Positions 1 through 64,000 of a DNA stretch of 64,000 nucleotides are shown one piece after another (the first letter of the stretch is position 1; each line of letters opens with the position of its first letter). Source of the stretch: Rhodovulum adriaticum (GTDB lineage: Bacteria > Pseudomonadota > Alphaproteobacteria > Rhodobacterales > Rhodobacteraceae); contig NZ_SLXL01000002.1 in NCBI RefSeq assembly GCF_004345735.1, positions 434,001 through 498,000 of the forward strand. The letters are read 5' to 3'. A program made the position numbers and the translations under genes. Below the pieces are notes generated by a model that saw only the letters and a list, made by a program, of their open reading frames with translations, did not search any database and was not told where the DNA came from.

Positions 1-204
1 GGACAGCAACTCGTCCACCCAGTTGACCGCGCCGATCCACGGCAGGCTCAGCGTGTCGGGCAACATCCAGCCGACCAGGAAAAACACCAGCGCATAAACC
101 ACGGCCAGCAACAGCACGGTCAACCCCAGGCCCAGCAACAGAACCCGGCGAAAGGCCCGGTCGCCGATCTGGCCCAGCGTCTTCAGAAAGGCTGACAGGA
201 TCAT
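1..204 (-). CDS. EI24 domain-containing membrane protein (N-terminal part, runs off window)
   Basis: Only the first 68 codons are in the window; the gene continues past position 1. The visible part starts MILSAFLKTLGQIGDRAFRR and then has a long hydrophobic helix rich in Leu and Val, followed by a short loop (LPDTLSLPWIGAVNWVDELL). This opening is characteristic of Rhodobacteraceae EI24/CysZ-like membrane proteins, a family whose transported substrate is not settled. The ATG overlaps the TGA of the upstream nitroreductase gene in an ATGA junction, so the two are probably co-transcribed and translationally coupled. Assignment rests on the N-terminus only. Confidence 0.6.
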   Translation of the reverse strand, partial: MILSAFLKTLGQIGDRAFRRVLLLGLGLTVLLLAVVYALVFFLVGWMLPDTLSLPWIGAVNWVDELLS

Positions 205-779
205 TCCGCCCTCCACTCGGTGATGGCATCGATGTCGGGGCGCGGGCGTTCGGGCGGGGCGGCGGTGGCGGTGCCGATATGCACGATGCCCGCGACCTGT
301 TCATGCGGGGCCACGCCCAGCCCCTGTTCCACGAAATCCCGATCGTGCGAGGCCCAGCCCGACATCCACGCCGCGCCCCAGCCAGAGGCCAGCACCGCGT
401 TTACCAGCGCCAGGCAGACCGCGCCCGCGGAATAGATCTGCTCGATCTCGGGCACTTTTTCCGACGGTTTGGACGAGGCGATCACCGCCACCGCCAGCGG
501 GCTGCCGAGATAGGCGTTGGCGGCCTTGTCGATGGTGGCGGCATCCTTGCCCAGGGCCGGCCCGCGCAGGCGCACCAGGTCGGCCAGCCGGTCCAGCGCG
601 CCCCGTTCCAGCACGACAAAGCGCCAGGGCTCCAGCTTGCCGTGATCGGGGCTGCGGGCAGCGGCGGTCAGCATCTCGCGCAGCGCCGCGCGATCCGGCG
701 CCGGTGCGGCAAGGGTGCGCAACGGGCAGGACCGGCGGGTGTGCAGGAATTCCAGAACGGCGGGGCGATGTATGGGCAT
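201..779 (-). CDS. Nitroreductase family protein (YdjA-like, FMN-dependent)
   Basis: The 192-residue product begins MPIHRPAVLEFLHTRRS and contains the RRS...PAP opening and the RSPDHGKLEPWRFVVLE segment typical of YdjA-type NAD(P)H nitroreductases. These are small homodimeric flavoproteins that reduce nitro or quinone-like compounds; the natural substrate here is unknown. I chose the start at 779 because a strong Shine-Dalgarno (AAGGAGGTG) lies about ten bases upstream. A longer reading starting at 818 would place that ribosome site inside the gene. The stop overlaps the start of the downstream EI24 gene. Confidence 0.8.
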   Translation of the reverse strand: MPIHRPAVLEFLHTRRSCPLRTLAAPAPDRAALREMLTAAARSPDHGKLEPWRFVVLERGALDRLADLVRLRGPALGKDAATIDKAANAYLGSPLAVAVIASSKPSEKVPEIEQIYSAGAVCLALVNAVLASGWGAAWMSGWASHDRDFVEQGLGVAPHEQVAGIVHIGTATAAPPERPRPDIDAITEWRAE

Positions 780-873
780 GGGCAAGGGGCACCTCCTTTG
801 GGTTCGATCTTGGGCCATGGGTCGCGGGGTTCAACCCTTGACCCGCTGCCACGGATCGCACAGCACCTGTGCC

Positions 874-1125
874 ATGACCGATCTTTCGCACCTGTCCGCG
901 CCCGGCACCGAAATCGCGGTGCGCGTCACGCCCAAGGCCTCGCGCAACCGCGTGACGTTCGAGGATGGCCAGATCCGCGTTTACGTCACCACCGTCCCCG
1001 AGGGCGGCAAGGCCACGGCGGCGGTGGTCAAGCTGCTGGCCAAGGCCGTGGGCGTGCCGAAATCACGGCTGGATCTGGTCCGCGGGCAGACGGCACGGGA
1101 CAAGGTCTTTCGCGTCAGCGGGTAG
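874..1125 (+). CDS. DUF167 (YggU-like) family protein
   Basis: This 83-residue protein has the compact alpha/beta core of the DUF167/YggU family: IAVRVTPKASRN near residue 14, then a VTTVPEGGKATAAVVKLLAKAVGVPKS block and a C-terminal VRGQTARDKVFRV. Members are conserved in bacteria and archaea but have no established biochemical function. The length is close to the family norm of about 80 to 100 residues. It is divergent from the nitroreductase gene. The ATG at 874 starts just before the conserved domain; an in-frame reading from 715 would add residues that do not resemble the family. Confidence 0.8.
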   Translation: MTDLSHLSAPGTEIAVRVTPKASRNRVTFEDGQIRVYVTTVPEGGKATAAVVKLLAKAVGVPKSRLDLVRGQTARDKVFRVSG

Positions 1126-1605
1126 GCCACCCGTTACCACAGGCCGCAGCGTGGCAAACCGCCCCACAGTTGCGCCCCGTTCGCACGATCATCCGAATTG
1201 TGGCACCGTTGGGCGAAACGGATTGTTCATGTTCGCTGGACAGAACCGCAACACCCCCACCCGAAACCTGCCCCAATGGACAGGTCGAATCGCCTGCCCC
1301 ATGGACAATCCCCGCCATATCCCCCGCAGCCGCGGCCCGGCCAAGGGGCGCCCTTTCACTCAAAGACCATAATTTTCCCATTCTTCCCACAAACTCGGGA
1401 CATGGTTCCGCCCCTAGTATGGAAAATGATCGGAAGGTTTTTCACCGATCACGCGTGAGGGGCCAGTCCCGCCCCATGTCGGTAACCAGTACGCTCGGGG
1501 TGCATCCGTTCCTGGCATGGCCGGGGTGCGGATGCGCTTCGGCGTGGGGGCTATCCACCACACAGCGTTGCGCCGATTGCGTGCGGGTATCTGCGGCCCC
1601 ATCGC
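1126..1605. other. 480-base gap with no convincing gene
   Basis: I see no reading frame with family-like content here on either strand, and no tRNA-like fold. It holds one modest hairpin: TGATCGG at 1427-1433 pairs with CCGATCA at 1445-1451 around an 11-base loop containing a run of five T. The 12-mer GGAAAATGATCG at 1421-1432 recurs in the other large gap of this window at about 22020. The stretch 1370-1430 is noticeably more AT-rich than its surroundings, which would fit a promoter or small RNA, but no clear -35/-10 pair stands out. Confidence 0.4.
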
Positions 1606-1845
1606 TCAGTCGATGGGGGGGCGGATTCGGTAGACGCCTTCGGGCAGGTCCAGCGCCGCGGCCAGTTCGTGCAATTGCGCCAGCGACAGGGTCACCTTCT
1701 GCACCCGGTCGGTCCGTGGGTCCAGTTGCTCGACCGTCACGCAATCCTCAAAGGCCGTGACGGTCACGTCCTCCTGCAAATGGGTCGGCCCCTCATCCAC
1801 AAGGGTGATGATCGTGGCGTCGAATTCGTGCTCGATCGTGAACAT
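1606..1845 (-). CDS. Conserved hypothetical protein (79 aa)
   Basis: The product MFTIEHEFDATIITLVDEG... is small and acidic with a predicted beta-rich N-terminal half and a helical C-terminal part (VTLSLAQLHELAAALDLPEGVY). It looks like a protein repeatedly found in Rhodobacteraceae with no assigned function; I recognise no catalytic or metal-binding motif. It lies 9 bases downstream of the DCC-family gene on the same strand, so the two probably form an operon. Codon use matches the neighbourhood, which supports a real gene. Confidence 0.65.
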   Translation of the reverse strand: MFTIEHEFDATIITLVDEGPTHLQEDVTVTAFEDCVTVEQLDPRTDRVQKVTLSLAQLHELAAALDLPEGVYRIRPPID

Positions 1846-1854
1846 GGGAACAGG

Positions 1855-2244
1855 CTAGCCGCCCGCGGCCCGCTTGTGAAGCGCGCGCGCCTGCCGGCGG
1901 CGATGCATCGCGTAAAGCAGCGGCGCGGCCAGACGGTCATAGCCCCACCCCGCCACGCCGCGCAGGCCGGGACGCGTCACCAGCCAGGCCAGCCAGCGAT
2001 AGCGCGGCATCGCGGACCACAGCGCGGCAAAGGCCGGCACGCCCGAAATCAGCCGCCCGTCCTGCACGACATGAAACCGGCGCGCGGCGTCCTCGGCGCT
2101 CAGACCCCAGCGGGCCAGATTCGCCCCGTCCAGCGGCGAAAACCGGATCGGCAGCCCCCGCGCCTGCGCATGGCGGCGGTAGGCGCCAACCTCGCGCGAA
2201 CAGATGGGGCACTCTGCGTTATAGATCACTTCGGTCTGGTTCAT
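1855..2244 (-). CDS. DCC family (DUF393) thiol-disulfide oxidoreductase-like protein
   Basis: The 129-residue product begins MNQTEVIYNAECPICSREV, placing a CPIC redox-type motif at residues 12-15 directly after the first strand, as in the DCC/DUF393 family. The family is thioredoxin-related and its members are presumed thiol-disulfide oxidoreductases, though few have been assayed. The rest (FSPLDGANLARWGLSAEDAARRFHVVQDGRLISGVPAFAALW) follows the family pattern. I start at 2244 because AGGAG precedes it, although the spacing is very short. A start at 2304 would run through the FnrL-like box. The gene is divergent from the DUF6455 pair. Confidence 0.8.
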   Translation of the reverse strand: MNQTEVIYNAECPICSREVGAYRRHAQARGLPIRFSPLDGANLARWGLSAEDAARRFHVVQDGRLISGVPAFAALWSAMPRYRWLAWLVTRPGLRGVAGWGYDRLAAPLLYAMHRRRQARALHKRAAGG

Positions 2245-2293
2245 ACTCCTTGAAATAGTGCCCGGGGCGCGTTCGGACAGGGATCGCCCCGAT

Positions 2294-2307
2294 TTGACAC
2301 GCATCAA
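2294..2307. promoter_or_regulatory. FnrL-like (FNR/CRP family) binding site
   Basis: TTGAC-ACGC-ATCAA matches the FNR dyad TTGAT-N4-ATCAA at 9 of 10 positions. It lies between two divergent genes, with its centre 66 bases before the DUF6455 start at 2367 and about 56 bases before the DCC start at 2244. A nearly identical 21-base context (GATTTGACnCGnATCAAGG) occurs at 54812-54832, with the same 60-base spacing from box end to start codon. An oxygen-responsive FnrL role is inferred from the motif. Confidence 0.6.
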
Positions 2308-2366
2308 GGCACCCGCCTGCCTTTCGGGGCACCTTAGCCCCGACCACAACCAACGGGAGACCGCCG

Positions 2367-2636
2367 ATGTCCGGTGCGAAACGCTATGACGAGCATACCC
2401 GCCTGGTCGAGGCGATGGCCGAAACCCTGGGGGTTGATCTGGCCGAGGAAACGATGGCCGGCCGCTGGACCCCCGAGGACATGTCGGCCACGGTCAACCG
2501 CTGCATGGGCTGCACCGATCCCGCCCAGTGCAAGGGCTGGCTGACCGACAACCGCGACGGGGCCAAGGAAACCCCCGGCTATTGCCGCAACAAGGACCTG
2601 CTGGAGGCGATGCGTACCCGGCTGGTTTCTGCCTGA
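2367..2636 (+). CDS. DUF6455 family protein, copy 1
   Basis: This 89-residue protein carries a central cysteine set, RCMGCTDPAQCKGWL (C-x2-C-x5-C) and a fourth cysteine in PGYCRN, which is the signature of DUF6455, a small family common in Rhodobacteraceae. The function is unknown; four conserved cysteines suggest metal or Fe-S binding, which is inference. The gene is well expressed by appearance (CAACGGGAGACCGCCG precedes the ATG) and sits 60 bases downstream of an FnrL-like box. A second DUF6455 gene follows 5 bases after the stop, so the two form a paralogous operon. Confidence 0.75.
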   Translation: MSGAKRYDEHTRLVEAMAETLGVDLAEETMAGRWTPEDMSATVNRCMGCTDPAQCKGWLTDNRDGAKETPGYCRNKDLLEAMRTRLVSA

Positions 2637-2641
2637 GTGTC

Positions 2642-2902
2642 ATGGAAGATCACGGCAAACTTTCCAAGCATTTCTGGCTGACGCAGGGCATGGCGCGCAC
2701 CCTTGGCGTGAACGTCAACGACGCGCTGAAGGACGGCCGCATGGCACGGGGCGCGTATGCCGAACTGGTCGCCGCCTGTTGCCATTGCGACCGCGCCGAA
2801 AGCTGCATGGCCTGGATGGGCCAGCAGACCGCCCAGGCCGACACATTACCGGATTGGTGCGCCATCAAACCCACGCTGGAGGCGCTGCGGGAACCGGCCT
2901 GA
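2642..2902 (+). CDS. DUF6455 family protein, copy 2
   Basis: The 86-residue product keeps the layout of its upstream neighbour: an N-terminal helix (FWLTQGMARTLGVNVNDAL), a cysteine group (ACCHCDRAESCMAWM) and a final cysteine in PDWCAIKPTLEAL. The two copies align over their whole length but are clearly diverged, so the duplication is old. The first cysteine pattern is CCxC rather than C-x2-C. Function is unknown. It follows copy 1 by 5 bases and converges on the RND permease gene. I start at the ATG at 2642, at the family's usual N-terminus. Confidence 0.7.
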   Translation: MEDHGKLSKHFWLTQGMARTLGVNVNDALKDGRMARGAYAELVAACCHCDRAESCMAWMGQQTAQADTLPDWCAIKPTLEALREPA

Positions 2903-2927
2903 ACCGACCGGTCCCGCACGCCACGGG

Positions 2928-5900
2928 TTACGCCCCGGACTTGCCGCCCGCCAGCCGCCGGATCGCAACATAGAACAGCGGCACGAACAACACCCCCAGG
3001 ATCGTCGCCGTCAGGGTGCCGCCCAGCACGCCCGAGCCGATAGCCGTGCGCCCGCCCGCACCCGCGCCGGAACTCAGCACCAGCGGCAGCACGCCCAGCG
3101 AAAACGCCATCGACGTCATGATGATCGGGCGGAAGCGCTGCTGCGCGGCGGTGCGGATCGCCTGATACAGGCTGTCCCCCGCCTCTTGCCGGTCACGGGC
3201 GAATTCCACGATCAGGATCGCGTTCTTGCCGGTCAGGCCGATCACCGTCAGGATCGCCACCTGGAAGAACACGCCGTTCTCGAACTGCCCCAGCCAGGCG
3301 CCGATCAGGGCGCCCAACACGCCGATCGGCATAGCCAGCATCACCGCAAACGGAATGGCCCAGCTTTCATAAAGCGCCGCCAGACACAGGAACACCGCAG
3401 CCAGCGACAGCGCGTAAAGCAGCGGCGCCTGGTTGCCCGATTCCCGTTCCTCCAGCGACAGGCCGGTCCAACTGACATCGAAGCCCGGCGGCAACTGCGC
3501 GGCCAGCCGCTCGATCTCGGCCATCGCCTCGCCGGTGGACACGCCCGGTGCGGGGCTGCCCTGCAACTGCATCGCGGGCACGCCATTATAGCGGTTCAGA
3601 CCCTGGGGCCCGAATTCCCAGCTGGCGGTGGTAAAGTTGGAAAACGGCACCAGCCCCCCCGACGTGTTCCGCACGCGCCACAGTTCGATATCCTCGGGCG
3701 TGGCGCGGGCCTCGGGCTCGCCCTGGACATAGACGCGCTTGATCCGGCCGCGATCCACGAAATCGTTCACATAGCGGCCCGCCCAGGCGATGGACAAAAG
3801 CTGCCCGATATCCGTGGCCGACAGCCCCATCGCGCCCGCCGCGCGCCAGTCGATATCCAGGTTGAACTGCGCGGCATCCTGCAACCCGTTGGGCCGGATA
3901 GAGGCGATCATCGGGCTTTGCCCCGCCATACCCAGCAACTGGTTGCGCGCGGCCAGCAATTCCTCGTGGCTCTGACCGGCGCGGGCCTGCAGGTAAAAGT
4001 CAAAGCCCGACACGTTGCCCAGTTCGATCACCGAGGGCGGCACGATGGGAAACACCATCGCGTCCTTGATCTGGCTGAACGCGCCAAAGGCCCGGCCAGC
4101 CACCGCCTGCACGCTTTGCTCCGGTTCCTTGCGCTCGTCCCAATCCTTCAACTGAACGAAAGCGATACCCATGTTCTGGCCGCGCCCGGCAAAGCTGAAA
4201 CCGACAACCCCGAACATCGAGTTCACGTTGGGCTCGTTTTCCAGGAAATGGTTTTCGACCTGCTGCACCACATCCAGCGTGCGTTCGGCGGTGGCCCCGG
4301 TGGGCGCCTGGATCAGGGTGAACAGGATGCCCTGATCCTCGTCCGGCAAGAACCCGGTGGGCGTCTTGACGAACAGCCAGCCCATCGCCACCGCCAGCAT
4401 CACGTAGATCAGCCCGACGCGCAGCGGCCGTTTCACGATCCACCCGACCGAGGCGCCATAGCCCCCGGTGATCTTGTCAAAGACGATGTTGAACCAGCCG
4501 AACGGCCCCTTGCGCACATGCACCGCATCGCGCGAGCGCAGGATCGTGGCACACAGCGCCGGTGTCAGCGTCAGCGCCACCAGCACCGACAGCGCCATGG
4601 CGGACACGATGGTCACGGAAAACTGCTGGTAGATCACGCCCGTAGAGCCGGGGAAAAACGCCATCGGCACGAACACCGCCGACAGCACCAGCGCGATACC
4701 GACCAGCGCGCCGGTGATCTGGCCCATGGATTTGCGCGTGGCCTCGCGCGGGGACAGGCCCTCTTCCTCCATGATGCGTTCGACGTTTTCGACCACGACG
4801 ATGGCATCGTCCACCAGCAGGCCGATAGCCAGCACCATGGCCAGCATGGTCAGCGTGTTGATGGAAAAGCCAAGCGCCGCCATCACCCCAAACGTTCCCA
4901 GCAACACGATCGGCACGGCCAGCGTCGGGATCAGCGTGGCCCGCAGGTTTTGCAGGAACAGCAGCATCACCAGGAACACCAGCAGGATCGCCTCGAACAG
5001 GGTCTTGACCACCTCCTTGATCGAAATCTCGACGAAAGGCGTGGTGTCGTAGGGGATCACGTAATCCACGTTTTCGGGGAAGAAGGCCGACACCTCCTCC
5101 AGCCGTTCCTTGACCAGCGTCGCGGTGTCCAGCGCGTTGGCACCCGGCGCCAGCCGGATCGCCATACCCGCGGCGGGCTGGCGGTTGAAACGGGCGATGG
5201 TGGCGTAGTTTTCTGCCCCGATTTCCACCCGCGCCACATCCTTCAGCAGGACCAGCCCGCCATCGGTTTCGGCGCGCAGCACGATCTGTTCGAAATCCTC
5301 GGGCGTGGACAGCAGCGATTGCGCGGTGATCGTGGCATTCAGCATCTGCCCTTCGGGCGCGGGCAGTGCGCCAAAGGAACCGGCCGAAATCTGTGCATTC
5401 TCGGCGGACACGGCCGACACCACGTCCGAGGGCGTCAACTCGAACGCCGCCAGTTTCGAGGGATCCAGCCAGATGCGCATGGCGTATTGCGCGCCGAACA
5501 CCTGCACCTCGCCCACGCCCTCGATCCGGCTGAATTCGTCCACCAGGTTCGAGACCATGTAATCGGACAAATCCACCTGCTCCAGCGCGCCATCGGTGGA
5601 GATCAGGCCGATCACCATCAGGAACCCGGCAGAGGATTTGCGCACGCTGACCCCCTGCCGCTGCACCGTTTCGGGTAGCAGCGGCGTGGCCTGCGCCAGC
5701 TTGTTCTGAACCTGCACCTGCGCGATGTCCGGGTCGGTCCCGGTCTCGAACGTCAGCGTGATCTGTGATTGCCCCGACGACGTGGAGGAGGACGAGATAT
5801 AGCGCATCCCGTCTAGGCCGGTCATCTGTTGCTCGATCACCTGGGTCACCGTGTTGGCGACCGTCTGGGCCGAGGCGCCCGGATAGCTGGCCGAAACGCT

Positions 5901-6029
5901 GACCGAGGGCGGCGCGATCTGCGGATATTGCGCGACCGGCAGGCTGAAGATCGACAGCAGCCCCACCCCCATGATGAGGATCGAGATCACCCAGGCAAAA
6001 ACCGGACGGTCGATGAAGAAGCGGGCCAT
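2928..6029 (-). CDS. RND multidrug efflux permease (HAE1/AcrB type)
   Basis: At 1,033 residues this is a full-length inner-membrane RND pump. It begins [20 protein letters not shown], the classic first helix of the HAE1 group, and has the motif SGGQ-like entry ([17 protein letters not shown] near residue 85). The proton-relay pair Asp407-Asp408 ([16 protein letters not shown]) is intact and numbered exactly as in AcrB. It expels drugs or other amphiphiles using proton motive force, in a tripartite complex with the adaptor encoded 18 bases upstream. No TolC-like outer-membrane gene is present here, so the channel must come from elsewhere. Control by the divergent TetR gene is likely. Confidence 0.93.
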
Positions 6030-6047
6030 GTGGGCGGTTCCTGCTGT

Positions 6048-7187
6048 TTAGTTCTGCGGCTGCGCGCCGCGTTCCTGCGGGGTGACGGGGGCGCCGGCGG
6101 CAATCTTTTGCAGGCCCTCGACGATCAGGCGGTCGCCGTCGGCCAACCCGCCGCGCACGATCCAGTCGCTGCCACGGTCGCGCAGCACGTCCAGCACGCG
6201 GGCCTCGACGGTGTTTTCGGCGGTGACAACCATTGCGGTGGGCCGCCCGCGCCGGTCACGGCTGATCGCGGCCTGTGGGGCCAGGATCACGTCCTCGGCC
6301 ACGCCCTGGGGCAGTTCCACCTGCACGTACATCCCCGGCAGCAGCAGCTGATCGGGGTTTGGAAAGGTCATGCGCAGCACGACCACGCCGGTCAGGGGAT
6401 CGACCTGCGGTTCGGCGGCGGTCAACTGGCCGGTTTCCTCATACGCGCCGCCATCGGGCAGGCGCAGGGTCACGGTGCGGTCGGCCTCGCCCAGTTCGGC
6501 ATCCATGTGGCCGCGCCGCCAACGGATCAGTTCCGCAGCCGACATGGTCACATCCACATAGACCGGGTCCAGATTGCGGATCACCGCCAGGGGATCGGCC
6601 TGCCCCGCCGTGACCAGCGCCCCGCGCGTGGTCAGCGACCGACCCACCCGGCCCGACAGGGGCGCGGTGATAACGGTGCGATCCAGATCGATCTGGGCGG
6701 CCAGCAACTCGGCCTCGGCCACCTGCAACCCGGCGGCGGCGGCATCGCGGGCGGCGACGGCATCGTCCAGGTTCTGCTGGCTGGTCACGTTGCGTTCCAG
6801 CAGGGTTTGCAGGCGGTCGGCCTCCTTGCGGGCGGCATTCAGGGTGGCCTGGGCCTGCGCCACGGCGGCGCGGGCGGCGGCGACGCGGGCCTCGTAGACC
6901 ACCGGGTCGATCTGGTACAGCGCGTCCCCCACGTCAACCTCTGCCCCTTCTTCGAACAGCCGCTCGGTGATGATGCCGGCCACCTGCGGGCGCACCTCTG
7001 CCACGCCCGAGGCCACGACCCGCCCCGGCAGCGTGGTGGTCAGCGTGACATCCTGCGCGCTCAGCGTCACGACGGTAACGGCCGGCGGCGGACGGTCCTG
7101 CCCGCCGCCCTGTTGGGCCAGCGCGGGCGGCGCAAGAAACACGGACAAAAGCGCAAGGGCGGCAGCCACCCTGAACGGACGGGGCAT
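6048..7187 (-). CDS. RND efflux periplasmic adaptor subunit (membrane fusion protein)
   Basis: The 379-residue protein has a signal peptide (MPRPFRVAAALALLSVFLAPPALAQ), a barrel-sandwich/lipoyl half-motif (VRPQVAGIITERLFEEGAEVDVGDALYQIDP), a long coiled-coil hairpin of about 60 residues on each side of ERNVTSQQNLDDA, and the second lipoyl half (RTVITAPLSGRVGRS). This is the AcrA/MexA order. It links the RND permease to an outer-membrane channel in the periplasm. The start at 7185-7187 is set by the signal peptide and an upstream AGGAG; the longer frame to 7499 would overlap the regulator. No lipobox cysteine is visible, so it is probably not a lipoprotein. Confidence 0.92.
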   Translation of the reverse strand: MPRPFRVAAALALLSVFLAPPALAQQGGGQDRPPPAVTVVTLSAQDVTLTTTLPGRVVASGVAEVRPQVAGIITERLFEEGAEVDVGDALYQIDPVVYEARVAAARAAVAQAQATLNAARKEADRLQTLLERNVTSQQNLDDAVAARDAAAAGLQVAEAELLAAQIDLDRTVITAPLSGRVGRSLTTRGALVTAGQADPLAVIRNLDPVYVDVTMSAAELIRWRRGHMDAELGEADRTVTLRLPDGGAYEETGQLTAAEPQVDPLTGVVVLRMTFPNPDQLLLPGMYVQVELPQGVAEDVILAPQAAISRDRRGRPTAMVVTAENTVEARVLDVLRDRGSDWIVRGGLADGDRLIVEGLQKIAAGAPVTPQERGAQPQN

Positions 7188-7243
7188 GGCGAAGCTCCTG
7201 ATCGGCGCGAATGGGGCTGGAAATGCGCCGGAGTTGGATTTAA

Positions 7244-7259
7244 GAAACGTCAGCGTTTC
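7244..7259. promoter_or_regulatory. Candidate TetR operator between regulator and efflux genes
   Basis: GAAACG-TCAG-CGTTTC is a perfect 6-bp inverted repeat in the 151-base divergent gap. It lies in the most AT-rich part of the gap, 56 bases from the adaptor start and 80 from the regulator start. This fits a TetR-family operator that could block both promoters, but no binding evidence exists in the sequence itself. Confidence 0.5.
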
Positions 7260-7338
7260 GTTATTCTCTCCCGCCACGCCACGCAAGCAAAAAGGCACCC
7301 GCGACGTGCCGGCACAGCAAAAGAGGTAGCTCCGCCCC

Positions 7339-7974
7339 ATGGGCCGTCCACCGTCCCGCCGCGGCCGCCCGCCGCAGATGAGCCCCGCCGAACGCGGGGC
7401 GCTGATCCTGGACGCCGCCGAACAGGTGCTGCTGGACGGGGGCCTGCACGCCCTGACGATGGAGGGCGTGGCCCAAGCCGCCGGGATGTCGAAGCGCACG
7501 CTCTACTGCCATTTCTCGGGGCGCGATGCGCTGATGTCGGCCCTGGTCACCCGCCTGCGCGAGGCGGTCATAAAACCCCTGAACGCCGAGCAGATCGCGC
7601 TGCCCCTTGAACGGCGCCTGCACCTGTTGCTGGATCCGCAGGCCGAAAATCAGGCGCGCGCCACCGCACTGGAAATCCTGCGCGCCGTGGTGGCAGAGGC
7701 CCCGCAACACCCCGATCTGGCCCGGCGTTTTCTACAGGACGGTCCGCGCGCCGTGCGCGGGCTGATCCATCAGGAACTGGATCGCGGCGTCGCGCGGGGC
7801 GAAATCGCGCTGCGCGATACCGGGACCGCCGCGGATCTGTTGCACGCGATGGCCTTGCCCTGCCCGTTGGAGGCCTTCCTGAACCCCGGCGAGGGACAGT
7901 CGGATGCCGCCACGCGCAGCGCCCATGTCAACCGCGCCATCGCCGTCTTCCTGCACGGCGCCCGCTTGTTGTGA
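7339..7974 (+). CDS. TetR/AcrR family transcriptional regulator of the efflux pump
   Basis: The 211-residue protein has a basic N-terminus (GRPPSRRGRPPQMS) followed by a TetR helix-turn-helix: ILDAAEQVLLDGGLHALTMEGVAQAAGMSKRTLYCHFSGRDAL at about residues 23-65, which is the canonical fold including the TLYxHF recognition segment. The C-terminal two thirds form a variable ligand-binding helical domain with no family-specific motif that I recognise. Being divergent from the RND operon, it most likely represses it and responds to pump substrates. The ATG at 7339 is preceded by GAGGTAG. Confidence 0.9.
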   Translation: MGRPPSRRGRPPQMSPAERGALILDAAEQVLLDGGLHALTMEGVAQAAGMSKRTLYCHFSGRDALMSALVTRLREAVIKPLNAEQIALPLERRLHLLLDPQAENQARATALEILRAVVAEAPQHPDLARRFLQDGPRAVRGLIHQELDRGVARGEIALRDTGTAADLLHAMALPCPLEAFLNPGEGQSDAATRSAHVNRAIAVFLHGARLL

Positions 7975-8011
7975 CGCGCCCACCGGCCCCGGCGCACGCC
8001 GGGTCAGCGGC

Positions 8012-8383
8012 TCAGGACTCGGGGCAACGTTGGCGGCGCGACGCGAACCCCCGCGAATAGATCAGCAGGCCGGCCTCTCCGTCGCGGGCCAGCAGGATAC
8101 GCTCCGACCATGTCATGCCCTCGCCCGAACATTCCATCATGCCCTCGCCCGAACATTCCATGTCGTACAGAACGGCACTGTCCATTCCGCGAATTGCGGT
8201 CGGGTTGGTCAGACGGCATGCGGATTCCACGAAGCCGATCCGATCGTCGGCGATGGCAACCCGCGCTTCGGAATAGACCGCCCCGCACGACGCTGGATCA
8301 AGCTCCCATCGGCCATCAAACGGCCCGGCAAAGGCCGGGCTGGCCAGCAGGCACATCAACAGACAGGACATCGTTCGCCGCAT
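8012..8383 (-). CDS. Hypothetical exported protein with an internal 8-residue duplication
   Basis: The 123-residue product starts MRRTMSCLLMCLLASPAFAGPFDGRWELDPASC, a clear Sec signal peptide followed by a DGRWELD segment reminiscent of lipocalin-like periplasmic proteins. Cysteines at DPASC, ESAC, MEC and RRQRC could form disulfides. The sequence MECSGEGM is present twice in tandem, from a perfect 24-bp duplication that keeps the frame. I recognise no function. The start at 8383 is set by the signal peptide; the longer frame from 8461 has no secretion signal at its start. The gene converges on the tetR gene. Confidence 0.6.
   Translation of the reverse strand: MRRTMSCLLMCLLASPAFAGPFDGRWELDPASCGAVYSEARVAIADDRIGFVESACRLTNPTAIRGMDSAVLYDMECSGEGMMECSGEGMTWSERILLARDGEAGLLIYSRGFASRRQRCPES
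8115..8162. repeat. Perfect 24-bp tandem duplication inside a coding region
   Basis: The 24 bases at 8115-8138 are repeated exactly at 8139-8162. Because 24 is a multiple of three, the reading frame of the exported protein is preserved and eight residues (MECSGEGM) are doubled. Perfect identity suggests a recent slippage event or an assembly artefact. Confidence 0.9.
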
Positions 8384-8548
8384 TCGATCGACCCTTGGCT
8401 GAACACCGCGACCCAAAGCGCCGCCATGGTTGAAAATACCCTGCGCCACGCCCCCTAGCATAGGCGCGAATTGCCTCAGCGGCGCAGGTTTCCCCTACGG
8501 AATGTCGAATGTCTGCTACGATGCGCCGAGGAAAAAGGGAGGTTTGTC

Positions 8549-8833
8549 ATGCGTTTCATCCGCAAACTGCTGGGCCTGGTCATCGCCCTGGGGTTCTTGT
8601 TTTTCGGCCTGGCGTCCTTCTTCGGGTTCTACGAACAGTCGCTTGCCACGGGGAACCGCGACGACCTGTATGCCGGGATCTTCATGGGCGGACTGCTTTG
8701 CTTTTGCGGGCTGTTGCTGCTCGTCGTGGTTCTGCGCAAACCGCGCAAGCCCGCCGACCCGGCCGCGGCGGCAGCCACGATCTGGGCCGTGGGGATGACC
8801 AGCGATTTCGACGACTTCGATGGCAGCGATTGA
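8549..8833 (+). CDS. Hypothetical small membrane protein (94 aa, two TM segments)
   Basis: The product MRFIRKLLGLVIALGFLFFGLASFFGFYEQ... has a positively charged N-terminus, one hydrophobic helix at residues 5-27, a short polar loop (QSLATGNRDDLYAG), a second helix (IFMGGLLCFCGLLLLVVVL) and a soluble acidic tail ending DFDDFDGSD. It is not a recognisable member of a characterised family. A good Shine-Dalgarno (GGGAGG) lies seven bases before the ATG, which supports expression. It converges on cowN, with the two stop codons only six bases apart. Confidence 0.55.
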   Translation: MRFIRKLLGLVIALGFLFFGLASFFGFYEQSLATGNRDDLYAGIFMGGLLCFCGLLLLVVVLRKPRKPADPAAAAATIWAVGMTSDFDDFDGSD

Positions 8834-8839
8834 CCGGCG

Positions 8840-9118
8840 CTAGCAGCAGGTCTGTTCCAGATCCCACAAAAGCTCCAGCGCCGCGTCATCCTCAAGCTCT
8901 TCGAAAAAGGCGCGCAGGGTGTTCAGCTGCGAGCCGATGAAATGCAGGTCGTCATTGCCCATGCGCCGGCGCTCTTCCTGCTTGGTCTCGAAATAGCTGA
9001 CCCAGCGTGACTCGCTTTTCTGCATATGCGCCTCCAGCATCGCCATCAGGCGTGCGGCATTGCCATTGCAGTCGATCCCGCTGAAGCTGACATAGCGGTC
9101 GGGGGTCTGGTCGGTCAT
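8840..9118 (-). CDS. cowN: N2-fixation sustaining protein CowN
   Basis: The 92-residue product has the CowN hallmarks: DRYVSFSGIDCNGNAARLM at residues 7-25, a central DDLHFIGSQLNTLRAFFEELEDD segment, and a C-terminus ending in paired cysteines (LEQTCC). CowN is a small cytoplasmic protein that lets Mo-nitrogenase work in the presence of carbon monoxide, known from Rhodospirillum rubrum and Gluconacetobacter. AAGGAG sits ten bases before the ATG. No nif genes and no CO sensor gene occur in this window, so the gene stands alone. I find no clear sigma-54 promoter or CooA-type site upstream; a 17-bp dyad at 9250-9266 is the only notable element. Confidence 0.82.
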   Translation of the reverse strand: MTDQTPDRYVSFSGIDCNGNAARLMAMLEAHMQKSESRWVSYFETKQEERRRMGNDDLHFIGSQLNTLRAFFEELEDDAALELLWDLEQTCC

Positions 9119-9249
9119 GTCGGTGTCTCCTTGCCTGCTGCGCGACCCGCGCGGCTTAGCGCCTCGCAAGGGGGACGTCAGGAGGAAACCGCCGAAACTG
9201 GACGCGCGCCCCGCAGTAGACCGGAAAAGATACCCTCTTTCCCGAAGCT

Positions 9250-9266
9250 TGCCCATTGGATGGGCA
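9250..9266. repeat. 17-bp dyad upstream of cowN
   Basis: TGCCCAT-TGG-ATGGGCA is a perfect 7-bp inverted repeat with a 3-base spacer, 132 bases upstream of the cowN start and just past the end of the TDT carrier gene. It may be an operator for cowN or part of the carrier gene's 3' structure. A 3-base loop is tight for an RNA hairpin, which slightly favours a DNA-binding site. Confidence 0.4.
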
Positions 9267-9275
9267 CCGTGCAAA

Positions 9276-9296
9276 CGCCCGGATCACGCCCGGGCG
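9276..9296 (-). terminator. Possible hairpin terminator at end of TDT carrier gene
   Basis: On the minus strand, CGCCCGG and CCGGGCG pair around a 7-base loop and are followed by GTTTGC. The stem overlaps the last codons and stop of the carrier gene. The T run is short, so intrinsic termination would be weak. Confidence 0.35.
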
Positions 9297-10252
9297 GCGT
9301 TGGTCTTGGGCCCCAGCCCGCCGCGCGCCCAGGCCTGCATCACCTTGACCGCGATGGCAGGGATCGCCAAGCTGGCCGCCACCAGCGCCCCGCCCCCCGC
9401 CACGGCAAAGACCGGCGCCGCAACAGGCCCCTGCCCCAACGCCAGCAACATCCCCGCAAAGGCCGCCATCGGAAAGGTGAACGCCCCCCACAGCGGCGAG
9501 AACCCCGCCGCGATCAGCCAGCGCAACCGCGCCAACAACGCCACGACCAGCCCCAACGCAAGTGCGGCGAACACATAGGCCAGCGTCCAGTTGCCCACGC
9601 CCGCGGCTACGGTGCCCAACAGGCTGGCCGGGGCAACATGGATCGCCAGCAGCGGCCGCAGCGGCGCCGGCACGTCCCGACGGATCAGCTGGACCAGGCT
9701 TGCCCCCCAGATCAGGACGGCCAGACCCGCCGTTACCGGCAGGATGGCGGCGGCAACGCCCACACGCCCCAGCGCCAGCGCGGCCACCGCCCCGACGATG
9801 AAGCCCACGAATTGCAGGTGCCAGACCGGGGTGACCGTGCGGGCCTCGGCCGGGCCGGTCAGCAGCGCGCGCACGACCAGCACGACCAGCCCCGCATGCA
9901 GCGCGAACCCGGCCCACAGAACGCCCTCGGCCAGCGGGCGGGCAAGCGGGGCCAGCGCCGCGGCCGACAGGTAGACCGACAGCACCAGCGCCGACAGCCC
10001 CGCCCGGCCCGGCAAGACGCGCAGATCCTCGGCCACGACACCGGCGCGGCGGGCAACCTTGCGCCCATAGGCGAATGCGCAGAACAGGAACAGCAACGTC
10101 ACGGCCCCCAGCACCATTTCCCCCAGAAAGGCCGGCGCCCCCGGCACATCCCCCGCGCGCCGCCAGGCCAGACCCAGCCCGAACAGCCCCAGCACCGGGG
10201 GGAAGATCGCGGGCGGCGTCTGTTCGCCGAAACGGGGGCGTGGCGTGAACAT
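9284..10252 (-). CDS. TDT-family (TehA/SLAC1-type) membrane carrier
   Basis: The 322-residue protein is almost entirely hydrophobic, with about ten predicted helices and no signal peptide, matching the TDT family of TehA tellurite-resistance proteins and SLAC1 anion channels. Segments such as TPPAIFPPVLGLFGLGLAWRR at the N-terminus and the SPLWGAFTFPMAAFAG stretch near residue 260 are family-like. The transported solute is unknown; the family covers malate, sulfite and chloride as well as tellurite resistance. I start at 10252 because AGGAG lies eight bases upstream; an ATG nine codons earlier lacks such a site. It is divergent from the TRAP operon. Confidence 0.75.
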   Translation of the reverse strand: MFTPRPRFGEQTPPAIFPPVLGLFGLGLAWRRAGDVPGAPAFLGEMVLGAVTLLFLFCAFAYGRKVARRAGVVAEDLRVLPGRAGLSALVLSVYLSAAALAPLARPLAEGVLWAGFALHAGLVVLVVRALLTGPAEARTVTPVWHLQFVGFIVGAVAALALGRVGVAAAILPVTAGLAVLIWGASLVQLIRRDVPAPLRPLLAIHVAPASLLGTVAAGVGNWTLAYVFAALALGLVVALLARLRWLIAAGFSPLWGAFTFPMAAFAGMLLALGQGPVAAPVFAVAGGGALVAASLAIPAIAVKVMQAWARGGLGPKTNAARA

Positions 10253-10333
10253 GGGCGGGGCTCCTGTGCTTGCGGTCATTGATGTGCCATGCCCGACAAA
10301 GCCAGAGCAAGCGACTTGCGCACCCGAAGCGTA

Positions 10334-10345
10334 GGGAAATTTCCC
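10334..10345. promoter_or_regulatory. 12-bp palindrome GGGAAATTTCCC in divergent gap
   Basis: This perfect palindrome lies between the TDT carrier (start 10252) and the TRAP solute-binding gene (start 10406), 61 bases from the latter. Its AT core stands out in GC-rich DNA. It could be an operator for either gene; no regulator gene is adjacent. Confidence 0.35.
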
Positions 10346-10405
10346 CTTTACCCGCGCCCCCGGCCCGTTACTCTCGACCCCAATAACAAACACGGGAGGA
10401 CTATC

Positions 10406-11410
10406 ATGAAAACGCTGCTGGGCGCCGCGACGGTTGCCACCTTCACCTTTGGCTTGGCCGCCGAGGCGATGGCCGAGGAATGGAATGTGTCCCTGTGGGG
10501 CAAGCGCCGCGCCTTTACCGAGCATGTCGAAAAGCTGGCCGAGCTGGTCGCCGAAAAGACCGGGGGAGAGTTCACGCTGAACATCTCTTACGGGGGGCTG
10601 TCCAAGAACACCGAGAATCTGGACGGCATTTCCATCGGCGCCTTCGAGATGGCACAGTTCTGCGCGGGCTATCACCGCGACAAGAACCCCTCGATCACCG
10701 TTCTGGAACTGCCGTTCCTGGGGGTTTCCAGCCTGGAGGAAGAGCGCAAGATCAGCCAGGCCGTCTATCAGCACCCGGCGGTGCAGGACGATCTGGCGCG
10801 CTGGAACGCCACGCTGCTGATGCCCTCACCGCTGCCGCAATACAACGTCGTGGGTGTGGGCGACGCGCCGCACACGCTGGACGATTTCGCAGGCTTCCCG
10901 GTGCGCGCCACCGGCGGGATCGGGGTGGCGATGGCCGCCATCGGCGCTGTGCCGACCTCGATGTCCGCGTCCGAGGTGCGCCAGGCGCTGGATTCCGGCG
11001 TGGTCAAGGGCGTCAGCTTTGCCCCGCATGCGCACATGTCCTTTGGCACCATCGAAACCGGCGAATGGTGGACCACCAACCTGAACCCCGGCACTGTGAA
11101 CTGCCCGGTCGTGGTGAATACCGACGCGCTGGACGGGCTGTCCGATGCGCACCGCGAGGCGCTGCTGGGGTCGGTCGATGAGGCGCTGGATTACTACATC
11201 GACTACTACAACTCCAACACGATGGAACGTTGGGGCCCGGCGCTGGACGAGCGCGGGATCGAGCGTGTGACCTTCACCGCCGAGGAACTGGCCGCCTTCG
11301 AAGCGGCGGCCGCGGGCCCTGCCGCCGCCGCCTGGATCGACGAAAACAGCGCCCGGGGCCTGCCCGCGCAGGAACTCTATGACCTCGTGACCGGCATGAT
11401 CGGGCAATAA
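10406..11410 (+). CDS. TRAP transporter solute-binding protein (DctP family), system 1
   Basis: The 334-residue protein has a signal peptide (MKTLLGAATVATFTFGLAAEAMAEE) and the DctP fold, including FPVRATGGIGVAMAAIGAVPTSMSASEVRQALDSGVVKG at about residue 165, where the conserved Arg that pairs with a substrate carboxylate sits. It binds an organic acid in the periplasm and delivers it to the DctQM permease encoded next. The exact ligand cannot be read from sequence. GGGAGGA precedes the ATG. A strong hairpin follows the gene, so the binding protein is probably made in excess over the permease. Confidence 0.88.
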   Translation: MKTLLGAATVATFTFGLAAEAMAEEWNVSLWGKRRAFTEHVEKLAELVAEKTGGEFTLNISYGGLSKNTENLDGISIGAFEMAQFCAGYHRDKNPSITVLELPFLGVSSLEEERKISQAVYQHPAVQDDLARWNATLLMPSPLPQYNVVGVGDAPHTLDDFAGFPVRATGGIGVAMAAIGAVPTSMSASEVRQALDSGVVKGVSFAPHAHMSFGTIETGEWWTTNLNPGTVNCPVVVNTDALDGLSDAHREALLGSVDEALDYYIDYYNSNTMERWGPALDERGIERVTFTAEELAAFEAAAAGPAAAAWIDENSARGLPAQELYDLVTGMIGQ

Positions 11411-11431
11411 GCCCGGCCTGACGATCCGCCT

Positions 11432-11460
11432 GCCCTGCCCCGGCGCAACCGGGGCAGGGC
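11432..11460 (+). terminator. 12-bp perfect stem-loop between binding-protein and permease genes
   Basis: GCCCTGCCCCGG and its exact complement flank a CGCAA loop. No T run follows, so it is unlikely to stop all transcription. Such hairpins commonly stabilise the upstream binding-protein message or cause partial termination, giving more binding protein than permease. Confidence 0.65.
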
Positions 11461-11483
11461 GTTTCGCCTGACCGGAGGGTTCC

Positions 11484-12116
11484 ATGGCTGCCCTTGCCCC
11501 GGTGCTGGAGGATCACAGCCTCCTGTCCCGCCTAGATCGTGGTTTCTACCGCATCGAACGTTTTTTGGCCCTGCTGTCCGGGCTGGCCGTGTTCGGCCTG
11601 ATGGTTCTGGCCGTGTTCTCGGTCGGCGGGCGCAACTTCTTCAACGCGCCGCTGCCCGGTTACGTGGACTGGATCCAGCAGGCGATGCCGCTGATCGCCT
11701 TTATGGGGATCGCGTACACGCAGCGCGACGGCGGCCATATCCGCATGGACATCCTGATCGGCGCGCTGAAAGGGCGCCTGTTGTGGGCGGCGGAATTCCT
11801 GACCACCTTTGCCGTTCTGGTGCTGATGGTCCTGCTGGTCTGGGGCACCTGGGCCCATTTCCAGCGCAGTTTCGATTTCGCAGCCCCGATGTGGAGCCGC
11901 GATTCCAGCTTTGACATCAACCTGCCGCTGTGGCCCGCCAAACTGCTGGCGCCGGTCGCCTTTTCGGTGCTGTGCCTGCGGCTGGTGCTGCAATTGTGGG
12001 GCTATGGGCGGGCCTTCGTTCTGGGCCTGTCGGAACCCGTGGCGGTGCCGCTGGTGCAATCCGCCGCCGAGATCGCCGCCGCCGAGGCAGAGCAGCTTTC
12101 GCGCGCGCAGGACTAG
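11484..12116 (+). CDS. TRAP transporter small permease subunit (DctQ family), system 1
   Basis: The 210-residue protein has four hydrophobic helices in the DctQ pattern. The conserved segment WIQQAMPLIAFMGIAYTQRDGGHIRMDILIGAL lies at about residues 63-96 and carries the family's G-H-I-x-[VM]-D motif. It is longer than many DctQ proteins (about 170 residues) because of an extended N-terminus and a loop before helix 4. It pairs with the large permease encoded nine bases downstream and the binding protein upstream. Confidence 0.88.
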   Translation: MAALAPVLEDHSLLSRLDRGFYRIERFLALLSGLAVFGLMVLAVFSVGGRNFFNAPLPGYVDWIQQAMPLIAFMGIAYTQRDGGHIRMDILIGALKGRLLWAAEFLTTFAVLVLMVLLVWGTWAHFQRSFDFAAPMWSRDSSFDINLPLWPAKLLAPVAFSVLCLRLVLQLWGYGRAFVLGLSEPVAVPLVQSAAEIAAAEAEQLSRAQD

Positions 12117-12125
12117 GGGACAGCC

Positions 12126-13526
12126 ATGGACACGGTAGATATCGGAATTGCCGTCACGGCCGGGCTGCTGGTCATGGTGGTGCTGGGCATGCGCGTGGCC
12201 TTTGCCGCGGCGCTGGCGGGCATGGTTGGGCTGATCTGGATCTTCTGGTCCAAGAAGGGCTATGACCCCGAGGATTTCGGCTGGGCGCTGACCGTGGCGG
12301 TCAAGACCGCAGGCCAGGTGCCCCATTCCAAGGTTGCCAACCAGGCGCTGTCGCTAATCCCAACCTTCATCCTGATCGGATACCTGGCCTATTACGCGGG
12401 GCTGACCCGCGCGCTGTTCGAGGCTGCGAAACGCTGGGTGGGATGGCTGCCCGGCGGGCTGGCGGTCTCCAGCGTCTTTGCCACCGCCGGGTTCGCCGCC
12501 GTGTCGGGGGCCAGCGTGGCAACAGCCGCCGTCTTTGCCCGCATCGCGATCCCCGAAATGCTGAAGATCGGCTATGACAAGCGCTTTGCCGCCGGCGTGG
12601 TGGCCGCAGGCGGGACGCTGGCCAGCCTGATCCCGCCCTCAGCCATCCTGGTGATCTACGCGATCATCGTGGAACAGGACGTGGGCAAGCTGCTGCTGGC
12701 AGGGTTCATCCCCGGCGTGGTGTCGGCCCTGATCTATGCCGCGCTGATCGTGGGGCTGGCGCTGGCCCTGCCTAAGTTCGGCCCGCCGGTGCGCGGCTTT
12801 ACCTGGGGGCAGCGGTTCAGCGCCCTGCCCCCGGCGCTGCCCATTGTCTTCGTCGTCGTGATCATCATCTTCTTCGTCTACAACCCCTTCGGCGGAGAGG
12901 CCTGGGGCACCCCAACCGAGGGGGGCGCGTTGGGCGCATTTGTGGTGTTCCTGATGGCGCTGGCCCGCGGCATGCGCTGGACCGAGTTCAAGAGCGCGCT
13001 GTTGGAAACCGCCAAGCTGTCGGTGATGATCTTTACCATCATCTGGGGCGTGCTGATCTATGTCCGCTTCCTGGGCTTTGCCGACCTGCCTGGCGCGTTT
13101 TCGGACTGGATCACCGGGCTGGAGCAGTCGCCCATGCTGACGCTGGTGCTGATCCTGCTGGCCTATGCGGTGCTGGGCATGTTCATGGATGCCATCGGCA
13201 TGCTGCTTCTGACCCTGCCGGTGGTTTACCCCGCCGTGATGGCCCTGAACGGGGGCGAATTCGTGTCCGCCGCCGACAGCACCTTTGGCATGTCAGGGCC
13301 GATGTGCGCGATCTGGTTCGGCATCCTGGTGGTCAAGATGGCCGAGTTCTGCCTGATCACACCGCCCATCGGGCTGAACTGTTTCGTGGTGGCCGGCGTG
13401 CGCGACGATATCAGCGTGCAGGACGTGTTCCGGGGCGTGACGCCCTTCTTCGTCGCGGATGCAATCACGATCGCCGTTCTGGTGGCGGTGCCGGGCATCG
13501 TGCTGTGGTTGCCCAGTTTCGTGTGA
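12126..13526 (+). CDS. TRAP transporter large permease subunit (DctM family), system 1
   Basis: The 466-residue membrane protein has the DctM pattern of about 12 helices, with FATAGFAAVSGASVATAAVFARIAIPEMLKIGYDKRFAAGVVAAGGTLASLIPPSAILVIYA in the N-terminal half, the signature stretch for this subunit, and a matching C-terminal half ending in VKMAEFCLITPPIGLNCFVVAGV. It performs sodium-coupled uptake of the ligand held by the binding protein. It ends the three-gene operon and converges on korC. Confidence 0.9.
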   Translation: MDTVDIGIAVTAGLLVMVVLGMRVAFAAALAGMVGLIWIFWSKKGYDPEDFGWALTVAVKTAGQVPHSKVANQALSLIPTFILIGYLAYYAGLTRALFEAAKRWVGWLPGGLAVSSVFATAGFAAVSGASVATAAVFARIAIPEMLKIGYDKRFAAGVVAAGGTLASLIPPSAILVIYAIIVEQDVGKLLLAGFIPGVVSALIYAALIVGLALALPKFGPPVRGFTWGQRFSALPPALPIVFVVVIIIFFVYNPFGGEAWGTPTEGGALGAFVVFLMALARGMRWTEFKSALLETAKLSVMIFTIIWGVLIYVRFLGFADLPGAFSDWITGLEQSPMLTLVLILLAYAVLGMFMDAIGMLLLTLPVVYPAVMALNGGEFVSAADSTFGMSGPMCAIWFGILVVKMAEFCLITPPIGLNCFVVAGVRDDISVQDVFRGVTPFFVADAITIAVLVAVPGIVLWLPSFV

Positions 13527-13557
13527 CGGTGGCGGGGGCCATGGCCCACGCGCCCTG

Positions 13558-13577
13558 ACCGGCCCGCTCAGGCCGGT
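13558..13577. terminator. Hairpin at the convergent ends of TRAP system 1 and korC
   Basis: ACCGGCC and GGCCGGT pair around CGCTCA; the loop contains the korC stop codon. A 12-bp palindrome GGGCCATGGCCC lies just before at 13536-13547. No T run is present, so these are only candidate 3'-end structures shared by the two converging genes. Confidence 0.3.
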
Positions 13578-14107
13578 TCGGTTTCGCCCATCTGCAACCC
13601 CGCGGCAAAGGCATCGCGGTTCAGCCGCGCCAGTTTGGACGGGGTCATGGCCAGAACGCTATCCAGCAGCGGTTCCGGCGCGCACACCTGACCCAACGCG
13701 CTCAGCGCGCCCAAGGCGACGATGTTGGTCACGCGCGGATTGCCCAGTCCCCGCGCGGTTTCTGTAAAGGGCAGCGAAAGCGTGCGGAACGCGCCCTGGG
13801 GCACGGTCTGCACCCGCTCGGCATCGCACAGCACCAGCGATTGAGGTGTCAGCAACGGGACAGAGGCACCCGCCGCCGCCTCATCCAGCACCAGCATGTA
13901 GTCCAGCCGCCGGGCCAGCGGGAAATCGGCCTCGCCATCGCTGATCACAAGGTCCGACCGGCTGAGCCCCCCGCGCGACACGGGTTCATAGGCGTTGGAC
14001 TGGGCCACGTTACGCCCCTGCGCGGTCAGCGCCGCGGCCAGGATACGCGCCGACAGCAGCAGGCCCTGCCCGCCACTGCCCGAAAAGCGGATTTCCATGC
14101 TCACCAT
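13568..14107 (-). CDS. korC: 2-oxoacid:acceptor oxidoreductase gamma subunit (KorC-like)
   Basis: The 179-residue protein opens with MEIRFSGSGGQGLLLSARILA, the conserved GxGGQG segment of the gamma domain of 2-oxoacid:ferredoxin oxidoreductases, and has YEPVSRGGLSRSDLVISD and the LGNPRVTNIVALGAL pattern typical of KorC. It completes the KorABC enzyme that converts a 2-oxoacid and CoA to acyl-CoA and CO2. The ATG at 14107 overlaps the korB stop (TGATG); an internal ATG at 14098 has a better-spaced GGAG and gives MEIRFSG, so the true start could be either. It is the last gene of the leftward operon. Confidence 0.85.
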   Translation of the reverse strand: MVSMEIRFSGSGGQGLLLSARILAAALTAQGRNVAQSNAYEPVSRGGLSRSDLVISDGEADFPLARRLDYMLVLDEAAAGASVPLLTPQSLVLCDAERVQTVPQGAFRTLSLPFTETARGLGNPRVTNIVALGALSALGQVCAPEPLLDSVLAMTPSKLARLNRDAFAAGLQMGETEPA

Positions 14108-14952
14108 CACTCCGCCCCCCCGTCGCGCAGCGCCGCGGTCATCGCGCGATAGGCCGCGCCGTATTCCGGCCTTTCGTTGCGCGCGATCACGCCGGTTTTC
14201 AGGTGGTTGGCCCGGAACGGCACGTCCACCGTGTTGCGATAGGCAAAGGGCCGCATCGCGCTTTTCTTGGCCAGCATCATCTCGGGCGAGGCGCCCAGAT
14301 CGTTCTTGCGGCCGTAGATTTCCGTGCAGTCCGACAGCACCTCGACGAAGGAAAAGCCCTGATGCGCCACCGCCTGACGGATCAGGTCGCGCAAGGCCAG
14401 AACCTGCATTGTCACCTCGCGCCCCACGAACCCCGCACCCGCCGCCGTGGCCAGCGCGCAGGCGTCGAAATTGGGTTCGGTATTGCCGGCGGGGGTGGTC
14501 GAGGTATAGCGCCCCTCTGACGTGGTGGGCGACACCTGCCCGCCGGTCATGCCGTAGATCTCGTTGTTCAGCATCAGGCAGGTGATATCCAGGTTGCGGC
14601 GGCAGGCATGGATCAGGTGGTTACCCCCGATCGCCAGCGCGTCGCCATCGCCGCTGATGACCACGACATGCAGGTCGGGCCGCGCCAGTTTCAGACCCGT
14701 CGCATAGGTCAGCGGGCGGCCATGGGTAGTGTGAAAGGTGTTGGCGTCGATATAGGCCGACAACCGCCCCGAACAGCCGATGCCGGAAACCACCGCCAGC
14801 TTGTCCTTGTCGATACCCAGATCGTGCAGCGCCCAGACCAGCGCGCGCAGGGCGATGCCATGCCCGCAGCCGGGGCACAGGAAATGGGGCATCTGATCCT
14901 GGCGCAGCCAGTGGTTCACGTCAAAGGCGGTCTTGTCCGCAGTATCCTTCAT
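14107..14952 (-). CDS. korB: 2-oxoacid:acceptor oxidoreductase beta subunit (KorB-like, TPP-binding)
   Basis: The 281-residue protein has FLCPGCGHGIALRAL near residue 25, the Cys-rich entry of the beta subunit, and the thiamine diphosphate motif GDGDALAIGGNHLIHACRR at about 100-118, followed by NNEIYGMTGGQVSPTT. These are diagnostic for the TPP and 4Fe-4S carrying beta subunit of 2-oxoglutarate or related ferredoxin oxidoreductases. The 281-residue length is normal. Its ATG overlaps the korA stop in an ATGA junction. Substrate preference (2-oxoglutarate versus aryl or branched 2-oxoacids) cannot be fixed from sequence. Confidence 0.88.
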   Translation of the reverse strand: MKDTADKTAFDVNHWLRQDQMPHFLCPGCGHGIALRALVWALHDLGIDKDKLAVVSGIGCSGRLSAYIDANTFHTTHGRPLTYATGLKLARPDLHVVVISGDGDALAIGGNHLIHACRRNLDITCLMLNNEIYGMTGGQVSPTTSEGRYTSTTPAGNTEPNFDACALATAAGAGFVGREVTMQVLALRDLIRQAVAHQGFSFVEVLSDCTEIYGRKNDLGASPEMMLAKKSAMRPFAYRNTVDVPFRANHLKTGVIARNERPEYGAAYRAMTAALRDGGAE

Positions 14953-16091
14953 GCCAGCGCCTCCTTCGCCGCCTCGGCAATCTCGTCCGGCGTGATCGCC
15001 TGCCCGTCGATCTTGAACAGCCCCTGCACACGGGCCTGCCCGGCCAGCACGCGCTCGACCTCCAGCGCCAGTTGGCCCTGGTTCATCTCGGGCACCAGAA
15101 CGGTTTGCGTGCCCGATTTGGCAACAAGCGCGCGCAGCGCATCCTCGGGGAAGGGCCACAGCGTGACCGGGCGGAACAGGCCCACCTTTACCCCCTCGGC
15201 CCGCAGGTCGCGCACCGCCTGCCGCGCGGCACGGGCGGAAATGCCGATGGCGCAGATCAGCAGATCGGCATCGTCCACGTCCTGCACGCGCCAGCTTTCG
15301 ATCCGGTCGCGGTGCAGGGTCAGCTTGTCCGTGGTGCGTTGCACGGCGGCGGCGGCCACCGCGGGCACCTGGGTCGGGAACCCGCCCGGCGCATGGGTCA
15401 GACCCGTGCAATGGGCGCGGTAGCCGTCGCCGGGATACGCCATGGGCGGCACCAGATCCTCGGTCACGGCGTAGGGTTCGAACGCATCGGCGGGGCCTTG
15501 GGCGAACTTGCGCCAGACCTCGGGCGCCTCGGGCACGGCGGCTAGGTCCACGGTTTCGGTCAGGTGGCCGATCACCTCGTCCAGCAGCACGACCACGGGT
15601 ACGCGCAGGGTTTCGGACAACTCCACCGCGCGGATGGTTTCGGAATACGCCTCGCTGACCGAGGCCGGGGCCAGCACGATGATCGCGTGGTCGCCGTGCG
15701 TGCCCCAACGGGTCTGCATGATGTCGCCCTGCGCGGGCCGCGTGGGCATGCCCGTGGACGGCCCGCCGCGCATCACGTTGACCACGACGCAGGGGATTTC
15801 CGAGCCGCAGGCATAGCCCAGGTTTTCCTGTTTCAGGCTGAACCCGGGGCCCGAGGTCGCGGTCATCGCCTTGACGCCGCCCATCGACGCCCCGATCACG
15901 GCACCCATGGAGGCGATTTCATCCTCCATCTGGATGAAGGTGCCGCCCACCTTGGGCAGTTCGCGGGCCATGACCTCGGCCACCTCGGAGGACGGGGTGA
16001 TCGGGTAACCGGCGAAAAAGCGGCAACCGGCGCGGATCGCGCCCAATGCGCAGGCCTCGTTACCTTCTAGATTTCGGCGCGTCGCAGTCAT
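14949..16091 (-). CDS. korA: 2-oxoacid:acceptor oxidoreductase alpha subunit (KorA-like)
   Basis: The 380-residue protein starts MTATRRNLEGNEACALGAIRAGCRFFAGYPITPSSEV, the pyrimidine-binding domain opening of KorA/PorA-type alpha subunits. SGPGFSLKQENLGYACGSEIPCVVV and RGGPSTGMPTRPAQGD follow, as in 2-oxoglutarate:ferredoxin oxidoreductases. The usual fused gamma domain is absent and is instead encoded as korC. It forms the active core with KorB in the cytoplasm. Its start overlaps the stop of the IorB-ferredoxin gene, so all five genes look co-translated. Confidence 0.88.
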   Translation of the reverse strand: MTATRRNLEGNEACALGAIRAGCRFFAGYPITPSSEVAEVMARELPKVGGTFIQMEDEIASMGAVIGASMGGVKAMTATSGPGFSLKQENLGYACGSEIPCVVVNVMRGGPSTGMPTRPAQGDIMQTRWGTHGDHAIIVLAPASVSEAYSETIRAVELSETLRVPVVVLLDEVIGHLTETVDLAAVPEAPEVWRKFAQGPADAFEPYAVTEDLVPPMAYPGDGYRAHCTGLTHAPGGFPTQVPAVAAAAVQRTTDKLTLHRDRIESWRVQDVDDADLLICAIGISARAARQAVRDLRAEGVKVGLFRPVTLWPFPEDALRALVAKSGTQTVLVPEMNQGQLALEVERVLAGQARVQGLFKIDGQAITPDEIAEAAKEALA

Positions 16092-16981
16092 TCGGCGGGC
16101 TCCGTGATGGGGGTGTTGGTGACCTTGATGGCCATGTCGGGGCACAGCCAGGAACACAGCTGGCAGCCGGTGCACAGGTCCGGCAGCGCCAGTTCGGCCT
16201 TCAGCTGACCGTTCAGGCGCAGACAGCGTTCCGGGCACATCTTGACGCAGATATCGCAGCCCTTGCACCATTCGGCGGTGATCTCGACCACGGTGTCGAC
16301 CTGCGGGTGGTGCACCTCTGAATGCGCCTTGTGCAGGCCGCTGGCGGTCACGTCGATGCGTTTTTCACCGCCCTGCGCCCAGGCGCGCCCCTCGGCGAAA
16401 GCGCGGGCGTTGATCTCGACCGATTTGGGCGGGACGGTGCCGGCGATGATGTCCTGCCAGGCGTCTTCGGGAAACTCCAGCACGGTGGAGAGCGCCCCCA
16501 ACAGCACGGTGTTCGAGGCCTTGGCGTTGCCCAGGTTCGCGGCCATGCCCGTGGCATCCATCACATAGCCCGCGTGGACCTGATCGATGATTTCCTCGGG
16601 CGTCTGCGGCGCATAGGCGGGTTCGGCCCCGCGCTTGCGGTTGCGGCAGGCAAAGGGCGGCACGATCTTCTGGCAATCGGCGATGAAGGTGCCGGTATCG
16701 GGCTTCAGGTGCTTGATCCAGCGCAGGCCCTCGGCCCATTCCAGCGCCACCAGGATATCCACCTCGCCCTCGGGGATGGTGGGGGACCAGACCTTGGGGC
16801 CGAAGCGGACATGGCTGAACACGCCGCCGCCGCGCTTGGCCATGCCGTGGACTTCGCTTTGCTTCACGTCATGCCCATCGGCCTGGCACAGTTGCGCCAG
16901 CACCTTGGACACCATGATCACCCCCTGCCCGCCGACACCGACGATCAGGACGTTTTTCGTTGCATTGGGTTTGTCGGCCAT
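16088..16981 (-). CDS. iorB: IorB-like gamma domain fused to a two-cluster ferredoxin domain
   Basis: The N-terminal 200 residues (NVLIVGVGGQGVIMVSKVLAQ; SEVHGMAKRGGGVFSHVRFG) match the beta subunit of indolepyruvate:ferredoxin oxidoreductase. The C-terminal part adds two 4Fe-4S motifs, CKGCDICVKMCPERC and CTGCQLCSWLC, as in a 2[4Fe-4S] ferredoxin or KorD. Stand-alone IorB is about 200 residues, so this 297-residue protein is a fusion. It could pair with IorA upstream and also pass electrons for KorABC downstream, which is inference. The gene lies three bases after iorA and overlaps korA. Confidence 0.85.
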   Translation of the reverse strand: MADKPNATKNVLIVGVGGQGVIMVSKVLAQLCQADGHDVKQSEVHGMAKRGGGVFSHVRFGPKVWSPTIPEGEVDILVALEWAEGLRWIKHLKPDTGTFIADCQKIVPPFACRNRKRGAEPAYAPQTPEEIIDQVHAGYVMDATGMAANLGNAKASNTVLLGALSTVLEFPEDAWQDIIAGTVPPKSVEINARAFAEGRAWAQGGEKRIDVTASGLHKAHSEVHHPQVDTVVEITAEWCKGCDICVKMCPERCLRLNGQLKAELALPDLCTGCQLCSWLCPDMAIKVTNTPITEPAE

Positions 16982-16984
16982 GGG

Positions 16985-18805
16985 TCAGGCAGGCTCCGCA
17001 ATCGGTTTGATGGCGTGGCTGGTGCACAGTTGGGCACACAGGCTGCACCCGATGCAGGCGTCGGGGTCGATCTGCACCTTGTGGCGGCCTTCGTGCCATT
17101 CCTCGGACCAGGTCAGCGCCGGACAGCCCAGGTTCATGCAGGCCTGACAGGCGATGCAGCTTTCCTGCGCCACCTCCATCGCGGGGCCCTTGATCTTGAC
17201 CGGGTCCAGCACGCAGGGCCGGTCGGAAATCACCACCGACACGCCCTTGTGGGCCACCGCCTCGCGCAATTGCTGCTGCATGGTGGCGATGTCGTAGCTG
17301 TCCACCTTGTGCACATGCTTCACGCCCAGCGATTTCACCAGCTCGAAGAAATCGACCCGCGGTGACGGCTCGCCCCGCAGGGTGCGGCCGGTGCCGGGGT
17401 GATCCTGCCCGCCGGTCATCGCGGTGATGTGGTTGTCCAGAATGAAAACGGTGATATCGGCGTTGTTGTAGACCGCGTCGATCAGCGGCGGGATGCCCGA
17501 ATGCAGGAAAGTGGAATCGCCGATGGTCGCCACGATGGGTTTGGTTTCGGTGCCCGCCTTGGCCATACCCACCGCGTTGGCGATGCTGGACCCCATCGCC
17601 ACGCAGGTATCGATGGATTTCAAGGGTTCCACCACCGCCAGCGTGTAGCAGCCGATATCGCCGGCAACGCGCGCATCCAGCGCGCGCAGCGCCATAAAGC
17701 AGCTTGTATGCGGGCAGCCTGCGCACAGAACCGGCGGGCGGACCATCGGCGCGAATTCGAACGGGGCGGCGTTGCTGCGCGGGTCCATCAGCCCGGCATT
17801 GGCGAACCCGTCATGGACGATCTCGGGCGAAAACTCACCCTCGCGGGGGAAATACGCCTTGCCCTCGGCGGCGATGCCCATGGCCTTCAGCGCGTCCTCG
17901 ATCAGCGGTTCCAGTTCCTCGACGACGATCACGCGGTCGACGCTGGCGGCAAAGTCACGGATCAGCCGGTCGGGCAGCGGCCAAGTCACCCCCAGCTTCA
18001 GCACCGGCGCATCGGGCAGGCATTCCTTGACGTAGGTGTAGGGGATGCCCGAGGTGATGATGCCCACCTTGCCCTGCCCTGGCTCCACCCGGTTGAAGGG
18101 GCTGTCCGACAGCATTTCGGTCAGCCGCCGTTCGCGTTCCAGCACCACGCCGTGCTGGCGCCGCGCATGGGCGGGGATCATCACGTTCTTGGCGGGCAGG
18201 TCGTGAAAGGCCCGGCCGGTCTGATCCTCACGCGCGCCCAGCACAACAGCGCTGCGGGTGTGCGACAGCCGCGTGGTGGAACGAACGAAAACCGGCGTGT
18301 CGTATTTTTCCGACAGGGCAAAGGCCGCGCGGGTGAATTCCAGCGCCTCCTGCCCGTCCGAGGGTTCCAGCACCGGCACCTGCGCGAAACGGGCATAGAT
18401 CCGGCTGTCCTGTTCGTTTTGCGAGGAATGGATGCCCGGATCATCGCAGACCGCGATCACCAGCCCGCCATTCACCCCGATATAGGAAAACGACATCAGC
18501 GCATCGGCCGCCACGTTCATGCCGACATGCTTCATCGCCGTAAAGGCCCGCACACCGGCAAAGCTGGCGCCGATGGCCACATCCATCGCAGTCTTTTCGT
18601 TGGTGGACCACTGGGCGTGGATGTCCTCGGCCGGGTAGCCAGCCACGTTTTCCATGATCTCGGTCGAGGGCGTGCCGGGATAGGCGGCGGCGACCTTGCA
18701 GCCGGCCTCCCACACGCCGCGGGCGATGGCCTCATTGCCGGTCATGGGGCGCGCGGCGCCCGCAGCGGTCGGTTCGGCAGTCTCCTGCCGTTGGGCATGG
18801 CTCAT
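16985..18805 (-). CDS. iorA: Indolepyruvate:ferredoxin oxidoreductase alpha subunit (IorA)
   Basis: The 606-residue protein has the IorA order: pyrimidine domain with AAAYPGTPSTEIMENVAGY near residue 40 and KTAMDVAIGASFAGVRAFTAMKHVG, then a TPP domain with CAGCPHTSCFMAL and GDSTFLHSGIPPLIDAVYNN, then C-terminal Fe-S motifs CIACQACMNLGCPA and CIGCSLCAQLC. IorAB oxidises aryl-pyruvates from tryptophan, phenylalanine and tyrosine to aryl-acetyl-CoA with ferredoxin as acceptor. The second cluster lacks the usual Pro after the last Cys (Thr instead). A TRAP operon precedes it on the same strand, and PaaI and PaaK genes are divergent nearby, supporting an aryl-acid role. Confidence 0.88.
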   Translation of the reverse strand: MSHAQRQETAEPTAAGAARPMTGNEAIARGVWEAGCKVAAAYPGTPSTEIMENVAGYPAEDIHAQWSTNEKTAMDVAIGASFAGVRAFTAMKHVGMNVAADALMSFSYIGVNGGLVIAVCDDPGIHSSQNEQDSRIYARFAQVPVLEPSDGQEALEFTRAAFALSEKYDTPVFVRSTTRLSHTRSAVVLGAREDQTGRAFHDLPAKNVMIPAHARRQHGVVLERERRLTEMLSDSPFNRVEPGQGKVGIITSGIPYTYVKECLPDAPVLKLGVTWPLPDRLIRDFAASVDRVIVVEELEPLIEDALKAMGIAAEGKAYFPREGEFSPEIVHDGFANAGLMDPRSNAAPFEFAPMVRPPVLCAGCPHTSCFMALRALDARVAGDIGCYTLAVVEPLKSIDTCVAMGSSIANAVGMAKAGTETKPIVATIGDSTFLHSGIPPLIDAVYNNADITVFILDNHITAMTGGQDHPGTGRTLRGEPSPRVDFFELVKSLGVKHVHKVDSYDIATMQQQLREAVAHKGVSVVISDRPCVLDPVKIKGPAMEVAQESCIACQACMNLGCPALTWSEEWHEGRHKVQIDPDACIGCSLCAQLCTSHAIKPIAEPA

Positions 18806-18852
18806 GGTTTCTTTCCCGGTTCGCGCGGTTTGCCTAATAAAGTTACGATGGT

Positions 18853-18880
18853 TCTATATTCCCGGCAATTTTACAACAAA
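18853..18880 (-). promoter_or_regulatory. Candidate promoter of the iorA-korC operon
   Basis: Read leftward, TTTGTT at 18880-18875 and TATAGA at 18858-18853 are separated by 16 bases, in an unusually AT-rich stretch of the 94-base gap between the TRAP operon and iorA. It would give a leader of about 40 bases. It may supplement read-through from the TRAP genes. Confidence 0.35.
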
Positions 18881-18899
18881 GCGCGGATTGCCGCATGGG

Positions 18900-20243
18900 T
18901 CACGGCCCCATCTGGCCGGGCAGGAACAGCACCAGCGCCGGGATCGCCACGATCAGCGCCAGGCGGAACAGGTCGGCAATCCAGAAGGGCGTGACCCCGC
19001 GAAAGATCGTGCCGGTGCTGACATCGCTCAGCACGCCGCGCAGGACAAAGACGTTCAGGCCCACAGGCGGGGTAATCAGGCTGATTTCCGTGACCACCAC
19101 CACCACGATGCCGAACCACACCGGATCGTAGCCCAGCGACACCACCAGCGGAAAGAAGATCGGCACCGTCAACAGCAGCATCGACAGGCTTTCGAACACG
19201 CAACCGAGGATGACATAGACCAGCAGGATCATCAGCATGACCGTCAGCGGCGCAACGTCAAAGGCCGTGACAAGACCCAGCAGCGCCTCTGGCAGGCCGG
19301 CCATGTTGACGAAGTTGGAAAAGATCTGCGCACCGATCAGCACGGCGAACAGGCTGGTGGCGGTGACAGCGCTTTCCTTCAGCACCTCGAAGGTGGATTT
19401 CAGCGTCAGCCCGCCGCGCGCCAGCGCGATCAGGAAGGCGCCGGTCGCGCCCATGCCCGCGGCCTCGGTCGGGGAAAAGGTCAGGTTCAGGGGCGGCACG
19501 TCGAACACCCCGTAAAGCCCGCCGATCACCAACACGAACAGCAGCAGCACCGCCCAGATGGACCGCAGGGCGCGCAGACGCTGCGGCCACGGCGTGCGGG
19601 CGGCGGCCGGGCCGGCGGCGGGGTCGCGAAACACCACCCAGCGCACCGCCAGCAGGTAGAACAGGATGCCCAGGGCGCCGGGCACGATGCCCGCGATGAA
19701 CAGCTTGCCGATAGAGGTTTCGGTCAGCAGCCCGTAGATCACCAGAATGACCGAGGGCGGGATCAGGATGCCCAATGTGCCCCCCGCCGCGATAGACGCC
19801 GTGGACAGCCGGTCGGCATAGCCGTAGCGGCGCATCTCGGGCATGGCGACCTTGGACATGGTGGCCGCGGTGGCCAGCGACGACCCGCAAATCGCCGAAA
19901 AGCCCCCGCAGGCCGCCACCGTCGCCATCGCCAGCCCGCCGCGCATATGCCCCAGAAACACATGGGATACGGCGTACAGCTCGCGCGCCAGCCCGCCCTT
20001 GTTCACGAACAGGCCCATCAGGATGAACAGCGGGATCACCGACAGCCCGTAATCCTGCGCGGTGTCGGTGATCTGGCGGCCCACCATCGACATCGCGGCC
20101 TTCAGCCCCCGTTCATCCAGGATCGAGCCGCCCCGCTCATACGCATAGCCAATCGTGCCCACCAACCCCATGGCGAAAACGATGGGCATGCGCATCAGCA
20201 CCAGCGCCAGAACCAGTGCAAAGCCGATCAGGGCAACGGTCAT
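18900..20243 (-). CDS. TRAP transporter large permease subunit (DctM family), system 2
   Basis: The 447-residue membrane protein carries the DctM core: FSAICGSSLATAATMSKVAMPEMRRYGYADRLSTASIAAGGTLGILIPPSVILVIYG at about residues 115-170 and the C-terminal EISLITPPVGLNVFVLRGV. It moves the solute captured by the binding protein encoded at 20808-21833, driven by a sodium gradient. The ATG overlaps the small-permease stop (ATGA). Its location directly upstream of the IOR/KOR genes suggests that the imported acid feeds them. Confidence 0.9.
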   Translation of the reverse strand: MTVALIGFALVLALVLMRMPIVFAMGLVGTIGYAYERGGSILDERGLKAAMSMVGRQITDTAQDYGLSVIPLFILMGLFVNKGGLARELYAVSHVFLGHMRGGLAMATVAACGGFSAICGSSLATAATMSKVAMPEMRRYGYADRLSTASIAAGGTLGILIPPSVILVIYGLLTETSIGKLFIAGIVPGALGILFYLLAVRWVVFRDPAAGPAAARTPWPQRLRALRSIWAVLLLFVLVIGGLYGVFDVPPLNLTFSPTEAAGMGATGAFLIALARGGLTLKSTFEVLKESAVTATSLFAVLIGAQIFSNFVNMAGLPEALLGLVTAFDVAPLTVMLMILLVYVILGCVFESLSMLLLTVPIFFPLVVSLGYDPVWFGIVVVVVTEISLITPPVGLNVFVLRGVLSDVSTGTIFRGVTPFWIADLFRLALIVAIPALVLFLPGQMGP

Positions 20244-20749
20244 GCGGCGATGTCCTCGTCCAGCAGATATGGGGCAACCAGGTGGACCAGGCCCACCGCG
20301 ACCATCACGGCAGCCGTCACCGCGACCGACACGGCGATAAAGGCGGTGACGTAAAAGACAGGGATCGACAGGTATTCCGTCACGTCCCCGTAATCGCGCG
20401 CGCGGCCCGCCAGCACCCAGACCCGCTGCGCGGGCCAGGCCAGCATGACGCCGCAGGCGATGTGAATTGCCGCCTCGCGCAGGCGGTTCAGGTGCCAGCG
20501 GTCGAAGAACCCGTCGAACAGGTCCACCGCGATATGCCCGCCCCGGGCCGAGATCACCGGCAGACAGGAAAACACCATGACCGCCATCAGGATACGGGTC
20601 AGTTCGGTCGCGGCCTCTATCGGGGCGTCGAAGGCCGAGCGCCCGATCACATCGGCAAAGGTCATTCCCATCAGCACGAAAAGCGCAAGGCAGGCCAGCG
20701 CGACAGGCGCCCGGCTGGCAACCTTGGCAACCCGGATCAACGTTTCCAT
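20240..20749 (-). CDS. TRAP transporter small permease subunit (DctQ family), system 2
   Basis: The 169-residue protein shows four hydrophobic helices and the DctQ signature SARGGHIAVDLFDGFFDRW at about residues 66-84. Length is typical for the family. I start at METLIRVAKV (20749), with AAGGACG upstream, rather than at the longer frame from 20785 whose first residues are basic and unlike DctQ. It sits 58 bases after the binding-protein gene and overlaps the large permease gene by four bases. Confidence 0.87.
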   Translation of the reverse strand: METLIRVAKVASRAPVALACLALFVLMGMTFADVIGRSAFDAPIEAATELTRILMAVMVFSCLPVISARGGHIAVDLFDGFFDRWHLNRLREAAIHIACGVMLAWPAQRVWVLAGRARDYGDVTEYLSIPVFYVTAFIAVSVAVTAAVMVAVGLVHLVAPYLLDEDIAA

Positions 20750-20807
20750 CCCGCGTCGTCCTTTCCGGGGGCAGGCCGGTCCCACCGGCCCGCCCGCCGC
20801 ATTCGCG

Positions 20808-21833
20808 TTACTCGAAAGCCGCCATTTCGGCCTTGATCATCTCATAGGCGGCCTGGGCATCGACGCCGGTGGCGGCAACCTCTTCGATCACCTTGGCCCG
20901 CACGCCTGTCGCGACCTCGTCGAAGCGCGCGACATCCTCGGGGCTGGCGTCGATGATGGCGTTGCCGGGGGTTGCCAGCGTCGCCTCGATGGCCTCGGCA
21001 TCGCCCGCTTCCCAGATCGCGCCGATGGCGCGGCTGATGGGCTCGCCGAACACCTCGTCCTCCAGCACCTGTTGAATATCCTCGGGCAGGTCGGCAAAGG
21101 CGTCCTCGTTCATGATAAAGGCGAACGATCCGCGATAGAGGCCCCCGGGCAGCATGTACATGTTCTGCGCCACCTCGGTCAGCTTGAAGCCGACGCGGGA
21201 GTCGATGGGCATCACCACCCCGTCCGCCGCCTTGGAGGCCAGCGTTTCATAGACCTTGGTCGCGGGCACCTTGATACCGATCATGCCCAGTGCCTGACCC
21301 ACATCGGCGGCGACGCCACCGGGGATGCGCACCTTCATGCCCTCGGCCTGGGACAGCTCGGTGACCTGTTCCGCCGACATCAGCTGCGCGCCGCCATGGG
21401 TGTGCAGGGCCACGACCTTGACCCCGCGATGCTCGTTCGCGTCCTTGAGGTATGCGTCATAAGCCCGCCAATAGGCGACCGAGGCCGCCTCGGAGCTGCC
21501 GACATAGCCGGGCAGTTCGATCATCTTGGTGGTGACGAACCGCCCGGCCTGATAGCCATGAAAGATGATCGACAGGTCCGCCGCGCCGTCCATCACCAGG
21601 TCCATCTGCGCGGGCGGCGGGGCCAGGCCCAGTTTCAGTTCGGTGGTCACGCGGCCATCGGTGGCCTCTTCGACCATCTCGGTAAAGGTGGGCCACATGC
21701 GCGCGTTGATGGAATGGGTGGGCGGCGCCCAGCTGGAAATGACCAGCGTGTAATCCGCGGCAAGGGCCGTGCCGGCCGTCAGCGCAAAGGCCGCGCTGGC
21801 CAGCAGCCCCCCGAAGGTGGTGAATTTCGCCAT
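20808..21833 (-). CDS. TRAP transporter solute-binding protein (DctP family), system 2
   Basis: The 341-residue protein has a signal peptide (MAKFTTFGGLLASAAFALTAGTALAAD) and the conserved ligand site segment AEGMKVRIPGGVAADVGQALGMIGIKVPATKVYETLASKAADGVVMPIDS, where the Arg of KVRIPGG is expected to bind the substrate carboxylate. Its sequence differs strongly from system 1, so a different ligand is likely. An aryl-acid or aryl-pyruvate ligand is inferred from the adjoining genes only. A strong Shine-Dalgarno (GGAGGAGAGC) precedes the ATG. It heads the leftward operon. Confidence 0.88.
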   Translation of the reverse strand: MAKFTTFGGLLASAAFALTAGTALAADYTLVISSWAPPTHSINARMWPTFTEMVEEATDGRVTTELKLGLAPPPAQMDLVMDGAADLSIIFHGYQAGRFVTTKMIELPGYVGSSEAASVAYWRAYDAYLKDANEHRGVKVVALHTHGGAQLMSAEQVTELSQAEGMKVRIPGGVAADVGQALGMIGIKVPATKVYETLASKAADGVVMPIDSRVGFKLTEVAQNMYMLPGGLYRGSFAFIMNEDAFADLPEDIQQVLEDEVFGEPISRAIGAIWEAGDAEAIEATLATPGNAIIDASPEDVARFDEVATGVRAKVIEEVAATGVDAQAAYEMIKAEMAAFE

Positions 21834-22156
21834 GCTCTCCTCCCAGATGGAATGGCGTTGATATCAGGGGATCGCGGCGTCAATCGCCCCGCCCCGGGTT
21901 TACGCGTCTTTCGCCCCGCCTCCTCCTGCGGCGCGAAATCCTGCGTGCGGGTCCGCCTCCTTGCGTCATTTGGCCCCTTCGGCCGTCATTGACCCTGACC
22001 GGCCGCTCTCTGCATCATGCGGAAAATGATCGAAAAGCCTGGGGCCATGATCCGAAATTTTCTTGCGCATGAGGACCGCTCGCGGGCCGGGCACGGCGCC
22101 AAAGGTGACCGCCGGAGCGCCCCACGCATAGGCGACCGAGCGCCGCAGGACCTGCC
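21834..22156. other. 323-base divergent control region of the aryl-acid island
   Basis: This gap separates the TRAP system 2 operon from paaI and must hold both promoters. I see no gene in it. It contains an AT-rich patch at about 22019-22070 with the 12-mer GGAAAATGATCG, also seen at 1421, and a loosely paired GAAAAT/ATTTTC dyad. No clear -35/-10 pair or PaaR-type operator is obvious, and no regulator gene is adjacent. Confidence 0.4.
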
Positions 22157-22582
22157 ATGACCCCGCAGGACCGCGCGAACCGATGCGCTGCGGCGATGAC
22201 CCAGGCCGCCGATGCGGTGCGCTGGATGGGCATCGAACTGGTCGAGATCGCACCAGGCGCCGCGACGATGTGCATGACGATTGCGCCCCACCATGCAAAC
22301 GGCCACCGCATCTGCCACGGGGGCGTGATCTTTACGCTGGCCGACACCGCGTTCGCCTATGCCTGCAACAGCCGCAACGTGTCCACCGTCGCGCAGCACG
22401 GCAACATCAGCTTCATCGCGCCCGCCCATGTCGGCGACGTGCTGACCGCCACTGCCGCGGAACGGGCGCTGAGCGGCAAGAACGGCATCTACGACATCCG
22501 CGTCGCGCGCCAGGACGGCACCCTGATCGCGGAAATGCGGGGCCTGTCACGGGCCGTTCGCGGGCAATGGTTCACGGAATGA
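22157..22582 (+). CDS. paaI: PaaI family hotdog thioesterase
   Basis: The 141-residue protein matches PaaI: the NGHRICHGGVIFTLADTAFAYACNSRN block at residues 48-74 contains the Asn, HGG and Asp63 of the hotdog active site, and GKNGIYDIRVARQDGTLIAEMRG closes the fold. PaaI hydrolyses ring-hydroxylated phenylacetyl-CoA thioesters and serves as a CoA-releasing safety valve in phenylacetate metabolism. It starts a rightward pair with paaK (34-base gap), divergent from the transport and IOR/KOR operons. Confidence 0.87.
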   Translation: MTPQDRANRCAAAMTQAADAVRWMGIELVEIAPGAATMCMTIAPHHANGHRICHGGVIFTLADTAFAYACNSRNVSTVAQHGNISFIAPAHVGDVLTATAAERALSGKNGIYDIRVARQDGTLIAEMRGLSRAVRGQWFTE

Positions 22583-22616
22583 AAGGGTCGGCAAACCGGC
22601 CGGGGAGGAGAAAGCC

Positions 22617-23927
22617 ATGAAGGATATGAAGATGGCACGCGAGGGGCTGGAACCGATCGAGACCGCCTCGCGCGACGAGATCACAGCGCTGCAACTGGAT
22701 CGCCTGAAATGGTCCCTGCGCCACGCCTATGACAACGTGCCGATGTATCGTGAGCGGTTCGAGGCCGCCGGTGTGCACCCCGACGACCTGCAATCGCTGG
22801 CCGATCTGGCGAAATTCCCCTTCACCGTGAAGAACGACCTGCGCGACCATTACCCGTTCGGCCTGTTCGCGGTGCCGCGCAACCGGATCGTGCGGCTGCA
22901 TGCCTCCTCGGGCACGACGGGCAAGCCGACGGTGGTGGGCTATACGAAACGCGACATCGACACCTGGGCCGACCTGATGGCGCGGTCCCTGCGCGCGGGC
23001 GGCGTGCGGCCGGGCGACGTGGTGCATGTGGCCTATGGCTATGGGCTGTTCACCGGCGGGCTGGGGGCGCATTACGGCGCCGAACGGCTGGGCGCGACGG
23101 TGGTGCCGGTTTCGGGCGGGATGACCGAACGACAGGTCACCCTGATCCAGGATTTCCAGGCCAGCGCGATCATGGTTACGCCTTCCTACATCCTGAATAT
23201 CCTTGAGGAATACCACCGCCGCGGGCTGGACCCCAAGCAAAGCCCCCTGCAAACCGGCCTGTTCGGGGCCGAGCCCTGGACAAACGCCATGCGCCGCGAG
23301 ATCGAGCAAGCCTTCGACATGCACGCGGTCGACCTGTACGGGCTGTCGGAAATCCTGGGCCCCGGCGTTGCGATGGAATGCGTGGAAACCAAGGACGGCC
23401 TGCACCTGTGGGAGGATCATTTTTACCCCGAGGTGATCGACCCCCAAACCGGCGCGGTCCTGCCCGATGGCGAGGTCGGCGAAATGGTCCTGACCACCCT
23501 GACCAAAGAGGGGCTGCCGATGATCCGCTACCGCACGCGCGACCTGACCCGGCTGATGCCCGGCACCGCGCGGTCGATGCGGCGGATGGAAAAGATCACC
23601 GGGCGGTCCGACGACATGATCATCCTGCGCGGTGTGAACCTCTTCCCCTCGCAGGTCGAGGAACTGGTGGTCGCCACCGGCGGGCTGACAAACCACTACC
23701 AGCTGGAACTGTATCGCGCGGGCCATATGGACGCGATGCGCATCCATGTCGAATGCAGCGCCGATGCGGCTGACGATGCCTCGCGCGCGGCGGCCGCGCG
23801 GATGCTGCACAAGCGGATCAAGGACGTGATCGGCGTTTCCACCGAGGTTGACGTGAAACGCCCGGACAGCATCGCCCGATCCCAGGGCAAGGCGCAGCGG
23901 ATCGTGGACAACCGCCCGAGGGACTGA
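22617..23927 (+). CDS. paaK: Phenylacetate-CoA ligase (PaaK)
   Basis: The 436-residue protein has the PaaK layout: ASSGTTGKPTVVGYT nucleotide loop at about 96-110, then VSGGMTERQ, LYGLSEILGPGVAMEC, the RYRTRDLT motif and the C-terminal GRSDDMIILRGVNLFPSQVEE. It forms phenylacetyl-CoA (or related aryl-acetyl-CoA) from the free acid, CoA and ATP in the cytoplasm. None of the aerobic paaABCDE epoxidase genes is nearby. Together with IorAB it would give two routes to aryl-acetyl-CoA. GGGGAGGAG precedes the ATG. Confidence 0.9.
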   Translation: MKDMKMAREGLEPIETASRDEITALQLDRLKWSLRHAYDNVPMYRERFEAAGVHPDDLQSLADLAKFPFTVKNDLRDHYPFGLFAVPRNRIVRLHASSGTTGKPTVVGYTKRDIDTWADLMARSLRAGGVRPGDVVHVAYGYGLFTGGLGAHYGAERLGATVVPVSGGMTERQVTLIQDFQASAIMVTPSYILNILEEYHRRGLDPKQSPLQTGLFGAEPWTNAMRREIEQAFDMHAVDLYGLSEILGPGVAMECVETKDGLHLWEDHFYPEVIDPQTGAVLPDGEVGEMVLTTLTKEGLPMIRYRTRDLTRLMPGTARSMRRMEKITGRSDDMIILRGVNLFPSQVEELVVATGGLTNHYQLELYRAGHMDAMRIHVECSADAADDASRAAAARMLHKRIKDVIGVSTEVDVKRPDSIARSQGKAQRIVDNRPRD

Positions 23928-24034
23928 GCGCACCCGGCACATGCCAAGGGTTGCGCCAGAAATGCCGCGGGCGCACACTGTCGCGGCAGGGGCGCCCTGG
24001 TCCGGGGCGCCCTCGATACCCTTAGGATCCCGCG

Positions 24035-25024
24035 ATGCCCCGGTTCAAACGCGCGCTGATCGGTCTTGTGCCCCTGGCACTGGTCGGCGCGGCATTGGTC
24101 TACAGCCTTACGCATGACAACGACGCCCTGCCCCCCGGCTTTGCCACCGCGAACGGCCGGATCGAGGCACAGCGCGTCGATGTTGCGACCAAGCATGCCG
24201 GACGTCTGGCCGAAATCCTGGTGGCCGAGGGCGACCTGGTCGCCGAGGCGCAGATGCTGGCCCGGCTGGACGACGCCCAACTGCGCGCGCAGCTGCGCGA
24301 GGCCGAGGCCGGCGTTGCCCTGGCCCGCCAGCAAATGGCCGAAAGCCGCGCCGTCCTGGCGCAGCGTGAAAGCAGCCTGGCCTTTGCCGAAAAAGAGCTG
24401 GCCCGCGCGCTGGAACTGGGCGATCGCGGCTTTTCCCCCGAGGAGGCGACCGATCTGCGCCGGACAGAGCGCGATGCGGCAAGCGCGGCGGTGGACGCCG
24501 CCCGCGCCGGGATTGCCGCCGCCGAGGCCCGTATCGCCGCCGCCAGGGCCACGGTGGACCGGCTGCGCGCCGATCTGGACGACTACGCGCTGACCGCCCC
24601 GCGCGCCGGGCGCGTGCAATACCGCCTGGCCGAACCCGGCGAGGTTCTGGCCGCGGGCGCGCGGGTGGTCACGCTGCTGGACCTGACCGACGTGCAGATG
24701 ACCGTCTACCTGCCTACCGGCGCGGCCGGGCCATTGGCCTATGGCGCCGAGGCGCGGCTGGTGCTGGACGCGGCGCCCGATTATGTGATCCCGGCCGAGG
24801 TCAGCTTTATCGCCGGAGAGGCACAGTTCACCCCGAAATATGTCGAGACCGCCGATGAACGCGAAAGCCTGATGTTCCGGGTCAAGCTGCGGATTCCAGC
24901 GGCGGTGCTGACCGACTACCAACACCTGGTCAAGACGGGCCTGCCCGGTGTCGCCCATATCCGCATCGACCCCGCCGCGGCCTGGCCCGAGCGGCTGGCC
25001 GTCAACCTGCCGGATGTCCGCTGA
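24035..25024 (+). CDS. HlyD/YhiI-type membrane fusion protein of an ABC exporter
   Basis: The 329-residue protein has one N-terminal membrane helix (RALIGLVPLALVGAALVYSL), a biotinyl-lipoyl-like half (VATKHAGRLAEILVAEGDLV), a long alanine- and glutamate-rich coiled coil at about residues 85-180, and the second half (YALTAPRAGRVQYRLAEPGEVL). It anchors in the inner membrane and spans the periplasm as the adaptor for the RbbA/YhhJ ABC exporter encoded next. The downstream gene overlaps its 3' end by 11 bases, so translation is coupled. Confidence 0.85.
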   Translation: MPRFKRALIGLVPLALVGAALVYSLTHDNDALPPGFATANGRIEAQRVDVATKHAGRLAEILVAEGDLVAEAQMLARLDDAQLRAQLREAEAGVALARQQMAESRAVLAQRESSLAFAEKELARALELGDRGFSPEEATDLRRTERDAASAAVDAARAGIAAAEARIAAARATVDRLRADLDDYALTAPRAGRVQYRLAEPGEVLAAGARVVTLLDLTDVQMTVYLPTGAAGPLAYGAEARLVLDAAPDYVIPAEVSFIAGEAQFTPKYVETADERESLMFRVKLRIPAAVLTDYQHLVKTGLPGVAHIRIDPAAAWPERLAVNLPDVR

Positions 25025-27743
25025 ACCGCCCGCCGCCGCCCGCCTGACAGGCGTGACGCAACGCTATGGCGCGGTAACGGCGCTGGACGATGTCGGCCTG
25101 ACGCTGCGCCCGGGCGGCGTGCTGGGGCTGATCGGCCCCGACGGCGTGGGCAAATCCACCCTGCTGGCCCTGATGGCCGGGGTGCGGCGCCTGCAACAGG
25201 GCCGGGTCGAGGTTCTGGGCGGCGACATGGCCGACCCCGCCCACCGCGCCGCCTGCGCGCCGCGCATCGCCTACATGCCGCAGGGGCTGGGGCGGAACCT
25301 GTATTCCACCCTGTCGGTGCGCGAGAATGTCGATTTCTTCGGCCGGCTGTTCGGGCAGGGCGCGCGGGAACGGCGCTGGCGCATCGACGAGTTGCTGGCC
25401 GGCACGGGCCTGGCCCCCTTTGCGGCGCGTCCGGCGGGCAAGCTGTCGGGCGGGATGAAGCAGAAGCTGGCCCTGTGCTGCGCGCTGATCCACGATCCCG
25501 ACCTGCTGATCCTGGATGAACCGACAACCGGGGTCGATCCGCTGTCGCGCCTGCAATTCTGGCGGTTGATCGACCGGATCCGCGCGCGCCGTCCAGGCAT
25601 GAGCATCGTCACCGCCACCGCCTACATGTCCGAGGCCGAACGCTTCGACCGGCTGGTCGCGATGGAGGCCGGGCAGGTCATCGCCAGCGGCACGCCGGCC
25701 GAGTTGCGCGCCAAGACGGGCACCGAAACGCTGGAAGAGGCGTTTATCGCATTTCTACCATCCGACAAGCGCGGCGATCATGCCACGATCACCCTGCCAC
25801 CGCTGCCGGAACGCGACGGGGCACCCGCGATCATGGCCCAGGACCTGACCCGCCGCTTTGGCGATTTCACCGCCGTCGATCATGTCAGCTTTCGCATCGA
25901 AAAGGGCGAAATCTTTGGGTTTCTCGGATCCAACGGCTGCGGCAAGACAACGACGATGAAGATGCTGACCGGCCTGCTGGACCCGACCGAGGGGACGGCG
26001 GAACTGTTCGGGCGACCCGTCGATGCCTCTGACCTGGCGACACGGCGGCGTGTCGGCTATATGTCGCAATCCTTCTCTTTATACGCGGAACTCAGCGTGC
26101 GTCAGAACCTGGTTCTGCACGCCCAGCTGTTCCAGTTTTCCCGCGACCGCCAACGCGAACGGGTGGCCGACCTGCTGGAAAGGTTCGACCTGGCAAAGGT
26201 GGCAGAGGCCCGCCCCGCCCACCTGCCCTTGGGGGTGCGCCAGCGCCTGCAACTGGCCGTGGCCGTGCTGCACGAACCTGAAATGCTGATCCTGGACGAA
26301 CCCACCAGCGGCGTGGACCCGGTGGCGCGCGACCGCTTCTGGGCCCTGCTGATCGGGCTGTCGCGACAGGACGGGGTGACGATCTTCATCTCGACCCATT
26401 TCATGAACGAGGCTGAGCGCTGCGACCGCATTTCCCTGATGCATGCGGGCCGGGTTCTGGCCGTCGGGCCGCCGGACGAGTTGCGCGCCGCGCGGGGTGC
26501 TGACAGTCTGGAGGAGGCCTTTATCGACGTGCTGCGCGCGGAAACCGAAACGGCAGACCCTGACGCCGCCCCCGTTCCCCAATCCGGTCAGACCCCGTCA
26601 CGCCCCCGCAGCCCCCTGCTGTCGGTGGGGCGGCTGTGGGCCTTTGCCCGGCGCGAGGGGATCGAGCTGTTGCGCGACCGGGTGCGGCTGGCCTTTGCGC
26701 TGATCGGGCCGATGATCCTGATGATCGCGGTGGGGTTCGGCATCTCTTTCGACGTGGAAAACCTGACCTACGCGACGCTGGACCGCGACCAAAGCGCCGA
26801 AAGCCGCGCCCTGATGCGCCAGTTCGAGGGCTCGCGCTATTTCAGCGATCAGGGGCGGCTGACCTCGCTCGCGGCGATGGAGGACAGCCTGCGCGCGGGC
26901 GATATCCGCATGGCGCTGGTGATCCCGCCGGGCTTCGGCCACGACCTGTTGTCGGGCGACGCCCCCGAGGTGGCATTATGGCTGGACGGGTCCAACACCG
27001 TGCGCGCCGAAACCGCCCGCCGCTATGCCCAGACCGCGTTTCTGGATTTTCTGGTAGAGATGTCGGAAACCGAAACCGGCACCACACCGGAAATCTACCC
27101 CGCCAATCTGGAACCGCGCTTTCGCTATAACCAAAGCTTCGAATCCGCCGAGGCGATCCCGCCAGGCGTGCTGATGATGATGCTGATCATGATCCCCACG
27201 ATGATGACGGCGCTTGGCGTGGTGCGGGAAAAGGAGTTGGGGTCCATCACCAACCTGTACGCCGCCCCCGCACGCAAGCTGGAATTCCTGTTGGGCAAGC
27301 AGGCGCCCTATGTCGCCGTGGCGATGGTCAGTTTCGCAATCCTGGTGGCGATGCTGCTGACGGTGTTCGGGCTGCGGGTGCAGGGCAGCGCCGGTGCCCT
27401 GGTGACCGGCGCGCTGCTGTATGTCGGGGCGGCGACCGGGTTCGGGCTGGTGATCTCTACCGTCGTGCGCAGCCAGATCGCCGCGATCTTCGGCAGCGCG
27501 ATCATCGTGATGATCCCGACGGTCAACTTTTCGGGGATGCTGTACCCGGTGGCCACGCTGGACGGGGTGGCACGCGGGATCGGACAGGGGTTCCCCGCCC
27601 TCTATTTCCGCAACATCAGCGCAGGCGTGTTCAACAAGGGGCTGGGCTTTGCCGATCTGTGGGCCAATCACCTGGCCCTGGCCGGGTTCTGCCTGCTGTT
27701 CTGGGCGCTGGCCGCGGCCCTGCTGCGCAAGCAAGAGGCCTGA
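25014..27743 (+). CDS. rbbA: RbbA-like ABC protein: two ATPase domains fused to an ABC-2 permease
   Basis: This 909-residue protein has two nucleotide-binding domains. The first (about residues 8-240) has GPDGVGKSTLL, LSGGMKQKLAL and LLILDEPTTGVD. The second (about 275-520) has GSNGCGKTTTMK and MLILDEPTSGVD, but its signature is degenerate (LPLGVRQRLQL instead of LSGGQ). A C-terminal ABC-2 membrane domain with about six helices follows. This is the RbbA/YhiH arrangement, described in Escherichia coli as ribosome-associated but organised here as an exporter with its own adaptor and second permease. I start at the ATG at 25014, which gives the family-like MSAEPPAAARLTGVTQRYG. Confidence 0.85.
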   Translation: MSAEPPAAARLTGVTQRYGAVTALDDVGLTLRPGGVLGLIGPDGVGKSTLLALMAGVRRLQQGRVEVLGGDMADPAHRAACAPRIAYMPQGLGRNLYSTLSVRENVDFFGRLFGQGARERRWRIDELLAGTGLAPFAARPAGKLSGGMKQKLALCCALIHDPDLLILDEPTTGVDPLSRLQFWRLIDRIRARRPGMSIVTATAYMSEAERFDRLVAMEAGQVIASGTPAELRAKTGTETLEEAFIAFLPSDKRGDHATITLPPLPERDGAPAIMAQDLTRRFGDFTAVDHVSFRIEKGEIFGFLGSNGCGKTTTMKMLTGLLDPTEGTAELFGRPVDASDLATRRRVGYMSQSFSLYAELSVRQNLVLHAQLFQFSRDRQRERVADLLERFDLAKVAEARPAHLPLGVRQRLQLAVAVLHEPEMLILDEPTSGVDPVARDRFWALLIGLSRQDGVTIFISTHFMNEAERCDRISLMHAGRVLAVGPPDELRAARGADSLEEAFIDVLRAETETADPDAAPVPQSGQTPSRPRSPLLSVGRLWAFARREGIELLRDRVRLAFALIGPMILMIAVGFGISFDVENLTYATLDRDQSAESRALMRQFEGSRYFSDQGRLTSLAAMEDSLRAGDIRMALVIPPGFGHDLLSGDAPEVALWLDGSNTVRAETARRYAQTAFLDFLVEMSETETGTTPEIYPANLEPRFRYNQSFESAEAIPPGVLMMMLIMIPTMMTALGVVREKELGSITNLYAAPARKLEFLLGKQAPYVAVAMVSFAILVAMLLTVFGLRVQGSAGALVTGALLYVGAATGFGLVISTVVRSQIAAIFGSAIIVMIPTVNFSGMLYPVATLDGVARGIGQGFPALYFRNISAGVFNKGLGFADLWANHLALAGFCLLFWALAAALLRKQEA

Positions 27744-27746
27744 GCG

Positions 27747-28865
27747 ATGCGCAGCCTGCACAACATCTTTCGCCTCGGCCTCAAGGAATTGTGGAGCCTG
27801 TTTCGCGACCCGGTGCTGATGGGTCTGGTGATCTACACCTTTACCGGGGCGGTGTTCGCCGTGGCCAACGGTGTCCGGACAGAGGTGCGCAACGCCGCCA
27901 TCGCCGTGATCGACGAGGACCGATCAGAGGTGTCCGACCGCCTGCGCGATGCCTTTCTGCCCCCCTACTTCCGCCCCGCCCCGCTGATCGACCTGAACCA
28001 GATGGGCCCGGCGATGGACCGGGGCGATTACAGCTTCGTGCTGCATATCCCAGCGGGTTTCGAGGCCGACCTGCTGGCCGGGCGGCAGCCCGATCTGCTG
28101 TTGAACGTGGACGCAACCGCGATGACCCTGGCGGGCAATGGCACCGCCTATATCCGCAGCATCGTGCAACAGGAACTGGCCGGCTTCCTGCACAGCGGCG
28201 ACACCGACCTGCCCGCCACGCTGATCCCGCGGGCATGGTTCAACCCCAACCTGCATTCCAGCTGGTTCTTTGCGGTGATGCAGGTGATCGGCAATGTCAC
28301 CATTCTGTCGGTGGTGCTGTCCGGCGCGGCGGTGATCCGCGAACGCGAACACGGCACGATTGAACACCTGATGGTCATGCCGGTCACGGCGCTGGAACTG
28401 ATGCTGGCCAAGATCTGGGCCAACGGGCTGGTGATTGTCAGCGCGGCGGTGCTGTCGTTGCTTGTGGTTGTGCAGGGGGTGATGGGCATCCCGGTGCCCG
28501 GTTCCATCGGGGTTTTCGCGCTCGGCGCAGGGGTTTATCTGTTTTCGGTCACCGCCCTGGGGATCATGCTGGCGACCTTTGCGCGGACGATGCCGCAATT
28601 CGGGCTGCTGGCGATCCCGGTCTTCGTGGTGCTGTACCTGCTGTCGGGCGGGGTCACCCCGCTGGAGGCGATGCCAGAACCCCTGCACAGTCTGATGCAC
28701 CTGTCGCCCGCGACCCATTTCACCAGCTTTGCGCAGGCGGTGCTGTATCGCGGGGCGGGGCTGGGCCTGGTCTGGCGGGAATTGCTGATCGTGACCTGTA
28801 TCGGCACGGTTTTCCTGGCGCTGGCCCAGTCGCGGTTCCGCAAGACGATGGCCGCAGCGCGCTAG
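27747..28865 (+). CDS. ABC-2 type permease (YhhJ-like)
   Basis: The 372-residue protein has an N-terminal helix (LMGLVIYTFTGAVFAVANG), a large periplasmic domain and five C-terminal helices around REREHGTIEHLMVMPVTALELMLAKIWANG, the signature ABC-2 coupling segment. It should pair with the membrane domain of the RbbA-like protein to form the export channel. It starts three bases after the upstream stop. Its TAG stop shares the palindrome CTAG with the stop of the converging MFS gene, so the two genes overlap by four bases. Confidence 0.86.
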   Translation: MRSLHNIFRLGLKELWSLFRDPVLMGLVIYTFTGAVFAVANGVRTEVRNAAIAVIDEDRSEVSDRLRDAFLPPYFRPAPLIDLNQMGPAMDRGDYSFVLHIPAGFEADLLAGRQPDLLLNVDATAMTLAGNGTAYIRSIVQQELAGFLHSGDTDLPATLIPRAWFNPNLHSSWFFAVMQVIGNVTILSVVLSGAAVIREREHGTIEHLMVMPVTALELMLAKIWANGLVIVSAAVLSLLVVVQGVMGIPVPGSIGVFALGAGVYLFSVTALGIMLATFARTMPQFGLLAIPVFVVLYLLSGGVTPLEAMPEPLHSLMHLSPATHFTSFAQAVLYRGAGLGLVWRELLIVTCIGTVFLALAQSRFRKTMAAAR

Positions 28866-30133
28866 CCGTCCGCCTGAACCTCGTCCAAGCCGCGCGCCAC
28901 GGCCACCCCCACCAGCGCGATGACGGAAAACAGCAGCAACACCACCGCCGGCCCGGCCCGGTCCGCCAACAGCCCGAACAGGCCCCCGGCCAGCAGGGCC
29001 AGCCCGATCAACGTGTTGGACAGCGCCGTATAGCGGGCGCGGAACCCGTCCTCTGCCATGTCGGTCAGGTGCAGCTTGCGGCCCGCGCGCACCCCCTCAT
29101 AGGCGATCTGCGCGGCAAAGATCGCCGCCGCCGCGCCCAGGGCACCGCCCAACCCGCCCATTGCCAGACCGACCAGCCCGGCCACCAGGAACACCGCCGC
29201 CCCCAACGCCCCCGCCGCCATCAGGGTTCGGCGGCTGGACCGGTCCGATAGCCGCCCCCAGGCATAGCCCGCCAGAACCGACGCCGCGGTCGAGGCCATG
29301 ACCAGCGGGCCAAGCTGATCCAGCGCCGCGCGCCCCGAGGCCGCCGAAAGCATCACGATAAAGGGCGGCGCCAGCGCCGTGACCGCCAGCGCCGCGCGGG
29401 CCAGCACAAAGCGGCGCAATTGCGCGTCGGTCAGGATCGGCGTGACCAGGGCGGCCAGGCTGTCCTCGTCATGCCCTGCAGTGTCACCCGCGGGTTCGCG
29501 CAACCCGCGAAAGACCCCCGCCGCCAGCAGAAAAGCCAACCCCGCCACCGCCAGGATCGCGGCCAGCGGGGCCACCGCCACCTGAAATACCCCGGCCGCC
29601 ATCACCAGCCCCACGCAGAACACCGCCACGGGGGCGACGGACCCGGCCAGCCCGGTGATCGCGCCCCGCCGCCGCTTGGCGATGGTGCGGGCCAGCGCAT
29701 CCTTGTGACTGACCGAGGCAGCAGCGCGCGCCACCGACAGCACCGCCAGCAGCACCAGGATGGCAGCCCCCGCAGCCGCCCCGCCCAGCAACAGCGCAGC
29801 GGCGGCCATTCCCAGCGCGGCCAGCCCCTGCACCGCGCTGCCCGCCGCCCAGATCCGCCCCCGCCGCGGGCTGCGCACTACCCAGCGGGCAAGGGCCAGT
29901 TGCGGCAACAGCGCCCCGGCCTCGCGCACGGGCACCAGCGCACCGATCATCGCGCCGGGGGCCCCCAGCGCGGTCAGCAGCCAGGACAGCACCAGTTTCG
30001 GGTCGATCAGCGCGTCCGCCGTCTTGGTCAGGGTCAGCGCGGCAACATGGATCGCGCCATTGCGGGCCTCGGCCGCGTCCAGGTCGGCCGGGCGCGCGCC
30101 GGTCAGGGCGGCGAACATGCGGGTCAGGGTCAC
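28862..30133 (-). CDS. MFS-type transporter
   Basis: The 423-residue protein has about twelve hydrophobic segments in two halves and the MFS loop signature GRLSDRSSRRTLMAAG at about residues 294-309. The N-terminal half shows KTADALIDPKLVLSWLLTALGAPGAMIGALVPVREAGALLPQ, seen in Rhodobacteraceae MFS proteins of unknown substrate. Composition is very rich in alanine and leucine. The start is a GTG at 30133 with AGGAGG seven bases upstream. It lies 31 bases downstream of the ZIP gene on the same strand and may be co-transcribed with it. Confidence 0.75.
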   Translation of the reverse strand: MTLTRMFAALTGARPADLDAAEARNGAIHVAALTLTKTADALIDPKLVLSWLLTALGAPGAMIGALVPVREAGALLPQLALARWVVRSPRRGRIWAAGSAVQGLAALGMAAAALLLGGAAAGAAILVLLAVLSVARAAASVSHKDALARTIAKRRRGAITGLAGSVAPVAVFCVGLVMAAGVFQVAVAPLAAILAVAGLAFLLAAGVFRGLREPAGDTAGHDEDSLAALVTPILTDAQLRRFVLARAALAVTALAPPFIVMLSAASGRAALDQLGPLVMASTAASVLAGYAWGRLSDRSSRRTLMAAGALGAAVFLVAGLVGLAMGGLGGALGAAAAIFAAQIAYEGVRAGRKLHLTDMAEDGFRARYTALSNTLIGLALLAGGLFGLLADRAGPAVVLLLFSVIALVGVAVARGLDEVQADG

Positions 30134-30164
30134 GGCAAAGCCTCCTGATGGGGGGATTCGCGGA

Positions 30165-30908
30165 TCAATGGGTCAGCACCAGCATCTGAAAGGCCATCAT
30201 CGCCGAAAAGGCCAGCGTCACAACCAGACCGGCACTGCCGCTGTCCACATTATCCAGGGCATCGGGGAACAGTTCGGAAAACACCATCCAGATCATCGCA
30301 CCCGCCGCCAGCCCCAGCCCCACGGGCAGGACGGGGCGGAACAGCTCGACCATCACATAGGCGGGACCGGCCATGATCGGCTGGGGCAGGCTGGTAAAGA
30401 TGGCCCAGAGCGCGGCCTTCCAGACGGGGGTGCCGCGCGGCACCAGCACCAGCGCGATGGCCAGCCCCTCGGGGACGTTGTGCAGCGCGATCGCGGTGGT
30501 GATGAAGGCGCCCAGCCCGTCCGATCCGGCAAAGGACACGCCCACCGCCACGCCCTCGGCAAAGGAATGGGCGGTCATGATGCCCAGCACCAACAGCGCC
30601 GCGGTGGCGTTGGCGCCGCTCAGATCGGCGACATGCACCTCGCCCGCGCCGTCCACCAGCCGCCGGGCGCCAACGATCGCCCCCAGCCCCAGCAGCACAC
30701 CCAGCAGCGTCAGCCCGGGCGCCAGGGCCGCGCCCTCGGCGATCAGGCCGTGGCTGGCCGCCAGCATCAGCCCGGCCGCCGCGGCCGTCGCCCAGCCCAT
30801 GACGCGCGGTCCCGGCTGGCGGGCCAGCGCCAGCGGCAAGGCCCCGACGCCGGTCATGACGGCGGTGACAAAGGCCGCCGCGACGACGATCCAGACGGCT
30901 GTTTCCAT
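30165..30908 (-). CDS. ZIP family metal transporter
   Basis: The 247-residue membrane protein has about eight helices with the two ZIP metal-site motifs: HSFAEGVAVGVSF in the fourth helix (about residue 117) and HNVPEGLAIAL in the fifth (about 143). ZIP proteins bring zinc or other divalent metals toward the cytoplasm. The histidine-rich cytoplasmic loop between helices 3 and 4 found in many ZIPs is absent here. AGGAGG-like sequence precedes the ATG. The sitABCD metal transporter lies beyond the insertion element on the other strand. Confidence 0.85.
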   Translation of the reverse strand: METAVWIVVAAAFVTAVMTGVGALPLALARQPGPRVMGWATAAAAGLMLAASHGLIAEGAALAPGLTLLGVLLGLGAIVGARRLVDGAGEVHVADLSGANATAALLVLGIMTAHSFAEGVAVGVSFAGSDGLGAFITTAIALHNVPEGLAIALVLVPRGTPVWKAALWAIFTSLPQPIMAGPAYVMVELFRPVLPVGLGLAAGAMIWMVFSELFPDALDNVDSGSAGLVVTLAFSAMMAFQMLVLTH

Positions 30909-31076
30909 GGCCCCTCCTGCGGGCGGCGCGCCGCGTGGCGCTGGCCGATGCTAGCCGATGCAACCCCGGCCACAAAGCGGGCAATAAGCGCACTTGCAGC
31001 GCCCTTGGTACACAAGGGTCGGTCGTGTCACGGACCACCCGCCACCGCACCGCAGGGGCAAGGTGTAGACCGGCGA

Positions 31077-31084
31077 ACTTATTT
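31077..31084. repeat. Left target-site duplication (ACTTATTT)
   Basis: These eight bases immediately precede the GGGG end of the element and match the eight after its CCCC end exactly. Confidence 0.9.
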
Positions 31085-31097
31085 GGGGCGTATCCCC

Positions 31098-31128
31098 TTG
31101 ACATACGGTGATGCAAAACCCATATTAT
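31098..31128 (+). promoter_or_regulatory. Transposase promoter overlapping the left inverted repeat
   Basis: TTGACA at 31098-31103 is a perfect -35. CATATT at 31121-31126 (17-base spacer) or TATTAT at 31123-31128 (19-base spacer) could be the -10. Transcription would begin near 31133, on or beside the second ATG of the transposase, implying a leaderless message. Confidence 0.55.
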
Positions 31129-32011
31129 GGGTATGAAACAGACCAACGTTCGCCAGTTCTTCGCCCAATTTCCCAATGATGAAGCTTGCCTTGCGCATTT
31201 GTTCAACGTGCGCTTTGGCCAAGGCTACGTTTGCCCCAAATGTGAGCGTGAGGCGAAATGGTATCCCCTGACCAACGAGAAGGCATATTCTTGCCAATGG
31301 TGCGGGCATCACATTCACCCGATGGTGGGCAGCATCTTCGAGAAAAGCCGGACCCCGCTGCAACTTTGGTTCTATGCGATCTTCCTTTTCACCACGTCGC
31401 GGCATGGCGTCAGCGCCAAGGAATTGCAGCGCCAGCTTGGCGTGACCTACAAGACCGCGTGGCGTATGGCGGCGCTTATCCGTGAGCACATGGCGGCAAT
31501 CGACGGTGACGAGCCTCTTGGCTCAGACGGTGAGGTTGTGGAAATTGACGAGGCGTATGTCGGTGGTGAAAAGAAAAACAGCTATGGCCAGCGCGACAAG
31601 ACGATTGTCTTAGGCATGGTCGAGCGCGGCGGTGACGCATTGGTCAAGGTTGTGCCCAACATGAAGGGTGAGACCGTCAGCAAGGTTGTTGCGAAGAACG
31701 TAGCACCCGGCGCAGAAATTCACGCTGACATGCACGTCAGCTATGACCAGTTGCGCAAACAAGGTTTTGACCTCAAGCGGATCAACAAGAAGGCGCTGGG
31801 CGCCTATGTCGGCCCGAACGGCGAGACTGTGAACGCCATTGAGAACTTCTGGCGGCACCTAAAATGCTCAATTGAAGGCACCCACATTAGCGTGTCGCCC
31901 AAGTATCTTGAGCGCTACGCTAAGGAGTTTGAATACCGCTTCAATCGTCGGATGCGTCCTGAGACGATGCTTTCCGAGTTGCTTTCTCGGTTTCCCGAAC
32001 TGGACGCCTGA
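31127..32011 (+). CDS. IS1595-family transposase (DDE_Tnp_IS1595)
   Basis: The 294-residue protein has an N-terminal zinc-ribbon (CPKCEREAKW...CQWCGHH at about residues 36-65), then a helix-turn-helix-like KELQRQLGVTYKTAWRMAALIREH, then the ISXO2-like catalytic domain with EIDEAYVGG, HADMHVSY and ENFWRHLKC supplying the acidic and polar active-site residues. This is full length for the family. No ribosome site precedes either the ATG at 31127 or the one at 31133; a promoter just upstream suggests leaderless translation from 31133. I give the longer reading. Its 3' end overlaps a passenger gene on the other strand by 71 bases. Confidence 0.93.
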   Translation: MGMKQTNVRQFFAQFPNDEACLAHLFNVRFGQGYVCPKCEREAKWYPLTNEKAYSCQWCGHHIHPMVGSIFEKSRTPLQLWFYAIFLFTTSRHGVSAKELQRQLGVTYKTAWRMAALIREHMAAIDGDEPLGSDGEVVEIDEAYVGGEKKNSYGQRDKTIVLGMVERGGDALVKVVPNMKGETVSKVVAKNVAPGAEIHADMHVSYDQLRKQGFDLKRINKKALGAYVGPNGETVNAIENFWRHLKCSIEGTHISVSPKYLERYAKEFEYRFNRRMRPETMLSELLSRFPELDA

Positions 32012-32114
32012 TGGCCTCGTCTAACTTGTCGAGGTCGCCATCAGGGTCCGCCTCGTGTTCCTTTATGAAGTCTTCAAGTTTGCCCTTCTGACGGGCTTTC
32101 TTGAGGTTTGTCAT
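31941..32114 (-). CDS. IS passenger protein 1 (57 aa, charged)
   Basis: The product MTNLKKARQKGKLEDFIKEHE... is a short, highly charged, probably helical protein with no known domain. Similar small proteins seem to accompany IS1595-type transposases, which is from memory, not a search. It starts at 32114 with AAAGGTGAG upstream and ends inside the transposase coding region on the opposite strand, so transcripts of the two would be antisense. It follows passenger 2 by four bases. Whether it regulates transposition is unknown. Confidence 0.6.
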   Translation of the reverse strand: MTNLKKARQKGKLEDFIKEHEADPDGDLDKLDEAIRRPVRETEKATRKASSQDASDD

Positions 32115-32118
32115 GCTC

Positions 32119-32706
32119 TCACCTTTCGTTTTCTTGCAGGGTGATAACCATTTCACGAACCACATCCAATTCAGACTTTAAACTTTCCAGTTCATCAATT
32201 CCGTCACCCTGCACCTTTTGAATCTGTTTCTGAAGGTCTGTAGCCATATCAATCGCCGCCTTAGCTTGCGTTCCAATTGTTGCCATTTGCTCCGAAGTCT
32301 TCGGCTGCTCCATGTGCCTCCATTCCGCAAAATCTCTAGAGCTTAATTTTTCGGCTACTGAGACGTTAAGGCTTTCAAGCTTTCTTTCAATCTGAACAAG
32401 ACGTTGCATCAAGTCTTGATTTTGGTCTTTCAAAACTTCTCGCCTCGCAAATTGCTCTGAATTTACCTTTCGCTCTATCAGCAAAATGGCAAAAACGCTA
32501 AGGATCATTAGCGCAGGCTGTATCCAGGGCCATAAGTCAGCAATCATTCTCAACATGGCGCTGAACCAAGAATCTTGGTTGCCCGCAGAGATGACAAAGT
32601 CGATATCGCCCAGCTTCCCGACAATGTAGAAAAATATACCAAATACCCCTTGGTATATTCTCTTTGCCCACGACGCGCGCAGATGGACTTTACGTTCTGG
32701 ACCCAT
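32119..32706 (-). CDS. IS passenger protein 2 (195 aa, membrane plus coiled coil)
   Basis: The product has two hydrophobic segments (RIYQGVFGIFFYIVGKL at about 16-32 and LWPWIQPALMILSVFAILLI at about 58-77) followed by a long soluble region with heptad-like repeats (VQIERKLESLNVSVAEKL; ATDLQKQIQKVQGDGIDELESLKSELDVV), suggesting a membrane-anchored coiled coil. I recognise no family. GC content is about 40 to 45%, far below the chromosome, so it arrived with the element. It begins 37 bases inside the right inverted repeat and runs toward the transposase. Possible roles in target choice or host benefit are untested. Confidence 0.65.
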   Translation of the reverse strand: MGPERKVHLRASWAKRIYQGVFGIFFYIVGKLGDIDFVISAGNQDSWFSAMLRMIADLWPWIQPALMILSVFAILLIERKVNSEQFARREVLKDQNQDLMQRLVQIERKLESLNVSVAEKLSSRDFAEWRHMEQPKTSEQMATIGTQAKAAIDMATDLQKQIQKVQGDGIDELESLKSELDVVREMVITLQENER

Positions 32707-32766
32707 GCGCTCACCATCTCACACGACTCCGCATGAGTAAAGCCGTATGCTGAGGGGATACACCCC

Positions 32767-32774
32767 ACTTATTT
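32767..32774. repeat. Right target-site duplication (ACTTATTT)
   Basis: This exact copy of 31077-31084 follows the right end of the element. Its last T is also the first base of the distal sit operator dyad. Confidence 0.9.
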
Positions 32775-32790
32775 TGCGAATGGTTCGCAA
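32774..32790. promoter_or_regulatory. Distal sit operator (Mur/Fur-like palindrome)
   Basis: TTGCGAATGGTTCGCAA is a dyad with 7-bp arms around a 3-base core. It lies just upstream of the -35 box of the sitA promoter. A near-identical dyad follows at 32803-32817; the centres are 28 bases apart. In Rhodobacteraceae, manganese uptake genes are controlled by the Fur-family protein Mur; assignment to Mur is inference from gene content. Confidence 0.7.
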
Positions 32791-32795
32791 TTGCA

Positions 32796-32824
32796 TTGAC
32801 ACTGCGAATGCTTCGCACTATCGC
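32796..32824 (+). promoter_or_regulatory. sitA: sitA promoter
   Basis: TTGACA at 32796-32801 is followed, after 17 bases, by TATCGC at 32819-32824. The spacer is almost wholly occupied by the second operator, so a repressor bound there would block RNA polymerase. The start point near 32831 leaves about 30 bases before the GTG start of sitA. Confidence 0.6.
32803..32817. promoter_or_regulatory. Proximal sit operator between -35 and -10
   Basis: TGCGAATGCTTCGCA repeats the distal operator core with one change (GGT to GCT at the centre). Its position within the promoter spacer indicates repression by steric block. Confidence 0.7.
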
Positions 32825-32861
32825 TATATCCAAAGGGAAACATCCCATTGGAGAAATCGAC

Positions 32862-33818
32862 GTGAACCTGACCAGGCGAACCGTTCTTGCCTCTTTCGCG
32901 GCCTGTATCATGGGCCTGACCGCGACCGCCGCCAGCGCGGCCGACCGGCTGGGCGTGGTGGCCACCACCGGCATGATCGCCGATGCCGCGCGCACGGTCG
33001 GTGGCGATCTGGTAGAGGTGCGCGCCCTGATGGGGCCCGGCGTCGATCCCCATTCCTATCGCCAGACGCGAACGGATATCGTGGCGCTGGCCCGCGCGGA
33101 TCTGGTCCTGTGGCACGGGCTGTACCTTGAGGCGCAAATGGAAGAGTTGCTGCACGACCTGGCCGAAACCGGCAATGTCGTGGCGGTGGCCGATCCCCTG
33201 TCGCGCGACCTGCTGATTGGCCATGACGATTACGAAAATCGGTTCGACCCGCATGTCTGGATGGTGCCGGACCTGTGGCAGAAGGTGGTTCTGAACGTGC
33301 GCGACGCGCTGATCGAAACCCGGCCAGAGGCGGCCGAGACCTTCACCGCCAATACCCAGGCCCATCTGGCGGACCTGGACACCCTGTCCGCCTACGCGAC
33401 GCGGGCGCTGTCCACCGTCCCGGCGGACTCGCGCGTGCTGGTGACCGCCCATGACGCCTTCAACTATTTCGGCGCGGCTTACGGGTTCGACGTCGTCGGC
33501 ATTCAGGGCATTTCCACCGAAAGCGAGGCCGGGCTGAAACGCATCGCCGATCTCGTGGACCTGCTGGTGGAACGCAAGGTCGGCGCCGTCTTCGTCGAAA
33601 GCTCGGTCTCCGACCGCAACATGCGCGCCCTGGTCGAGGGAGCAGCCGCGCGCGGCCATACGGTCACCATCGGGGGCGAACTGTTTTCCGACGCGATGGG
33701 GGCGCCGGGCACCTACGAGGGCACCTATATCGGCATGATCGATCACAACGTGACTGTCATCACCCGCGCCCTGGGCGGCGAAGCACCCGTGCGCGGCATG
33801 GCAAACCTGCTGAACTGA
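32862..33818 (+). CDS. sitA: Manganese/iron-type ABC transporter substrate-binding protein SitA
   Basis: The 318-residue protein has a Tat- or Sec-like signal (MNLTRRTVLASFAACIMGLTATAASA) and the cluster A-I metal-binding fold. Likely ligands are His64 (GVDPHSY), His131 (FDPHVWM), His197 (TAHDAFNYF) and Asp277 (LFSDAMG), the H-H-H-D set of TroA. The His-rich loop typical of zinc-specific ZnuA is missing, and two permease genes follow, which favours Mn/Fe over Zn. The start is GTG 32862 with GGAG eight bases upstream; the ATG at 32796 lies in the promoter itself. Confidence 0.87.
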   Translation: MNLTRRTVLASFAACIMGLTATAASAADRLGVVATTGMIADAARTVGGDLVEVRALMGPGVDPHSYRQTRTDIVALARADLVLWHGLYLEAQMEELLHDLAETGNVVAVADPLSRDLLIGHDDYENRFDPHVWMVPDLWQKVVLNVRDALIETRPEAAETFTANTQAHLADLDTLSAYATRALSTVPADSRVLVTAHDAFNYFGAAYGFDVVGIQGISTESEAGLKRIADLVDLLVERKVGAVFVESSVSDRNMRALVEGAAARGHTVTIGGELFSDAMGAPGTYEGTYIGMIDHNVTVITRALGGEAPVRGMANLLN

Positions 33819-33828
33819 GGAGAGGCCG

Positions 33829-34653
33829 ATGCATCGACCGGACCTTGCGATCGCGGCCCATGACGGCCAGGCCCTGCCCACGGACACCTGCCCCGCCGAC
33901 AGCCCGCTGGCCGTGCGTGGCCTGACCGTTTCCTATGGCGAGAAACCGGCCGTCTTTTCCGTCGATGCCACCTTTCCCGCCCGTGCCATGTCGGCGATCA
34001 TCGGGCCGAACGGCGCGGGCAAGTCCACCTTCCTGAAGGCCGCCCTGGGCGTGGTTCCGCGCCTGTCGGGCGAGGTGCGCGTCTTTGGCACCCCGATCGA
34101 AAAGGCGCGCGACCGCATCGCCTATGTGCCCCAGCGTGCCAGCGTGGATTGGGATTTCCCCGCGACCGTTCTGGATGTCGTGCAGATGGGCCTGTATCGC
34201 CGGGTCGGGCTGCTGGGGCGGATGTCGGGCCGGATGCGCGCGCTGGCGCTGGATTGCCTGGGCCGCGTCGGCATGGCCGATTTCGCGCATCGGCAGATCG
34301 GCCAGCTGTCGGGCGGCCAGCAACAGCGCGTCTTTCTGGCGCGCGCGCTGGCACAGGACGCCGACCTGTACCTGCTGGACGAACCCTTCGCCGGGGTGGA
34401 CGCGGCCACCGAGCGCGCGATCATCGATGTGTTGAAGGGGCTGCGCGATGCGGGCAAGTCGGTGGTGGCTGTGCATCACGACCTGTCCACCGTGCGCGGC
34501 TATTTCGACCATGCCTTCCTGATCAACGTGCGCCGCATGGCCGAGGGGCCGGTCGAGACGGCATTCACCGCCGAAACGCTGCACGCCACCTATGGCGGGC
34601 GCCTGGCAACCACCCAGATCGACGAGGTGATGCTGAGCGGGGGCGCGGCGTGA
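33829..34653 (+). CDS. sitB: Manganese/iron-type ABC transporter ATPase SitB
   Basis: The 274-residue protein has a complete ABC ATPase core: Walker A GPNGAGKST at about residue 62, Q-loop PQRASVDWDFP, signature LSGGQQQR and Walker B LYLLDEPFAGVD, with the H-loop in VAVHHDL. The N-terminal 28 residues before the ATPase fold are an extension. The gene is 10 bases after sitA and shares a GTGA overlap with sitC. It powers metal uptake through SitCD. Confidence 0.9.
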   Translation: MHRPDLAIAAHDGQALPTDTCPADSPLAVRGLTVSYGEKPAVFSVDATFPARAMSAIIGPNGAGKSTFLKAALGVVPRLSGEVRVFGTPIEKARDRIAYVPQRASVDWDFPATVLDVVQMGLYRRVGLLGRMSGRMRALALDCLGRVGMADFAHRQIGQLSGGQQQRVFLARALAQDADLYLLDEPFAGVDAATERAIIDVLKGLRDAGKSVVAVHHDLSTVRGYFDHAFLINVRRMAEGPVETAFTAETLHATYGGRLATTQIDEVMLSGGAA

Positions 34654-35867
34654 GCGCGATCCTGGATGCGTTGCTGCTGGGCGCCGGTTACAACGCGGCG
34701 CTGGTGGCCCTGGGCGCGGGCCTGCTGGGCGTGGCCGCGGGCGCCTCGGGGTCGTTCCTGTTCCTGCGCAAGCGCGCCCTGATTTCCGACGCGGTGGCCC
34801 ATGCGACACTGCCCGGCGTGGGGCTGGCCTTTATCGTGATGGTGGCGTTGGGGGGCGATGGCCGGAACCTGCTGGGTCTGCTGCTGGGCTCTGCCCTCAG
34901 CGCGGGCGCTGGCCTGCTGCTGATCGAATGGATCGCGCGCCGCACCCGCCTGCCCGAGGATGCCGCGATCGGCGCGGTGCTGGGCACCTTCTTCGGGCTG
35001 GGGATCGTGCTGCTGACCGTGATCCAGTCGCTGAGCGCGGGCCGCCAAGCCGGGCTGGAGGGGTTCCTGCTGGGCTCCACCGCCGGGATGCTGCGGGCGG
35101 ACGCACTGGTGATCGCGGTGGGCGGCACGCTGGCGGTGGCGCTGACCTGGCTGATGCGCCGCCCCATGACGCTGGTCGCCTTCGATGCCGATTACGCCGC
35201 CGCCCTGGGCTATGACATCCGGCGAATCGACCTGGCGATGATGGCGCTGGTGATGGCCGTGACCGTGATCGGGCTGAAGGTCGTGGGCCTGATCCTGATC
35301 GTGGCGATGCTGATCATTCCCGCCGTCACCGCCCGGTTCTGGACCGACAGGTCCGGGCGGCTAATCTGGATCGCGGGCGGGCTGGGGGGCGTCTCTGGTT
35401 ATCTGGGCGCGGCACTGTCCAGTGCGGCCCCCAACATGCCCACCGGGCCGATCATCGTGCTGGTGGCCGCCGGGATGTTCACCCTGTCGCTGTTTCTGGC
35501 GCCCGTGCGCGGGGTGGCCGCTGCACTGCTGCGCCGCCGCCGTTTCCAGGCGCGGGTGCACCGGCGGCAGGGGCTGCTGGCGCTGGCCCATGGCGAGCCG
35601 ATCCGCGAACCCTACACCCTGCGCCTGCTGACCCGGCAAGGGCTGATCCGCCCCGATGGCGTGGCGACAGAGGCCGGGCGCGCCCAGGCCGCCCGGGTGC
35701 TGCGCGACGAACACCGCTGGGCCAAGGCGCGCGAGGTGCACCAGGATGCGGGCCTGTCGGGACGCTATGACGGGCTGACCCCGATCGAAGAGGTCTTTAC
35801 CCCCGACGAAATCGCCGAGTTCGACCGCCGGCTGGGACCGCCGGTCATTGTGGGGGGGGCCGCGTGA
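34650..35867 (+). CDS. sitC: Manganese/iron-type ABC transporter permease SitC with C-terminal winged-helix-like extension
   Basis: The first 300 residues form an ABC-3 permease with about eight helices, including RKRALISDAVAHATLPGVGLAF and VVGLILIVAMLIIPAVTARFW. The 405-residue length exceeds the usual 280 to 300. The extra C-terminal 105 residues (RRQGLLALAHGEPIREPYTLRL...GLIRPDG...TEAGRAQAARVLRDEHRW) read as a cytoplasmic winged-helix fold like that of DtxR/MntR regulators. Such fusions are known in metal ABC permeases and may sense metal or regulate transport. The GTG start overlaps the sitB stop; an in-frame upstream extension lies inside sitB. Confidence 0.85.
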   Translation: MSAILDALLLGAGYNAALVALGAGLLGVAAGASGSFLFLRKRALISDAVAHATLPGVGLAFIVMVALGGDGRNLLGLLLGSALSAGAGLLLIEWIARRTRLPEDAAIGAVLGTFFGLGIVLLTVIQSLSAGRQAGLEGFLLGSTAGMLRADALVIAVGGTLAVALTWLMRRPMTLVAFDADYAAALGYDIRRIDLAMMALVMAVTVIGLKVVGLILIVAMLIIPAVTARFWTDRSGRLIWIAGGLGGVSGYLGAALSSAAPNMPTGPIIVLVAAGMFTLSLFLAPVRGVAAALLRRRRFQARVHRRQGLLALAHGEPIREPYTLRLLTRQGLIRPDGVATEAGRAQAARVLRDEHRWAKAREVHQDAGLSGRYDGLTPIEEVFTPDEIAEFDRRLGPPVIVGGAA

Positions 35868-36796
35868 TGGGGGCAGAGTTCGTCCAGTTTTCCCTGACCC
35901 CGATCCTGATCGGGATGTTCGCGGCCATCGCCTGTGCGCTGCCCGGCAATTTCCTGATCCTGCGGCGGCAGGCGCTGATCGGCGATGCGATCAGCCATGT
36001 CGTGCTGCCCGGTATCGTGGTGGCCTTTCTGCTGACGGGCACCGTTGCCGCGATCCCGATGATGATCGGGGCGGCCGCAGCCGCCATCGTGGCGGTGATT
36101 TTGATCGAGGCGGTGCGCCGTCTGGGCCGGATCGAACCGGGCGCAGCCATGGGCGTGGTGTTCACGACGCTGTTTGCCGCCGGTGTGCTGCTGCTGGAAC
36201 AATCCGATACCTCGGCCGTGCACCTGGACGTGGAACATGCGCTGATGGGCAATCTGGAATCGCTGATATGGCTGCGCGCGACGGGGTGGGAGTCGCTGTT
36301 GGACCCGGCCGCCCTGGCCGCACTGCCGCCCGAGCTGGGCCGCATGGCGGTCGTCTGCGCGCTGATCGTGGCGCTGACGGCGATCTTCTGGCGGTGGCTC
36401 AAGATCGCCACCTTCGACGAGGGCTTTGCCCAGGCCCTGGGGATTCCGGCGGCGGGGCTTGGCTTCGGGCTGGTGGTGACGGCGGCCATCGCGGCGGTCG
36501 CAGCCTTTGACGCGGTGGGGTCGATCATCGTGATCGCGATGTTCATCTGCCCCCCCGCCGCCGCGCGGCTGATGACCAACCGGCTGGAGGTACAGGTGCT
36601 GTGGTCGGTCGCCTTCGCCGCGCTGTCGGCGGTGCTGGGCTATGTGCTGGCGGGCTATGGGCCGCTGTGGTTCGGCGCGGCAAACGCCGTCAGCGCGGCT
36701 GGCATGATCGCAACGGTATCCGGCGTGATCCTTGGGCTGGCCTGCCTATATGCCCCCCACCGCGCCCGCATCGGCGCCGCGCGCGAGGACGCGTAA
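35867..36796 (+). CDS. sitD: Manganese/iron-type ABC transporter permease SitD
   Basis: The 309-residue protein is a second ABC-3 permease with about eight helices (LPGNFLILRRQALIGDAISHVVLPGIVVAF near the N-terminus, VGSIIVIAMFICPPAAARLM near residue 220). Unlike SitC it has no C-terminal extension. SitC and SitD probably form a heterodimeric channel. Its ATG overlaps the sitC stop (TGATG); a GTG one codon earlier is also possible. It ends the four-gene operon; no terminator hairpin with a T run follows. Confidence 0.88.
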   Translation: MGAEFVQFSLTPILIGMFAAIACALPGNFLILRRQALIGDAISHVVLPGIVVAFLLTGTVAAIPMMIGAAAAAIVAVILIEAVRRLGRIEPGAAMGVVFTTLFAAGVLLLEQSDTSAVHLDVEHALMGNLESLIWLRATGWESLLDPAALAALPPELGRMAVVCALIVALTAIFWRWLKIATFDEGFAQALGIPAAGLGFGLVVTAAIAAVAAFDAVGSIIVIAMFICPPAAARLMTNRLEVQVLWSVAFAALSAVLGYVLAGYGPLWFGAANAVSAAGMIATVSGVILGLACLYAPHRARIGAAREDA

Positions 36797-36913
36797 CCCC
36801 GCATCCGGCGTCGCCTGCGGGCAAATCCTTCTGCAATGGCGGGTGGAAATCCTGTCCGACGCTTCGTAGACTGACCCTGCGGGACGCAGCGGGACGCACG
36901 GGGGATCATCGTC

Positions 36914-37762
36914 TTGAGGCCATCGGCAGAGGACGCACGGCTGGTGCGATACAGCCGTGCCGCCCGGCGCGACAAGCGGCGGCGCGACGCCACGGACTGG
37001 GCGCTGTTCCTGCTGGGCGGCGGGCTGATCCTGTGGGGCGTGGTCGCGGGCGCGCAGGCGATGCCCTACAACTGGCAATGGTATCGCGTTCCGCAATTCT
37101 TTTACCGTGTCATAGACGGCGAGCTGATCTGGGGCCCGTTCATCCGCGGCCTGCTGGTGACGCTGCAAATCACCCTGTGGGGCGGGCTGCTGGCCATGGC
37201 CATCGGTGTGACCACCGCACTACTGCGGCTGTCGCGCTCCTTCATCGGGCACGCAATCGCCACGGTTTACCTGGAGGCCGTGCGCAACACGCCCCTGCTG
37301 GTGCAGATGTACCTGTTCTATTTCGTGCTTTCGCCGATCCTGGGGATCGATCGGTTCTGGACCGGGGTGCTGGCGCTGGCCTTTTTCGAGGCCTCCTTCA
37401 TTTCCGAGATCATCCGCGGCGGCATCCTGTCCGTGCCCCGCGGCCAGTGGGAGGCCGCCTCGGCCCTGGGGCTGAAACCCGGGCCGGTCTACGCCCGCGT
37501 GGTGCTGCCCCAGGCGGTGCCGCTGATGCTGCCGCCGCTGACCTCTTCCCTGGTCAACCTGATCAAGAGCTCCGCCATCGTGTCCACCATCGCGATCTTC
37601 GACCTGACGAACGAGGGCAGAAATGCCATCGCCGATACCTTCATGACCTTTGAAATATGGCTGTCGATCGCCGCGATATATCTGGTGATGACACTCAGCC
37701 TGTCTGGGCTATCTGCTTGGCTGGAACGCCGCGCCCGCCGGGCAGAACGGCGCCCCGCCTGA
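36914..37762 (+). CDS. Amino-acid ABC transporter permease 1 (GltK/HisM type)
   Basis: The 282-residue protein has an N-terminal cytoplasmic basic segment (RYSRAARRDKRRRDATDW) and the polar amino-acid permease core: LLVTLQITLWGGLLAMAIG, EAVRNTPLLVQMYLFYFVLSP and the EAA loop QWEAASALGLKPGPVYARVVLPQAVPLMLPPL. The start appears to be TTG at 36914, with GGGGGA upstream; no ATG lies near the family's N-terminus. It begins an operon with a binding protein and a second permease. No ATPase gene is present in it. Confidence 0.85.
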   Translation: MRPSAEDARLVRYSRAARRDKRRRDATDWALFLLGGGLILWGVVAGAQAMPYNWQWYRVPQFFYRVIDGELIWGPFIRGLLVTLQITLWGGLLAMAIGVTTALLRLSRSFIGHAIATVYLEAVRNTPLLVQMYLFYFVLSPILGIDRFWTGVLALAFFEASFISEIIRGGILSVPRGQWEAASALGLKPGPVYARVVLPQAVPLMLPPLTSSLVNLIKSSAIVSTIAIFDLTNEGRNAIADTFMTFEIWLSIAAIYLVMTLSLSGLSAWLERRARRAERRPA

Positions 37763-37798
37763 AACCGCCTTTTCCCAACCGACCAACAGGAGAGACCC

Positions 37799-38632
37799 GT
37801 GAAACGCATTCAGATCATGATCCTCGCCGCCATCGCGGCCCTCAGCTTCATCAAGGCGCCGCCCGCCCTGGCGCAAGACACCATCCGCGCGCTGTCGTCC
37901 GAAAGCGTGATCGAAACCGTCAAGCGCCGCGGCGTACTGAAGGTGGGCCTGTCTACCTTCGTGCCCTGGGCGATGCGCGACGTGAACGGCGATCTGATCG
38001 GCTTTGAGGTGGATGTCGCCACCAAGCTGGCCGAGGACATGGGCGTCGAGATCGAGCTGATCCCCACCGCATGGGACGGGATCATCCCCGCCCTGATCGC
38101 GGGCAAGTTCGACGTGATTATCGGCGGGATGACGATCACGCCCGCGCGCAATCTGACGGTCAATTTCACCGATCCCTATTCGGGGTCTTCGCTGGGGGTG
38201 ATGGCCTCGACCAAGGCGTCCGAAGGGATGGCCTGGCCCGAGGATTACAACCAACCCTCGGCCACCTTCGCCTGCCGCCGCGGCAGCACGCCCTGCGCCT
38301 ATATCCAGCAGGCCTTCCCCAAGGCCGTCCTGCGCCAGTTCGACGATGAAAACCAGGTGCTGCAAGAGGTGCTGAACGGCAACGCCAACGCGATGGTCGC
38401 GGCCCAGCCCTCGCCGGCCTTTACCATCTACGAAAACCCCGAGGCCGCGTTCTCGCCCACCGACGAGAAGATCCAGCCCTCGGCCGAGGGATTCGCCGTC
38501 CGCAAGGGCGACCCGGACGCGCTGAACTTCTTCAACAACTGGATCCTGGTGAACACCAATAACGGGTTCCTCGAAGAGCGGCACGACTACTGGTTCGGCG
38601 GACGGCCCTGGGCCGACCGCGTGGCCCAGTAA
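37799..38632 (+). CDS. Amino-acid ABC transporter substrate-binding protein
   Basis: The 277-residue protein has a signal peptide (MKRIQIMILAAIAALSFIKAPPALAQD) and the family 3 binding-protein fold: GVLKVGLSTFVPWAMRDVNGDLIGFEVDVATKLAEDMGVEIELIPTAWDGIIPALIAGKFDVIIGGMTITPAR, the conserved ligand-binding arc at about 45-120. Two cysteines in FACRRGSTPCAY probably form a disulfide. It captures a polar amino acid in the periplasm. The start is GTG with AGGAG seven bases upstream. It sits between the two permease genes. Confidence 0.88.
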   Translation: MKRIQIMILAAIAALSFIKAPPALAQDTIRALSSESVIETVKRRGVLKVGLSTFVPWAMRDVNGDLIGFEVDVATKLAEDMGVEIELIPTAWDGIIPALIAGKFDVIIGGMTITPARNLTVNFTDPYSGSSLGVMASTKASEGMAWPEDYNQPSATFACRRGSTPCAYIQQAFPKAVLRQFDDENQVLQEVLNGNANAMVAAQPSPAFTIYENPEAAFSPTDEKIQPSAEGFAVRKGDPDALNFFNNWILVNTNNGFLEERHDYWFGGRPWADRVAQ

Positions 38633-38646
38633 TCCGGCCCTGCCAC

Positions 38647-38669
38647 GGGGCGGCGTTCTGCGCCGCCCC
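38647..38669 (+). terminator. 9-bp stem-loop after the binding-protein gene
   Basis: GGGGCGGCG and CGCCGCCCC pair perfectly around TTCTG, between the binding-protein gene and permease 2. There is no T run. Like the hairpin in TRAP system 1, it may raise binding-protein output relative to the downstream permease. Confidence 0.6.
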
Positions 38670-38689
38670 CTTGCCACGGACCCCCGCCC

Positions 38690-39586
38690 ATGTATCCCGA
38701 TCCCGACCGCAAGCGCCGCTTCGGCCTGCTTGACGCGCTGATCCTGGGCGCGCTGTTCGTCTTTGTCGCGTTCATCTGGCACCGGGTGTCGGATGTCCTG
38801 GTCTACAAGTGGGACTGGGGGTTCCTGCCGCGCGTGCTGGTGCGGCAGGGCGAAAACGGCTGGTGGGAACCCAACATCCTGCTGGAGGGGTTCCTGACCA
38901 CGATCCGCCTGTCGATCTGGGCGATGCTGGTGGCCAGCCTGCTGGGCACGGTGCTGGGGGTGCTGTCCACGCGCACGCGGCTGCTGCCGCGGCTGACGAC
39001 GCTGGCCTATGTCGGCGTGATCCGCAACGTGCCGCCGCTGGTGTTTCTGTTCGTCTTCTACTTCTTCGTGTCCTCGCAACTGATGCCGATGATCGGGGTG
39101 GACAGCTGGGCGCGCGGGCTGGGCCCCGATGGCCGCGCGGTGGTGGCCATTCTGATCGGACCGCCCGAATTGTTGGAAAACCTGCTGGCCGGGATGCTGA
39201 GCCTGGCCATGTTCGAGGCCGCCTATATCGCCGTGATCGTGCGCGCGGGCATCCAGTCGGTGGCCCTCACCCAGATCGAGGCCGCGCAAAGCCTGGGGCT
39301 GAAACCGCTGCAGGTGTTCCGGCTGGTGACCTTCCCGCAGGCGCTGCGCGCGGTCACCCCGCCGCTGGCCAACCAGTTCATCATGCTGGTCAAGGACAGT
39401 TCCATCGTGTCGCTGATCTCGGTCCAGGAACTGACATTCGCGGGCACGGAAATCGCCAATTCGACCCAACGCCGGTTCGAAACCTATATCGTGGTCGCGG
39501 CCCTGTATTTCGTGCTGTGTTTCGCCTTGTCCCGGCTGTTTGCCCGGCTGGAACGGCGCGCGCGGCTGCGCGGGGGCGAGCGTTAG
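38690..39586 (+). CDS. Amino-acid ABC transporter permease 2 (GltJ type)
   Basis: The 298-residue protein is a second polar amino-acid permease, with FLTTIRLSIWAMLVASLLGTVLGVLSTRTRLLPRLTTL, VIRNVPPLVFLFVFYFFVSSQ and the coupling loop QIEAAQSLGLKPLQVFRLVTFPQALRAVTPPL. It should pair with permease 1. A cognate ATPase would be needed and is not encoded before the operon ends at the convergent hisG gene. It probably borrows one encoded elsewhere. Confidence 0.87.
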   Translation: MYPDPDRKRRFGLLDALILGALFVFVAFIWHRVSDVLVYKWDWGFLPRVLVRQGENGWWEPNILLEGFLTTIRLSIWAMLVASLLGTVLGVLSTRTRLLPRLTTLAYVGVIRNVPPLVFLFVFYFFVSSQLMPMIGVDSWARGLGPDGRAVVAILIGPPELLENLLAGMLSLAMFEAAYIAVIVRAGIQSVALTQIEAAQSLGLKPLQVFRLVTFPQALRAVTPPLANQFIMLVKDSSIVSLISVQELTFAGTEIANSTQRRFETYIVVAALYFVLCFALSRLFARLERRARLRGGER

Positions 39587-39595
39587 GCCCCGCCC

Positions 39596-40294
39596 CTAGC
39601 TTCCCAGGCCCAGCCTGTCCGACAACGCGCGGAAACTGGCCCGGCAGGCATCGTCGCAGGGCGCGCTGCGCGATTTGAACAGGGTCGCCTGGCTGCGGTG
39701 GATCAGCCCGTCGGACAGGATCTTCAGGTGATTGGCCCGCAGGGTTTCCCCGGTCGAGGTGATGTCAGCAATCGCCTCGGCGGTCAGGTTCTTGACGGTG
39801 CCTTCGGTCGCGCCCTGGCTGTCGACCAGCTGGTAATCGGCGACGCCGGCCTCTCGCAGGAATTCGCGCACCAGCCGGTGGTATTTCGTGGCGATGCGCA
39901 GCCGGTGGCCATGCGCCGCGCGAAAGGCCGCCGCCGCCGCGTCCAGATCGTCCAGCGTGTCCACATCCGCCCAGCAGCGCGGCACCGCGATAATCAGATC
40001 GGCATAGCCAAAGCCCATCGGCTCCAGCGCCTGCACGCGATTTTCCCAATCCGCGATACGTTCCTGCACCAGGTCGGACCCGGTCACGCCCAGATGGATA
40101 CGGCCCGCCGACAATTCGCGGGGAATCTCGCCCGCCGACAGCAGCACCAGTTCGATGCCCTCGACCCCCTCGACCCGGCCGGAATATTCGCGGTCCGACC
40201 CGGTGCGCGCGATCTGCACGCCATGTTCGGCGAACCAGTCGAAGGTCTTGTCCATCAGCCGCCCCTTGGAGGGCACGCCCAGCTTCAGGGTCAT
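39596..40294 (-). CDS. hisG: ATP phosphoribosyltransferase catalytic subunit, short form (HisG)
   Basis: The 232-residue protein lacks the C-terminal regulatory domain of long HisG, as expected where HisZ is present. It begins LKLGVPSKGRLMDKTFDWF and carries the phosphoribosyl-pyrophosphate site at about residues 150-175 (DSQGATEGTVKNLTAEAIADI). It catalyses the first step of histidine synthesis, joining ATP and phosphoribosyl pyrophosphate. The ATG overlaps the hisZ stop (ATGA). The C-terminus has two cysteines (SAPCDDACRAS). Confidence 0.92.
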   Translation of the reverse strand: MTLKLGVPSKGRLMDKTFDWFAEHGVQIARTGSDREYSGRVEGVEGIELVLLSAGEIPRELSAGRIHLGVTGSDLVQERIADWENRVQALEPMGFGYADLIIAVPRCWADVDTLDDLDAAAAAFRAAHGHRLRIATKYHRLVREFLREAGVADYQLVDSQGATEGTVKNLTAEAIADITSTGETLRANHLKILSDGLIHRSQATLFKSRSAPCDDACRASFRALSDRLGLGS

Positions 40295-41400
40295 TGCGCG
40301 GTCTCCTCGGTCAGGGTCAGCACCAGTTCCGGGCGCACCACGCCGCCCACCGCTGGCACCGCGCGGCCGCGCCCCAGGATGCGGGTCAGCGCGTCGTAAC
40401 GCCCGCCGCTGGCCACGGGGGGCAGGTCTGGCCGCCCCTCGGCGTAAAAGCCGAAGACGAAACCGTCGTAATATTCCATCGTGGTTCGGCCATAGCTGGC
40501 CTCGAAATCCAGCAGGTCCACGTCGATCCCCTGCGCCGCCAGCGCGTCCAGCCGCGCCTGCATGCGGTCCAGCGCGGGTGCGATCGCTGGCATGTCGACG
40601 GCGATATCGCGCAGATGCGCCAGCGCGTTCAGGCTGGTTTCGCGCAAGGACAGGATGTCCTCCAGCAACTCGACCTGGGCGACGGAAATCGGCGGTTCCG
40701 CCGCATCGGCCTGCAAGGCAGCCAGGCGGGCGGCCACATCGTCGCGCGACCGCAGCCCGATTTCCGGGCCAGCGGCATCCAGAACCGCCTGCACGCCGTG
40801 ACGGTCCAGATCGGCCAGCAGGCGCTTGCGCGACTCCGGCACCGGGCTGCGCCCGCCGAACCGTTCCAGCAGCGCCCGGAACCGGCGCGGGCGCCAAATG
40901 TGGCGCGTCAGGGCCGCCTTGCGCTTGTCCGTGGTCGCCAACCCCTGAACCGCGGCCAGCAGCAGGCCGATATCGCCCGTCGCCGCGCGCAGCCCAAAGG
41001 GCGACAGCATTTCCGAAAACAGGGCAAAGACCTCGGCATCGGCCGCGGCCGGATCGTCGCCACCGAACAACTCATACCCGACCTGGATATATTCGTTCGG
41101 GCGGTTGGGGTCGCGTTCCTGGCGGCGGAACACCTCGCCCATATAGGTATAGCGCGCGGGATCGCCGCCATCGTCCATGTGCATCTGCACCACCGGAACG
41201 GTGAAATCCGGGCGCAGCATCTGTTCGCCGCGCAGCGGGTCCGATGTGACATAGGCCCGCGCGCGGATATCCTCGCCATAAAGATCCAGCAAGGTTTCGG
41301 CCGGTTGCAGCACCGCCGTCTGCACCGGCTGGGCACCCGAGTTGCGGCAAAAGGCGAACAGCCGTTCGGCCTGCGCCAGCGTCTGCGCCTTGGATGCCAT
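40291..41400 (-). CDS. hisZ: ATP phosphoribosyltransferase regulatory subunit (HisZ)
   Basis: The 369-residue protein is related to the catalytic core of histidyl-tRNA synthetase (LRPDFTVPVVQMHMDDGGDPARYTYMGEVFRRQERDPNRPNEYIQVGYELFG) but lacks the anticodon-binding domain, the definition of HisZ. It forms a hetero-octamer with short HisG and gives histidine feedback. C-terminal motifs FEASYGRTTMEYYDGFVFGFY and ASGGRYDALTRIL align with HisRS histidine motifs. It is three bases downstream of hisS and overlaps hisG. Confidence 0.92.
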   Translation of the reverse strand: MASKAQTLAQAERLFAFCRNSGAQPVQTAVLQPAETLLDLYGEDIRARAYVTSDPLRGEQMLRPDFTVPVVQMHMDDGGDPARYTYMGEVFRRQERDPNRPNEYIQVGYELFGGDDPAAADAEVFALFSEMLSPFGLRAATGDIGLLLAAVQGLATTDKRKAALTRHIWRPRRFRALLERFGGRSPVPESRKRLLADLDRHGVQAVLDAAGPEIGLRSRDDVAARLAALQADAAEPPISVAQVELLEDILSLRETSLNALAHLRDIAVDMPAIAPALDRMQARLDALAAQGIDVDLLDFEASYGRTTMEYYDGFVFGFYAEGRPDLPPVASGGRYDALTRILGRGRAVPAVGGVVRPELVLTLTEETAQ

Positions 41401-41403
41401 CGC

Positions 41404-43053
41404 CTAGCCCTCTTCCTTGGCCAGCAGGCGCTTGACCTCGGCCACCATCTCGCCGCGTGCGGCCTCGAACTGGGCGGGCTGGGATTTCCATTCCTCCAGG
41501 CTGGCGCTTTCGGCGATCCTGGCGCCCAGAACCAGATCCTTGATCTGCACCACGCCGCGCGCGGCCTCATCCGTGCCCTGGATGATGGCGATGGGCGAAT
41601 TGCGTTTGTCCGCGTATTTCAACTGGTTGCCGAAATTCTTGGGGTTACCCAGGTAGACCTCGGCCCGGATACCGGCCTGCCGCAATTCGCCCACCATGGC
41701 CTGATATTCGGCCATGCGGTCGCGGTCCATCACGGTGACGATGACCGGGCCTTGCAGGCTGTCGCCTGCCCGCCCCTTGGCCCGCAGCGCGGCCAGCAGA
41801 CGATCCACCCCGATGGAAACCCCTGTCGCGGGCACGGCCTGCCCGGTGAAGCGTTTGACCAGATCGTCGTAACGCCCGCCCCCGGCGACCGAGCCGAACT
41901 GGCGCGGGCGGCCCTTTTCATCAAGGATTTCAAAGGTCAGTTCCGCCTCGAAAACCGGGCCGGTGTAATAACCCAGGCCGCGCACGACGGAGGGATCGAT
42001 CACGATGCGGTCAGGTCCATAACCCTGAGCAGCCAGCAGGTCTGAAATCTGCTCCAACTCATCGACACCAGAGTTTCCGATCTCAGAATCTTTGACGAGA
42101 TCGCGCAGTTGCGATGCTGCCCAAGCACCCAATTCCGCAGCGGAGGAAGATAGCAAATTATCAGCTTCACCCACAAAAGCCATAGGTCCGCCGACGATGC
42201 CTTTTGGCAGATTGTCAAAGTGCTCTTTCAGACCATTCGGCAGGTGCCGCCTGGTGAATTGTCGGGATTTCGCTTGCTCGTTGACTTGGATACCAACCCG
42301 CAGAAAACCCATCACCACGTCGGCCTGCGCCTCCGTCAGCTTCGCCCCCTCGGTGAAATCCCCCGACTCGTCCTTGCGACCCTCGCCCAGCAGGGCCCGC
42401 ACGCCGTCTTCGCCCAGCCGGTCCAGCTTGTCGATGGCGCGCAGGACGATGCCGCGCTCATGCTCGAACTTGTCGGGATCGGCGGGGTCCAGCACGCCCG
42501 CAACCTCCATCACGCCGTTCAGCACCTTGCGGTTATTGACCCGCACGATGTAGTCGCCCTTGTCGATGCCCACCGCTTCCAGCGCATCCGACAGCATCGC
42601 GCAGATTTCCGCATCCGCCGCGACCGAGGCCGCCCCCACCGTATCCGCATCGCATTGATAGAACTGGCGGAACCGGCCAGGCCCCGGTTTTTCATTGCGC
42701 CAGACCGGCCCCATCGCGTAGCGGCGATAGGGGGTCGGCAGATCGTTGCGGAACTGGGCGGCAACGCGGGCCAGCGGCGCGGTCAGGTCATAGCGCAGGG
42801 CCAGCCAGTCGCCGTCATCCTCTTGCCAGGCGAAAACGCCGGCATTGGGGCGGTCCACGTCGGGCAGGTATTTGCCCAGCGCATCCAGCGTTTCCACGGC
42901 GGAACTTTCCAGCGGATCGAAGCCGTAGCGATGATAAACCTCGGCGATCTTGTCCAGCATCGCCTTGCGTTCGGTCACGTCCGCGCCGAAATAGTCGCGA
43001 AAGCCCTTGGGCGTCTCGGCCTTGGGGCGCCGGGGTTTCTTGGGTTTGGCCAT
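41404..43053 (-). CDS. hisS: Histidyl-tRNA synthetase (HisS), with a compositionally foreign central segment
   Basis: The 549-residue class II synthetase has motif 2 ([21 protein letters not shown]), the histidine motifs [15 protein letters not shown] and [10 protein letters not shown], motif 3 ([13 protein letters not shown]) and a C-terminal anticodon-binding domain. It charges tRNA-His. Between about residues 240 and 347 (42010-42340) the DNA falls to about 52% GC, against about 75% just outside, with codons such as TTG, CTA, TCT and GGT that are rare in the rest of the gene. The frame is intact. The protein is longer than the roughly 500 residues I expect for related HisRS. This looks like a recombined or inserted module. 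Confidence 0.92.
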
Positions 43054-43142
43054 TGCTGTCTATCCGCTGGTGCCGGGTTCGCGCGGGGCATAGCGGATGG
43101 GGGCCTAAGGGGCAAGGTGGCGCAGGGAAACGGAAGGGACGG

Positions 43143-43346
43143 ATGGACCAGACAACGCAATTGCAAGAACGGATCGCGCACCTGACCCGCGCGGTCGAGG
43201 AACTGTCCGAGGTGGTCGCCCGCCAGCAGGGCGAGATCGACCGCCTGACCCGGCGGGTGGCCCTGTTGATGGAGCGCGAGGCCGAACGCGAATACGAAAC
43301 CGGCGGGGCCGTGCCCCTGGCCGACCAGAAACCGCCGCACTGGTAA
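43143..43346 (+). CDS. slyX: SlyX family protein
   Basis: The 67-residue protein is a single coiled coil (QERIAHLTRAVEELSEVVARQQGEIDRLTRRVALLMERE) with the SlyX C-terminus ending KPPHW, a hallmark of the family. Its role is unknown. GGAAGGG precedes the ATG. It is divergent from hisS and converges on the sulfotransferase gene. Confidence 0.8.
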   Translation: MDQTTQLQERIAHLTRAVEELSEVVARQQGEIDRLTRRVALLMEREAEREYETGGAVPLADQKPPHW

Positions 43347-43386
43347 CGCCCCACCCCGGCGGCCGTGCCCGTGGCACCGGCGGGCC

Positions 43387-43409
43387 GGGGTATTTTGACC
43401 AAGAAGAAG
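43387..43409 (+). repeat. Dispersed 3'-end motif TATTTTGACCAAGAAGAAG, copy 1
   Basis: In the gap between the converging slyX and sulfotransferase genes, a GC-rich imperfect hairpin (CCCCGG ... GTGCC-CGT-GGCAC ... CCGGGG, 43353-43390) is followed by TATTTTGACCAAGAAGAAG. An almost identical sequence lies on the other strand at 61746-61767, also in a convergent gap. The hairpin plus T run resembles a terminator for slyX. Confidence 0.6.
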
Positions 43410-43415
43410 CCCCGC

Positions 43416-44090
43416 TCAGCGCCTTGATCGCGGCCGCAGATGTGCCCAGGCCCGCTTGGCCCAGGCAAGCGGCGGCGGCAGGCGGCGCCCGCGCGACCGC
43501 CCGGTATCGCCCCAATCGGCCGGGTTCAGCCCATAGGCGGGCAGCGCGGCCACCAGCTTTTCCACCGGGTCGCGGTCGAGGTCGAACTCGATCAACTGAT
43601 CCGGGCGGTCGGCCATTTCAGAGCGCAGCGCGGCGATCTGCGTGTCCCAATCCGCGCGCCATTTCGCGACCAGGGCGTCCTGATCGGGCAGGTTCAGCGC
43701 CGCCATCGCGCGGCGGGCAAACTCGCCATGCCCGTGGCGCAGGCGCGAGGCGATCCAGGCCTCGCGGTCGCGCAGGTTCAGCAGCAGGATCGTGCCGGGA
43801 TAATCGCGCAGGATCTGGCGAAAGGCGGTGTTGCCCTCGAAATACTCGGTCGGGGTGACGTGGATCAGGTCGGAGTAGAAGGTATACCCCTCTATCCCCG
43901 CCAGGGCGGGGCGCCCGGCCGCCAGGTTATCGCGGAGGATGCGTGCGGCAGTTTGCGATTTACGGAACGGGGGGCGGTGCTTGTGGTGCAGCGCCTTGTG
44001 ACCCGCACCCTCGAACAGGCGGGCCAGGCTGCGGGTACCGCATTTGTTGAACCCCACCTGAACGACGCGGGGCAAGGGCACGGAGGGCAT
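43416..44090 (-). CDS. Sulfotransferase family protein
   Basis: The 224-residue protein has the PAPS-binding loop QVGFNKCGTRSLARLF at about residues 11-26 and the second nucleotide segment LLLNLRDREAWIASRLRHG near residue 100, both diagnostic of sulfotransferases. It would transfer sulfuryl groups from PAPS to a carbohydrate or other acceptor; the acceptor is unknown. It is shorter than most family members. Its ATG overlaps the dnaE stop (TGATG), an unusual partnership. Confidence 0.75.
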   Translation of the reverse strand: MPSVPLPRVVQVGFNKCGTRSLARLFEGAGHKALHHKHRPPFRKSQTAARILRDNLAAGRPALAGIEGYTFYSDLIHVTPTEYFEGNTAFRQILRDYPGTILLLNLRDREAWIASRLRHGHGEFARRAMAALNLPDQDALVAKWRADWDTQIAALRSEMADRPDQLIEFDLDRDPVEKLVAALPAYGLNPADWGDTGRSRGRRLPPPLAWAKRAWAHLRPRSRR

Positions 44091-47000
44091 CAGAGATCCT
44101 CCACCAGGGCCACGCCGGGCAGCGACTTGATCGCGCCCTTGATCTGGGGCGTGACGGGGTAGCTGTCGGGCAAGGCCATCTCGACCTCTCCGGGCAGGTC
44201 GGGGGCCATCAGGCAGAACTGCACCGGGCCGCGCCCGCGGATGCCGCTTTCGCCCCTGGCGCGGTCCAGCACCTGGGCCACCGACTGCACAGCGCCCGGT
44301 TCCTCGACAAAGATCTTCAGCCCCGCGCTGCCCGCATCGGCCACCGCGCCGTCGATCGGCTGCACCGCGCGGGCCAGCAGTTTCAACTGGTCGTTTTCCA
44401 GCGTCGCCTCGACCGTCAGCACCACGTTCATGCCCGCCTCAAGGTGGTCGCGCGCCCCATCCAGCACGTCAGAGAACAGCGTCACCTCGTAAAGCCCCGT
44501 CGGGTCGGACAGTTGCGCAAAGGCAAAGCGGTTGCCCTTGGCCGATTTGCGTTCCTGTCGGCCCGCAACCGCGCCCGCCATCTTGGCCACCTTGGGGCCG
44601 GATTTGGCGGCCTCTTCGACCTCGGCCTTGGTCATGACCTTTTTCCGTTTCAGCGCGGCCATGTAATCGTCCAGCGGGTGCCCGGAAAGGTAGAAACCGA
44701 TGGCCTTTTGCTCTTCGGCCAGCTTTTCATTCGGCAGCCAGTCTGCCACGGGCGACAGCCGCGGTTCGGGCAGGTCGTCGCCGGCCTCGCCGAACAGCGA
44801 CACCTGGGCCGAGGCGCGCTGATCGTGGATCGCGGCGGAATAGGCGACCAGCGGATCCAGGCTGTCCAGCACCCGGCGGCGGTTCGGCTCCAGCTGATCG
44901 AAGGCACCGGCGCGGGCCAGCATTTCCAGCGGACGCTTGCCGATGCGTTTCAGGTCCACCCGGCGGGCGAAATCGAACAGCGTGGCAAAGGGCTTGTCGC
45001 CCCGGCCCGTCACGATCAGGCCCATCGCGTCCACGCCCACATTCTTGAGCGCGCCCAAACCATAGACCAGCTTGCCCTCGGTGACATCGAAGGTCGCCTG
45101 GCTGCGGTTCACGCAGGGCGGCACGATCTCGATCTGCAGGCCGCGGCGGACTTCTTCGGCATAGACGGCCAGCTTGTCGGTCAGGTGAATATCGCAGTTC
45201 ATCACCCCGGCCATGAATTCCACCGGGTGGTTGGCCTTCAGCCAGGCGGTCTGATAGCTGACCACCGCATAGGCGGCGGCGTGGGACTTGTTGAAGCCGT
45301 AATTGGCGAATTTTTCCAGCAGGTCGAAGACCTCGGTCGCCTTTTTCGCATCGACCCCGTTCTTTTTCGCGCCCTCGATGAATTTCGGGCGCTCGGCGTC
45401 CATCGCCTCTTTGATCTTCTTGCCCATGGCGCGGCGCAACAGGTCGGCGCCGCCCAGGGAATAGCCTGCCATCACCTGCGCGATCTGCATCACCTGTTCC
45501 TGGTAGACGATGATGCCCTGGGTTTCGGCCAGGATATGGTCGATCGTGGGGTGGATTGATTCCAGCGGCTTCAGCCCGTGCTTGACCTCGCAATAGGTGG
45601 GAATGTTTTCCATCGGGCCGGGACGGTAAAGGGCGACCAGCGCGACGATATCCTCGATGCAGGTGGGCTTCATCCGGCGCAGGGCGTCCATCATGCCCGA
45701 GCTTTCCACCTGGAACACCGCCACGGTTTTCGCGCTGGCATACAGGCGATAGGTCTTTTCGTCTTCCAGCGGGATCTGGCCGATATCGTTTTCCGCCCCT
45801 TCGGCGGGGTCGTAGATCCGGCTGCCGTCCGCAGCCTCGTGCAATTGGCGCCCGCCCTTGCGGATCAGGTCGATGGCGTTCTGGATCACCGTCAGGGTTT
45901 TCAGGCCCAGAAAGTCGAATTTCACCAGACCGGCCTGTTCCACCCATTTCATGTTGAACTGGGTGGCGGGCATATCGGACCGGGGATCCTGATACAGCGG
46001 CACCAGCTCGTCCAGCGGGCGGTCGCCGATCACCACCCCGGCGGCGTGGGTAGAGGCGTTTCTGAGCAGCCCCTCGACCTGCTGGCCGTAGGTCAGCAAA
46101 CGGTCCACGACCTCTTCGGTCCGGGCAGCGTCGCGCAGGCGGGGTTCCTCGGCCAGGGCCTTTTCGATGGAGACCGGCTTGACCCCCTCAACCGGGATCA
46201 GTTTCGACAGCTTGTCCACCTGCCCATAGGGCATTTGCAGCACGCGCCCCACGTCGCGCACCGCCGCCTTGGACAACAGCGCGCCAAAGGTGATGATCTG
46301 CGCCACCTTTTCGCGCCCATACTTGCGCTGGACGTATTCGATCACCTCTTCGCGCCGGTCCATGCAAAAATCGATGTCGAAGTCTGGCATGCTGACCCGC
46401 TCGGGGTTCAGAAAGCGTTCGAACAGCAGCGAGTAGCGCAGGGGATCAAGGTCGGTAATCGTCAGCGCATAGGCCACCAAGCTGCCCGCGCCCGACCCCC
46501 GCCCGGGCCCGACCGGGATGTCGTGTTCCTTGGCCCATTTGATGAAGTCGGCAACGATCAGAAAGTAGCCGGGAAAGCCCATCGATTCGATGATGCCCAG
46601 TTCGAAATCCAGCCGCTTTTCATACTCTTCCACCGGCGCGGCATGGGGGATCACGGCCAGCCGGGCGGCCAGCCCCTCGCGCGCCTGGCGGCGCAATTCC
46701 TCGACCTCGTCATCGGCGAAACGGGGCAGGATCGGTTTACGCTTTTCCGATTTGATCGCACAGCGCCGGGCGATTTCCACGGTGTTTTCCAGCGCCTCGG
46801 GCAGGTCGGCAAAGAGGGCCGCCATTTCCTCGGGCGTCTTGAAATAGTGCTGCGGCGTCAGGCGTCGGCGCGGATCGGCCTGATCCACATAGGCGCCATC
46901 GGCGATACAGATCAGGGCGTCATGGGCCTCGTACATGTCGGATTTGGGGAAGTAGACATCGTTCGTGGCCACCAGCGGCAGGTCCATCGCATAGGCCATT

Positions 47001-47590
47001 TCCACATGGCCCCGCTCGGTCGCCTGTTCGGCCGCGGTCAGTTGTCCGCCCTCGCCCGGATGGCGCTGCAACTCGACATACAGGCGGTTTGGAAAGGCCG
47101 CCGCCAGCCGGGTCATCAGCGCCTGGGCCTTGGGGCGCTGCCCGGCCTGCAGGAACTGGCCCACGGGCCCCTCTGGCCCGCCGGTCAGGCAGATCAACCC
47201 GGCGCTGTGGCCCTCCAGCTCCTCCACCGTGACCTGGGGCAATTGCCCGGCCTTTCCCAGGTACAGGCAGGAATTCAGCTTCATCAGATTGCCGTAACCT
47301 GCCTCGTCCTGGGCCAGCAGAACCACCGGCGCGGGCGGGCGCGGGCGTTCCCCCGGGGCCGCCGGATCATGGGCCAGATCGACCTGGCAGCCCACGATCG
47401 GCTGGATGCCGGCACCGCTGGCCATAACCGAAAACTCCAACGCGCAGAACATGTTGTTGGTATCGGTCACGGCCACGGCGGGCATGCCCGCGGCGCGGCA
47501 AAGATCGGGCAGCGCCTTGACCCGCACCGCCCCTTCGAGCAGCGAATATTCGGTGTGGACGCGCAGGTGGATGAATCGGGGATCGGCCAT
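44090..47590 (-). CDS. dnaE: DNA polymerase III alpha subunit (DnaE)
   Basis: The 1,166-residue replicative polymerase starts with a PHP domain (FIHLRVHTEYSLLEGAVRV at residues 6-24), then the polymerase core with the catalytic aspartates in PDFDIDFCMDRREEVIEYV at about residue 400, the tandem helix-hairpin-helix region, and an OB-fold (KMAGAVAGRQERKSAKGNRFAFAQLSD). Length is normal for DnaE1 rather than the ImuC/DnaE2 paralogue. It synthesises the chromosome within the Pol III holoenzyme. The next gene upstream on the other strand is the BMP transporter ATPase. Confidence 0.95.
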   Translation of the reverse strand: MADPRFIHLRVHTEYSLLEGAVRVKALPDLCRAAGMPAVAVTDTNNMFCALEFSVMASGAGIQPIVGCQVDLAHDPAAPGERPRPPAPVVLLAQDEAGYGNLMKLNSCLYLGKAGQLPQVTVEELEGHSAGLICLTGGPEGPVGQFLQAGQRPKAQALMTRLAAAFPNRLYVELQRHPGEGGQLTAAEQATERGHVEMAYAMDLPLVATNDVYFPKSDMYEAHDALICIADGAYVDQADPRRRLTPQHYFKTPEEMAALFADLPEALENTVEIARRCAIKSEKRKPILPRFADDEVEELRRQAREGLAARLAVIPHAAPVEEYEKRLDFELGIIESMGFPGYFLIVADFIKWAKEHDIPVGPGRGSGAGSLVAYALTITDLDPLRYSLLFERFLNPERVSMPDFDIDFCMDRREEVIEYVQRKYGREKVAQIITFGALLSKAAVRDVGRVLQMPYGQVDKLSKLIPVEGVKPVSIEKALAEEPRLRDAARTEEVVDRLLTYGQQVEGLLRNASTHAAGVVIGDRPLDELVPLYQDPRSDMPATQFNMKWVEQAGLVKFDFLGLKTLTVIQNAIDLIRKGGRQLHEAADGSRIYDPAEGAENDIGQIPLEDEKTYRLYASAKTVAVFQVESSGMMDALRRMKPTCIEDIVALVALYRPGPMENIPTYCEVKHGLKPLESIHPTIDHILAETQGIIVYQEQVMQIAQVMAGYSLGGADLLRRAMGKKIKEAMDAERPKFIEGAKKNGVDAKKATEVFDLLEKFANYGFNKSHAAAYAVVSYQTAWLKANHPVEFMAGVMNCDIHLTDKLAVYAEEVRRGLQIEIVPPCVNRSQATFDVTEGKLVYGLGALKNVGVDAMGLIVTGRGDKPFATLFDFARRVDLKRIGKRPLEMLARAGAFDQLEPNRRRVLDSLDPLVAYSAAIHDQRASAQVSLFGEAGDDLPEPRLSPVADWLPNEKLAEEQKAIGFYLSGHPLDDYMAALKRKKVMTKAEVEEAAKSGPKVAKMAGAVAGRQERKSAKGNRFAFAQLSDPTGLYEVTLFSDVLDGARDHLEAGMNVVLTVEATLENDQLKLLARAVQPIDGAVADAGSAGLKIFVEEPGAVQSVAQVLDRARGESGIRGRGPVQFCLMAPDLPGEVEMALPDSYPVTPQIKGAIKSLPGVALVEDL

Positions 47591-47770
47591 GGCGCCACGC
47601 TATCCCAGCCGCGCGGCGATGGGAACGTCCCCCGCCCCTGCCCGGGAAACGGGCATTTGCCACGAAACCGGCCCCAGCCGCCCCGCACAGCCCCGTATCG
47701 CCCTTGCGGTGGGCGCGGGGCACGGGATAGTAAGCGGAAAATCCTGACACGGCTGGGGGACGGGCGCCGG

Positions 47771-49291
47771 GTGACAGCGTTATTGAAGGTCCAGGGGCTG
47801 ACCAAGGCCTATCCCGGCGTGGTCGCCAACGACGATGTCAGCTTCGAGATCGCCGAGGGCGAGGTGCACGCCCTGCTGGGCGAAAACGGCGCCGGCAAAT
47901 CGACACTGGTCAAGATGATCTATGGTCTGGTGACGCCGGATGCGGGGCACATGACCCTGCGCGGCGCCCCCTATGCGCCGGCCGAACCGCGCGCGGCCCG
48001 CGCGGCGGGCGTGGCCATGGTGTTCCAGCATTTCAGCCTGTTCGACGCGCTCAGCGTGGCCGAAAACATCGCCCTGGGGATGGAAAATCCGCCCCCCCTG
48101 CGGCAACTGGCCCAGCAGATCCGCAGCGTCAGCGAAACCTACGGCCTGCCGCTGGCGCCCGACCGGCTGGTGGGCGATCTGTCCGCCGGGGAACGCCAGC
48201 GGGTCGAAATCCTGCGCTGCCTGTTGCAGGATCCCCGCCTGCTGATCATGGACGAACCGACCAGCGTTCTGACCCCGCAAGAGGTCCAGATCCTGTTCGC
48301 AACCCTGCGCAAGCTAGCCGCCGAGGGCACCGCCATCTTGTACATTTCGCACAAGCTGGAGGAAATCCGAACGCTGTGCGACCGGGCCACGATCCTGCGC
48401 CGCGGGCGCGTGGTGGACAGTTGCAACCCCCGCGAAAAGACCGCTGCCGAACTGGCCGAAATGATGGTCGGCACCCGGCTGGCCACGCCGCAGCGCACGG
48501 ATCGGCCCGCGGGCGACGTGGTGCTGCAGGTCACGTCGCTGGATCGCCCCTCGCCAAATCCCTTTGGCACCTCGTTGCGCAACATCTCGTTCAGCCTGCG
48601 CGCGGGCGAGGTTCTGGGTATCGGCGGCGTGGCGGGAAACGGACAGGACGAATTGCTGGCCGCCCTGTCGGGCGAGGCCCCGGCGCGCAGCGATGCGGTG
48701 CTGCTAAAGGGGCAGCCCATCGGCGCGCTTGGCCCCAGCCAGCGCCGTCGCATCGCCGTGCTGGCCGCCCCAGAGGAACGGCTGGGCCACGCCGCCGCCC
48801 CGGACATGAGCCTGACGGAAAACGCCCTGCTGACCGCCGCCATCCGCGAGGGGCTGGCCGCGCGCGGATTCCTGAAATGGCCGGCGGCGCGCGCCTTTGC
48901 CGAACGGGTGATCGAAACCTTTGACGTGCGCACCCCCGGGCCGGGCAATGCGGCGCGTTCGCTGTCGGGCGGAAACTTGCAGAAATTCGTCATTGGCCGC
49001 GAGGTTCTGCAACGCCCCGAGGTGCTGGTCGTGAACCAGCCGACCTGGGGCGTCGATGCCTCGGCTGCGGCGGCGATCCGGCAGGCGCTGCTGGACCTTA
49101 CGGCCGAGGGGACCGCCGTGATCGTCATCAGCCAGGACCTGGACGAGTTGATGGAAATCTCTGACCGTTTCGCCGCGCTGAACGAGGGTCGGCTGTCGCC
49201 CCCCCGCCCCACCGCCGGCCTGACGCTGGAGGAAATCGGGCTGATGATGGGCGGCGCCCATGATATGGAGGTGGCCGATGTGGACCGCTGA
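47771..49291 (+). CDS. BMP-family (nucleoside-type) ABC transporter ATPase
   Basis: The 506-residue protein has two ABC domains of the ribose/YufO type. The first has GENGAGKSTLVKM, LSAGERQRVEIL and LLIMDEPTSVL. The second is degenerate: GVAGNGQDELLAAL for Walker A and LSGGNLQKFVIGREV for the signature, with LVVNQPTWGVD for Walker B. The pattern matches guanosine/purine nucleoside importers that use BmpA-type binding proteins. The start is GTG 47771, as no in-frame ATG lies near the conserved N-terminus; the longer frame to 45578 is antisense to dnaE. It is the first of four genes. Confidence 0.88.
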   Translation: MTALLKVQGLTKAYPGVVANDDVSFEIAEGEVHALLGENGAGKSTLVKMIYGLVTPDAGHMTLRGAPYAPAEPRAARAAGVAMVFQHFSLFDALSVAENIALGMENPPPLRQLAQQIRSVSETYGLPLAPDRLVGDLSAGERQRVEILRCLLQDPRLLIMDEPTSVLTPQEVQILFATLRKLAAEGTAILYISHKLEEIRTLCDRATILRRGRVVDSCNPREKTAAELAEMMVGTRLATPQRTDRPAGDVVLQVTSLDRPSPNPFGTSLRNISFSLRAGEVLGIGGVAGNGQDELLAALSGEAPARSDAVLLKGQPIGALGPSQRRRIAVLAAPEERLGHAAAPDMSLTENALLTAAIREGLAARGFLKWPAARAFAERVIETFDVRTPGPGNAARSLSGGNLQKFVIGREVLQRPEVLVVNQPTWGVDASAAAAIRQALLDLTAEGTAVIVISQDLDELMEISDRFAALNEGRLSPPRPTAGLTLEEIGLMMGGAHDMEVADVDR

Positions 49292-49312
49292 GCATCCCAT
49301 GGGGGCCGCGCG

Positions 49313-50398
49313 ATGATCCGGCTGGAAAAACGCCCCGCCCCCTCGCGCGCCTGGGGGGTGGCCGCACCGCTGCTGGCGGTGACGCTGACCATGGCCGCCG
49401 GCGCAGGGCTGTTCGCGCTGCTGGGTACCGACCCGCTGGCGGCGATCCGGACGATATTCTGGGATCCGCTCTTTAACGAACAGTTCGCCAGCTATTCGCG
49501 CCCGCAATTGCTGGTCAAGGCCGGGCCGCTGATCCTGATCGCCATCGGGCTGTCGCTGGGCTTTCGCGCGGGGGTCTGGAACATCGGCGCCGAAGGCCAG
49601 TACATCATGGGGGCCGTCGCCGGGGCGGGCGTCGCGCTGGCCTTTTACCCGCTGGAGGCCTGGTTCATCTTTCCGCTGATGGTCATCGCGGGGGGCTTGG
49701 GCGGTTGGGCCTGGGCCATGATCCCGGCGATCCTGAAGACACGCTTTCGCACCAATGAAATCCTGGTCTCGCTGCTGCTGGTCTATGTGGCCGAACAGGT
49801 GCTGGCCTCTATGTCGCTGGGTCTGATGCGCAACCCCGAGGGCGGCGGCTTTCCGGGCAGCCGGAACCTGCAACAATACCCCGCCGCCGCGAACCCCGAG
49901 CGGATCGCGGGCACCGGCATGCATTGGGGTGTGGTCACGGCGCTGATCGCGGTGATCGCGACCTATGTGCTGCTGCACCGGCACATGCTGGGCTTTCAGA
50001 TCCGCCTGGCGGGCCAGAGCCCCCGCGCGGCGCGCTTTGCCGGGGTTGATCCGAACCGGCTGGTGGTGATCTGTCTGGGCACCTCGGGGGCGCTGGCCGG
50101 GCTGGCGGGCCTGTTCGAGGTGGCCGGCCCCGCGGGCCAGGTCAGCATCGATTTCAACGTAGGCTATGGCTTTACCGCGATCATCGTGGCCTTCCTGGGG
50201 CGGCTGCACCCGGTGGGCATCCTGCTGGCGGGGCTGTTGATGGCGCTGACCTATATCGGCGGCGAACTTGCACAATTCATGCTTGGGCTACCGGCCGCCG
50301 CGATCCAAGCCTTTCAAGGCATGTTGCTTTTCTTCCTGCTAGGGGTCGATGTGTTGTCGAATTTCCGCATTCGCCTGGGTCGGCGGGAGGTCGCCTGA
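49313..50398 (+). CDS. BMP-family ABC transporter permease 1 (YufP-like)
   Basis: The 361-residue membrane protein has the branched-chain/ribose permease fold: LGFRAGVWNIGAEGQYIMGAVAGAGVAL at about residue 82, FRTNEILVSLLLVYVAEQVL, and SPRAARFAGVDPNRLVVICLGTSGALAGLAGLFEVAG as coupling loop. It forms half of the nucleoside-type channel with the next gene product. It is encoded 21 bases after the ATPase and overlaps permease 2 by one base (TGATG). Confidence 0.88.
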   Translation: MIRLEKRPAPSRAWGVAAPLLAVTLTMAAGAGLFALLGTDPLAAIRTIFWDPLFNEQFASYSRPQLLVKAGPLILIAIGLSLGFRAGVWNIGAEGQYIMGAVAGAGVALAFYPLEAWFIFPLMVIAGGLGGWAWAMIPAILKTRFRTNEILVSLLLVYVAEQVLASMSLGLMRNPEGGGFPGSRNLQQYPAAANPERIAGTGMHWGVVTALIAVIATYVLLHRHMLGFQIRLAGQSPRAARFAGVDPNRLVVICLGTSGALAGLAGLFEVAGPAGQVSIDFNVGYGFTAIIVAFLGRLHPVGILLAGLLMALTYIGGELAQFMLGLPAAAIQAFQGMLLFFLLGVDVLSNFRIRLGRREVA

Positions 50399-51330
50399 TG
50401 GACCTGTCCGCGATCAACCCGGTTGTCCTGACCGCCTCGCTGATGGTGGCGGCAACCCCGATCCTGCTGGCCGCCCTGGGCGAGTTGGTGGTGGAAAAAT
50501 CCGGCGTCCTGAACCTGGGCGTCGAGGGGATGATGATTACCGGGGCGATCTGCGGCTTTGCCACGGCGGTCGAAACCGGCAGCCCGACGCTGGGCTTTCT
50601 GGCGGCGATGGCGGGCGGGGCGGCGCTGTCCATGGTCTTTGGCGTGCTGACGCAATTCCTGATGTCCAACCAGGTCGCCACCGGGCTGGCGCTGACGCTG
50701 TTCGGGCTGGGCCTGTCAGCACTGCTGGGCCAGGGTTATGTCGGCGTCAAACCGCCCGCGACCGACCGGCTGGACCTGGGGCCGCTGGCCGATATCCCGG
50801 TCCTGGGGCGCATCCTGTTTTCGCATGACCTGGTGGTCTATGTCAGCCTTGCGCTGGTGGCGGGGATCTGGGCAGTGCTGCGTTTCACGCGGGCCGGGCT
50901 GATCCTGCGCGCCGTGGGGGAAAACCACGACGCGGCGCATGCCCTAGGGTACAAGGTCGTGCGCATCCGCCTGATGGCGATTGCATTCGGCGGCGCGATG
51001 GCGGGTCTGGGTGGCGCCTATCTCAGCCTGGTGCGGGTGCCGCAATGGACCGAGGGCATGACCGCGGGGGCGGGCTGGATCGCGCTGGCGATCGTGGTCT
51101 TTGCCTCGTGGCGGGCGGGCCGTGTGCTGCTGGGTGCCTATCTGTTCGGCGGGGTGGTCGTACTGCAACTGAACCTGCAGGCCGCCGGCGTGGCCGTGCC
51201 GGTCGAACTCTTGTCCGCCTCGCCCTATCTTGTCACCATCCTGGTGCTGGTCGTCATGTCGGCCGATCGCGGGCGCGCGGCGCTGAACGCGCCAGCCTGC
51301 CTTGGCCGGGTTTTCCATGCCTCGTCGTGA
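50398..51330 (+). CDS. BMP-family ABC transporter permease 2 (YufQ-like)
   Basis: The 310-residue permease begins with PILLAALGELVVEKSGVLNLGVEGMMITGAICGFA, the conserved second-permease motif of this family, and carries the coupling loop VGENHDAAHALGYKVVRIRLMAIAFGGAMAGLGGAYLS. It pairs with permease 1. The last residues beyond the final helix vary between relatives. A small hairpin and the bmpA gene follow. Confidence 0.88.
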   Translation: MDLSAINPVVLTASLMVAATPILLAALGELVVEKSGVLNLGVEGMMITGAICGFATAVETGSPTLGFLAAMAGGAALSMVFGVLTQFLMSNQVATGLALTLFGLGLSALLGQGYVGVKPPATDRLDLGPLADIPVLGRILFSHDLVVYVSLALVAGIWAVLRFTRAGLILRAVGENHDAAHALGYKVVRIRLMAIAFGGAMAGLGGAYLSLVRVPQWTEGMTAGAGWIALAIVVFASWRAGRVLLGAYLFGGVVVLQLNLQAAGVAVPVELLSASPYLVTILVLVVMSADRGRAALNAPACLGRVFHASS

Positions 51331-51343
51331 GGCGCTGCCAACC

Positions 51344-51359
51344 GGGGGCAATGGCCCCC
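51344..51359 (+). repeat. 6-bp hairpin before bmpA
   Basis: GGGGGC and GCCCCC pair around AATG in the 48-base gap before the binding-protein gene. It has no T run and may act as an RNA-processing or stability element. Confidence 0.4.
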
Positions 51360-51378
51360 ATCAACAGGGGATAGAACC

Positions 51379-52452
51379 ATGAACCGTAGAACACTGCTTG
51401 CCACCGCGGCCTTTGCCATCGGCTTGGCCGGCGCCGCAAGCGCGCAGGACAGCACCAAGGTCGGCTTTGTCTTTGTCGGGCCCATCGGCGATGGCGGCTG
51501 GACCTATGAACACAACCAGGGCCGCCTGGCGGTCGAGGAGCATTTCGGCGACGCGGTCGAAACCGTCTACCAGGAAAGCGTGCCGGAAGGCGCCGATGCC
51601 GAACGGGTGCTGACGCAGATGGCGCTGTCCGGCGCCGACCTGATCTTCACCACCTCTTTCGGCTACATGGACCCCACCCTGAACGTGGCCGCGAAATTCC
51701 CGAACGTGAAATTCGAGCACGCCACCGGCTACAAGCGCGCCGATAACGTCGGCACCTATTCCGCCCGCTTCTACGAGGGCCGCGCGGTGCAGGGGCACAT
51801 CGCCGGGAAATTGACCGAATCGAACATCATCGGTTATATCGCCTCTTACCCGATCCCCGAGGTCATCCGCGGCATCAACGCGGCGTATATCCATGCGAAA
51901 AAAGTGAATCCCGATGTCCAGTTCAAGGTGATCTGGGCCTATACCTGGTTCGATCCGGCGAAAGAGGCCGACGCCGCAACCGCACTGATCGAACAAGGCG
52001 CCGATGTGATCCTGCAGCACACGGATTCCACCGCACCGCAGGCCGCGGCCGAGAAGGCGGGCAATGTCTACACCTTCGGCCAGGCCTCTGACATGGGCGA
52101 ATACGCGCCGATGCCGCGGGTGTCCTCGATCATCGACAACTGGGCACCCTATTACATCGACCGGGTGCAGGCGGTGATCGACAGCACCTGGGAAAGCGAC
52201 GACACTTGGGACGGGATCGGCGCCGGCATGGTCAAGATCGGCGAAATCACCGACGCGGTCCCCGCCGACGTCAAGGCCGAGGCGCTGGCCCTGAAAGAGG
52301 CCATCGCCAACGGCGACTACCACCCCTTCACCGGCCCGCTGAACAAGCAGGACGGCACGGTCTGGCTGGCCGAGGGTGAAACGGCCGATGATGGCACCCT
52401 GCTGGGCATGGATTTCTACGTCGAGGGCCTGACCGGCGAAATCCCGCAATAA
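51379..52452 (+). CDS. BMP family ABC transporter substrate-binding protein
   Basis: The 357-residue protein has a Sec signal (MNRRTLLATAAFAIGLAGAASAQD) and the BMP/PnrA fold: VGFVFVGPIGDGGWTYEHNQGRLAVEEHFG near residue 30, YIASYPIPEVIRGINAAYIHAKKVNPDVQFKVIW, and DVILQHTDSTAPQAAAEKAG. There is no lipobox Cys, unlike Gram-positive Bmp lipoproteins, so it is a free periplasmic protein. Relatives bind purine nucleosides; ligand here is inferred. It comes last in the operon, after the permeases, and is followed by a strong terminator. Confidence 0.88.
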   Translation: MNRRTLLATAAFAIGLAGAASAQDSTKVGFVFVGPIGDGGWTYEHNQGRLAVEEHFGDAVETVYQESVPEGADAERVLTQMALSGADLIFTTSFGYMDPTLNVAAKFPNVKFEHATGYKRADNVGTYSARFYEGRAVQGHIAGKLTESNIIGYIASYPIPEVIRGINAAYIHAKKVNPDVQFKVIWAYTWFDPAKEADAATALIEQGADVILQHTDSTAPQAAAEKAGNVYTFGQASDMGEYAPMPRVSSIIDNWAPYYIDRVQAVIDSTWESDDTWDGIGAGMVKIGEITDAVPADVKAEALALKEAIANGDYHPFTGPLNKQDGTVWLAEGETADDGTLLGMDFYVEGLTGEIPQ

Positions 52453-52471
52453 CGTCCCCGCCACACCAACA

Positions 52472-52500
52472 GAAAAGGCCCGCCAATGGCGGGCCTTTTC
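52472..52500. terminator. Strong bidirectional rho-independent terminator
   Basis: GAAAAGGCCCGCC and its exact 13-bp complement pair around an AAT loop, with the A run and T run inside the stem. It lies between the converging bmpA and CBS-domain genes and should stop transcription from both sides. Confidence 0.92.
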
Positions 52501-52520
52501 GGTTTCGGCGCGTGCCTGGG

Positions 52521-52955
52521 TCAGGGCGTGTCGTCCGCATGCGCACCGGACATTTCGCGAAACCGTTCGAACAGCATCAGGTATTCGGCCGGAATATCGC
52601 GGTAGGACACAACGCCGACAACCAGCCCGTCCCGCAGCACCGGCAGGTGCCGGAACGCATCGCCCAGCTTGGCCGCCAGCGCGTCGGAAACCGGATCGTC
52701 TACTGCGATGGTCACGGGATCGGGCGTCATCGCCTGCGCGACGGTCACGCTGTCCGGCGCCATCCCCTGGGCCACGGCCCGGCGCACGATGTCACGTTCA
52801 CTGAGGATACCCACAAGGCGCCCCGCCTCGACCACGGCAAGCGCGCCGACATTGGCCTCTTCCATGTGCGTGGCGGCCGTGCGCAGGGTTTCCCCGGGCG
52901 CCAGGCTGATGAAGGGCCGCTGGCCCAGGATCTCTCCGATCGTCTTGATGATCAC
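52521..52955 (-). CDS. CBS domain pair protein
   Basis: The 144-residue protein consists of two CBS repeats: TIGEILGQRPFISLAPGETLRTAATHMEEANVGALAVVEAGRLVGILSERDIVRR and QAMTPDPVTIAVDDPVSDALAAKLGDAFRHLPVLRDGLVVGVVSYRDI. CBS pairs bind adenine nucleotides and regulate partners; the partner is unknown. The start is GTG 52955 with GGAGG five bases upstream, giving the family-like VIIKTIGEIL opening. An in-frame extension to 53159 overlaps the divergent oxidase gene and looks unrelated. Confidence 0.85.
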   Translation of the reverse strand: MIIKTIGEILGQRPFISLAPGETLRTAATHMEEANVGALAVVEAGRLVGILSERDIVRRAVAQGMAPDSVTVAQAMTPDPVTIAVDDPVSDALAAKLGDAFRHLPVLRDGLVVGVVSYRDIPAEYLMLFERFREMSGAHADDTP

Positions 52956-53076
52956 CCTCTCCTCCCTCGATAGATCCACAGCTTGTAGCAGAGTCTCGCC
53001 AAAGCGCCACGCTCCAGCGCGCGCAGCGGTTAAATCGCCATTCCACTGGCCCAGGCGATATGGTCTACCTCTGGCC

Positions 53077-54156
53077 ATGAAAACGGATTTTCTGGTCATC
53101 GGCGGCGGGATCGCCGGGGTATCGGTGGGCGCGCGGCTGTCGCATCTGGGCCGCGTCACCCTGTTGGAGGGCGAGGCGGGCCTTGGCTATCACGCCTCGG
53201 GGCGCTCTGCCGCCCTGTTCGATGAATGCCTGGGCGCGCCAGAGGTGGTCGCGCTGAACCGGGCCAGCCACCCCTATCACGCCACGGAAAACGGCGGCGT
53301 TCTGTCCGACCGGGGGCTGATGGTGGTCGGCCGGACCGAGGATGCCGCGCTGTTTACGGCAGACCGGGCGCATATGCGCCTGACGCCCCTGACCGTGGAC
53401 GAGGCGCGGGCCATGATGCCGGTCCTGAACCCCGACACGGTGGCCTTTGCCGGGCTGAACGAAAACGCATGGGATCTGGACACCGATCTGCTGATCCAGA
53501 ACTTCGCGCGGGAAATCCGGGCCAATGGCGGCACGGTCCAGACCCGCCAGCAGGTGCAGACGATCACCCGCGATGCTGCGGGCTGGCAGGTGCAGACCGG
53601 CAAGGAAACGTTTCAGGGCCGCGTGCTGGTCAACGCCGCGGGCGCCTGGGTGGATGTGGTCGCGCGCATGGCCGGGGTCGCGCCCCTGGGCTTTACCCCG
53701 ATGCGGCGGTCCATGGCCCGCCTGCCCGCCCCGGGCGGCCATGACCTGAACCGCTGGCCGATGGTCGTGGGCGCCGGCGAACGGTGGTATTGCAAACCCG
53801 ATGCGGGCAAACTGCTGGTTTCTCCGGCCGAGGAAGACCCGCAAGACCCGCACGACGCCTTTGCCGACGATATGATCCTGGCCGAGGGGCTGGCCCGCTA
53901 CGAGGAAATGGTGACAGAGCCGGTCACGCGGCTGGAAACGTCCTGGGCGGGCTTGCGGACCTTTGCGCCCGACCGGCTGCTGGTGATCGGATTCGATCCG
54001 GCCGAGTCCACGTTTTTCTGGCATGCGGGCCAGGGCGGTGTGGGCTTTCAGACCGCCCCGGCGGCCAGCCAGTTGGCCGCCGACATCGTCGCCGAACGCA
54101 CACCCGAAATCGGCGCGGACCTGGCCCGCGCGTTTTCACCCGCGCGGTTCGCCTGA
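53077..54156 (+). CDS. FAD-dependent oxidoreductase, DauA/D-amino-acid dehydrogenase type
   Basis: The 359-residue protein has a dinucleotide fold (FLVIGGGIAGVSVGARLS at residues 5-22), the GYHASGRSAALF segment, VLVNAAGAWVD, WPMVVGAGERWYCKPDAGKLLVSPAEED and FFWHAGQGGVGFQTAP, all of which closely parallel D-arginine dehydrogenase of Pseudomonas. It would oxidise D-amino acids or a related amine to the imino acid, reducing a quinone or oxygen. Substrate is uncertain. It is divergent from the CBS gene and overlaps the methyltransferase gene (TGATG). Confidence 0.78.
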   Translation: MKTDFLVIGGGIAGVSVGARLSHLGRVTLLEGEAGLGYHASGRSAALFDECLGAPEVVALNRASHPYHATENGGVLSDRGLMVVGRTEDAALFTADRAHMRLTPLTVDEARAMMPVLNPDTVAFAGLNENAWDLDTDLLIQNFAREIRANGGTVQTRQQVQTITRDAAGWQVQTGKETFQGRVLVNAAGAWVDVVARMAGVAPLGFTPMRRSMARLPAPGGHDLNRWPMVVGAGERWYCKPDAGKLLVSPAEEDPQDPHDAFADDMILAEGLARYEEMVTEPVTRLETSWAGLRTFAPDRLLVIGFDPAESTFFWHAGQGGVGFQTAPAASQLAADIVAERTPEIGADLARAFSPARFA

Positions 54157-54812
54157 TGGCCCGGCGTCCGGCGCCCGGCACGGCCTCGACCGCGCATCCG
54201 GCGGAAAACGGGCGGCTGACGGCACCCTCTGCCCTGCGCAACGCCGCCGCGATTTGCGAGGTGATCGCCACCCATGGCCCGGCCAGGGGCCGCGCACTGG
54301 AACTGGCCAGCGGCACCGGCGAACACGCGGTGCGCATCGCGGCCCACTGCCCCGGCCTGCGCTGGCAACCCAGCGAGATCGCCCCGGACAGGCGCGCCAG
54401 CATCGACGCCTGGGCGGCAGAGGCCGCCCTGCCCAACCTGGCCGCTGCGATCCAGATCGACGCAACCCATCCCGGCTGGGGCGCCCGGCATGGCGGGCAG
54501 GATCTGATCTTTTGTTCCAACATCCTGCATCTGATCAGCGCCCCCGAGGCCGAATGCCTGATCCGCGAGGCCGCCACGGCACTGGCCCCCGGCGGCGTCT
54601 TGATGATCTACGGCCCCTTCCGGCGCGATCACGGCTTTGCCAGCGATGGCGACGCGGCCTTTCACGCCAGCCTGATCGCCCAGGACCCCCAGATCGGGTA
54701 CAAGTCCGTGCAGCAGGTGCAGGGCTGGTTTGATCAGGCCGGATTGCAGGTCGCAGATGAAATCCCCATGCCCGCCAACAACTTGACGCAGATCGCCAGA
54801 AAGCCACGCTGA
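54156..54812 (+). CDS. DUF938 family SAM-dependent methyltransferase
   Basis: The 218-residue protein has a class I methyltransferase fold: ALELASGTGEHAVRIAAHCPGLRWQPSEI (motif I, about 47-75), DLIFCSNILHLISAPEAECLIREAATALAPGGVLMIYGPF (motifs II/III) and a C-terminal MPANNLTQIARK. The N-terminal HPAENGRLTAPSALRNAAAI is the DUF938 opening. The methyl acceptor is unknown. It starts inside the stop of the FAD oxidase gene and is followed immediately by an FnrL-like box. Confidence 0.8.
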   Translation: MARRPAPGTASTAHPAENGRLTAPSALRNAAAICEVIATHGPARGRALELASGTGEHAVRIAAHCPGLRWQPSEIAPDRRASIDAWAAEAALPNLAAAIQIDATHPGWGARHGGQDLIFCSNILHLISAPEAECLIREAATALAPGGVLMIYGPFRRDHGFASDGDAAFHASLIAQDPQIGYKSVQQVQGWFDQAGLQVADEIPMPANNLTQIARKPR

Positions 54813-54813
54813 T

Positions 54814-54827
54814 TTGACCCGGATCAA
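54814..54827. promoter_or_regulatory. FnrL-like (FNR/CRP family) binding site
   Basis: TTGAC-CCGG-ATCAA matches the FNR dyad at 9 of 10 positions, 60 bases before the AhpD-like gene start. Its flanks match those of the box at 2294-2307 almost exactly. A class II FNR promoter centred at -41.5 would start near 54862. Confidence 0.6.
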
Positions 54828-54886
54828 GGTAGCGAGGCGGGCCAAGTGGTGATACGGCGACGAAAAGTCATTTACAGGAGACCAGC

Positions 54887-55243
54887 ATGGACTGGACACA
54901 AAAACGCGACGCCACCAAGGATCAGCTGCGCAACCTGAACAAGGCGATCCCCGACGCCGCCCGCGCCTTTGGCGCCCTGGGCAAGGCGGTCAAGGATGGC
55001 GGCACGCTGGAATTCAAGCAAAAGGAATTCGTCGCGCTCGGCATCGCCGTCGTCACCCATTGCGAGGCCTGCATCGTCCTGCACATGGAGGCCCTGGTGC
55101 GCGTCGGCGCCACCCGCGAAGAGGTGGGCGACGTGCTGGCCATGGCGATCCAGATGGGCGGCGGGCCTGCCATGATGTATGCCGCCGCCGCGATGGAGGC
55201 CTATGACCAACTGATCGCCGAAAAAGAGGCCAAGGCCGGCTGA
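54887..55243 (+). CDS. AhpD-like carboxymuconolactone decarboxylase family protein
   Basis: The 118-residue helical protein contains the AhpD active-site pattern E-x11-C-x2-C-x3-H, here Glu47, Cys59, Cys62 and His66 (KEFVALGIAVVTHCEACIVLHMEAL). This set supports peroxidase or thiol-disulfide chemistry rather than lactone decarboxylation. ACAGGAGACCAGC precedes the ATG. An FnrL-like box upstream suggests induction when oxygen is low. It is not next to an AhpC gene, so its electron partner is unknown. Confidence 0.83.
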   Translation: MDWTQKRDATKDQLRNLNKAIPDAARAFGALGKAVKDGGTLEFKQKEFVALGIAVVTHCEACIVLHMEALVRVGATREEVGDVLAMAIQMGGGPAMMYAAAAMEAYDQLIAEKEAKAG

Positions 55244-55310
55244 GCCGCGCCCCTGCGCGAGTGACAAAAATAGGCTATGATCGGGGGGCTGCCGAAAAGG
55301 AGGTCCCCCG

Positions 55311-55739
55311 ATGGTTCGTCTGACACTGACCGCCCTTGCCCTGACCCTGGCCACCGGCCAAGCCGCCCCGGCGCAGGATCGCACCGCGCCCCATCTGATG
55401 TCCCTGTGGGACGCCAACCGAAACGGCGTCGTGGGATTTCACGAACTGGCCTATCGGCAGCGCGCGGTATTCGCACATTTCGATCGCAACGGCGACATGC
55501 TGCTGGATCCCACGGAGGCGGCCCATTTCGACCGTGTGCGCGCCCTGACCGGCCCGCTGCGGGGGCGCAACGCCGCTGAATGGCGCCGCATCGTGCGCAA
55601 CCTGCGCCTGATGCGCAGCGACATCGACGGCAGCGGCGCGGTGGACCTGTCCGAATTCCGCCTGGTCGCGGCCGAGTGGATGGCGATGCTGGACCGCGAT
55701 GCCGACGCCCGGCTGGAACTGTCCGACGTGAACGACTGA
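55311..55739 (+). CDS. Exported EF-hand protein (four calcium-loop-like motifs)
   Basis: The 142-residue protein has a signal peptide (MVRLTLTALALTLATGQAAPAQD) and four loops spaced like EF-hands: DANRNGVVGFHE (34-45), DRNGDMLLDPTE (58-69), DIDGSGAVDLSE (104-115) and DRDADARLELSD (128-139). The third fits the EF-hand consensus best; the fourth ends with Asp where Glu is preferred. It should bind calcium in the periplasm. The target is unknown. AAAAGGAGG precedes the ATG. It converges on the large dehydrogenase gene. Confidence 0.75.
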   Translation: MVRLTLTALALTLATGQAAPAQDRTAPHLMSLWDANRNGVVGFHELAYRQRAVFAHFDRNGDMLLDPTEAAHFDRVRALTGPLRGRNAAEWRRIVRNLRLMRSDIDGSGAVDLSEFRLVAAEWMAMLDRDADARLELSDVND

Positions 55740-55748
55740 GGCGATGCC

Positions 55749-58247
55749 TCAGCCATCCGCGCGGATGCGGGCGTTCTTGTCGTCGTAGGGGCAATCCTCG
55801 GTCACCTCGACATCCCAAAGCCGGTTCAGCATCCGCACCTTCAGCCGTGTGCCCGGCGTGGCAAGATCTGGGCGCACATAGCCCATCCCGATGGATTTGC
55901 CGAAGGCGACCGAATACCCGCCCGAGGTCAGACGGCCCACCCTTGTATCCCCGTCATACAGCGCCTCGCGCCCCCAGGGGTCGGCATCCTCGGGCCCGTC
56001 GATCAGCAGCGTGACGCATTTGCTGCGGATGCCGGTGGCCTCCATCGCCGGTTTGCCGTGGAAATCCTTGGACAGATCGACGAAGCGGTCCAGCCCGGCC
56101 TCCAGCGGGGTGGCATCGCGGCCCAGTTCGGTGCCAAAGGCGCGATAGCTTTTCTCCTGCCGCAGCCAGTTCTGCGCCCGCGCGCCCACCAGCTTCATCC
56201 CATGGCCCTCACCCGCCTGCATCAGCAGATCCCACAGGTAGGTCTGCATCTCTATGGGGTGGTGCAACTCCCACCCCAGCTCGCCGGTATAGGCCACGCG
56301 CAGGGCGCGCACCGGGCACATACCCAGTTCGATATCGCGGGCGGCCAGCCACGGGAACCGCTTGTTCGACAGCACGGTGGCAGGATCGGCATCCTTGACC
56401 ACCTCGTTCAGAATCGCCCGCGCGTTCGGCCCGGCCAGCGCGAAGACGCCCCATTGGGTGGTGATGTCCTGCACCTCGATCCAGCCGAATTGCTCGCGCT
56501 TGTCCTCGGCGGCCTTGACCAGATAATCGTGGTCATAGGCCTGCCAGGCCCCCGCCGAGACCAGGTAATACTCATCCTCGGCCAGCCGGACGATGGTGTA
56601 TTCGGTACGCACCGTGCCCTTGAGGGACAGCGCATAGGTCAGGTTCACCCGGCCCACCTTGGGCAGGCGGTTGCAGGTAAACCAATCCAGGAACGCGGTC
56701 GCGCCGGGACCGGCCACGCGATGCTTGGTAAAGGCCGTCGCGTCGATCAGCCCGGCGGTTTCGCGGATCGCTTGCGCCTCTGCCACCGCGTATTGCCACC
56801 AGCCGCCCCGGCGGAAGGACCGCGCGTCGTGGTCAAAGCTGTCGGGCGCATCCACGGGCCCGTAGTAATTCGGCCGCTCCCACCCGTTGACCTGCCCGAA
56901 CTGCGCGCCGCGCGCCTTTTGCCGGTCATAGGCGGGCGAGGTGCGCAGGGGCCGCGCGGCCGGGCGTTCCTCGTCGGGGTGGTGCAGGATGTAGACGTGT
57001 TCATACGCCTCTTCGTTCTTGCGGCAGGCGTATTCGGTGGTCATCCAGTCGCCGTATCGCTTGGGGTCCAAGCTCCCCATGTCGATCTCGGCCTCGCCCT
57101 CGGTCATCAGTTGCGCCAGGTAATGCCCCGCGCCCCCGGCCGCCGTGATGCCGAAACTGAAGCCTTCGGCCAGCCACATATTGCGCAGGCCCGGCGCAGG
57201 CCCCAGCAGCGGGTTGCCATCGGGGGTGTAGCAGATCGGCCCGTTATAATCGTCCTTCAGCCCCACGGTTTCCGAGGACGGAATACGGTGGATGAAGCTC
57301 ATGTATTCATCTTCGATCCGCTCCAGATCCAGCGGGAACAGGTCCGCGCGGAAACTGTCGGGCACGCCATAGGCGAACCGCGCGGGCGCGTTGCGTTCAT
57401 AGGGGCCCAGGATCCAGCCGCCGCGTTCCTCGCGCACATACCATTTCGCATCGGCATCGCGCAGGACCGGGTGTTCGGGATTGCCCGCCTTGCGCCACTG
57501 CGTCAGCGCGGGGTCGGGTTCGGTCACGATGAACTGGTGTTCCACCGGGATGGCAGGCATCTTGATCCCCAGCATGCGCGCGGTCCGCTGGGAATGGTTG
57601 CCGGTGGCGGTGACGACATGTTCGGCGGTGATGACGGCGGTTTCCTCGGTCGGGATCAGGTTGCCGCCCTTCTCGGCCATCTTCGTGACGGTGACGCGCC
57701 ATTCAGACCCGGTCCATTCGTAGCCGTCCACCTGCCATTTCCGCTCAATCGCCACACCGAACTGGCGCGCGCCCTTGGCCATGGCTTGGGTCACATCCGC
57801 CGGATTGATATAGCCGTCGGTGGGGTGATAGATCGCGCCTTCCAGATCCTCGGTGCGGACCAGCGGCCAGCGCTCCTTGATCTGGGCGGGCGACATCCAT
57901 TCATAGGGCACGCCCACGGTTTCAGCCGTGCTGGCATACAGCATGTATTCGTCCATCCGCGCGGCGGACTGCGCCATGCGCAGGTTGCCCACCACGTAAA
58001 AGCCAGGGTTCAGGCCGGTTTCCGCCTCCAGCGTCTTGTAGAACCTGATCGAGTAGTCGTGGATATGCGTGGTCGCGTAGGACATGTTGAAATAGGGCAG
58101 CAGCCCCGCCGCGTGCCATGTGCTGCCGCTGGTCAGCTCGTCCCGTTCCAGCAGCATGGTATCCCATCCCGCCTTGCCAAGGTGATAGGCGATCGAGGCA
58201 CCGACGGCACCGCCGCCGACGACAAGGGCTTTGACATGGGTCTTCAT
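55749..58247 (-). CDS. FAD-dependent dimethylglycine/sarcosine dehydrogenase-like protein with GcvT domains
   Basis: The 832-residue protein combines an N-terminal FAD domain (ALVVGGGAVGASIAYHLGKAG at 8-28) with C-terminal GcvT-like tetrahydrofolate domains (about 430-820: AFTKHRVAGPGATAFLDWF, YTGELGWELHHPIEMQ). The segment GSTWHAAGLLPYF contains the His used for covalent FAD attachment in dimethylglycine and sarcosine dehydrogenases. It probably demethylates an N-methylated amine and gives 5,10-methylene-THF. Exact substrate is unknown. It is divergent from the cupin gene. Confidence 0.85.
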   Translation of the reverse strand: MKTHVKALVVGGGAVGASIAYHLGKAGWDTMLLERDELTSGSTWHAAGLLPYFNMSYATTHIHDYSIRFYKTLEAETGLNPGFYVVGNLRMAQSAARMDEYMLYASTAETVGVPYEWMSPAQIKERWPLVRTEDLEGAIYHPTDGYINPADVTQAMAKGARQFGVAIERKWQVDGYEWTGSEWRVTVTKMAEKGGNLIPTEETAVITAEHVVTATGNHSQRTARMLGIKMPAIPVEHQFIVTEPDPALTQWRKAGNPEHPVLRDADAKWYVREERGGWILGPYERNAPARFAYGVPDSFRADLFPLDLERIEDEYMSFIHRIPSSETVGLKDDYNGPICYTPDGNPLLGPAPGLRNMWLAEGFSFGITAAGGAGHYLAQLMTEGEAEIDMGSLDPKRYGDWMTTEYACRKNEEAYEHVYILHHPDEERPAARPLRTSPAYDRQKARGAQFGQVNGWERPNYYGPVDAPDSFDHDARSFRRGGWWQYAVAEAQAIRETAGLIDATAFTKHRVAGPGATAFLDWFTCNRLPKVGRVNLTYALSLKGTVRTEYTIVRLAEDEYYLVSAGAWQAYDHDYLVKAAEDKREQFGWIEVQDITTQWGVFALAGPNARAILNEVVKDADPATVLSNKRFPWLAARDIELGMCPVRALRVAYTGELGWELHHPIEMQTYLWDLLMQAGEGHGMKLVGARAQNWLRQEKSYRAFGTELGRDATPLEAGLDRFVDLSKDFHGKPAMEATGIRSKCVTLLIDGPEDADPWGREALYDGDTRVGRLTSGGYSVAFGKSIGMGYVRPDLATPGTRLKVRMLNRLWDVEVTEDCPYDDKNARIRADG

Positions 58248-58415
58248 CGGGCACGGCTCCGCGCTGTTCGTCCGGGGTGTTCCCAGTTACGCAAATTCCG
58301 CCGCGCGGGGCGAGGGGCTTGCGACCTGACAAGGTGGGAAAGCGACGTGAACCCGGCGGTGGACGCAGGGACGACGGCAGCGGATAACAATGAAACCACC
58401 AGAAAGGACGACGCG

Positions 58416-58784
58416 ATGCGGCCAGAAAACTTCTTTTCCATCGAGGACGCCACCGGCGGCACGCCGCGCCAGCTGGCCCCGGGGATCACCACAACGATCT
58501 ACACTGGCGATCACGCGATGATTTCCATCGTCCGGTTCGAACCCGGCGCGCGGGGCGTGCTGCACCACCACCCCGAGGAACAATGGGGCTATTGCATCGG
58601 GGGCAGCGGGGTGCGCATCCAGGACGGTGAAGAGGTGCCGATCAAGCCCGGCGATTTCTGGCGCACACCCGGCGATATGCCCCACACGATGGCGGCAGGG
58701 CCCGAGGGATTGACGGTGATGGACGTGTTCGCGCCGCCCCGCGCAGCCTATAACAGGCCGGGCAGCGGATTTGCGGCGGACTAG
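58416..58784 (+). CDS. Single-domain cupin protein
   Basis: The 122-residue protein has the cupin metal motifs GVLHHHPEEQWGYCIGG (motif 1, with three His and Glu at about 48-55) and PGDFWRTPGDMPHTM (motif 2, with His). It is a bare beta-barrel with a probable divalent metal. Its enzymatic or sensory role is unknown. Position opposite the dimethylglycine dehydrogenase-like gene suggests shared control or pathway. AAAGGACG precedes the ATG; the longer frame is antisense to the dehydrogenase. Confidence 0.78.
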   Translation: MRPENFFSIEDATGGTPRQLAPGITTTIYTGDHAMISIVRFEPGARGVLHHHPEEQWGYCIGGSGVRIQDGEEVPIKPGDFWRTPGDMPHTMAAGPEGLTVMDVFAPPRAAYNRPGSGFAAD

Positions 58785-58796
58785 GGTTGGCCCGGC

Positions 58797-59102
58797 TCAG
58801 CCCAGGGCGTGGCCCGCAACCCGGGCCGACACCTTTTGCAGCCCATGCACCAGAAAGATGCCCATGATCCCGTGATACAGGACCATGCCGCCGAACACGT
58901 GCAGCATCGTCACCCAATCGTCCATGTAGGCGGTAACCGCCGTCACCCCCAGCGCCGCAACGGCAGAGGCCACCAGCGCCACCAGCAGCGCCCGGCCGTT
59001 CGGGCCGATGCGACGGTCGACGATGGCGCGGCGCTCCAGCTCGCTGGCGCCCAGCAGCAGGATCATGGACAGGACAAGATACGAAGTCAGAAGCAGCAGC
59101 AT
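58797..59102 (-). CDS. Hypothetical membrane protein (101 aa, about three TM segments)
   Basis: The product MLLLLTSYLVLSMILLLGASELERRAIVDRRIGPNGRALLVALVASAVAALGVTAVTAYMDD... has three hydrophobic helices and a short loop rich in arginine. I recognise no family. I start at 59102 because GGAG lies nine bases upstream; an ATG at 59111 has the site touching it. It converges on the cupin gene with a 12-base gap and is downstream of the 2-hydroxyacid dehydrogenase gene. Confidence 0.5.
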   Translation of the reverse strand: MLLLLTSYLVLSMILLLGASELERRAIVDRRIGPNGRALLVALVASAVAALGVTAVTAYMDDWVTMLHVFGGMVLYHGIMGIFLVHGLQKVSARVAGHALG

Positions 59103-59183
59103 CGCAGGCATCTCCGTGTCAGTGCGGCCATCCCCAAGCGATAGCCCGACAGGCCAGGTATCGCAATGGGCTTGGCCCGGGCG

Positions 59184-60170
59184 TTACAGCATGGCCGGCA
59201 CCACCAGGTCCGGCGGCCGGTGCCCGTCGGCGAAGGTCTTGATGTTGATGATGACCTTCTCGCCCATCTCGACCCGGCCCTCGACGGTGGCCGACCCCAT
59301 ATGCGGCAGCAGCACCACGTTGTGCAATTCGCGCAGGCGCGGGTTGATCTCGTGGCCATGCTCGAACACGTCCAGCCCGGCGCCCGCGATCTCGCCCGCG
59401 CGCAGCATCCGGGTCAGGGCGTTTTCGTCGATCACCTCGCCGCGCGAGGTGTTCACGATCACCGCGTCCGGCTTCATCAGTTTCAGCCGCCGTGCGTTCA
59501 TCAGGTGAAAGGTCGAGGGCGTATGCGGGCAGTTGATGGAAATCACGTCCATCCGGCTGACCATCTGGTCCAGGCTGTCCCAGTAGGTCGCTTCCAGTTC
59601 TTCCTCGATCTCGGGGCGCAGGCGGCGGCGATTGTGGTAATGCACCTGCATGCCAAAGACGCGGGCACGCCGCGCAACCGCCTGCCCGATCCGGCCCATG
59701 CCCAGAATGCCCAGCCGTCGGCCACCGATCCGCCCCCCCATAAAGGCCGTGGGCGCCCACCCCTGCCATTGCCCCGCCTGCATCATCGCCAGCCCCTCGG
59801 GGATGCGGCGGGTCACGGCCAGGATCAGCGCGATGGTCATGTCGGCGGTGTCCTCGGTCACCACGCCGGGCGTGTTGGATACCAGAATCCCGCGCTGGCG
59901 CGCCGTCTGCACGTCCAGATGGTCGATCCCCGCGCCGTAATTGGCGATCAGCTTCAGCCGGTCGCCGGCACGGGCCAGCATCGCCTGGTCGATGTCGTCG
60001 GTCACACATGGCACCAGCACATCGGCCCGGCGCATGGCCTCTACCAGTTCTTCGCGGCTCAGCTTGCGGTCGGCCTCATTCAGCTCGACATCGAACAGTT
60101 CCTTCATCCGGGTCTCGACCGGTTCGGGCAAGCGTCGCGTCACGACAACACTCAAACGTTGAGCGGGCAT
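59184..60170 (-). CDS. D-isomer specific 2-hydroxyacid dehydrogenase (glyoxylate/hydroxypyruvate reductase type)
   Basis: The 328-residue protein has the NAD(P)-binding loop LGILGMGRIGQAVARRA at about 150-166 and the catalytic set Arg in NTSRGEVIDE, Glu near GLDVFEHG and His in LLPHMGSATVEGR. The opening VVVTRRLPEPVETRM is typical of the GyaR-type group, which reduces glyoxylate or hydroxypyruvate. Exact substrate is uncertain. The start at 60170 has GGGAGG upstream and fits the family; the frame to 60380 overlaps the divergent SH3 gene. Confidence 0.88.
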   Translation of the reverse strand: MPAQRLSVVVTRRLPEPVETRMKELFDVELNEADRKLSREELVEAMRRADVLVPCVTDDIDQAMLARAGDRLKLIANYGAGIDHLDVQTARQRGILVSNTPGVVTEDTADMTIALILAVTRRIPEGLAMMQAGQWQGWAPTAFMGGRIGGRRLGILGMGRIGQAVARRARVFGMQVHYHNRRRLRPEIEEELEATYWDSLDQMVSRMDVISINCPHTPSTFHLMNARRLKLMKPDAVIVNTSRGEVIDENALTRMLRAGEIAGAGLDVFEHGHEINPRLRELHNVVLLPHMGSATVEGRVEMGEKVIINIKTFADGHRPPDLVVPAML

Positions 60171-60267
60171 CCCTGGGCCTCCCTGCTTGCACCCCGTGGC
60201 GTCAGTGGCAAACTGTCCGAGATCGGGGCGCGGCACAAGACCCCGCAGAACGAGGATGCAGCAGGAC

Positions 60268-60792
60268 ATGAACACGCACGCAACCGGGCCGGGCCTTCGG
60301 TCCGTCACGCTTATGATCCTGACATTGGCCATCGCCGCCCTGGCCCTGCCCCTGCACGCGGCCGAGCGCGGCCCGGTCACCGGCCTGCCCCTGCCCCGTT
60401 ACGTCTCGCTCAAGGCATCCGAGGGCAACGTGCGGCGCGGCCCCAGCCTCAGCCACCGGATCGACTGGGTCTACAACCGCCGCGGCGTGCCGTTGCAGGT
60501 CACCGCCGAATACGGCCATTGGCGCCGGGTGCGCGACCGCGACGGCGCGGGCGGCTGGATGCACTACACGCTGCTGTCGGGGGTGCGCATGGTGCTGGTC
60601 CAAGAGGACATGCTGGCCCTGCGCCGCCTGCCCACGCCCGACGCCACCATCCTGGCCCGGACCGAGGCCGGGGTGATCGCCCGGCTGGGAAAATGCAAAC
60701 CCGACTGGTGCCGCATCAGCGCGGACGGGTACAAGGGCTGGGTTCCGAAAACCGCACTCTGGGGCGTCGACCCCGACGAAATCCGCGAGTGA
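60268..60792 (+). CDS. Exported protein with two bacterial SH3-like repeats
   Basis: The 174-residue protein has a signal region (LRSVTLMILTLAIAALALPLHAA) and two SH3-like repeats: YVSLKASEGNVRRGPSLSHRIDWVYNRRGVPLQVTAEYGHWRRVRDRDGAGGWMHYTLLSG and a second covering LALRRLPTPDATILART...WCRISADGYKGWVPKTALWG. Such periplasmic SH3 proteins are thought to bind peptidoglycan or other wall parts. Two cysteines (KCKPDWC in the second repeat) may pair. An ATG at 60256 is a possible alternative start. Confidence 0.78.
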   Translation: MNTHATGPGLRSVTLMILTLAIAALALPLHAAERGPVTGLPLPRYVSLKASEGNVRRGPSLSHRIDWVYNRRGVPLQVTAEYGHWRRVRDRDGAGGWMHYTLLSGVRMVLVQEDMLALRRLPTPDATILARTEAGVIARLGKCKPDWCRISADGYKGWVPKTALWGVDPDEIRE

Positions 60793-60852
60793 TCTTGCCG
60801 CCATGCCCCGCCCCCTGCTAGGCCAAGGCAACGCCCCCGACATGGCCCGAAC

Positions 60853-61743
60853 ATGCCTGACGCGCACCGCCTGAACCTTTCCGCCGGCCTTGCCTCGGTC
60901 ACGGTCGCGGCCCTGCTTGTGGGGCTGAAGATCTGGGCCCTGGGGGAAACGCAGGCGCTGTCTGTCGCGGCCTCGCTGGCCGACAGCACGCTGGACCTGA
61001 TGATGTCGCTGGGCGGGCTGGCGGCGATCCTGTATGCCGCACGCCCCCCGGACGAGGATCACACCTTCGGCCATTCCTCGGCCGAGGATCTGGCCGCCCT
61101 GGGACAGGCGGTGTTCATCCTGGCCTCTGCCGGGGTGATCGGGGTCGCCGCCCTGCTGCGTCTGACCGCCGCCGACCCGATCCCCCTGACGGCCGAGGGT
61201 CGCGGCATTGCCGCCATGTCGCTGGCCATCGCCCTGACGCTGGGGCTGGTGCTGTGGCAACGCCGGGTCGCCGCGCGTACCGGCAACCGGGTGGTCCGGG
61301 CCGATTCGCTGCATTACCTGGGCGACCTGCTGCCCAATATCGGCGCGATCCTCGCGCTGTGGGCCTCGGACCAGTTCGGGCTGGCGCGACTGGATTCCGC
61401 CATTGCGCTGGCGACGGCCGCCATGCTGGCGGTGGGCGCACTGGGGATCGGACGCGGCGCGTGGGATGCGCTGATGGACCGCGCCGCCGATCCGCAGGTG
61501 ATCGTCCGGATCGAGCGCCTTGCGGAAAACCAGCCCGGCGTTCTGGGCTTTCACGACCTCAAGACGCGCCGCGCGGGCGCCCGGCTGTTCGTGAACCTGC
61601 ATATCGAACTGGACGGACGGCAAAGCCTGAATGACGCCCACGCCATCGGCGCCGCCCTGAAACATGCCATCCTGGCGGAGTTTCCCGGCACCGACATCAT
61701 CATTCATTTCGACCCCGCCCGCAGGCCGGATACCCCGGGCTAG
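60853..61743 (+). CDS. Cation diffusion facilitator (FieF/CDF family) metal exporter
   Basis: The 296-residue protein has six predicted helices and the CDF metal sites: ADSTLD (Asp, three residues, Asp) in helix 2 and HYLGD (His, three residues, Asp) in helix 5, the same D-D-H-D arrangement as the zinc/iron site of Escherichia coli FieF. DEDHTFGHSSAEDLAAL supplies the cytoplasmic metal-binding turn, and the C-terminal ferredoxin-like domain ends IIIHFDPAR. It exports divalent metal in exchange for protons. Zn, Fe or Mn are all possible. Confidence 0.88.
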   Translation: MPDAHRLNLSAGLASVTVAALLVGLKIWALGETQALSVAASLADSTLDLMMSLGGLAAILYAARPPDEDHTFGHSSAEDLAALGQAVFILASAGVIGVAALLRLTAADPIPLTAEGRGIAAMSLAIALTLGLVLWQRRVAARTGNRVVRADSLHYLGDLLPNIGAILALWASDQFGLARLDSAIALATAAMLAVGALGIGRGAWDALMDRAADPQVIVRIERLAENQPGVLGFHDLKTRRAGARLFVNLHIELDGRQSLNDAHAIGAALKHAILAEFPGTDIIIHFDPARRPDTPG

Positions 61744-61745
61744 GC

Positions 61746-61767
61746 CTTCTTCTTGGTCCAAATACCC
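61746..61767 (-). repeat. Dispersed 3'-end motif TATTTGGACCAAGAAGAAG, copy 2
   Basis: Between the converging CDF and ThiF genes, the minus strand reads GGG-TATTTGGACCAAGAAGAAG. It matches copy 1 at 43387-43409 with a single base change (T to G) over 19 bases. Here no long hairpin precedes it. The location in a second convergent gap suggests a 3'-end role. Confidence 0.6.
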
Positions 61768-61786
61768 GCGCCGCAGGCAGCCGCCG

Positions 61787-62836
61787 TCAGGCGGCTTTCC
61801 CGGTGCCGCCGCAGACCGGGCAATCCGCCCTCCGCTTCAGCGCGATCACCCGCGACTCCGAATACAGCGCATCGTGGACCGCCATGCGCCCGGCCAGTGT
61901 CTGGCCGGCGCCGGTGATGTGCTTGATCGCCTCCATCGCCATCATCGACCCGATGATACCCGGCAGCGCACCGATCACGCCCGCCTCGGCGCAGCTGGGC
62001 GCCAGACCCGGCGCGGGGGCCTGGGGGAAGATGCAGGCATAGCAGGGCGTGCCATGGGCGGGATCGTACAGGCTGACCTGTCCCTCCCATTGGGCGATGG
62101 CCCCGGCGACCAGCGGCGTGGCCGTGCGCACCGCCGCCCGGTTCACCATGTCGCGGGTGTCGAAATTGTCGCTGCCGTCCAGCACCAGATCGTACTCGGC
62201 AAACAGTGCCTCGGCGGTCTCCGCGTCCAGTCGGCGGTGATAGGGGCGCACCTCGACAAACGGGTTTTGCGCGCTCAGCGCCGCCTGGGCGGAAAACACC
62301 TTGGGCATGCCGATGCGGGCATCCGTATGGATCACCTGCCGTTGCAGGTTCGAGGCCGACACGATGTCATCGTCCACGACGCCCAGCGTGCCGACCCCCG
62401 CCGCCCCCAGATACAGCAGCGCGGGCGATCCCAGCCCACCTGCCCCCACAACCAGCACCTTTGCCTCTTTCAGCTTGCGCTGACCCGGTCCGCCGACCTC
62501 GCGCAGAACGATATGGCGGGCATAGCGGTCCAGCTCGGTGGGGCTGAGCGGACCTTTGGGTGTGCCGGCCTGCGCAGGCGGGGCCGCACGGCGGCGCAGC
62601 GCACCAAGCGCCAGCCGGTAGGCCACCACCAGCGCCGCAACCAGCCCCAGCGCGAACCACCCCTGCGGCGTGCCCCCGATGGCAGTACGCAACGCGTGGC
62701 CCTCGGGCATCAACACCTGCACGCCCAGCACCGCCAGGTACAGCGCCCCGATCATCGCCCAACGCGCGCCGCGCGACACCTTCATCACGGCGCCCAGCAG
62801 CCACAGCGCCACGGCAAGCGCCAGCAAGACACCCAT
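61787..62836 (-). CDS. ThiF/MoeB-type adenylyltransferase with N-terminal membrane anchor
   Basis: The C-terminal 250 residues are a ThiF/MoeB E1-like enzyme: RYARHIVLREVGGPGQRKLKEAKVLVVGAGGLGSPALLYL with the ATP loop, DDDIVSASNLQRQVIHTD, and zinc cysteines in PCYACIF and CPVCGG. It would adenylate the C-terminus of a ThiS/MoaD-like sulfur carrier. About 80 N-terminal residues form three hydrophobic helices (VLLALAVALWLLGAVM; WAMIGALYLAVLGVQVL; WFALGLVAALVVAYRLALGAL), which free MoeB and ThiF lack. The ATG overlaps the dut stop (TGATG). Confidence 0.85.
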   Translation of the reverse strand: MGVLLALAVALWLLGAVMKVSRGARWAMIGALYLAVLGVQVLMPEGHALRTAIGGTPQGWFALGLVAALVVAYRLALGALRRRAAPPAQAGTPKGPLSPTELDRYARHIVLREVGGPGQRKLKEAKVLVVGAGGLGSPALLYLGAAGVGTLGVVDDDIVSASNLQRQVIHTDARIGMPKVFSAQAALSAQNPFVEVRPYHRRLDAETAEALFAEYDLVLDGSDNFDTRDMVNRAAVRTATPLVAGAIAQWEGQVSLYDPAHGTPCYACIFPQAPAPGLAPSCAEAGVIGALPGIIGSMMAMEAIKHITGAGQTLAGRMAVHDALYSESRVIALKRRADCPVCGGTGKAA

Positions 62837-63303
62837 CAGCGGCGCCCCGTGGAACCGAACCCGCCCGCGCCACGGGGCGTGTCGTCCAGCGCCTGAACAA
62901 GATCAAAGGCCACCTGCACCACCGGCGCCACGATGATCTGCGCGATCCGGTCGCCGTGATGAATCGTGTAAGGCTCTGCCCCGAGGTTGACCAACAACAC
63001 CCCCAACGGCCCGCGATAATCGCTGTCGATGGTGCCGGGCGTGTTGGGCAGGGTGATCCCGTGTTTCAACGCCAGACCCGACCGGGGGCGGATCTGCATT
63101 TCATACCCCCGCGGGATGGCCACGCGCAGCCCGGTCGGCACCACATGGCGGGCCATGGGGGCCAGCGTCAGGCCGGAATCGCGCGCCTCGGAGGGGAAGT
63201 TGGCGCGGATATCCGCCCCCGCTGCGCCTGCGGTTTCATAGGCGGGCAGGCCCAGGGCGCGGTCGGCCCAATCCTCCCACAGCACCTGCAGAACCGGGGT
63301 CAT
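62836..63303 (-). CDS. dut: dUTP diphosphatase (Dut)
   Basis: The 155-residue protein has all five trimeric dUTPase motifs: [46 protein letters not shown] and the P-loop-like [10 protein letters not shown] at the C-terminus. It splits dUTP to dUMP and pyrophosphate, keeping uracil out of DNA and supplying dTMP synthesis. It sits between coaBC and the ThiF gene with four-base and one-base overlaps, so all three are one operon. Confidence 0.95.
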
Positions 63304-64000
63304 ACGCCCTGCCCCAGTGCTGTGGCGATGCGCGCGGCCAGCCGGTCGGCGACCTGGGCCTTGCCCAGGCGCGGCCAGGTTTCGGCGCCATTGGCGGTAA
63401 TCAGCGTTACCTCGTTCTCGGCCCCGCCCATGATGCCGGTGCCGGGCGAAACATCGTTGGCCACGATCCAGTCGCAGCCCTTGCGCGCCCGCTTGGCGGT
63501 GGCGTGGTCGGCGATGTTTTCCGTTTCAGCGGCAAAGCCCACGACCAGCGCCGGGCGGCCCGTGCCCATCTGCGCGACGGTGGCCAGGATGTCGGGATTC
63601 TCGGCAAACTCCAGCGCGGGCGCGGCGCCGGTGCCGTCCTTCTTCATCTTCTGATCGGCGGCATTGGCCACGCGCCAATCGGCCACCGCGGCCGCAAAAA
63701 CCGCCGCATCGGCGGGCAAGGCGCCCTGCACGGCGGCCAGCATCTGCTGCGCGGTTTCCACGAGGATCACCGTCACCCCTTCGGGCGGGGGAACAGTTGC
63801 CGGGCCGGTCACGAACACGACCTCTGCCCCCAGCCCCGCCAACGCGCGGGCCAGCGCCGTGCCCTGCGCCCCCGACGATCGGTTGGCGATATAGCGCACC
63901 GGATCGATCGGTTCATGGGTGGGGCCAGAGGTGACGACGATCCGCTTGCCCGCCAGGGGGCCATCGGCAAGCCGCGCCTCGATCGCGGCCAGGATTTCGG
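63300..64000 (-). CDS. coaBC: CoaBC bifunctional protein, C-terminal (phosphopantothenoylcysteine synthetase) part; runs off window
   Basis: The visible 233 codons cover the CoaB half, beginning near [43 protein letters not shown]. The nucleotide-binding [19 protein letters not shown] segment and the later [17 protein letters not shown] stretch are hallmarks of the CTP-dependent ligase that joins cysteine to 4'-phosphopantothenate. The CoaC decarboxylase half lies beyond position 64000. An apparent start at 63899 is internal. It heads the coaBC-dut-thiF operon. Confidence 0.92.

Follow-up and report, generated by a model that had tools for sequence, protein, structure and literature searches.

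A conserved five-gene block of two putative 2-oxoacid oxidoreductases with a fused ferredoxin domain in an aryl-acid setting in Rhodovulum adriaticum

To our knowledge, 2-oxoacid:ferredoxin oxidoreductases have been described only as separate enzymes that meet through diffusible ferredoxin. In a 64,000-nucleotide stretch of the Rhodovulum adriaticum genome (the window), genes for two such enzymes adjoin each other, and the first carries a ferredoxin domain on one of its subunits. To which enzyme does this domain belong, and what would such a pair do beside a TRAP importer and a phenylacetate-CoA ligase?

Layout of the locus

Open frames and family scans identified five adjoining genes for two iron-sulphur enzymes, iorA, iorB::korD, korA, korB and korC, all on the reverse strand (Table 1). 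They confirmed the leftward run of TRAP genes, iorA, the iorB fusion and korABC, divergent from paaI-paaK, described in the first-pass annotation, together with its four- or one-base overlaps from iorB on. IorB/KorA and KorA/KorB overlap by 4 bases, and KorB/KorC by 4 bases with a GTG start or by 1 base with an ATG start one codon later. DctQ/DctM also overlap by 4 bases, and gaps of 3 and 94 bases separate IorA from IorB and DctM from IorA, respectively. The divergent intergenic region was partly conserved across three Rhodovulum species.

Table 1. Features of the locus, in window coordinates
Feature	Position	Strand	Remarks
KorC/OorC-like gamma subunit	13568..14110	(-)	180 aa; alternative ATG start at 14107
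KorB/OorB-like beta subunit	14107..14952	(-)	281 aa; TPP site and proximal [4Fe-4S] cysteines
KorA/OorA-like alpha subunit	14949..16091	(-)	380 aa
iorB::korD fusion	16088..16981	(-)	297 aa; gamma-type POR domain ~1-202, linker, KorD/OorD-like 2[4Fe-4S] domain ~228-291
iorA	16985..18805	(-)	606 aa; POR_N, TPP domain and C-terminal 2[4Fe-4S] domain
dctM-type TRAP large permease	18900..20243	(-)	447 aa; TIGR00786 304 bits, above cut-off
dctQ-type TRAP small permease	20240..20749	(-)	Pfam DctQ; start by codon scoring; alternative GTG start at 20785
dctP/TarP-like TRAP solute receptor	20808..21833	(-)	341 aa; probable carboxylate-binding Arg169
Divergent intergenic region	21834..22156		conserved blocks in part, 4-row alignment
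paaI-like hotdog thioesterase	22157..22582	(+)	141 aa; TIGR02286 140.5 bits, cut-off 118.9
paaK phenylacetate-CoA ligase	22617..23927	(+)	436 aa; TIGR02155 703.6 bits, cut-off 646.3

Identity of the subunits and of the fused domain

The IorA-IorB pair resembles known IorAB in that IorA exceeded the cut-off of the IOR alpha equivalog TIGR03336 (703.6 against 650.9 bits); the 12 Cys positions checked in IorA (4 proximal, 8 ferredoxin) were Cys throughout in 77/77 aligned sequences. IorB, by contrast, fell below the IOR beta equivalog TIGR03334 (133.4 against 205.8 bits; best related model 199.7 against 237), is ~95 aa longer through its fused ferredoxin, and is followed by KorABC. Pfam resolved the fusion into POR and Fer4, and its C-terminus holds two CxxCxxCxxxC motifs.

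A 2[4Fe-4S] domain on IorB had been noted from the outset. Its presence stands, but its identity needs correcting: it is best read as a predicted KorD/OorD, the delta subunit absent from KorABC, because the nearest PDB match was Helicobacter pylori OorD (chain 8ys5_D, E 2.3e-8; second-best 1.7e-5) and because iorB::D-A-B-C keeps the oorDABC order. The H. pylori enzyme, the 2-oxoglutarate:acceptor oxidoreductase OorDABC (8ys5), was the nearest solved relative for B and D and the second-nearest for A. It differs from the present genes in that D here sits on the C-terminus of IorB and that KorA and KorB score below the OorA and OorB cut-offs.

KorA exceeded the PRK08659 cut-off (546.8 against 411 bits) and scored 415.4 against 579 for the OorA equivalog; its nearest PDB entry was 1yd7, followed by OorA (8ys5_A). 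KorB, in which Pfam TPP_enzyme_C was found, was nearest to OorB (8ys5_C, E 1e-75) and scored 309.1 against 364 for the KorB/OorB equivalog PRK09628. The top NCBIfam model for KorC, PRK08537, gave 93 bits, under its cut-off of 235, and the gamma subunit is recognised by Pfam POR only (94.7 bits). Since their scores lie under curated cut-offs, the names IorB, KorB and KorC are homology-only assignments.

All TPP, Cys and carboxylate-binding positions checked were conserved or nearly so. The PITP motif, Arg108, Thr113 and Leu231 of KorA were unchanged in 75/75 aligned sequences, as were Arg63 and Met135 of KorB in 71/71. With equivalences judged by eye, and 2-oxoglutarate pocket roles taken from PMC5020499, KorA Leu231 and KorB Arg63 match solved 2-oxoglutarate enzymes, whereas KorB Met135/Gly137 differ (Leu/Asn in H. 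pylori Oor, Leu/Lys in Magnetococcus). In Sulfolobus, a Lys-to-Arg change at the position equivalent to KorB Arg63 favoured pyruvate (PMC5020499). We give a 2-oxoglutarate-type substrate for KorABC an even chance. A 2-oxoglutarate dehydrogenase E1 match was present in 22/22 genomes tested (above cut-off in 21), and KorABC is therefore not required as a TCA-cycle enzyme.

Conservation and aryl-acid context of the block

Of 80 fetched loci, 69 had matches to iorA, iorB::korD, korA, korB and korC in this order. Another ten are cut off by a contig end in or at their last matched gene, and one (L083) enters N-containing sequence; a rearranged block was found in none of the 80. This five-gene arrangement recurred in records whose titles name alpha-, beta- and gammaproteobacteria, which places the block beyond chance. 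A search of other Rhodobacteraceae, as the first-pass annotation had proposed, did recover this gene order, although rarely (4/295 genomes sampled), and the beta- and gammaproteobacterial records mean that it is not peculiar to the family.

Both cluster motifs lay within the IorB frame in 78/80 loci, the remaining two being cut by a contig end, and no separate delta gene was found. A stand-alone korD-korA-korB-korC operon at locus L129 has its ferredoxin as a separate 79-aa gene. The commonest junction at all four internal borders, with starts chosen by script, was a 4-base overlap (29/78, 32/77, 37/73 and 28/69). Subunit distance matrices correlated at 0.79-0.87 (63 loci); PaaK correlated as highly with the subunits (0.83-0.91, 21 loci), so this measure does not single out a complex. 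The suggestion that two 2-oxoacid oxidoreductases might have one ferredoxin-bearing fusion subunit in common, considered unusual when first made, is supported at the sequence level by the conserved fusion, the accompanying KorABC and the OorD-like domain.

The locus had also been read as an aryl-acid island that funnels its substrate into aryl-acetyl-CoA. Its aryl-acid context is supported by the predicted properties of its neighbours. The best phmmer matches of DctP were 4p56, 7nr2, 7nsw, 7nrr, 5im2, 5iga and 5i5p; PDB titles describe 7nr2/7nra, 7nsw/7ntd and 7nrr as TarP proteins with cinnamate, coumarate, ferulate or caffeate and 5iga/5i5p as specific for aromatic acid ligands, while those of 4p56 and 5im2 name no ligand. 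DctP resembles a TarP-type receptor in these relatives and in its carboxylate Arg169, unchanged in 5/5 compared, and an aromatic ligand is predicted. TarPQM is presented in PMC3610893 as an aromatic-acid TRAP transporter of Rhodopseudomonas palustris; the present TRAP genes differ in adjoining oxidoreductases. PaaK and PaaI both scored above curated cut-offs. Across the 80 loci the neighbours included PaaK in 27, LivK in 19 and a DctP like the present one in 4, and in three loci (L057, L071, L078) the block is preceded by amine-dehydrogenase genes and followed by paaK. The LivK-type receptor at other loci was nearest to 3sg0, 4dqd and 3ukj, which we take to have aromatic ligands. PaaK, LivK, DctP and amine dehydrogenase were all absent nearby in 19 of 44 well-flanked loci. 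The unfused relatives L116-L118 have a paaI-paaK-iorA-iorB neighbourhood too.

The funnel part of that reading found no support in this genome as regards known ring-degrading routes. PaaA/PaaC (PF05138) had no match in the whole 99.93%-complete genome, bearing out for these two the reported absence of aerobic paaABCDE, and HGD-D (BcrBC-type), BoxB, HPD and HmgA had no match anywhere in it; a funnel into those routes is therefore not supported here. PaaA/C, BoxB, HPD or HmgA do occur in block-bearing genomes elsewhere.

Proposed function and alternatives

We consider it slightly more probable than otherwise that the five genes form one functional unit of two linked 2-oxoacid:acceptor oxidoreductases inside an aryl-acid module. 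IorAB would be its aryl-pyruvate/aryl-acetyl-CoA type enzyme, an aryl substrate being likely, and KorABC its Oor-type partner, acting most likely on 2-oxoglutarate/succinyl-CoA or a similar 2-oxoacid. Because the fusion joins KorD, the delta subunit of KorABC, to the beta subunit of IorAB, it would tether both enzymes, probably in a physical complex, and its two [4Fe-4S] clusters would be an electron port common to both; that the active sites exchange electrons directly is doubtful. Aryl-acetate would enter via the TarP-like importer and be activated by PaaK to aryl-acetyl-CoA, which IorAB would interconvert with aryl-pyruvate. The reductive option, aryl-acetyl-CoA plus CO2 giving aryl-pyruvate for transamination, would be about even with the oxidative one in the present genome, and we rate a reductive net direction as possible, at a shade under an even chance.

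A less probable alternative, the oxidative funnel of the first-pass annotation, overlaps with this anatomy and differs in direction and destination. Aryl-pyruvate, imported or derived from transamination, would be oxidised by IorAB to the acyl-CoA, with KorABC possibly on another 2-oxoacid, and the fused ferredoxin would gather electrons and hand them to soluble ferredoxin, Rnf or nitrogenase. The IorA score fits this, PaaI could release the free acid, PaaA/PaaC occur in 4/12 non-MAG genomes counted, and RnfB is present here (231.1 bits), although above cut-off in just 7/22 genomes. An aryl-pyruvate enzyme of the same superfamily, HpdDEFG of Clostridium scatologenes, is reported as a 4-hydroxyphenylpyruvate:ferredoxin oxidoreductase in PMC13285125; the likeness is one of description, and HpdDEFG is presented there as a single four-subunit enzyme. 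Against an oxidative funnel stand the five missing ring-degradation markers and the three loci with the block between amine-dehydrogenase genes and paaK, where aryl-acetyl-CoA would come from the other side.

Two enzymes with merely a common promoter, the ferredoxin serving KorABC alone (as delta) or IorAB alone (as gamma-delta) and no electrons passing between them, seem unlikely. IorA does have its own 2[4Fe-4S] domain, and unfused IorAB is found in other genomes that lack KorABC, both of which would fit this reading. Foldseek with the AF2 model of the fusion (pLDDT 83.2, pTM 0.72) returned as its top row the Moorella oxalate oxidoreductase chain 5c4i_E, spanning both domains (E 2.0e-12, rmsd 15.5); the N-terminal domain matched OorC/PorC-type chains, and a further match was PorD-type 9bt4_H at E 6.5e-3. 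Because 5c4i_E aligns over both domains, the fused ferredoxin could serve IorAB alone, and a gamma and a ferredoxin domain in one chain would not be new as such. This chain, presumably a gamma-delta fusion, has its fusion inside one enzyme and not across two, its domain placement differs, and the oxalate oxidoreductase beta and alpha equivalog cut-offs were far off (46.5 against 590 and 41 against 500). In genomes drawn by the IorA profile alone, KorABC adjoined the fusion in 8/8, whereas the 5/5 without the fusion lacked KorABC. Since the 7 further fused genomes all belong to the same class and 4/5 unfused ones lie outside it, this contrast is not independent of descent; together with the absence of rearranged blocks it nevertheless speaks against a common promoter only.

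A phenylacetate to benzoyl-CoA route, with KorABC as phenylglyoxylate oxidoreductase after phenylacetyl-CoA oxidation, is very improbable: BoxB and HGD-D were above cut-off in 17/43 and 11/22 genomes searched, the present one included, but this genome has neither, and the PadG (67.7 against 700), PadI (38.1 against 700) and PadE (26.2 against 300) models were far under cut-off. KorAB of Thauera and R. palustris BisB5, which feeds benzoyl-CoA reductase (PMC9973337), is likewise a Kor-type enzyme in an aromatic context; the accessible part of that paper mentions no IorAB partner, and the present genome has no HGD-D match.

The linked pair might even act as a single carboxyl-swap enzyme (aryl-acetyl-CoA + 2-oxoglutarate = aryl-pyruvate + succinyl-CoA, or the reverse), which we regard as a long shot. 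KorABC would oxidise 2-oxoglutarate to succinyl-CoA and CO2, and the two electrons released would reach IorAB through the clusters of the fused KorD, to be spent there with CO2 in turning aryl-acetyl-CoA into aryl-pyruvate, or the reverse; the swap would be redox-neutral and would not need free low-potential ferredoxin. We know of no described organism with salvage of aryl-acetates or aromatic amines by such an electron-coupled route.

No description of the five-gene block was found in literature searched at the level of titles and abstract openings. A conserved covalent link between two such oxidoreductases would amount to a wired pair, in which exchange of electrons, and even of CO2, could be tested directly without a free carrier. 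The block could also explain the purpose of aryl-acetate activation in genomes that lack the tested ring-degrading routes. If the carboxyl swap were true, it would allow organisms whose metabolism is built on 2-oxoglutarate dehydrogenase to recover aryl-acetates and aromatic amines as aromatic amino acids, or to degrade the latter.

Gene layout and conservation of the block

The first-pass annotation had assigned reading frames and families across 13568-23927, all of which were borne out by open frames and family scans. We refer to iorA, the fused gene iorB::korD (iorB with a C-terminal 2[4Fe-4S] domain), korA, korB and korC as the block.

Features of the window, with positions and orientation
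Feature	Position	Orientation
dctP	20808-21833	leftward run
dctQ	20240-20749 (or 20785)	leftward run
dctM	18900-20243	leftward run
iorA	16985-18805	leftward run
iorB::ferredoxin	16088-16981	leftward run
korA	14949-16091	leftward run
korB	14107-14952	leftward run
korC	13568-14110	leftward run
paaI	22157-22582	divergent from leftward run
paaK	22617-23927	divergent from leftward run
Divergent region (323 bases)	21834-22156	
Second TRAP system	10406-13526	+, convergent with korC
Transposase	31133-32011	+

Among the matches listed, the named records closest to the fused protein came from Rhodovulum tesquicola, R. euryhalinum and R. strictum (90-91% identity), which share the layout of the window: paaK, paaI, TRAP and block. 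R. kholense and R. visakhapatnamense (fused protein at 88%) carry the block without this TRAP-paaK flank. The divergent region is partially conserved in the first three species; GATCAT repeats and an ATGATG element, recognized by eye within blocks kept across four Rhodovulum-type sequences, form a possible operator.

The second TRAP system is complete (DctP 334 aa, DctQ 204 aa, DctM 466 aa). Its receptor is distant from solved ones (best 4ovq, E 5.4e-15), in contrast to the TarP-like DctP of the leftward run, and no genes of this type were found behind korC among the gene calls of loci L008-L010. The transposase is of IS1595 type with a zinc ribbon. Elsewhere in the genome, the third POR-domain gene (contig C3, L131 5616-9020) encodes a large single chain of ~1134 aa, which we take for a fused enzyme of the IorAB type, next to glutamate racemase-like and LysR-like genes (all three labels by eye).

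To relatives we turned with the fused protein as query, retaining the best 80 of at least 587 confirmed candidate stretches; since the query contained the ferredoxin domain, presence of the fusion within these 80 loci says little alone. Matches to the five genes were complete in 69 of the best 80, with iorA cut by the locus edge in L013, L021 and L023 and korA in two pieces in L021 and L069. Ten of the remaining 11 loci end with the contig, and L083 runs on into N-containing sequence. Codon-based gene calling, used as longest-frame calling yielded many shadow frames in G+C-rich DNA, placed the five genes in order in 66 of these best 80 loci, and no different order was seen in any of them. Two CxxCxxCxxxC motifs were present in 78 of the 80 IorB products, the other two stopping at a contig edge.

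A fairer test of the fusion was provided by sampling with the IorA profile alone (E <= 1e-100 only). Matches were obtained in 6/387 genomes of the class and 8/397 of the phylum, R. adriaticum being in both, which makes 13 distinct genomes. Eight of the 13 had a fused IorB, adjoined by KorABC in every case, and the five with unfused IorB gave no Kor match in the 14.5-15 kb fetched per locus. At least three of the seven other fused genomes also belong to the 80 loci. All seven are in the class of R. adriaticum and four of the five unfused genomes lie outside it, so descent accounts for part of this contrast.

Records from outside that class were also among the matches listed, with titles naming beta-, gamma- or deltaproteobacteria or SAR324. 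Sampling of the phylum with an OorB profile gave six hits in 5/397 genomes; four, above 290 bits, were the block, and the remaining two were L129, a stand-alone operon, and a two-subunit KorAB. Within the family, the block was found in 4/295 genomes. We conclude that the association is rare, with a conserved gene order.

Two variants were observed in passing. In L016, from a Rhodobacteraceae MAG, a 1135-aa protein with 24% similarity to IorA (~13910-15820) directly follows the block. In L111 (7009-8622), from a 1.5-Mb genome (G479), an IorA of ~540 aa lacks the C-terminal ferredoxin domain and occurs with an unfused IorB and PaaK; this IorA may depend on an external ferredoxin.

Identity of the fused ferredoxin and the active sites

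The 2[4Fe-4S] domain spans residues ~228-291 of the iorB product. Searched against 177,635 distinct PDB sequences, it matched chain D of Helicobacter pylori 8ys5 best (E 2.3e-8; next match 1.7e-5), an entry titled as the OorDABC complex. The nearest PDB neighbour of KorB was H. pylori OorB, and OorA came second to 1yd7 for KorA. The D-A-B-C order of OorDABC is kept in the block, with the difference that D is attached to IorB. In L129, an unfused 79-aa ferredoxin gene lies immediately 5′ of korA, followed by korB and korC; the same genome (G1041) also holds a fused block (L114). Because of the OorD match, the shared gene order and the separate ferredoxin of L129, we read the gene as iorB::korD. 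By these comparisons, the fused ferredoxin is best explained as the delta subunit (KorD) of KorABC.

The AlphaFold model of IorB::KorD (50-row alignment) reached pLDDT 83.2 and pTM 0.72, with linker residues 214-222 below 50. The first Foldseek row was an oxalate oxidoreductase chain aligned with both the gamma and the ferredoxin domains (E 2.0e-12, rmsd 15.5), followed by OorC/PorC-type chains and a PorD-type chain at E 6.5e-3. We take this oxalate oxidoreductase chain to be a gamma domain with attached ferredoxin inside one single enzyme. Joining of gamma and ferredoxin thus occurs within one enzyme, which counts against the KorD reading.

Conservation of cofactor and ligand residues suggested that both active sites are functional. 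Of the cysteine positions tested, IorA retained all 12 (77/77 aligned), KorB all three (71/71) and the KorD domain all eight (79-81/81, the remainder being gaps); the TPP motif of KorB was conserved in 70-71/71, and KorA kept both Arg108 and its PITP motif in 75/75.

Pocket residues, with equivalences read by eye, mildly favoured a substrate of the 2-oxoglutarate type for KorABC. At Leu231 of KorA, Leu is also found in H. pylori and Magnetococcus; PMC5020499 gives Leu for the 2-oxoglutarate-specific Hydrogenobacter KorAB and Asp for broad Sulfolobus enzymes. Arg63 of KorB is likewise Arg in both solved 2-oxoglutarate enzymes; in Sulfolobus, according to the same source, a Lys-to-Arg change here favoured pyruvate. 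Met135 and Gly137 of KorB differ from the solved 2-oxoglutarate enzymes. Met135 was dropped as a mark of an IOR- or VOR-like substrate, since the stand-alone KorB of L129 likewise reads YGMTGGQ. Replacement of 2-oxoglutarate dehydrogenase by KorABC was also rejected, E1 being matched in 22/22 genomes (21 over cut-off; R. adriaticum and the genomes of 21 loci).

A possible link between the two enzymes

IorA would contribute a proximal cluster and its own ferredoxin domain, IorB the KorD domain, and KorB a further proximal cluster. If KorD were placed as in OorDABC, and IorB on IorA, a [4Fe-4S] chain would link the two TPP sites. Our modest claim is that IorAB and KorABC would be a tethered pair sharing an electron port. 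Our bold claim is that they may exchange electrons directly: 2-oxoglutarate oxidation would pay for aryl-acetyl-CoA carboxylation, or vice versa, without free ferredoxin.

The rival explanation, two enzymes merely under a shared promoter, draws on the oxalate oxidoreductase chain that covers both domains and on the class bias of the IorA-profile samples. On account of the same two points we lowered our estimates for a complex and for the reading as a whole, and raised that for the shared promoter, which we still consider unlikely. Distance matrices of the five subunits correlated at 0.79-0.87 (63 loci), and that of PaaK also correlated with them (0.83-0.91, 21 loci), so such correlation is no proof of a complex. 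We regard a physical complex of the five subunits as probable, and a tethered IorAB-KorABC aryl-acid module, taken as a whole, as having slightly better than even chances.

Aryl-acid context and fate of the carbon

A PDB sequence search with DctP gave 4p56, 7nr2, 7nsw, 7nrr, 5im2, 5iga and 5i5p as its top seven relatives. According to entry titles in the Foldseek list, 7nr2/7nra, 7nsw/7ntd and 7nrr are TarP proteins carrying cinnamate, coumarate, ferulate or caffeate, and 5iga and 5i5p are receptors with specificity for aromatic acids. The ligand of 4p56 is mandelate, and 4dqd and 3sg0, relatives of the LivK-type receptor of other loci, have aromatic ligands. A more distant relative, 7nqg (E 1e-10), has 4-hydroxyphenylacetate bound. 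The AlphaFold model of DctP was poor (pLDDT 47.5); its leading Foldseek entries matched the sequence-search relatives. PMC3610893 reports nanomolar Kd values of Rhodopseudomonas palustris TarP for cinnamates, and a LivK-type ABC receptor of that organism binding the same ligands.

Across the best 80 of at least 587 stretches, PaaK occurred in 27 loci, LivK in 19 (by clustering and by eye), PaaI in eight and a DctP like that of the window in four. In 44 loci the flanks reached at least 4 kb ahead of the block and 2.5 kb beyond it; genes for PaaK, LivK, DctP or an amine dehydrogenase were present in 25 of these and absent from 19. In L057, L071 and L078, amine-dehydrogenase genes, block and paaK follow one another on one strand, with gaps of 3-6 bases before iorA and 6-21 between korC and paaK at the called starts. 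Each of these loci carries a MauD gene, which scored over cut-off for L078, together with a MauE-like and a cytochrome c-like gene (both recognized by eye, the latter with no family match). An aldehyde dehydrogenase is encoded in L071 and L078; that of L071 reached no cut-off among the 25 models listed. These two loci also encode a 380-aa heavy chain, which in L071 matched aromatic amine dehydrogenase at 5.9e-44 versus 3.7e-31 for methylamine dehydrogenase. The light chain was called, below cut-off, in L057 only, a locus that begins within the cluster. The context of the block is one of aryl acids.

Other neighbours were also seen. A UbiT-like gene, divergent from iorA, flanks the block in L044 (over cut-off), L045, L047, L058 and L072, in most cases with UbiU/UbiV (by eye), pointing to oxygen-independent ubiquinone synthesis at low oxygen. 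Ahead of iorA, L041, L048, L053, L059, L060 and L074, from records titled Betaproteobacteria or Burkholderiales, carry genes for an Rrf2-like regulator and a small GNAT-like protein (labels by eye). A family scan of ten hand-picked long neighbour genes found no common theme (histidine kinase, EF-G, gyrase B, FMN/Fe-S protein, MMPL, P-type ATPase, sulfatase, TPP enzyme, FadB-like, PALP).

Ring-degradation markers were searched in R. adriaticum and in the genomes of 41 (PaaA/PaaC), 42 (HPD, HmgA, BoxB) or 21 (HGD-D, together with 2-oxoglutarate dehydrogenase E1 and RnfB, the latter over cut-off in 7/22 genomes) of the 80 loci. Over all genomes searched, many of them MAGs with completeness not given, PaaA/C was over cut-off in 17/42, HGD-D in 11/22, HPD in 7/43, HmgA in 9/43 and BoxB in 17/43. 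With the exception of L084, each of the 12 named non-MAG records was included, which gives 11: the five Rhodovulum relatives, Shimia gijangensis, Rhodopseudomonas faecalis, R. palustris JSC-3b and Rhodopseudomonas sp. BR0M22, Thermopetrobacter sp. TC1 and Blastochloris sulfoviridis. With R. adriaticum these make 12 genomes, of which eight had no PaaA/PaaC match; in five (R. adriaticum, R. tesquicola, R. faecalis, R. palustris JSC-3b and TC1), no marker of the five scored over its cut-off. For the amine-dehydrogenase loci, the L071 and L078 genomes had no PaaA/PaaC match and no BoxB, and that of L057 had BoxB and HPD over cut-off. As markers are present in some block genomes and absent in others, the block does not belong to any single ring-degrading pathway.

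The R. adriaticum genome itself (3.35 Mb in 36 contigs, completeness 99.93%) gave no match to any of the five markers. A general feed into homogentisate was rejected there, HPD and HmgA being without match, as were benzoyl-CoA routes, for which both HGD-D and BoxB lacked a match. Other routes from aryl-acetyl-CoA (PadBCD, 4-hydroxyphenylacetate hydroxylases, others) are possible. Methanogens carboxylate aryl-acetyl-CoA to aryl-pyruvate, which is then aminated. By known chemistry, aryl-acetyl-CoA in R. adriaticum can be hydrolysed, or carboxylated to aryl-pyruvate and aminated. The first-pass annotation had proposed aryl-acid import followed by an oxidative funnel to aryl-acetyl-CoA and reduced ferredoxin. 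Its aryl-acid context holds, its ferredoxin is re-read as the KorABC delta subunit, and its funnel is disfavoured: absence of the five markers, with hydrolysis or carboxylation and amination open to aryl-acetyl-CoA, speaks for assimilation or aryl-acid/amino-acid exchange in R. adriaticum.
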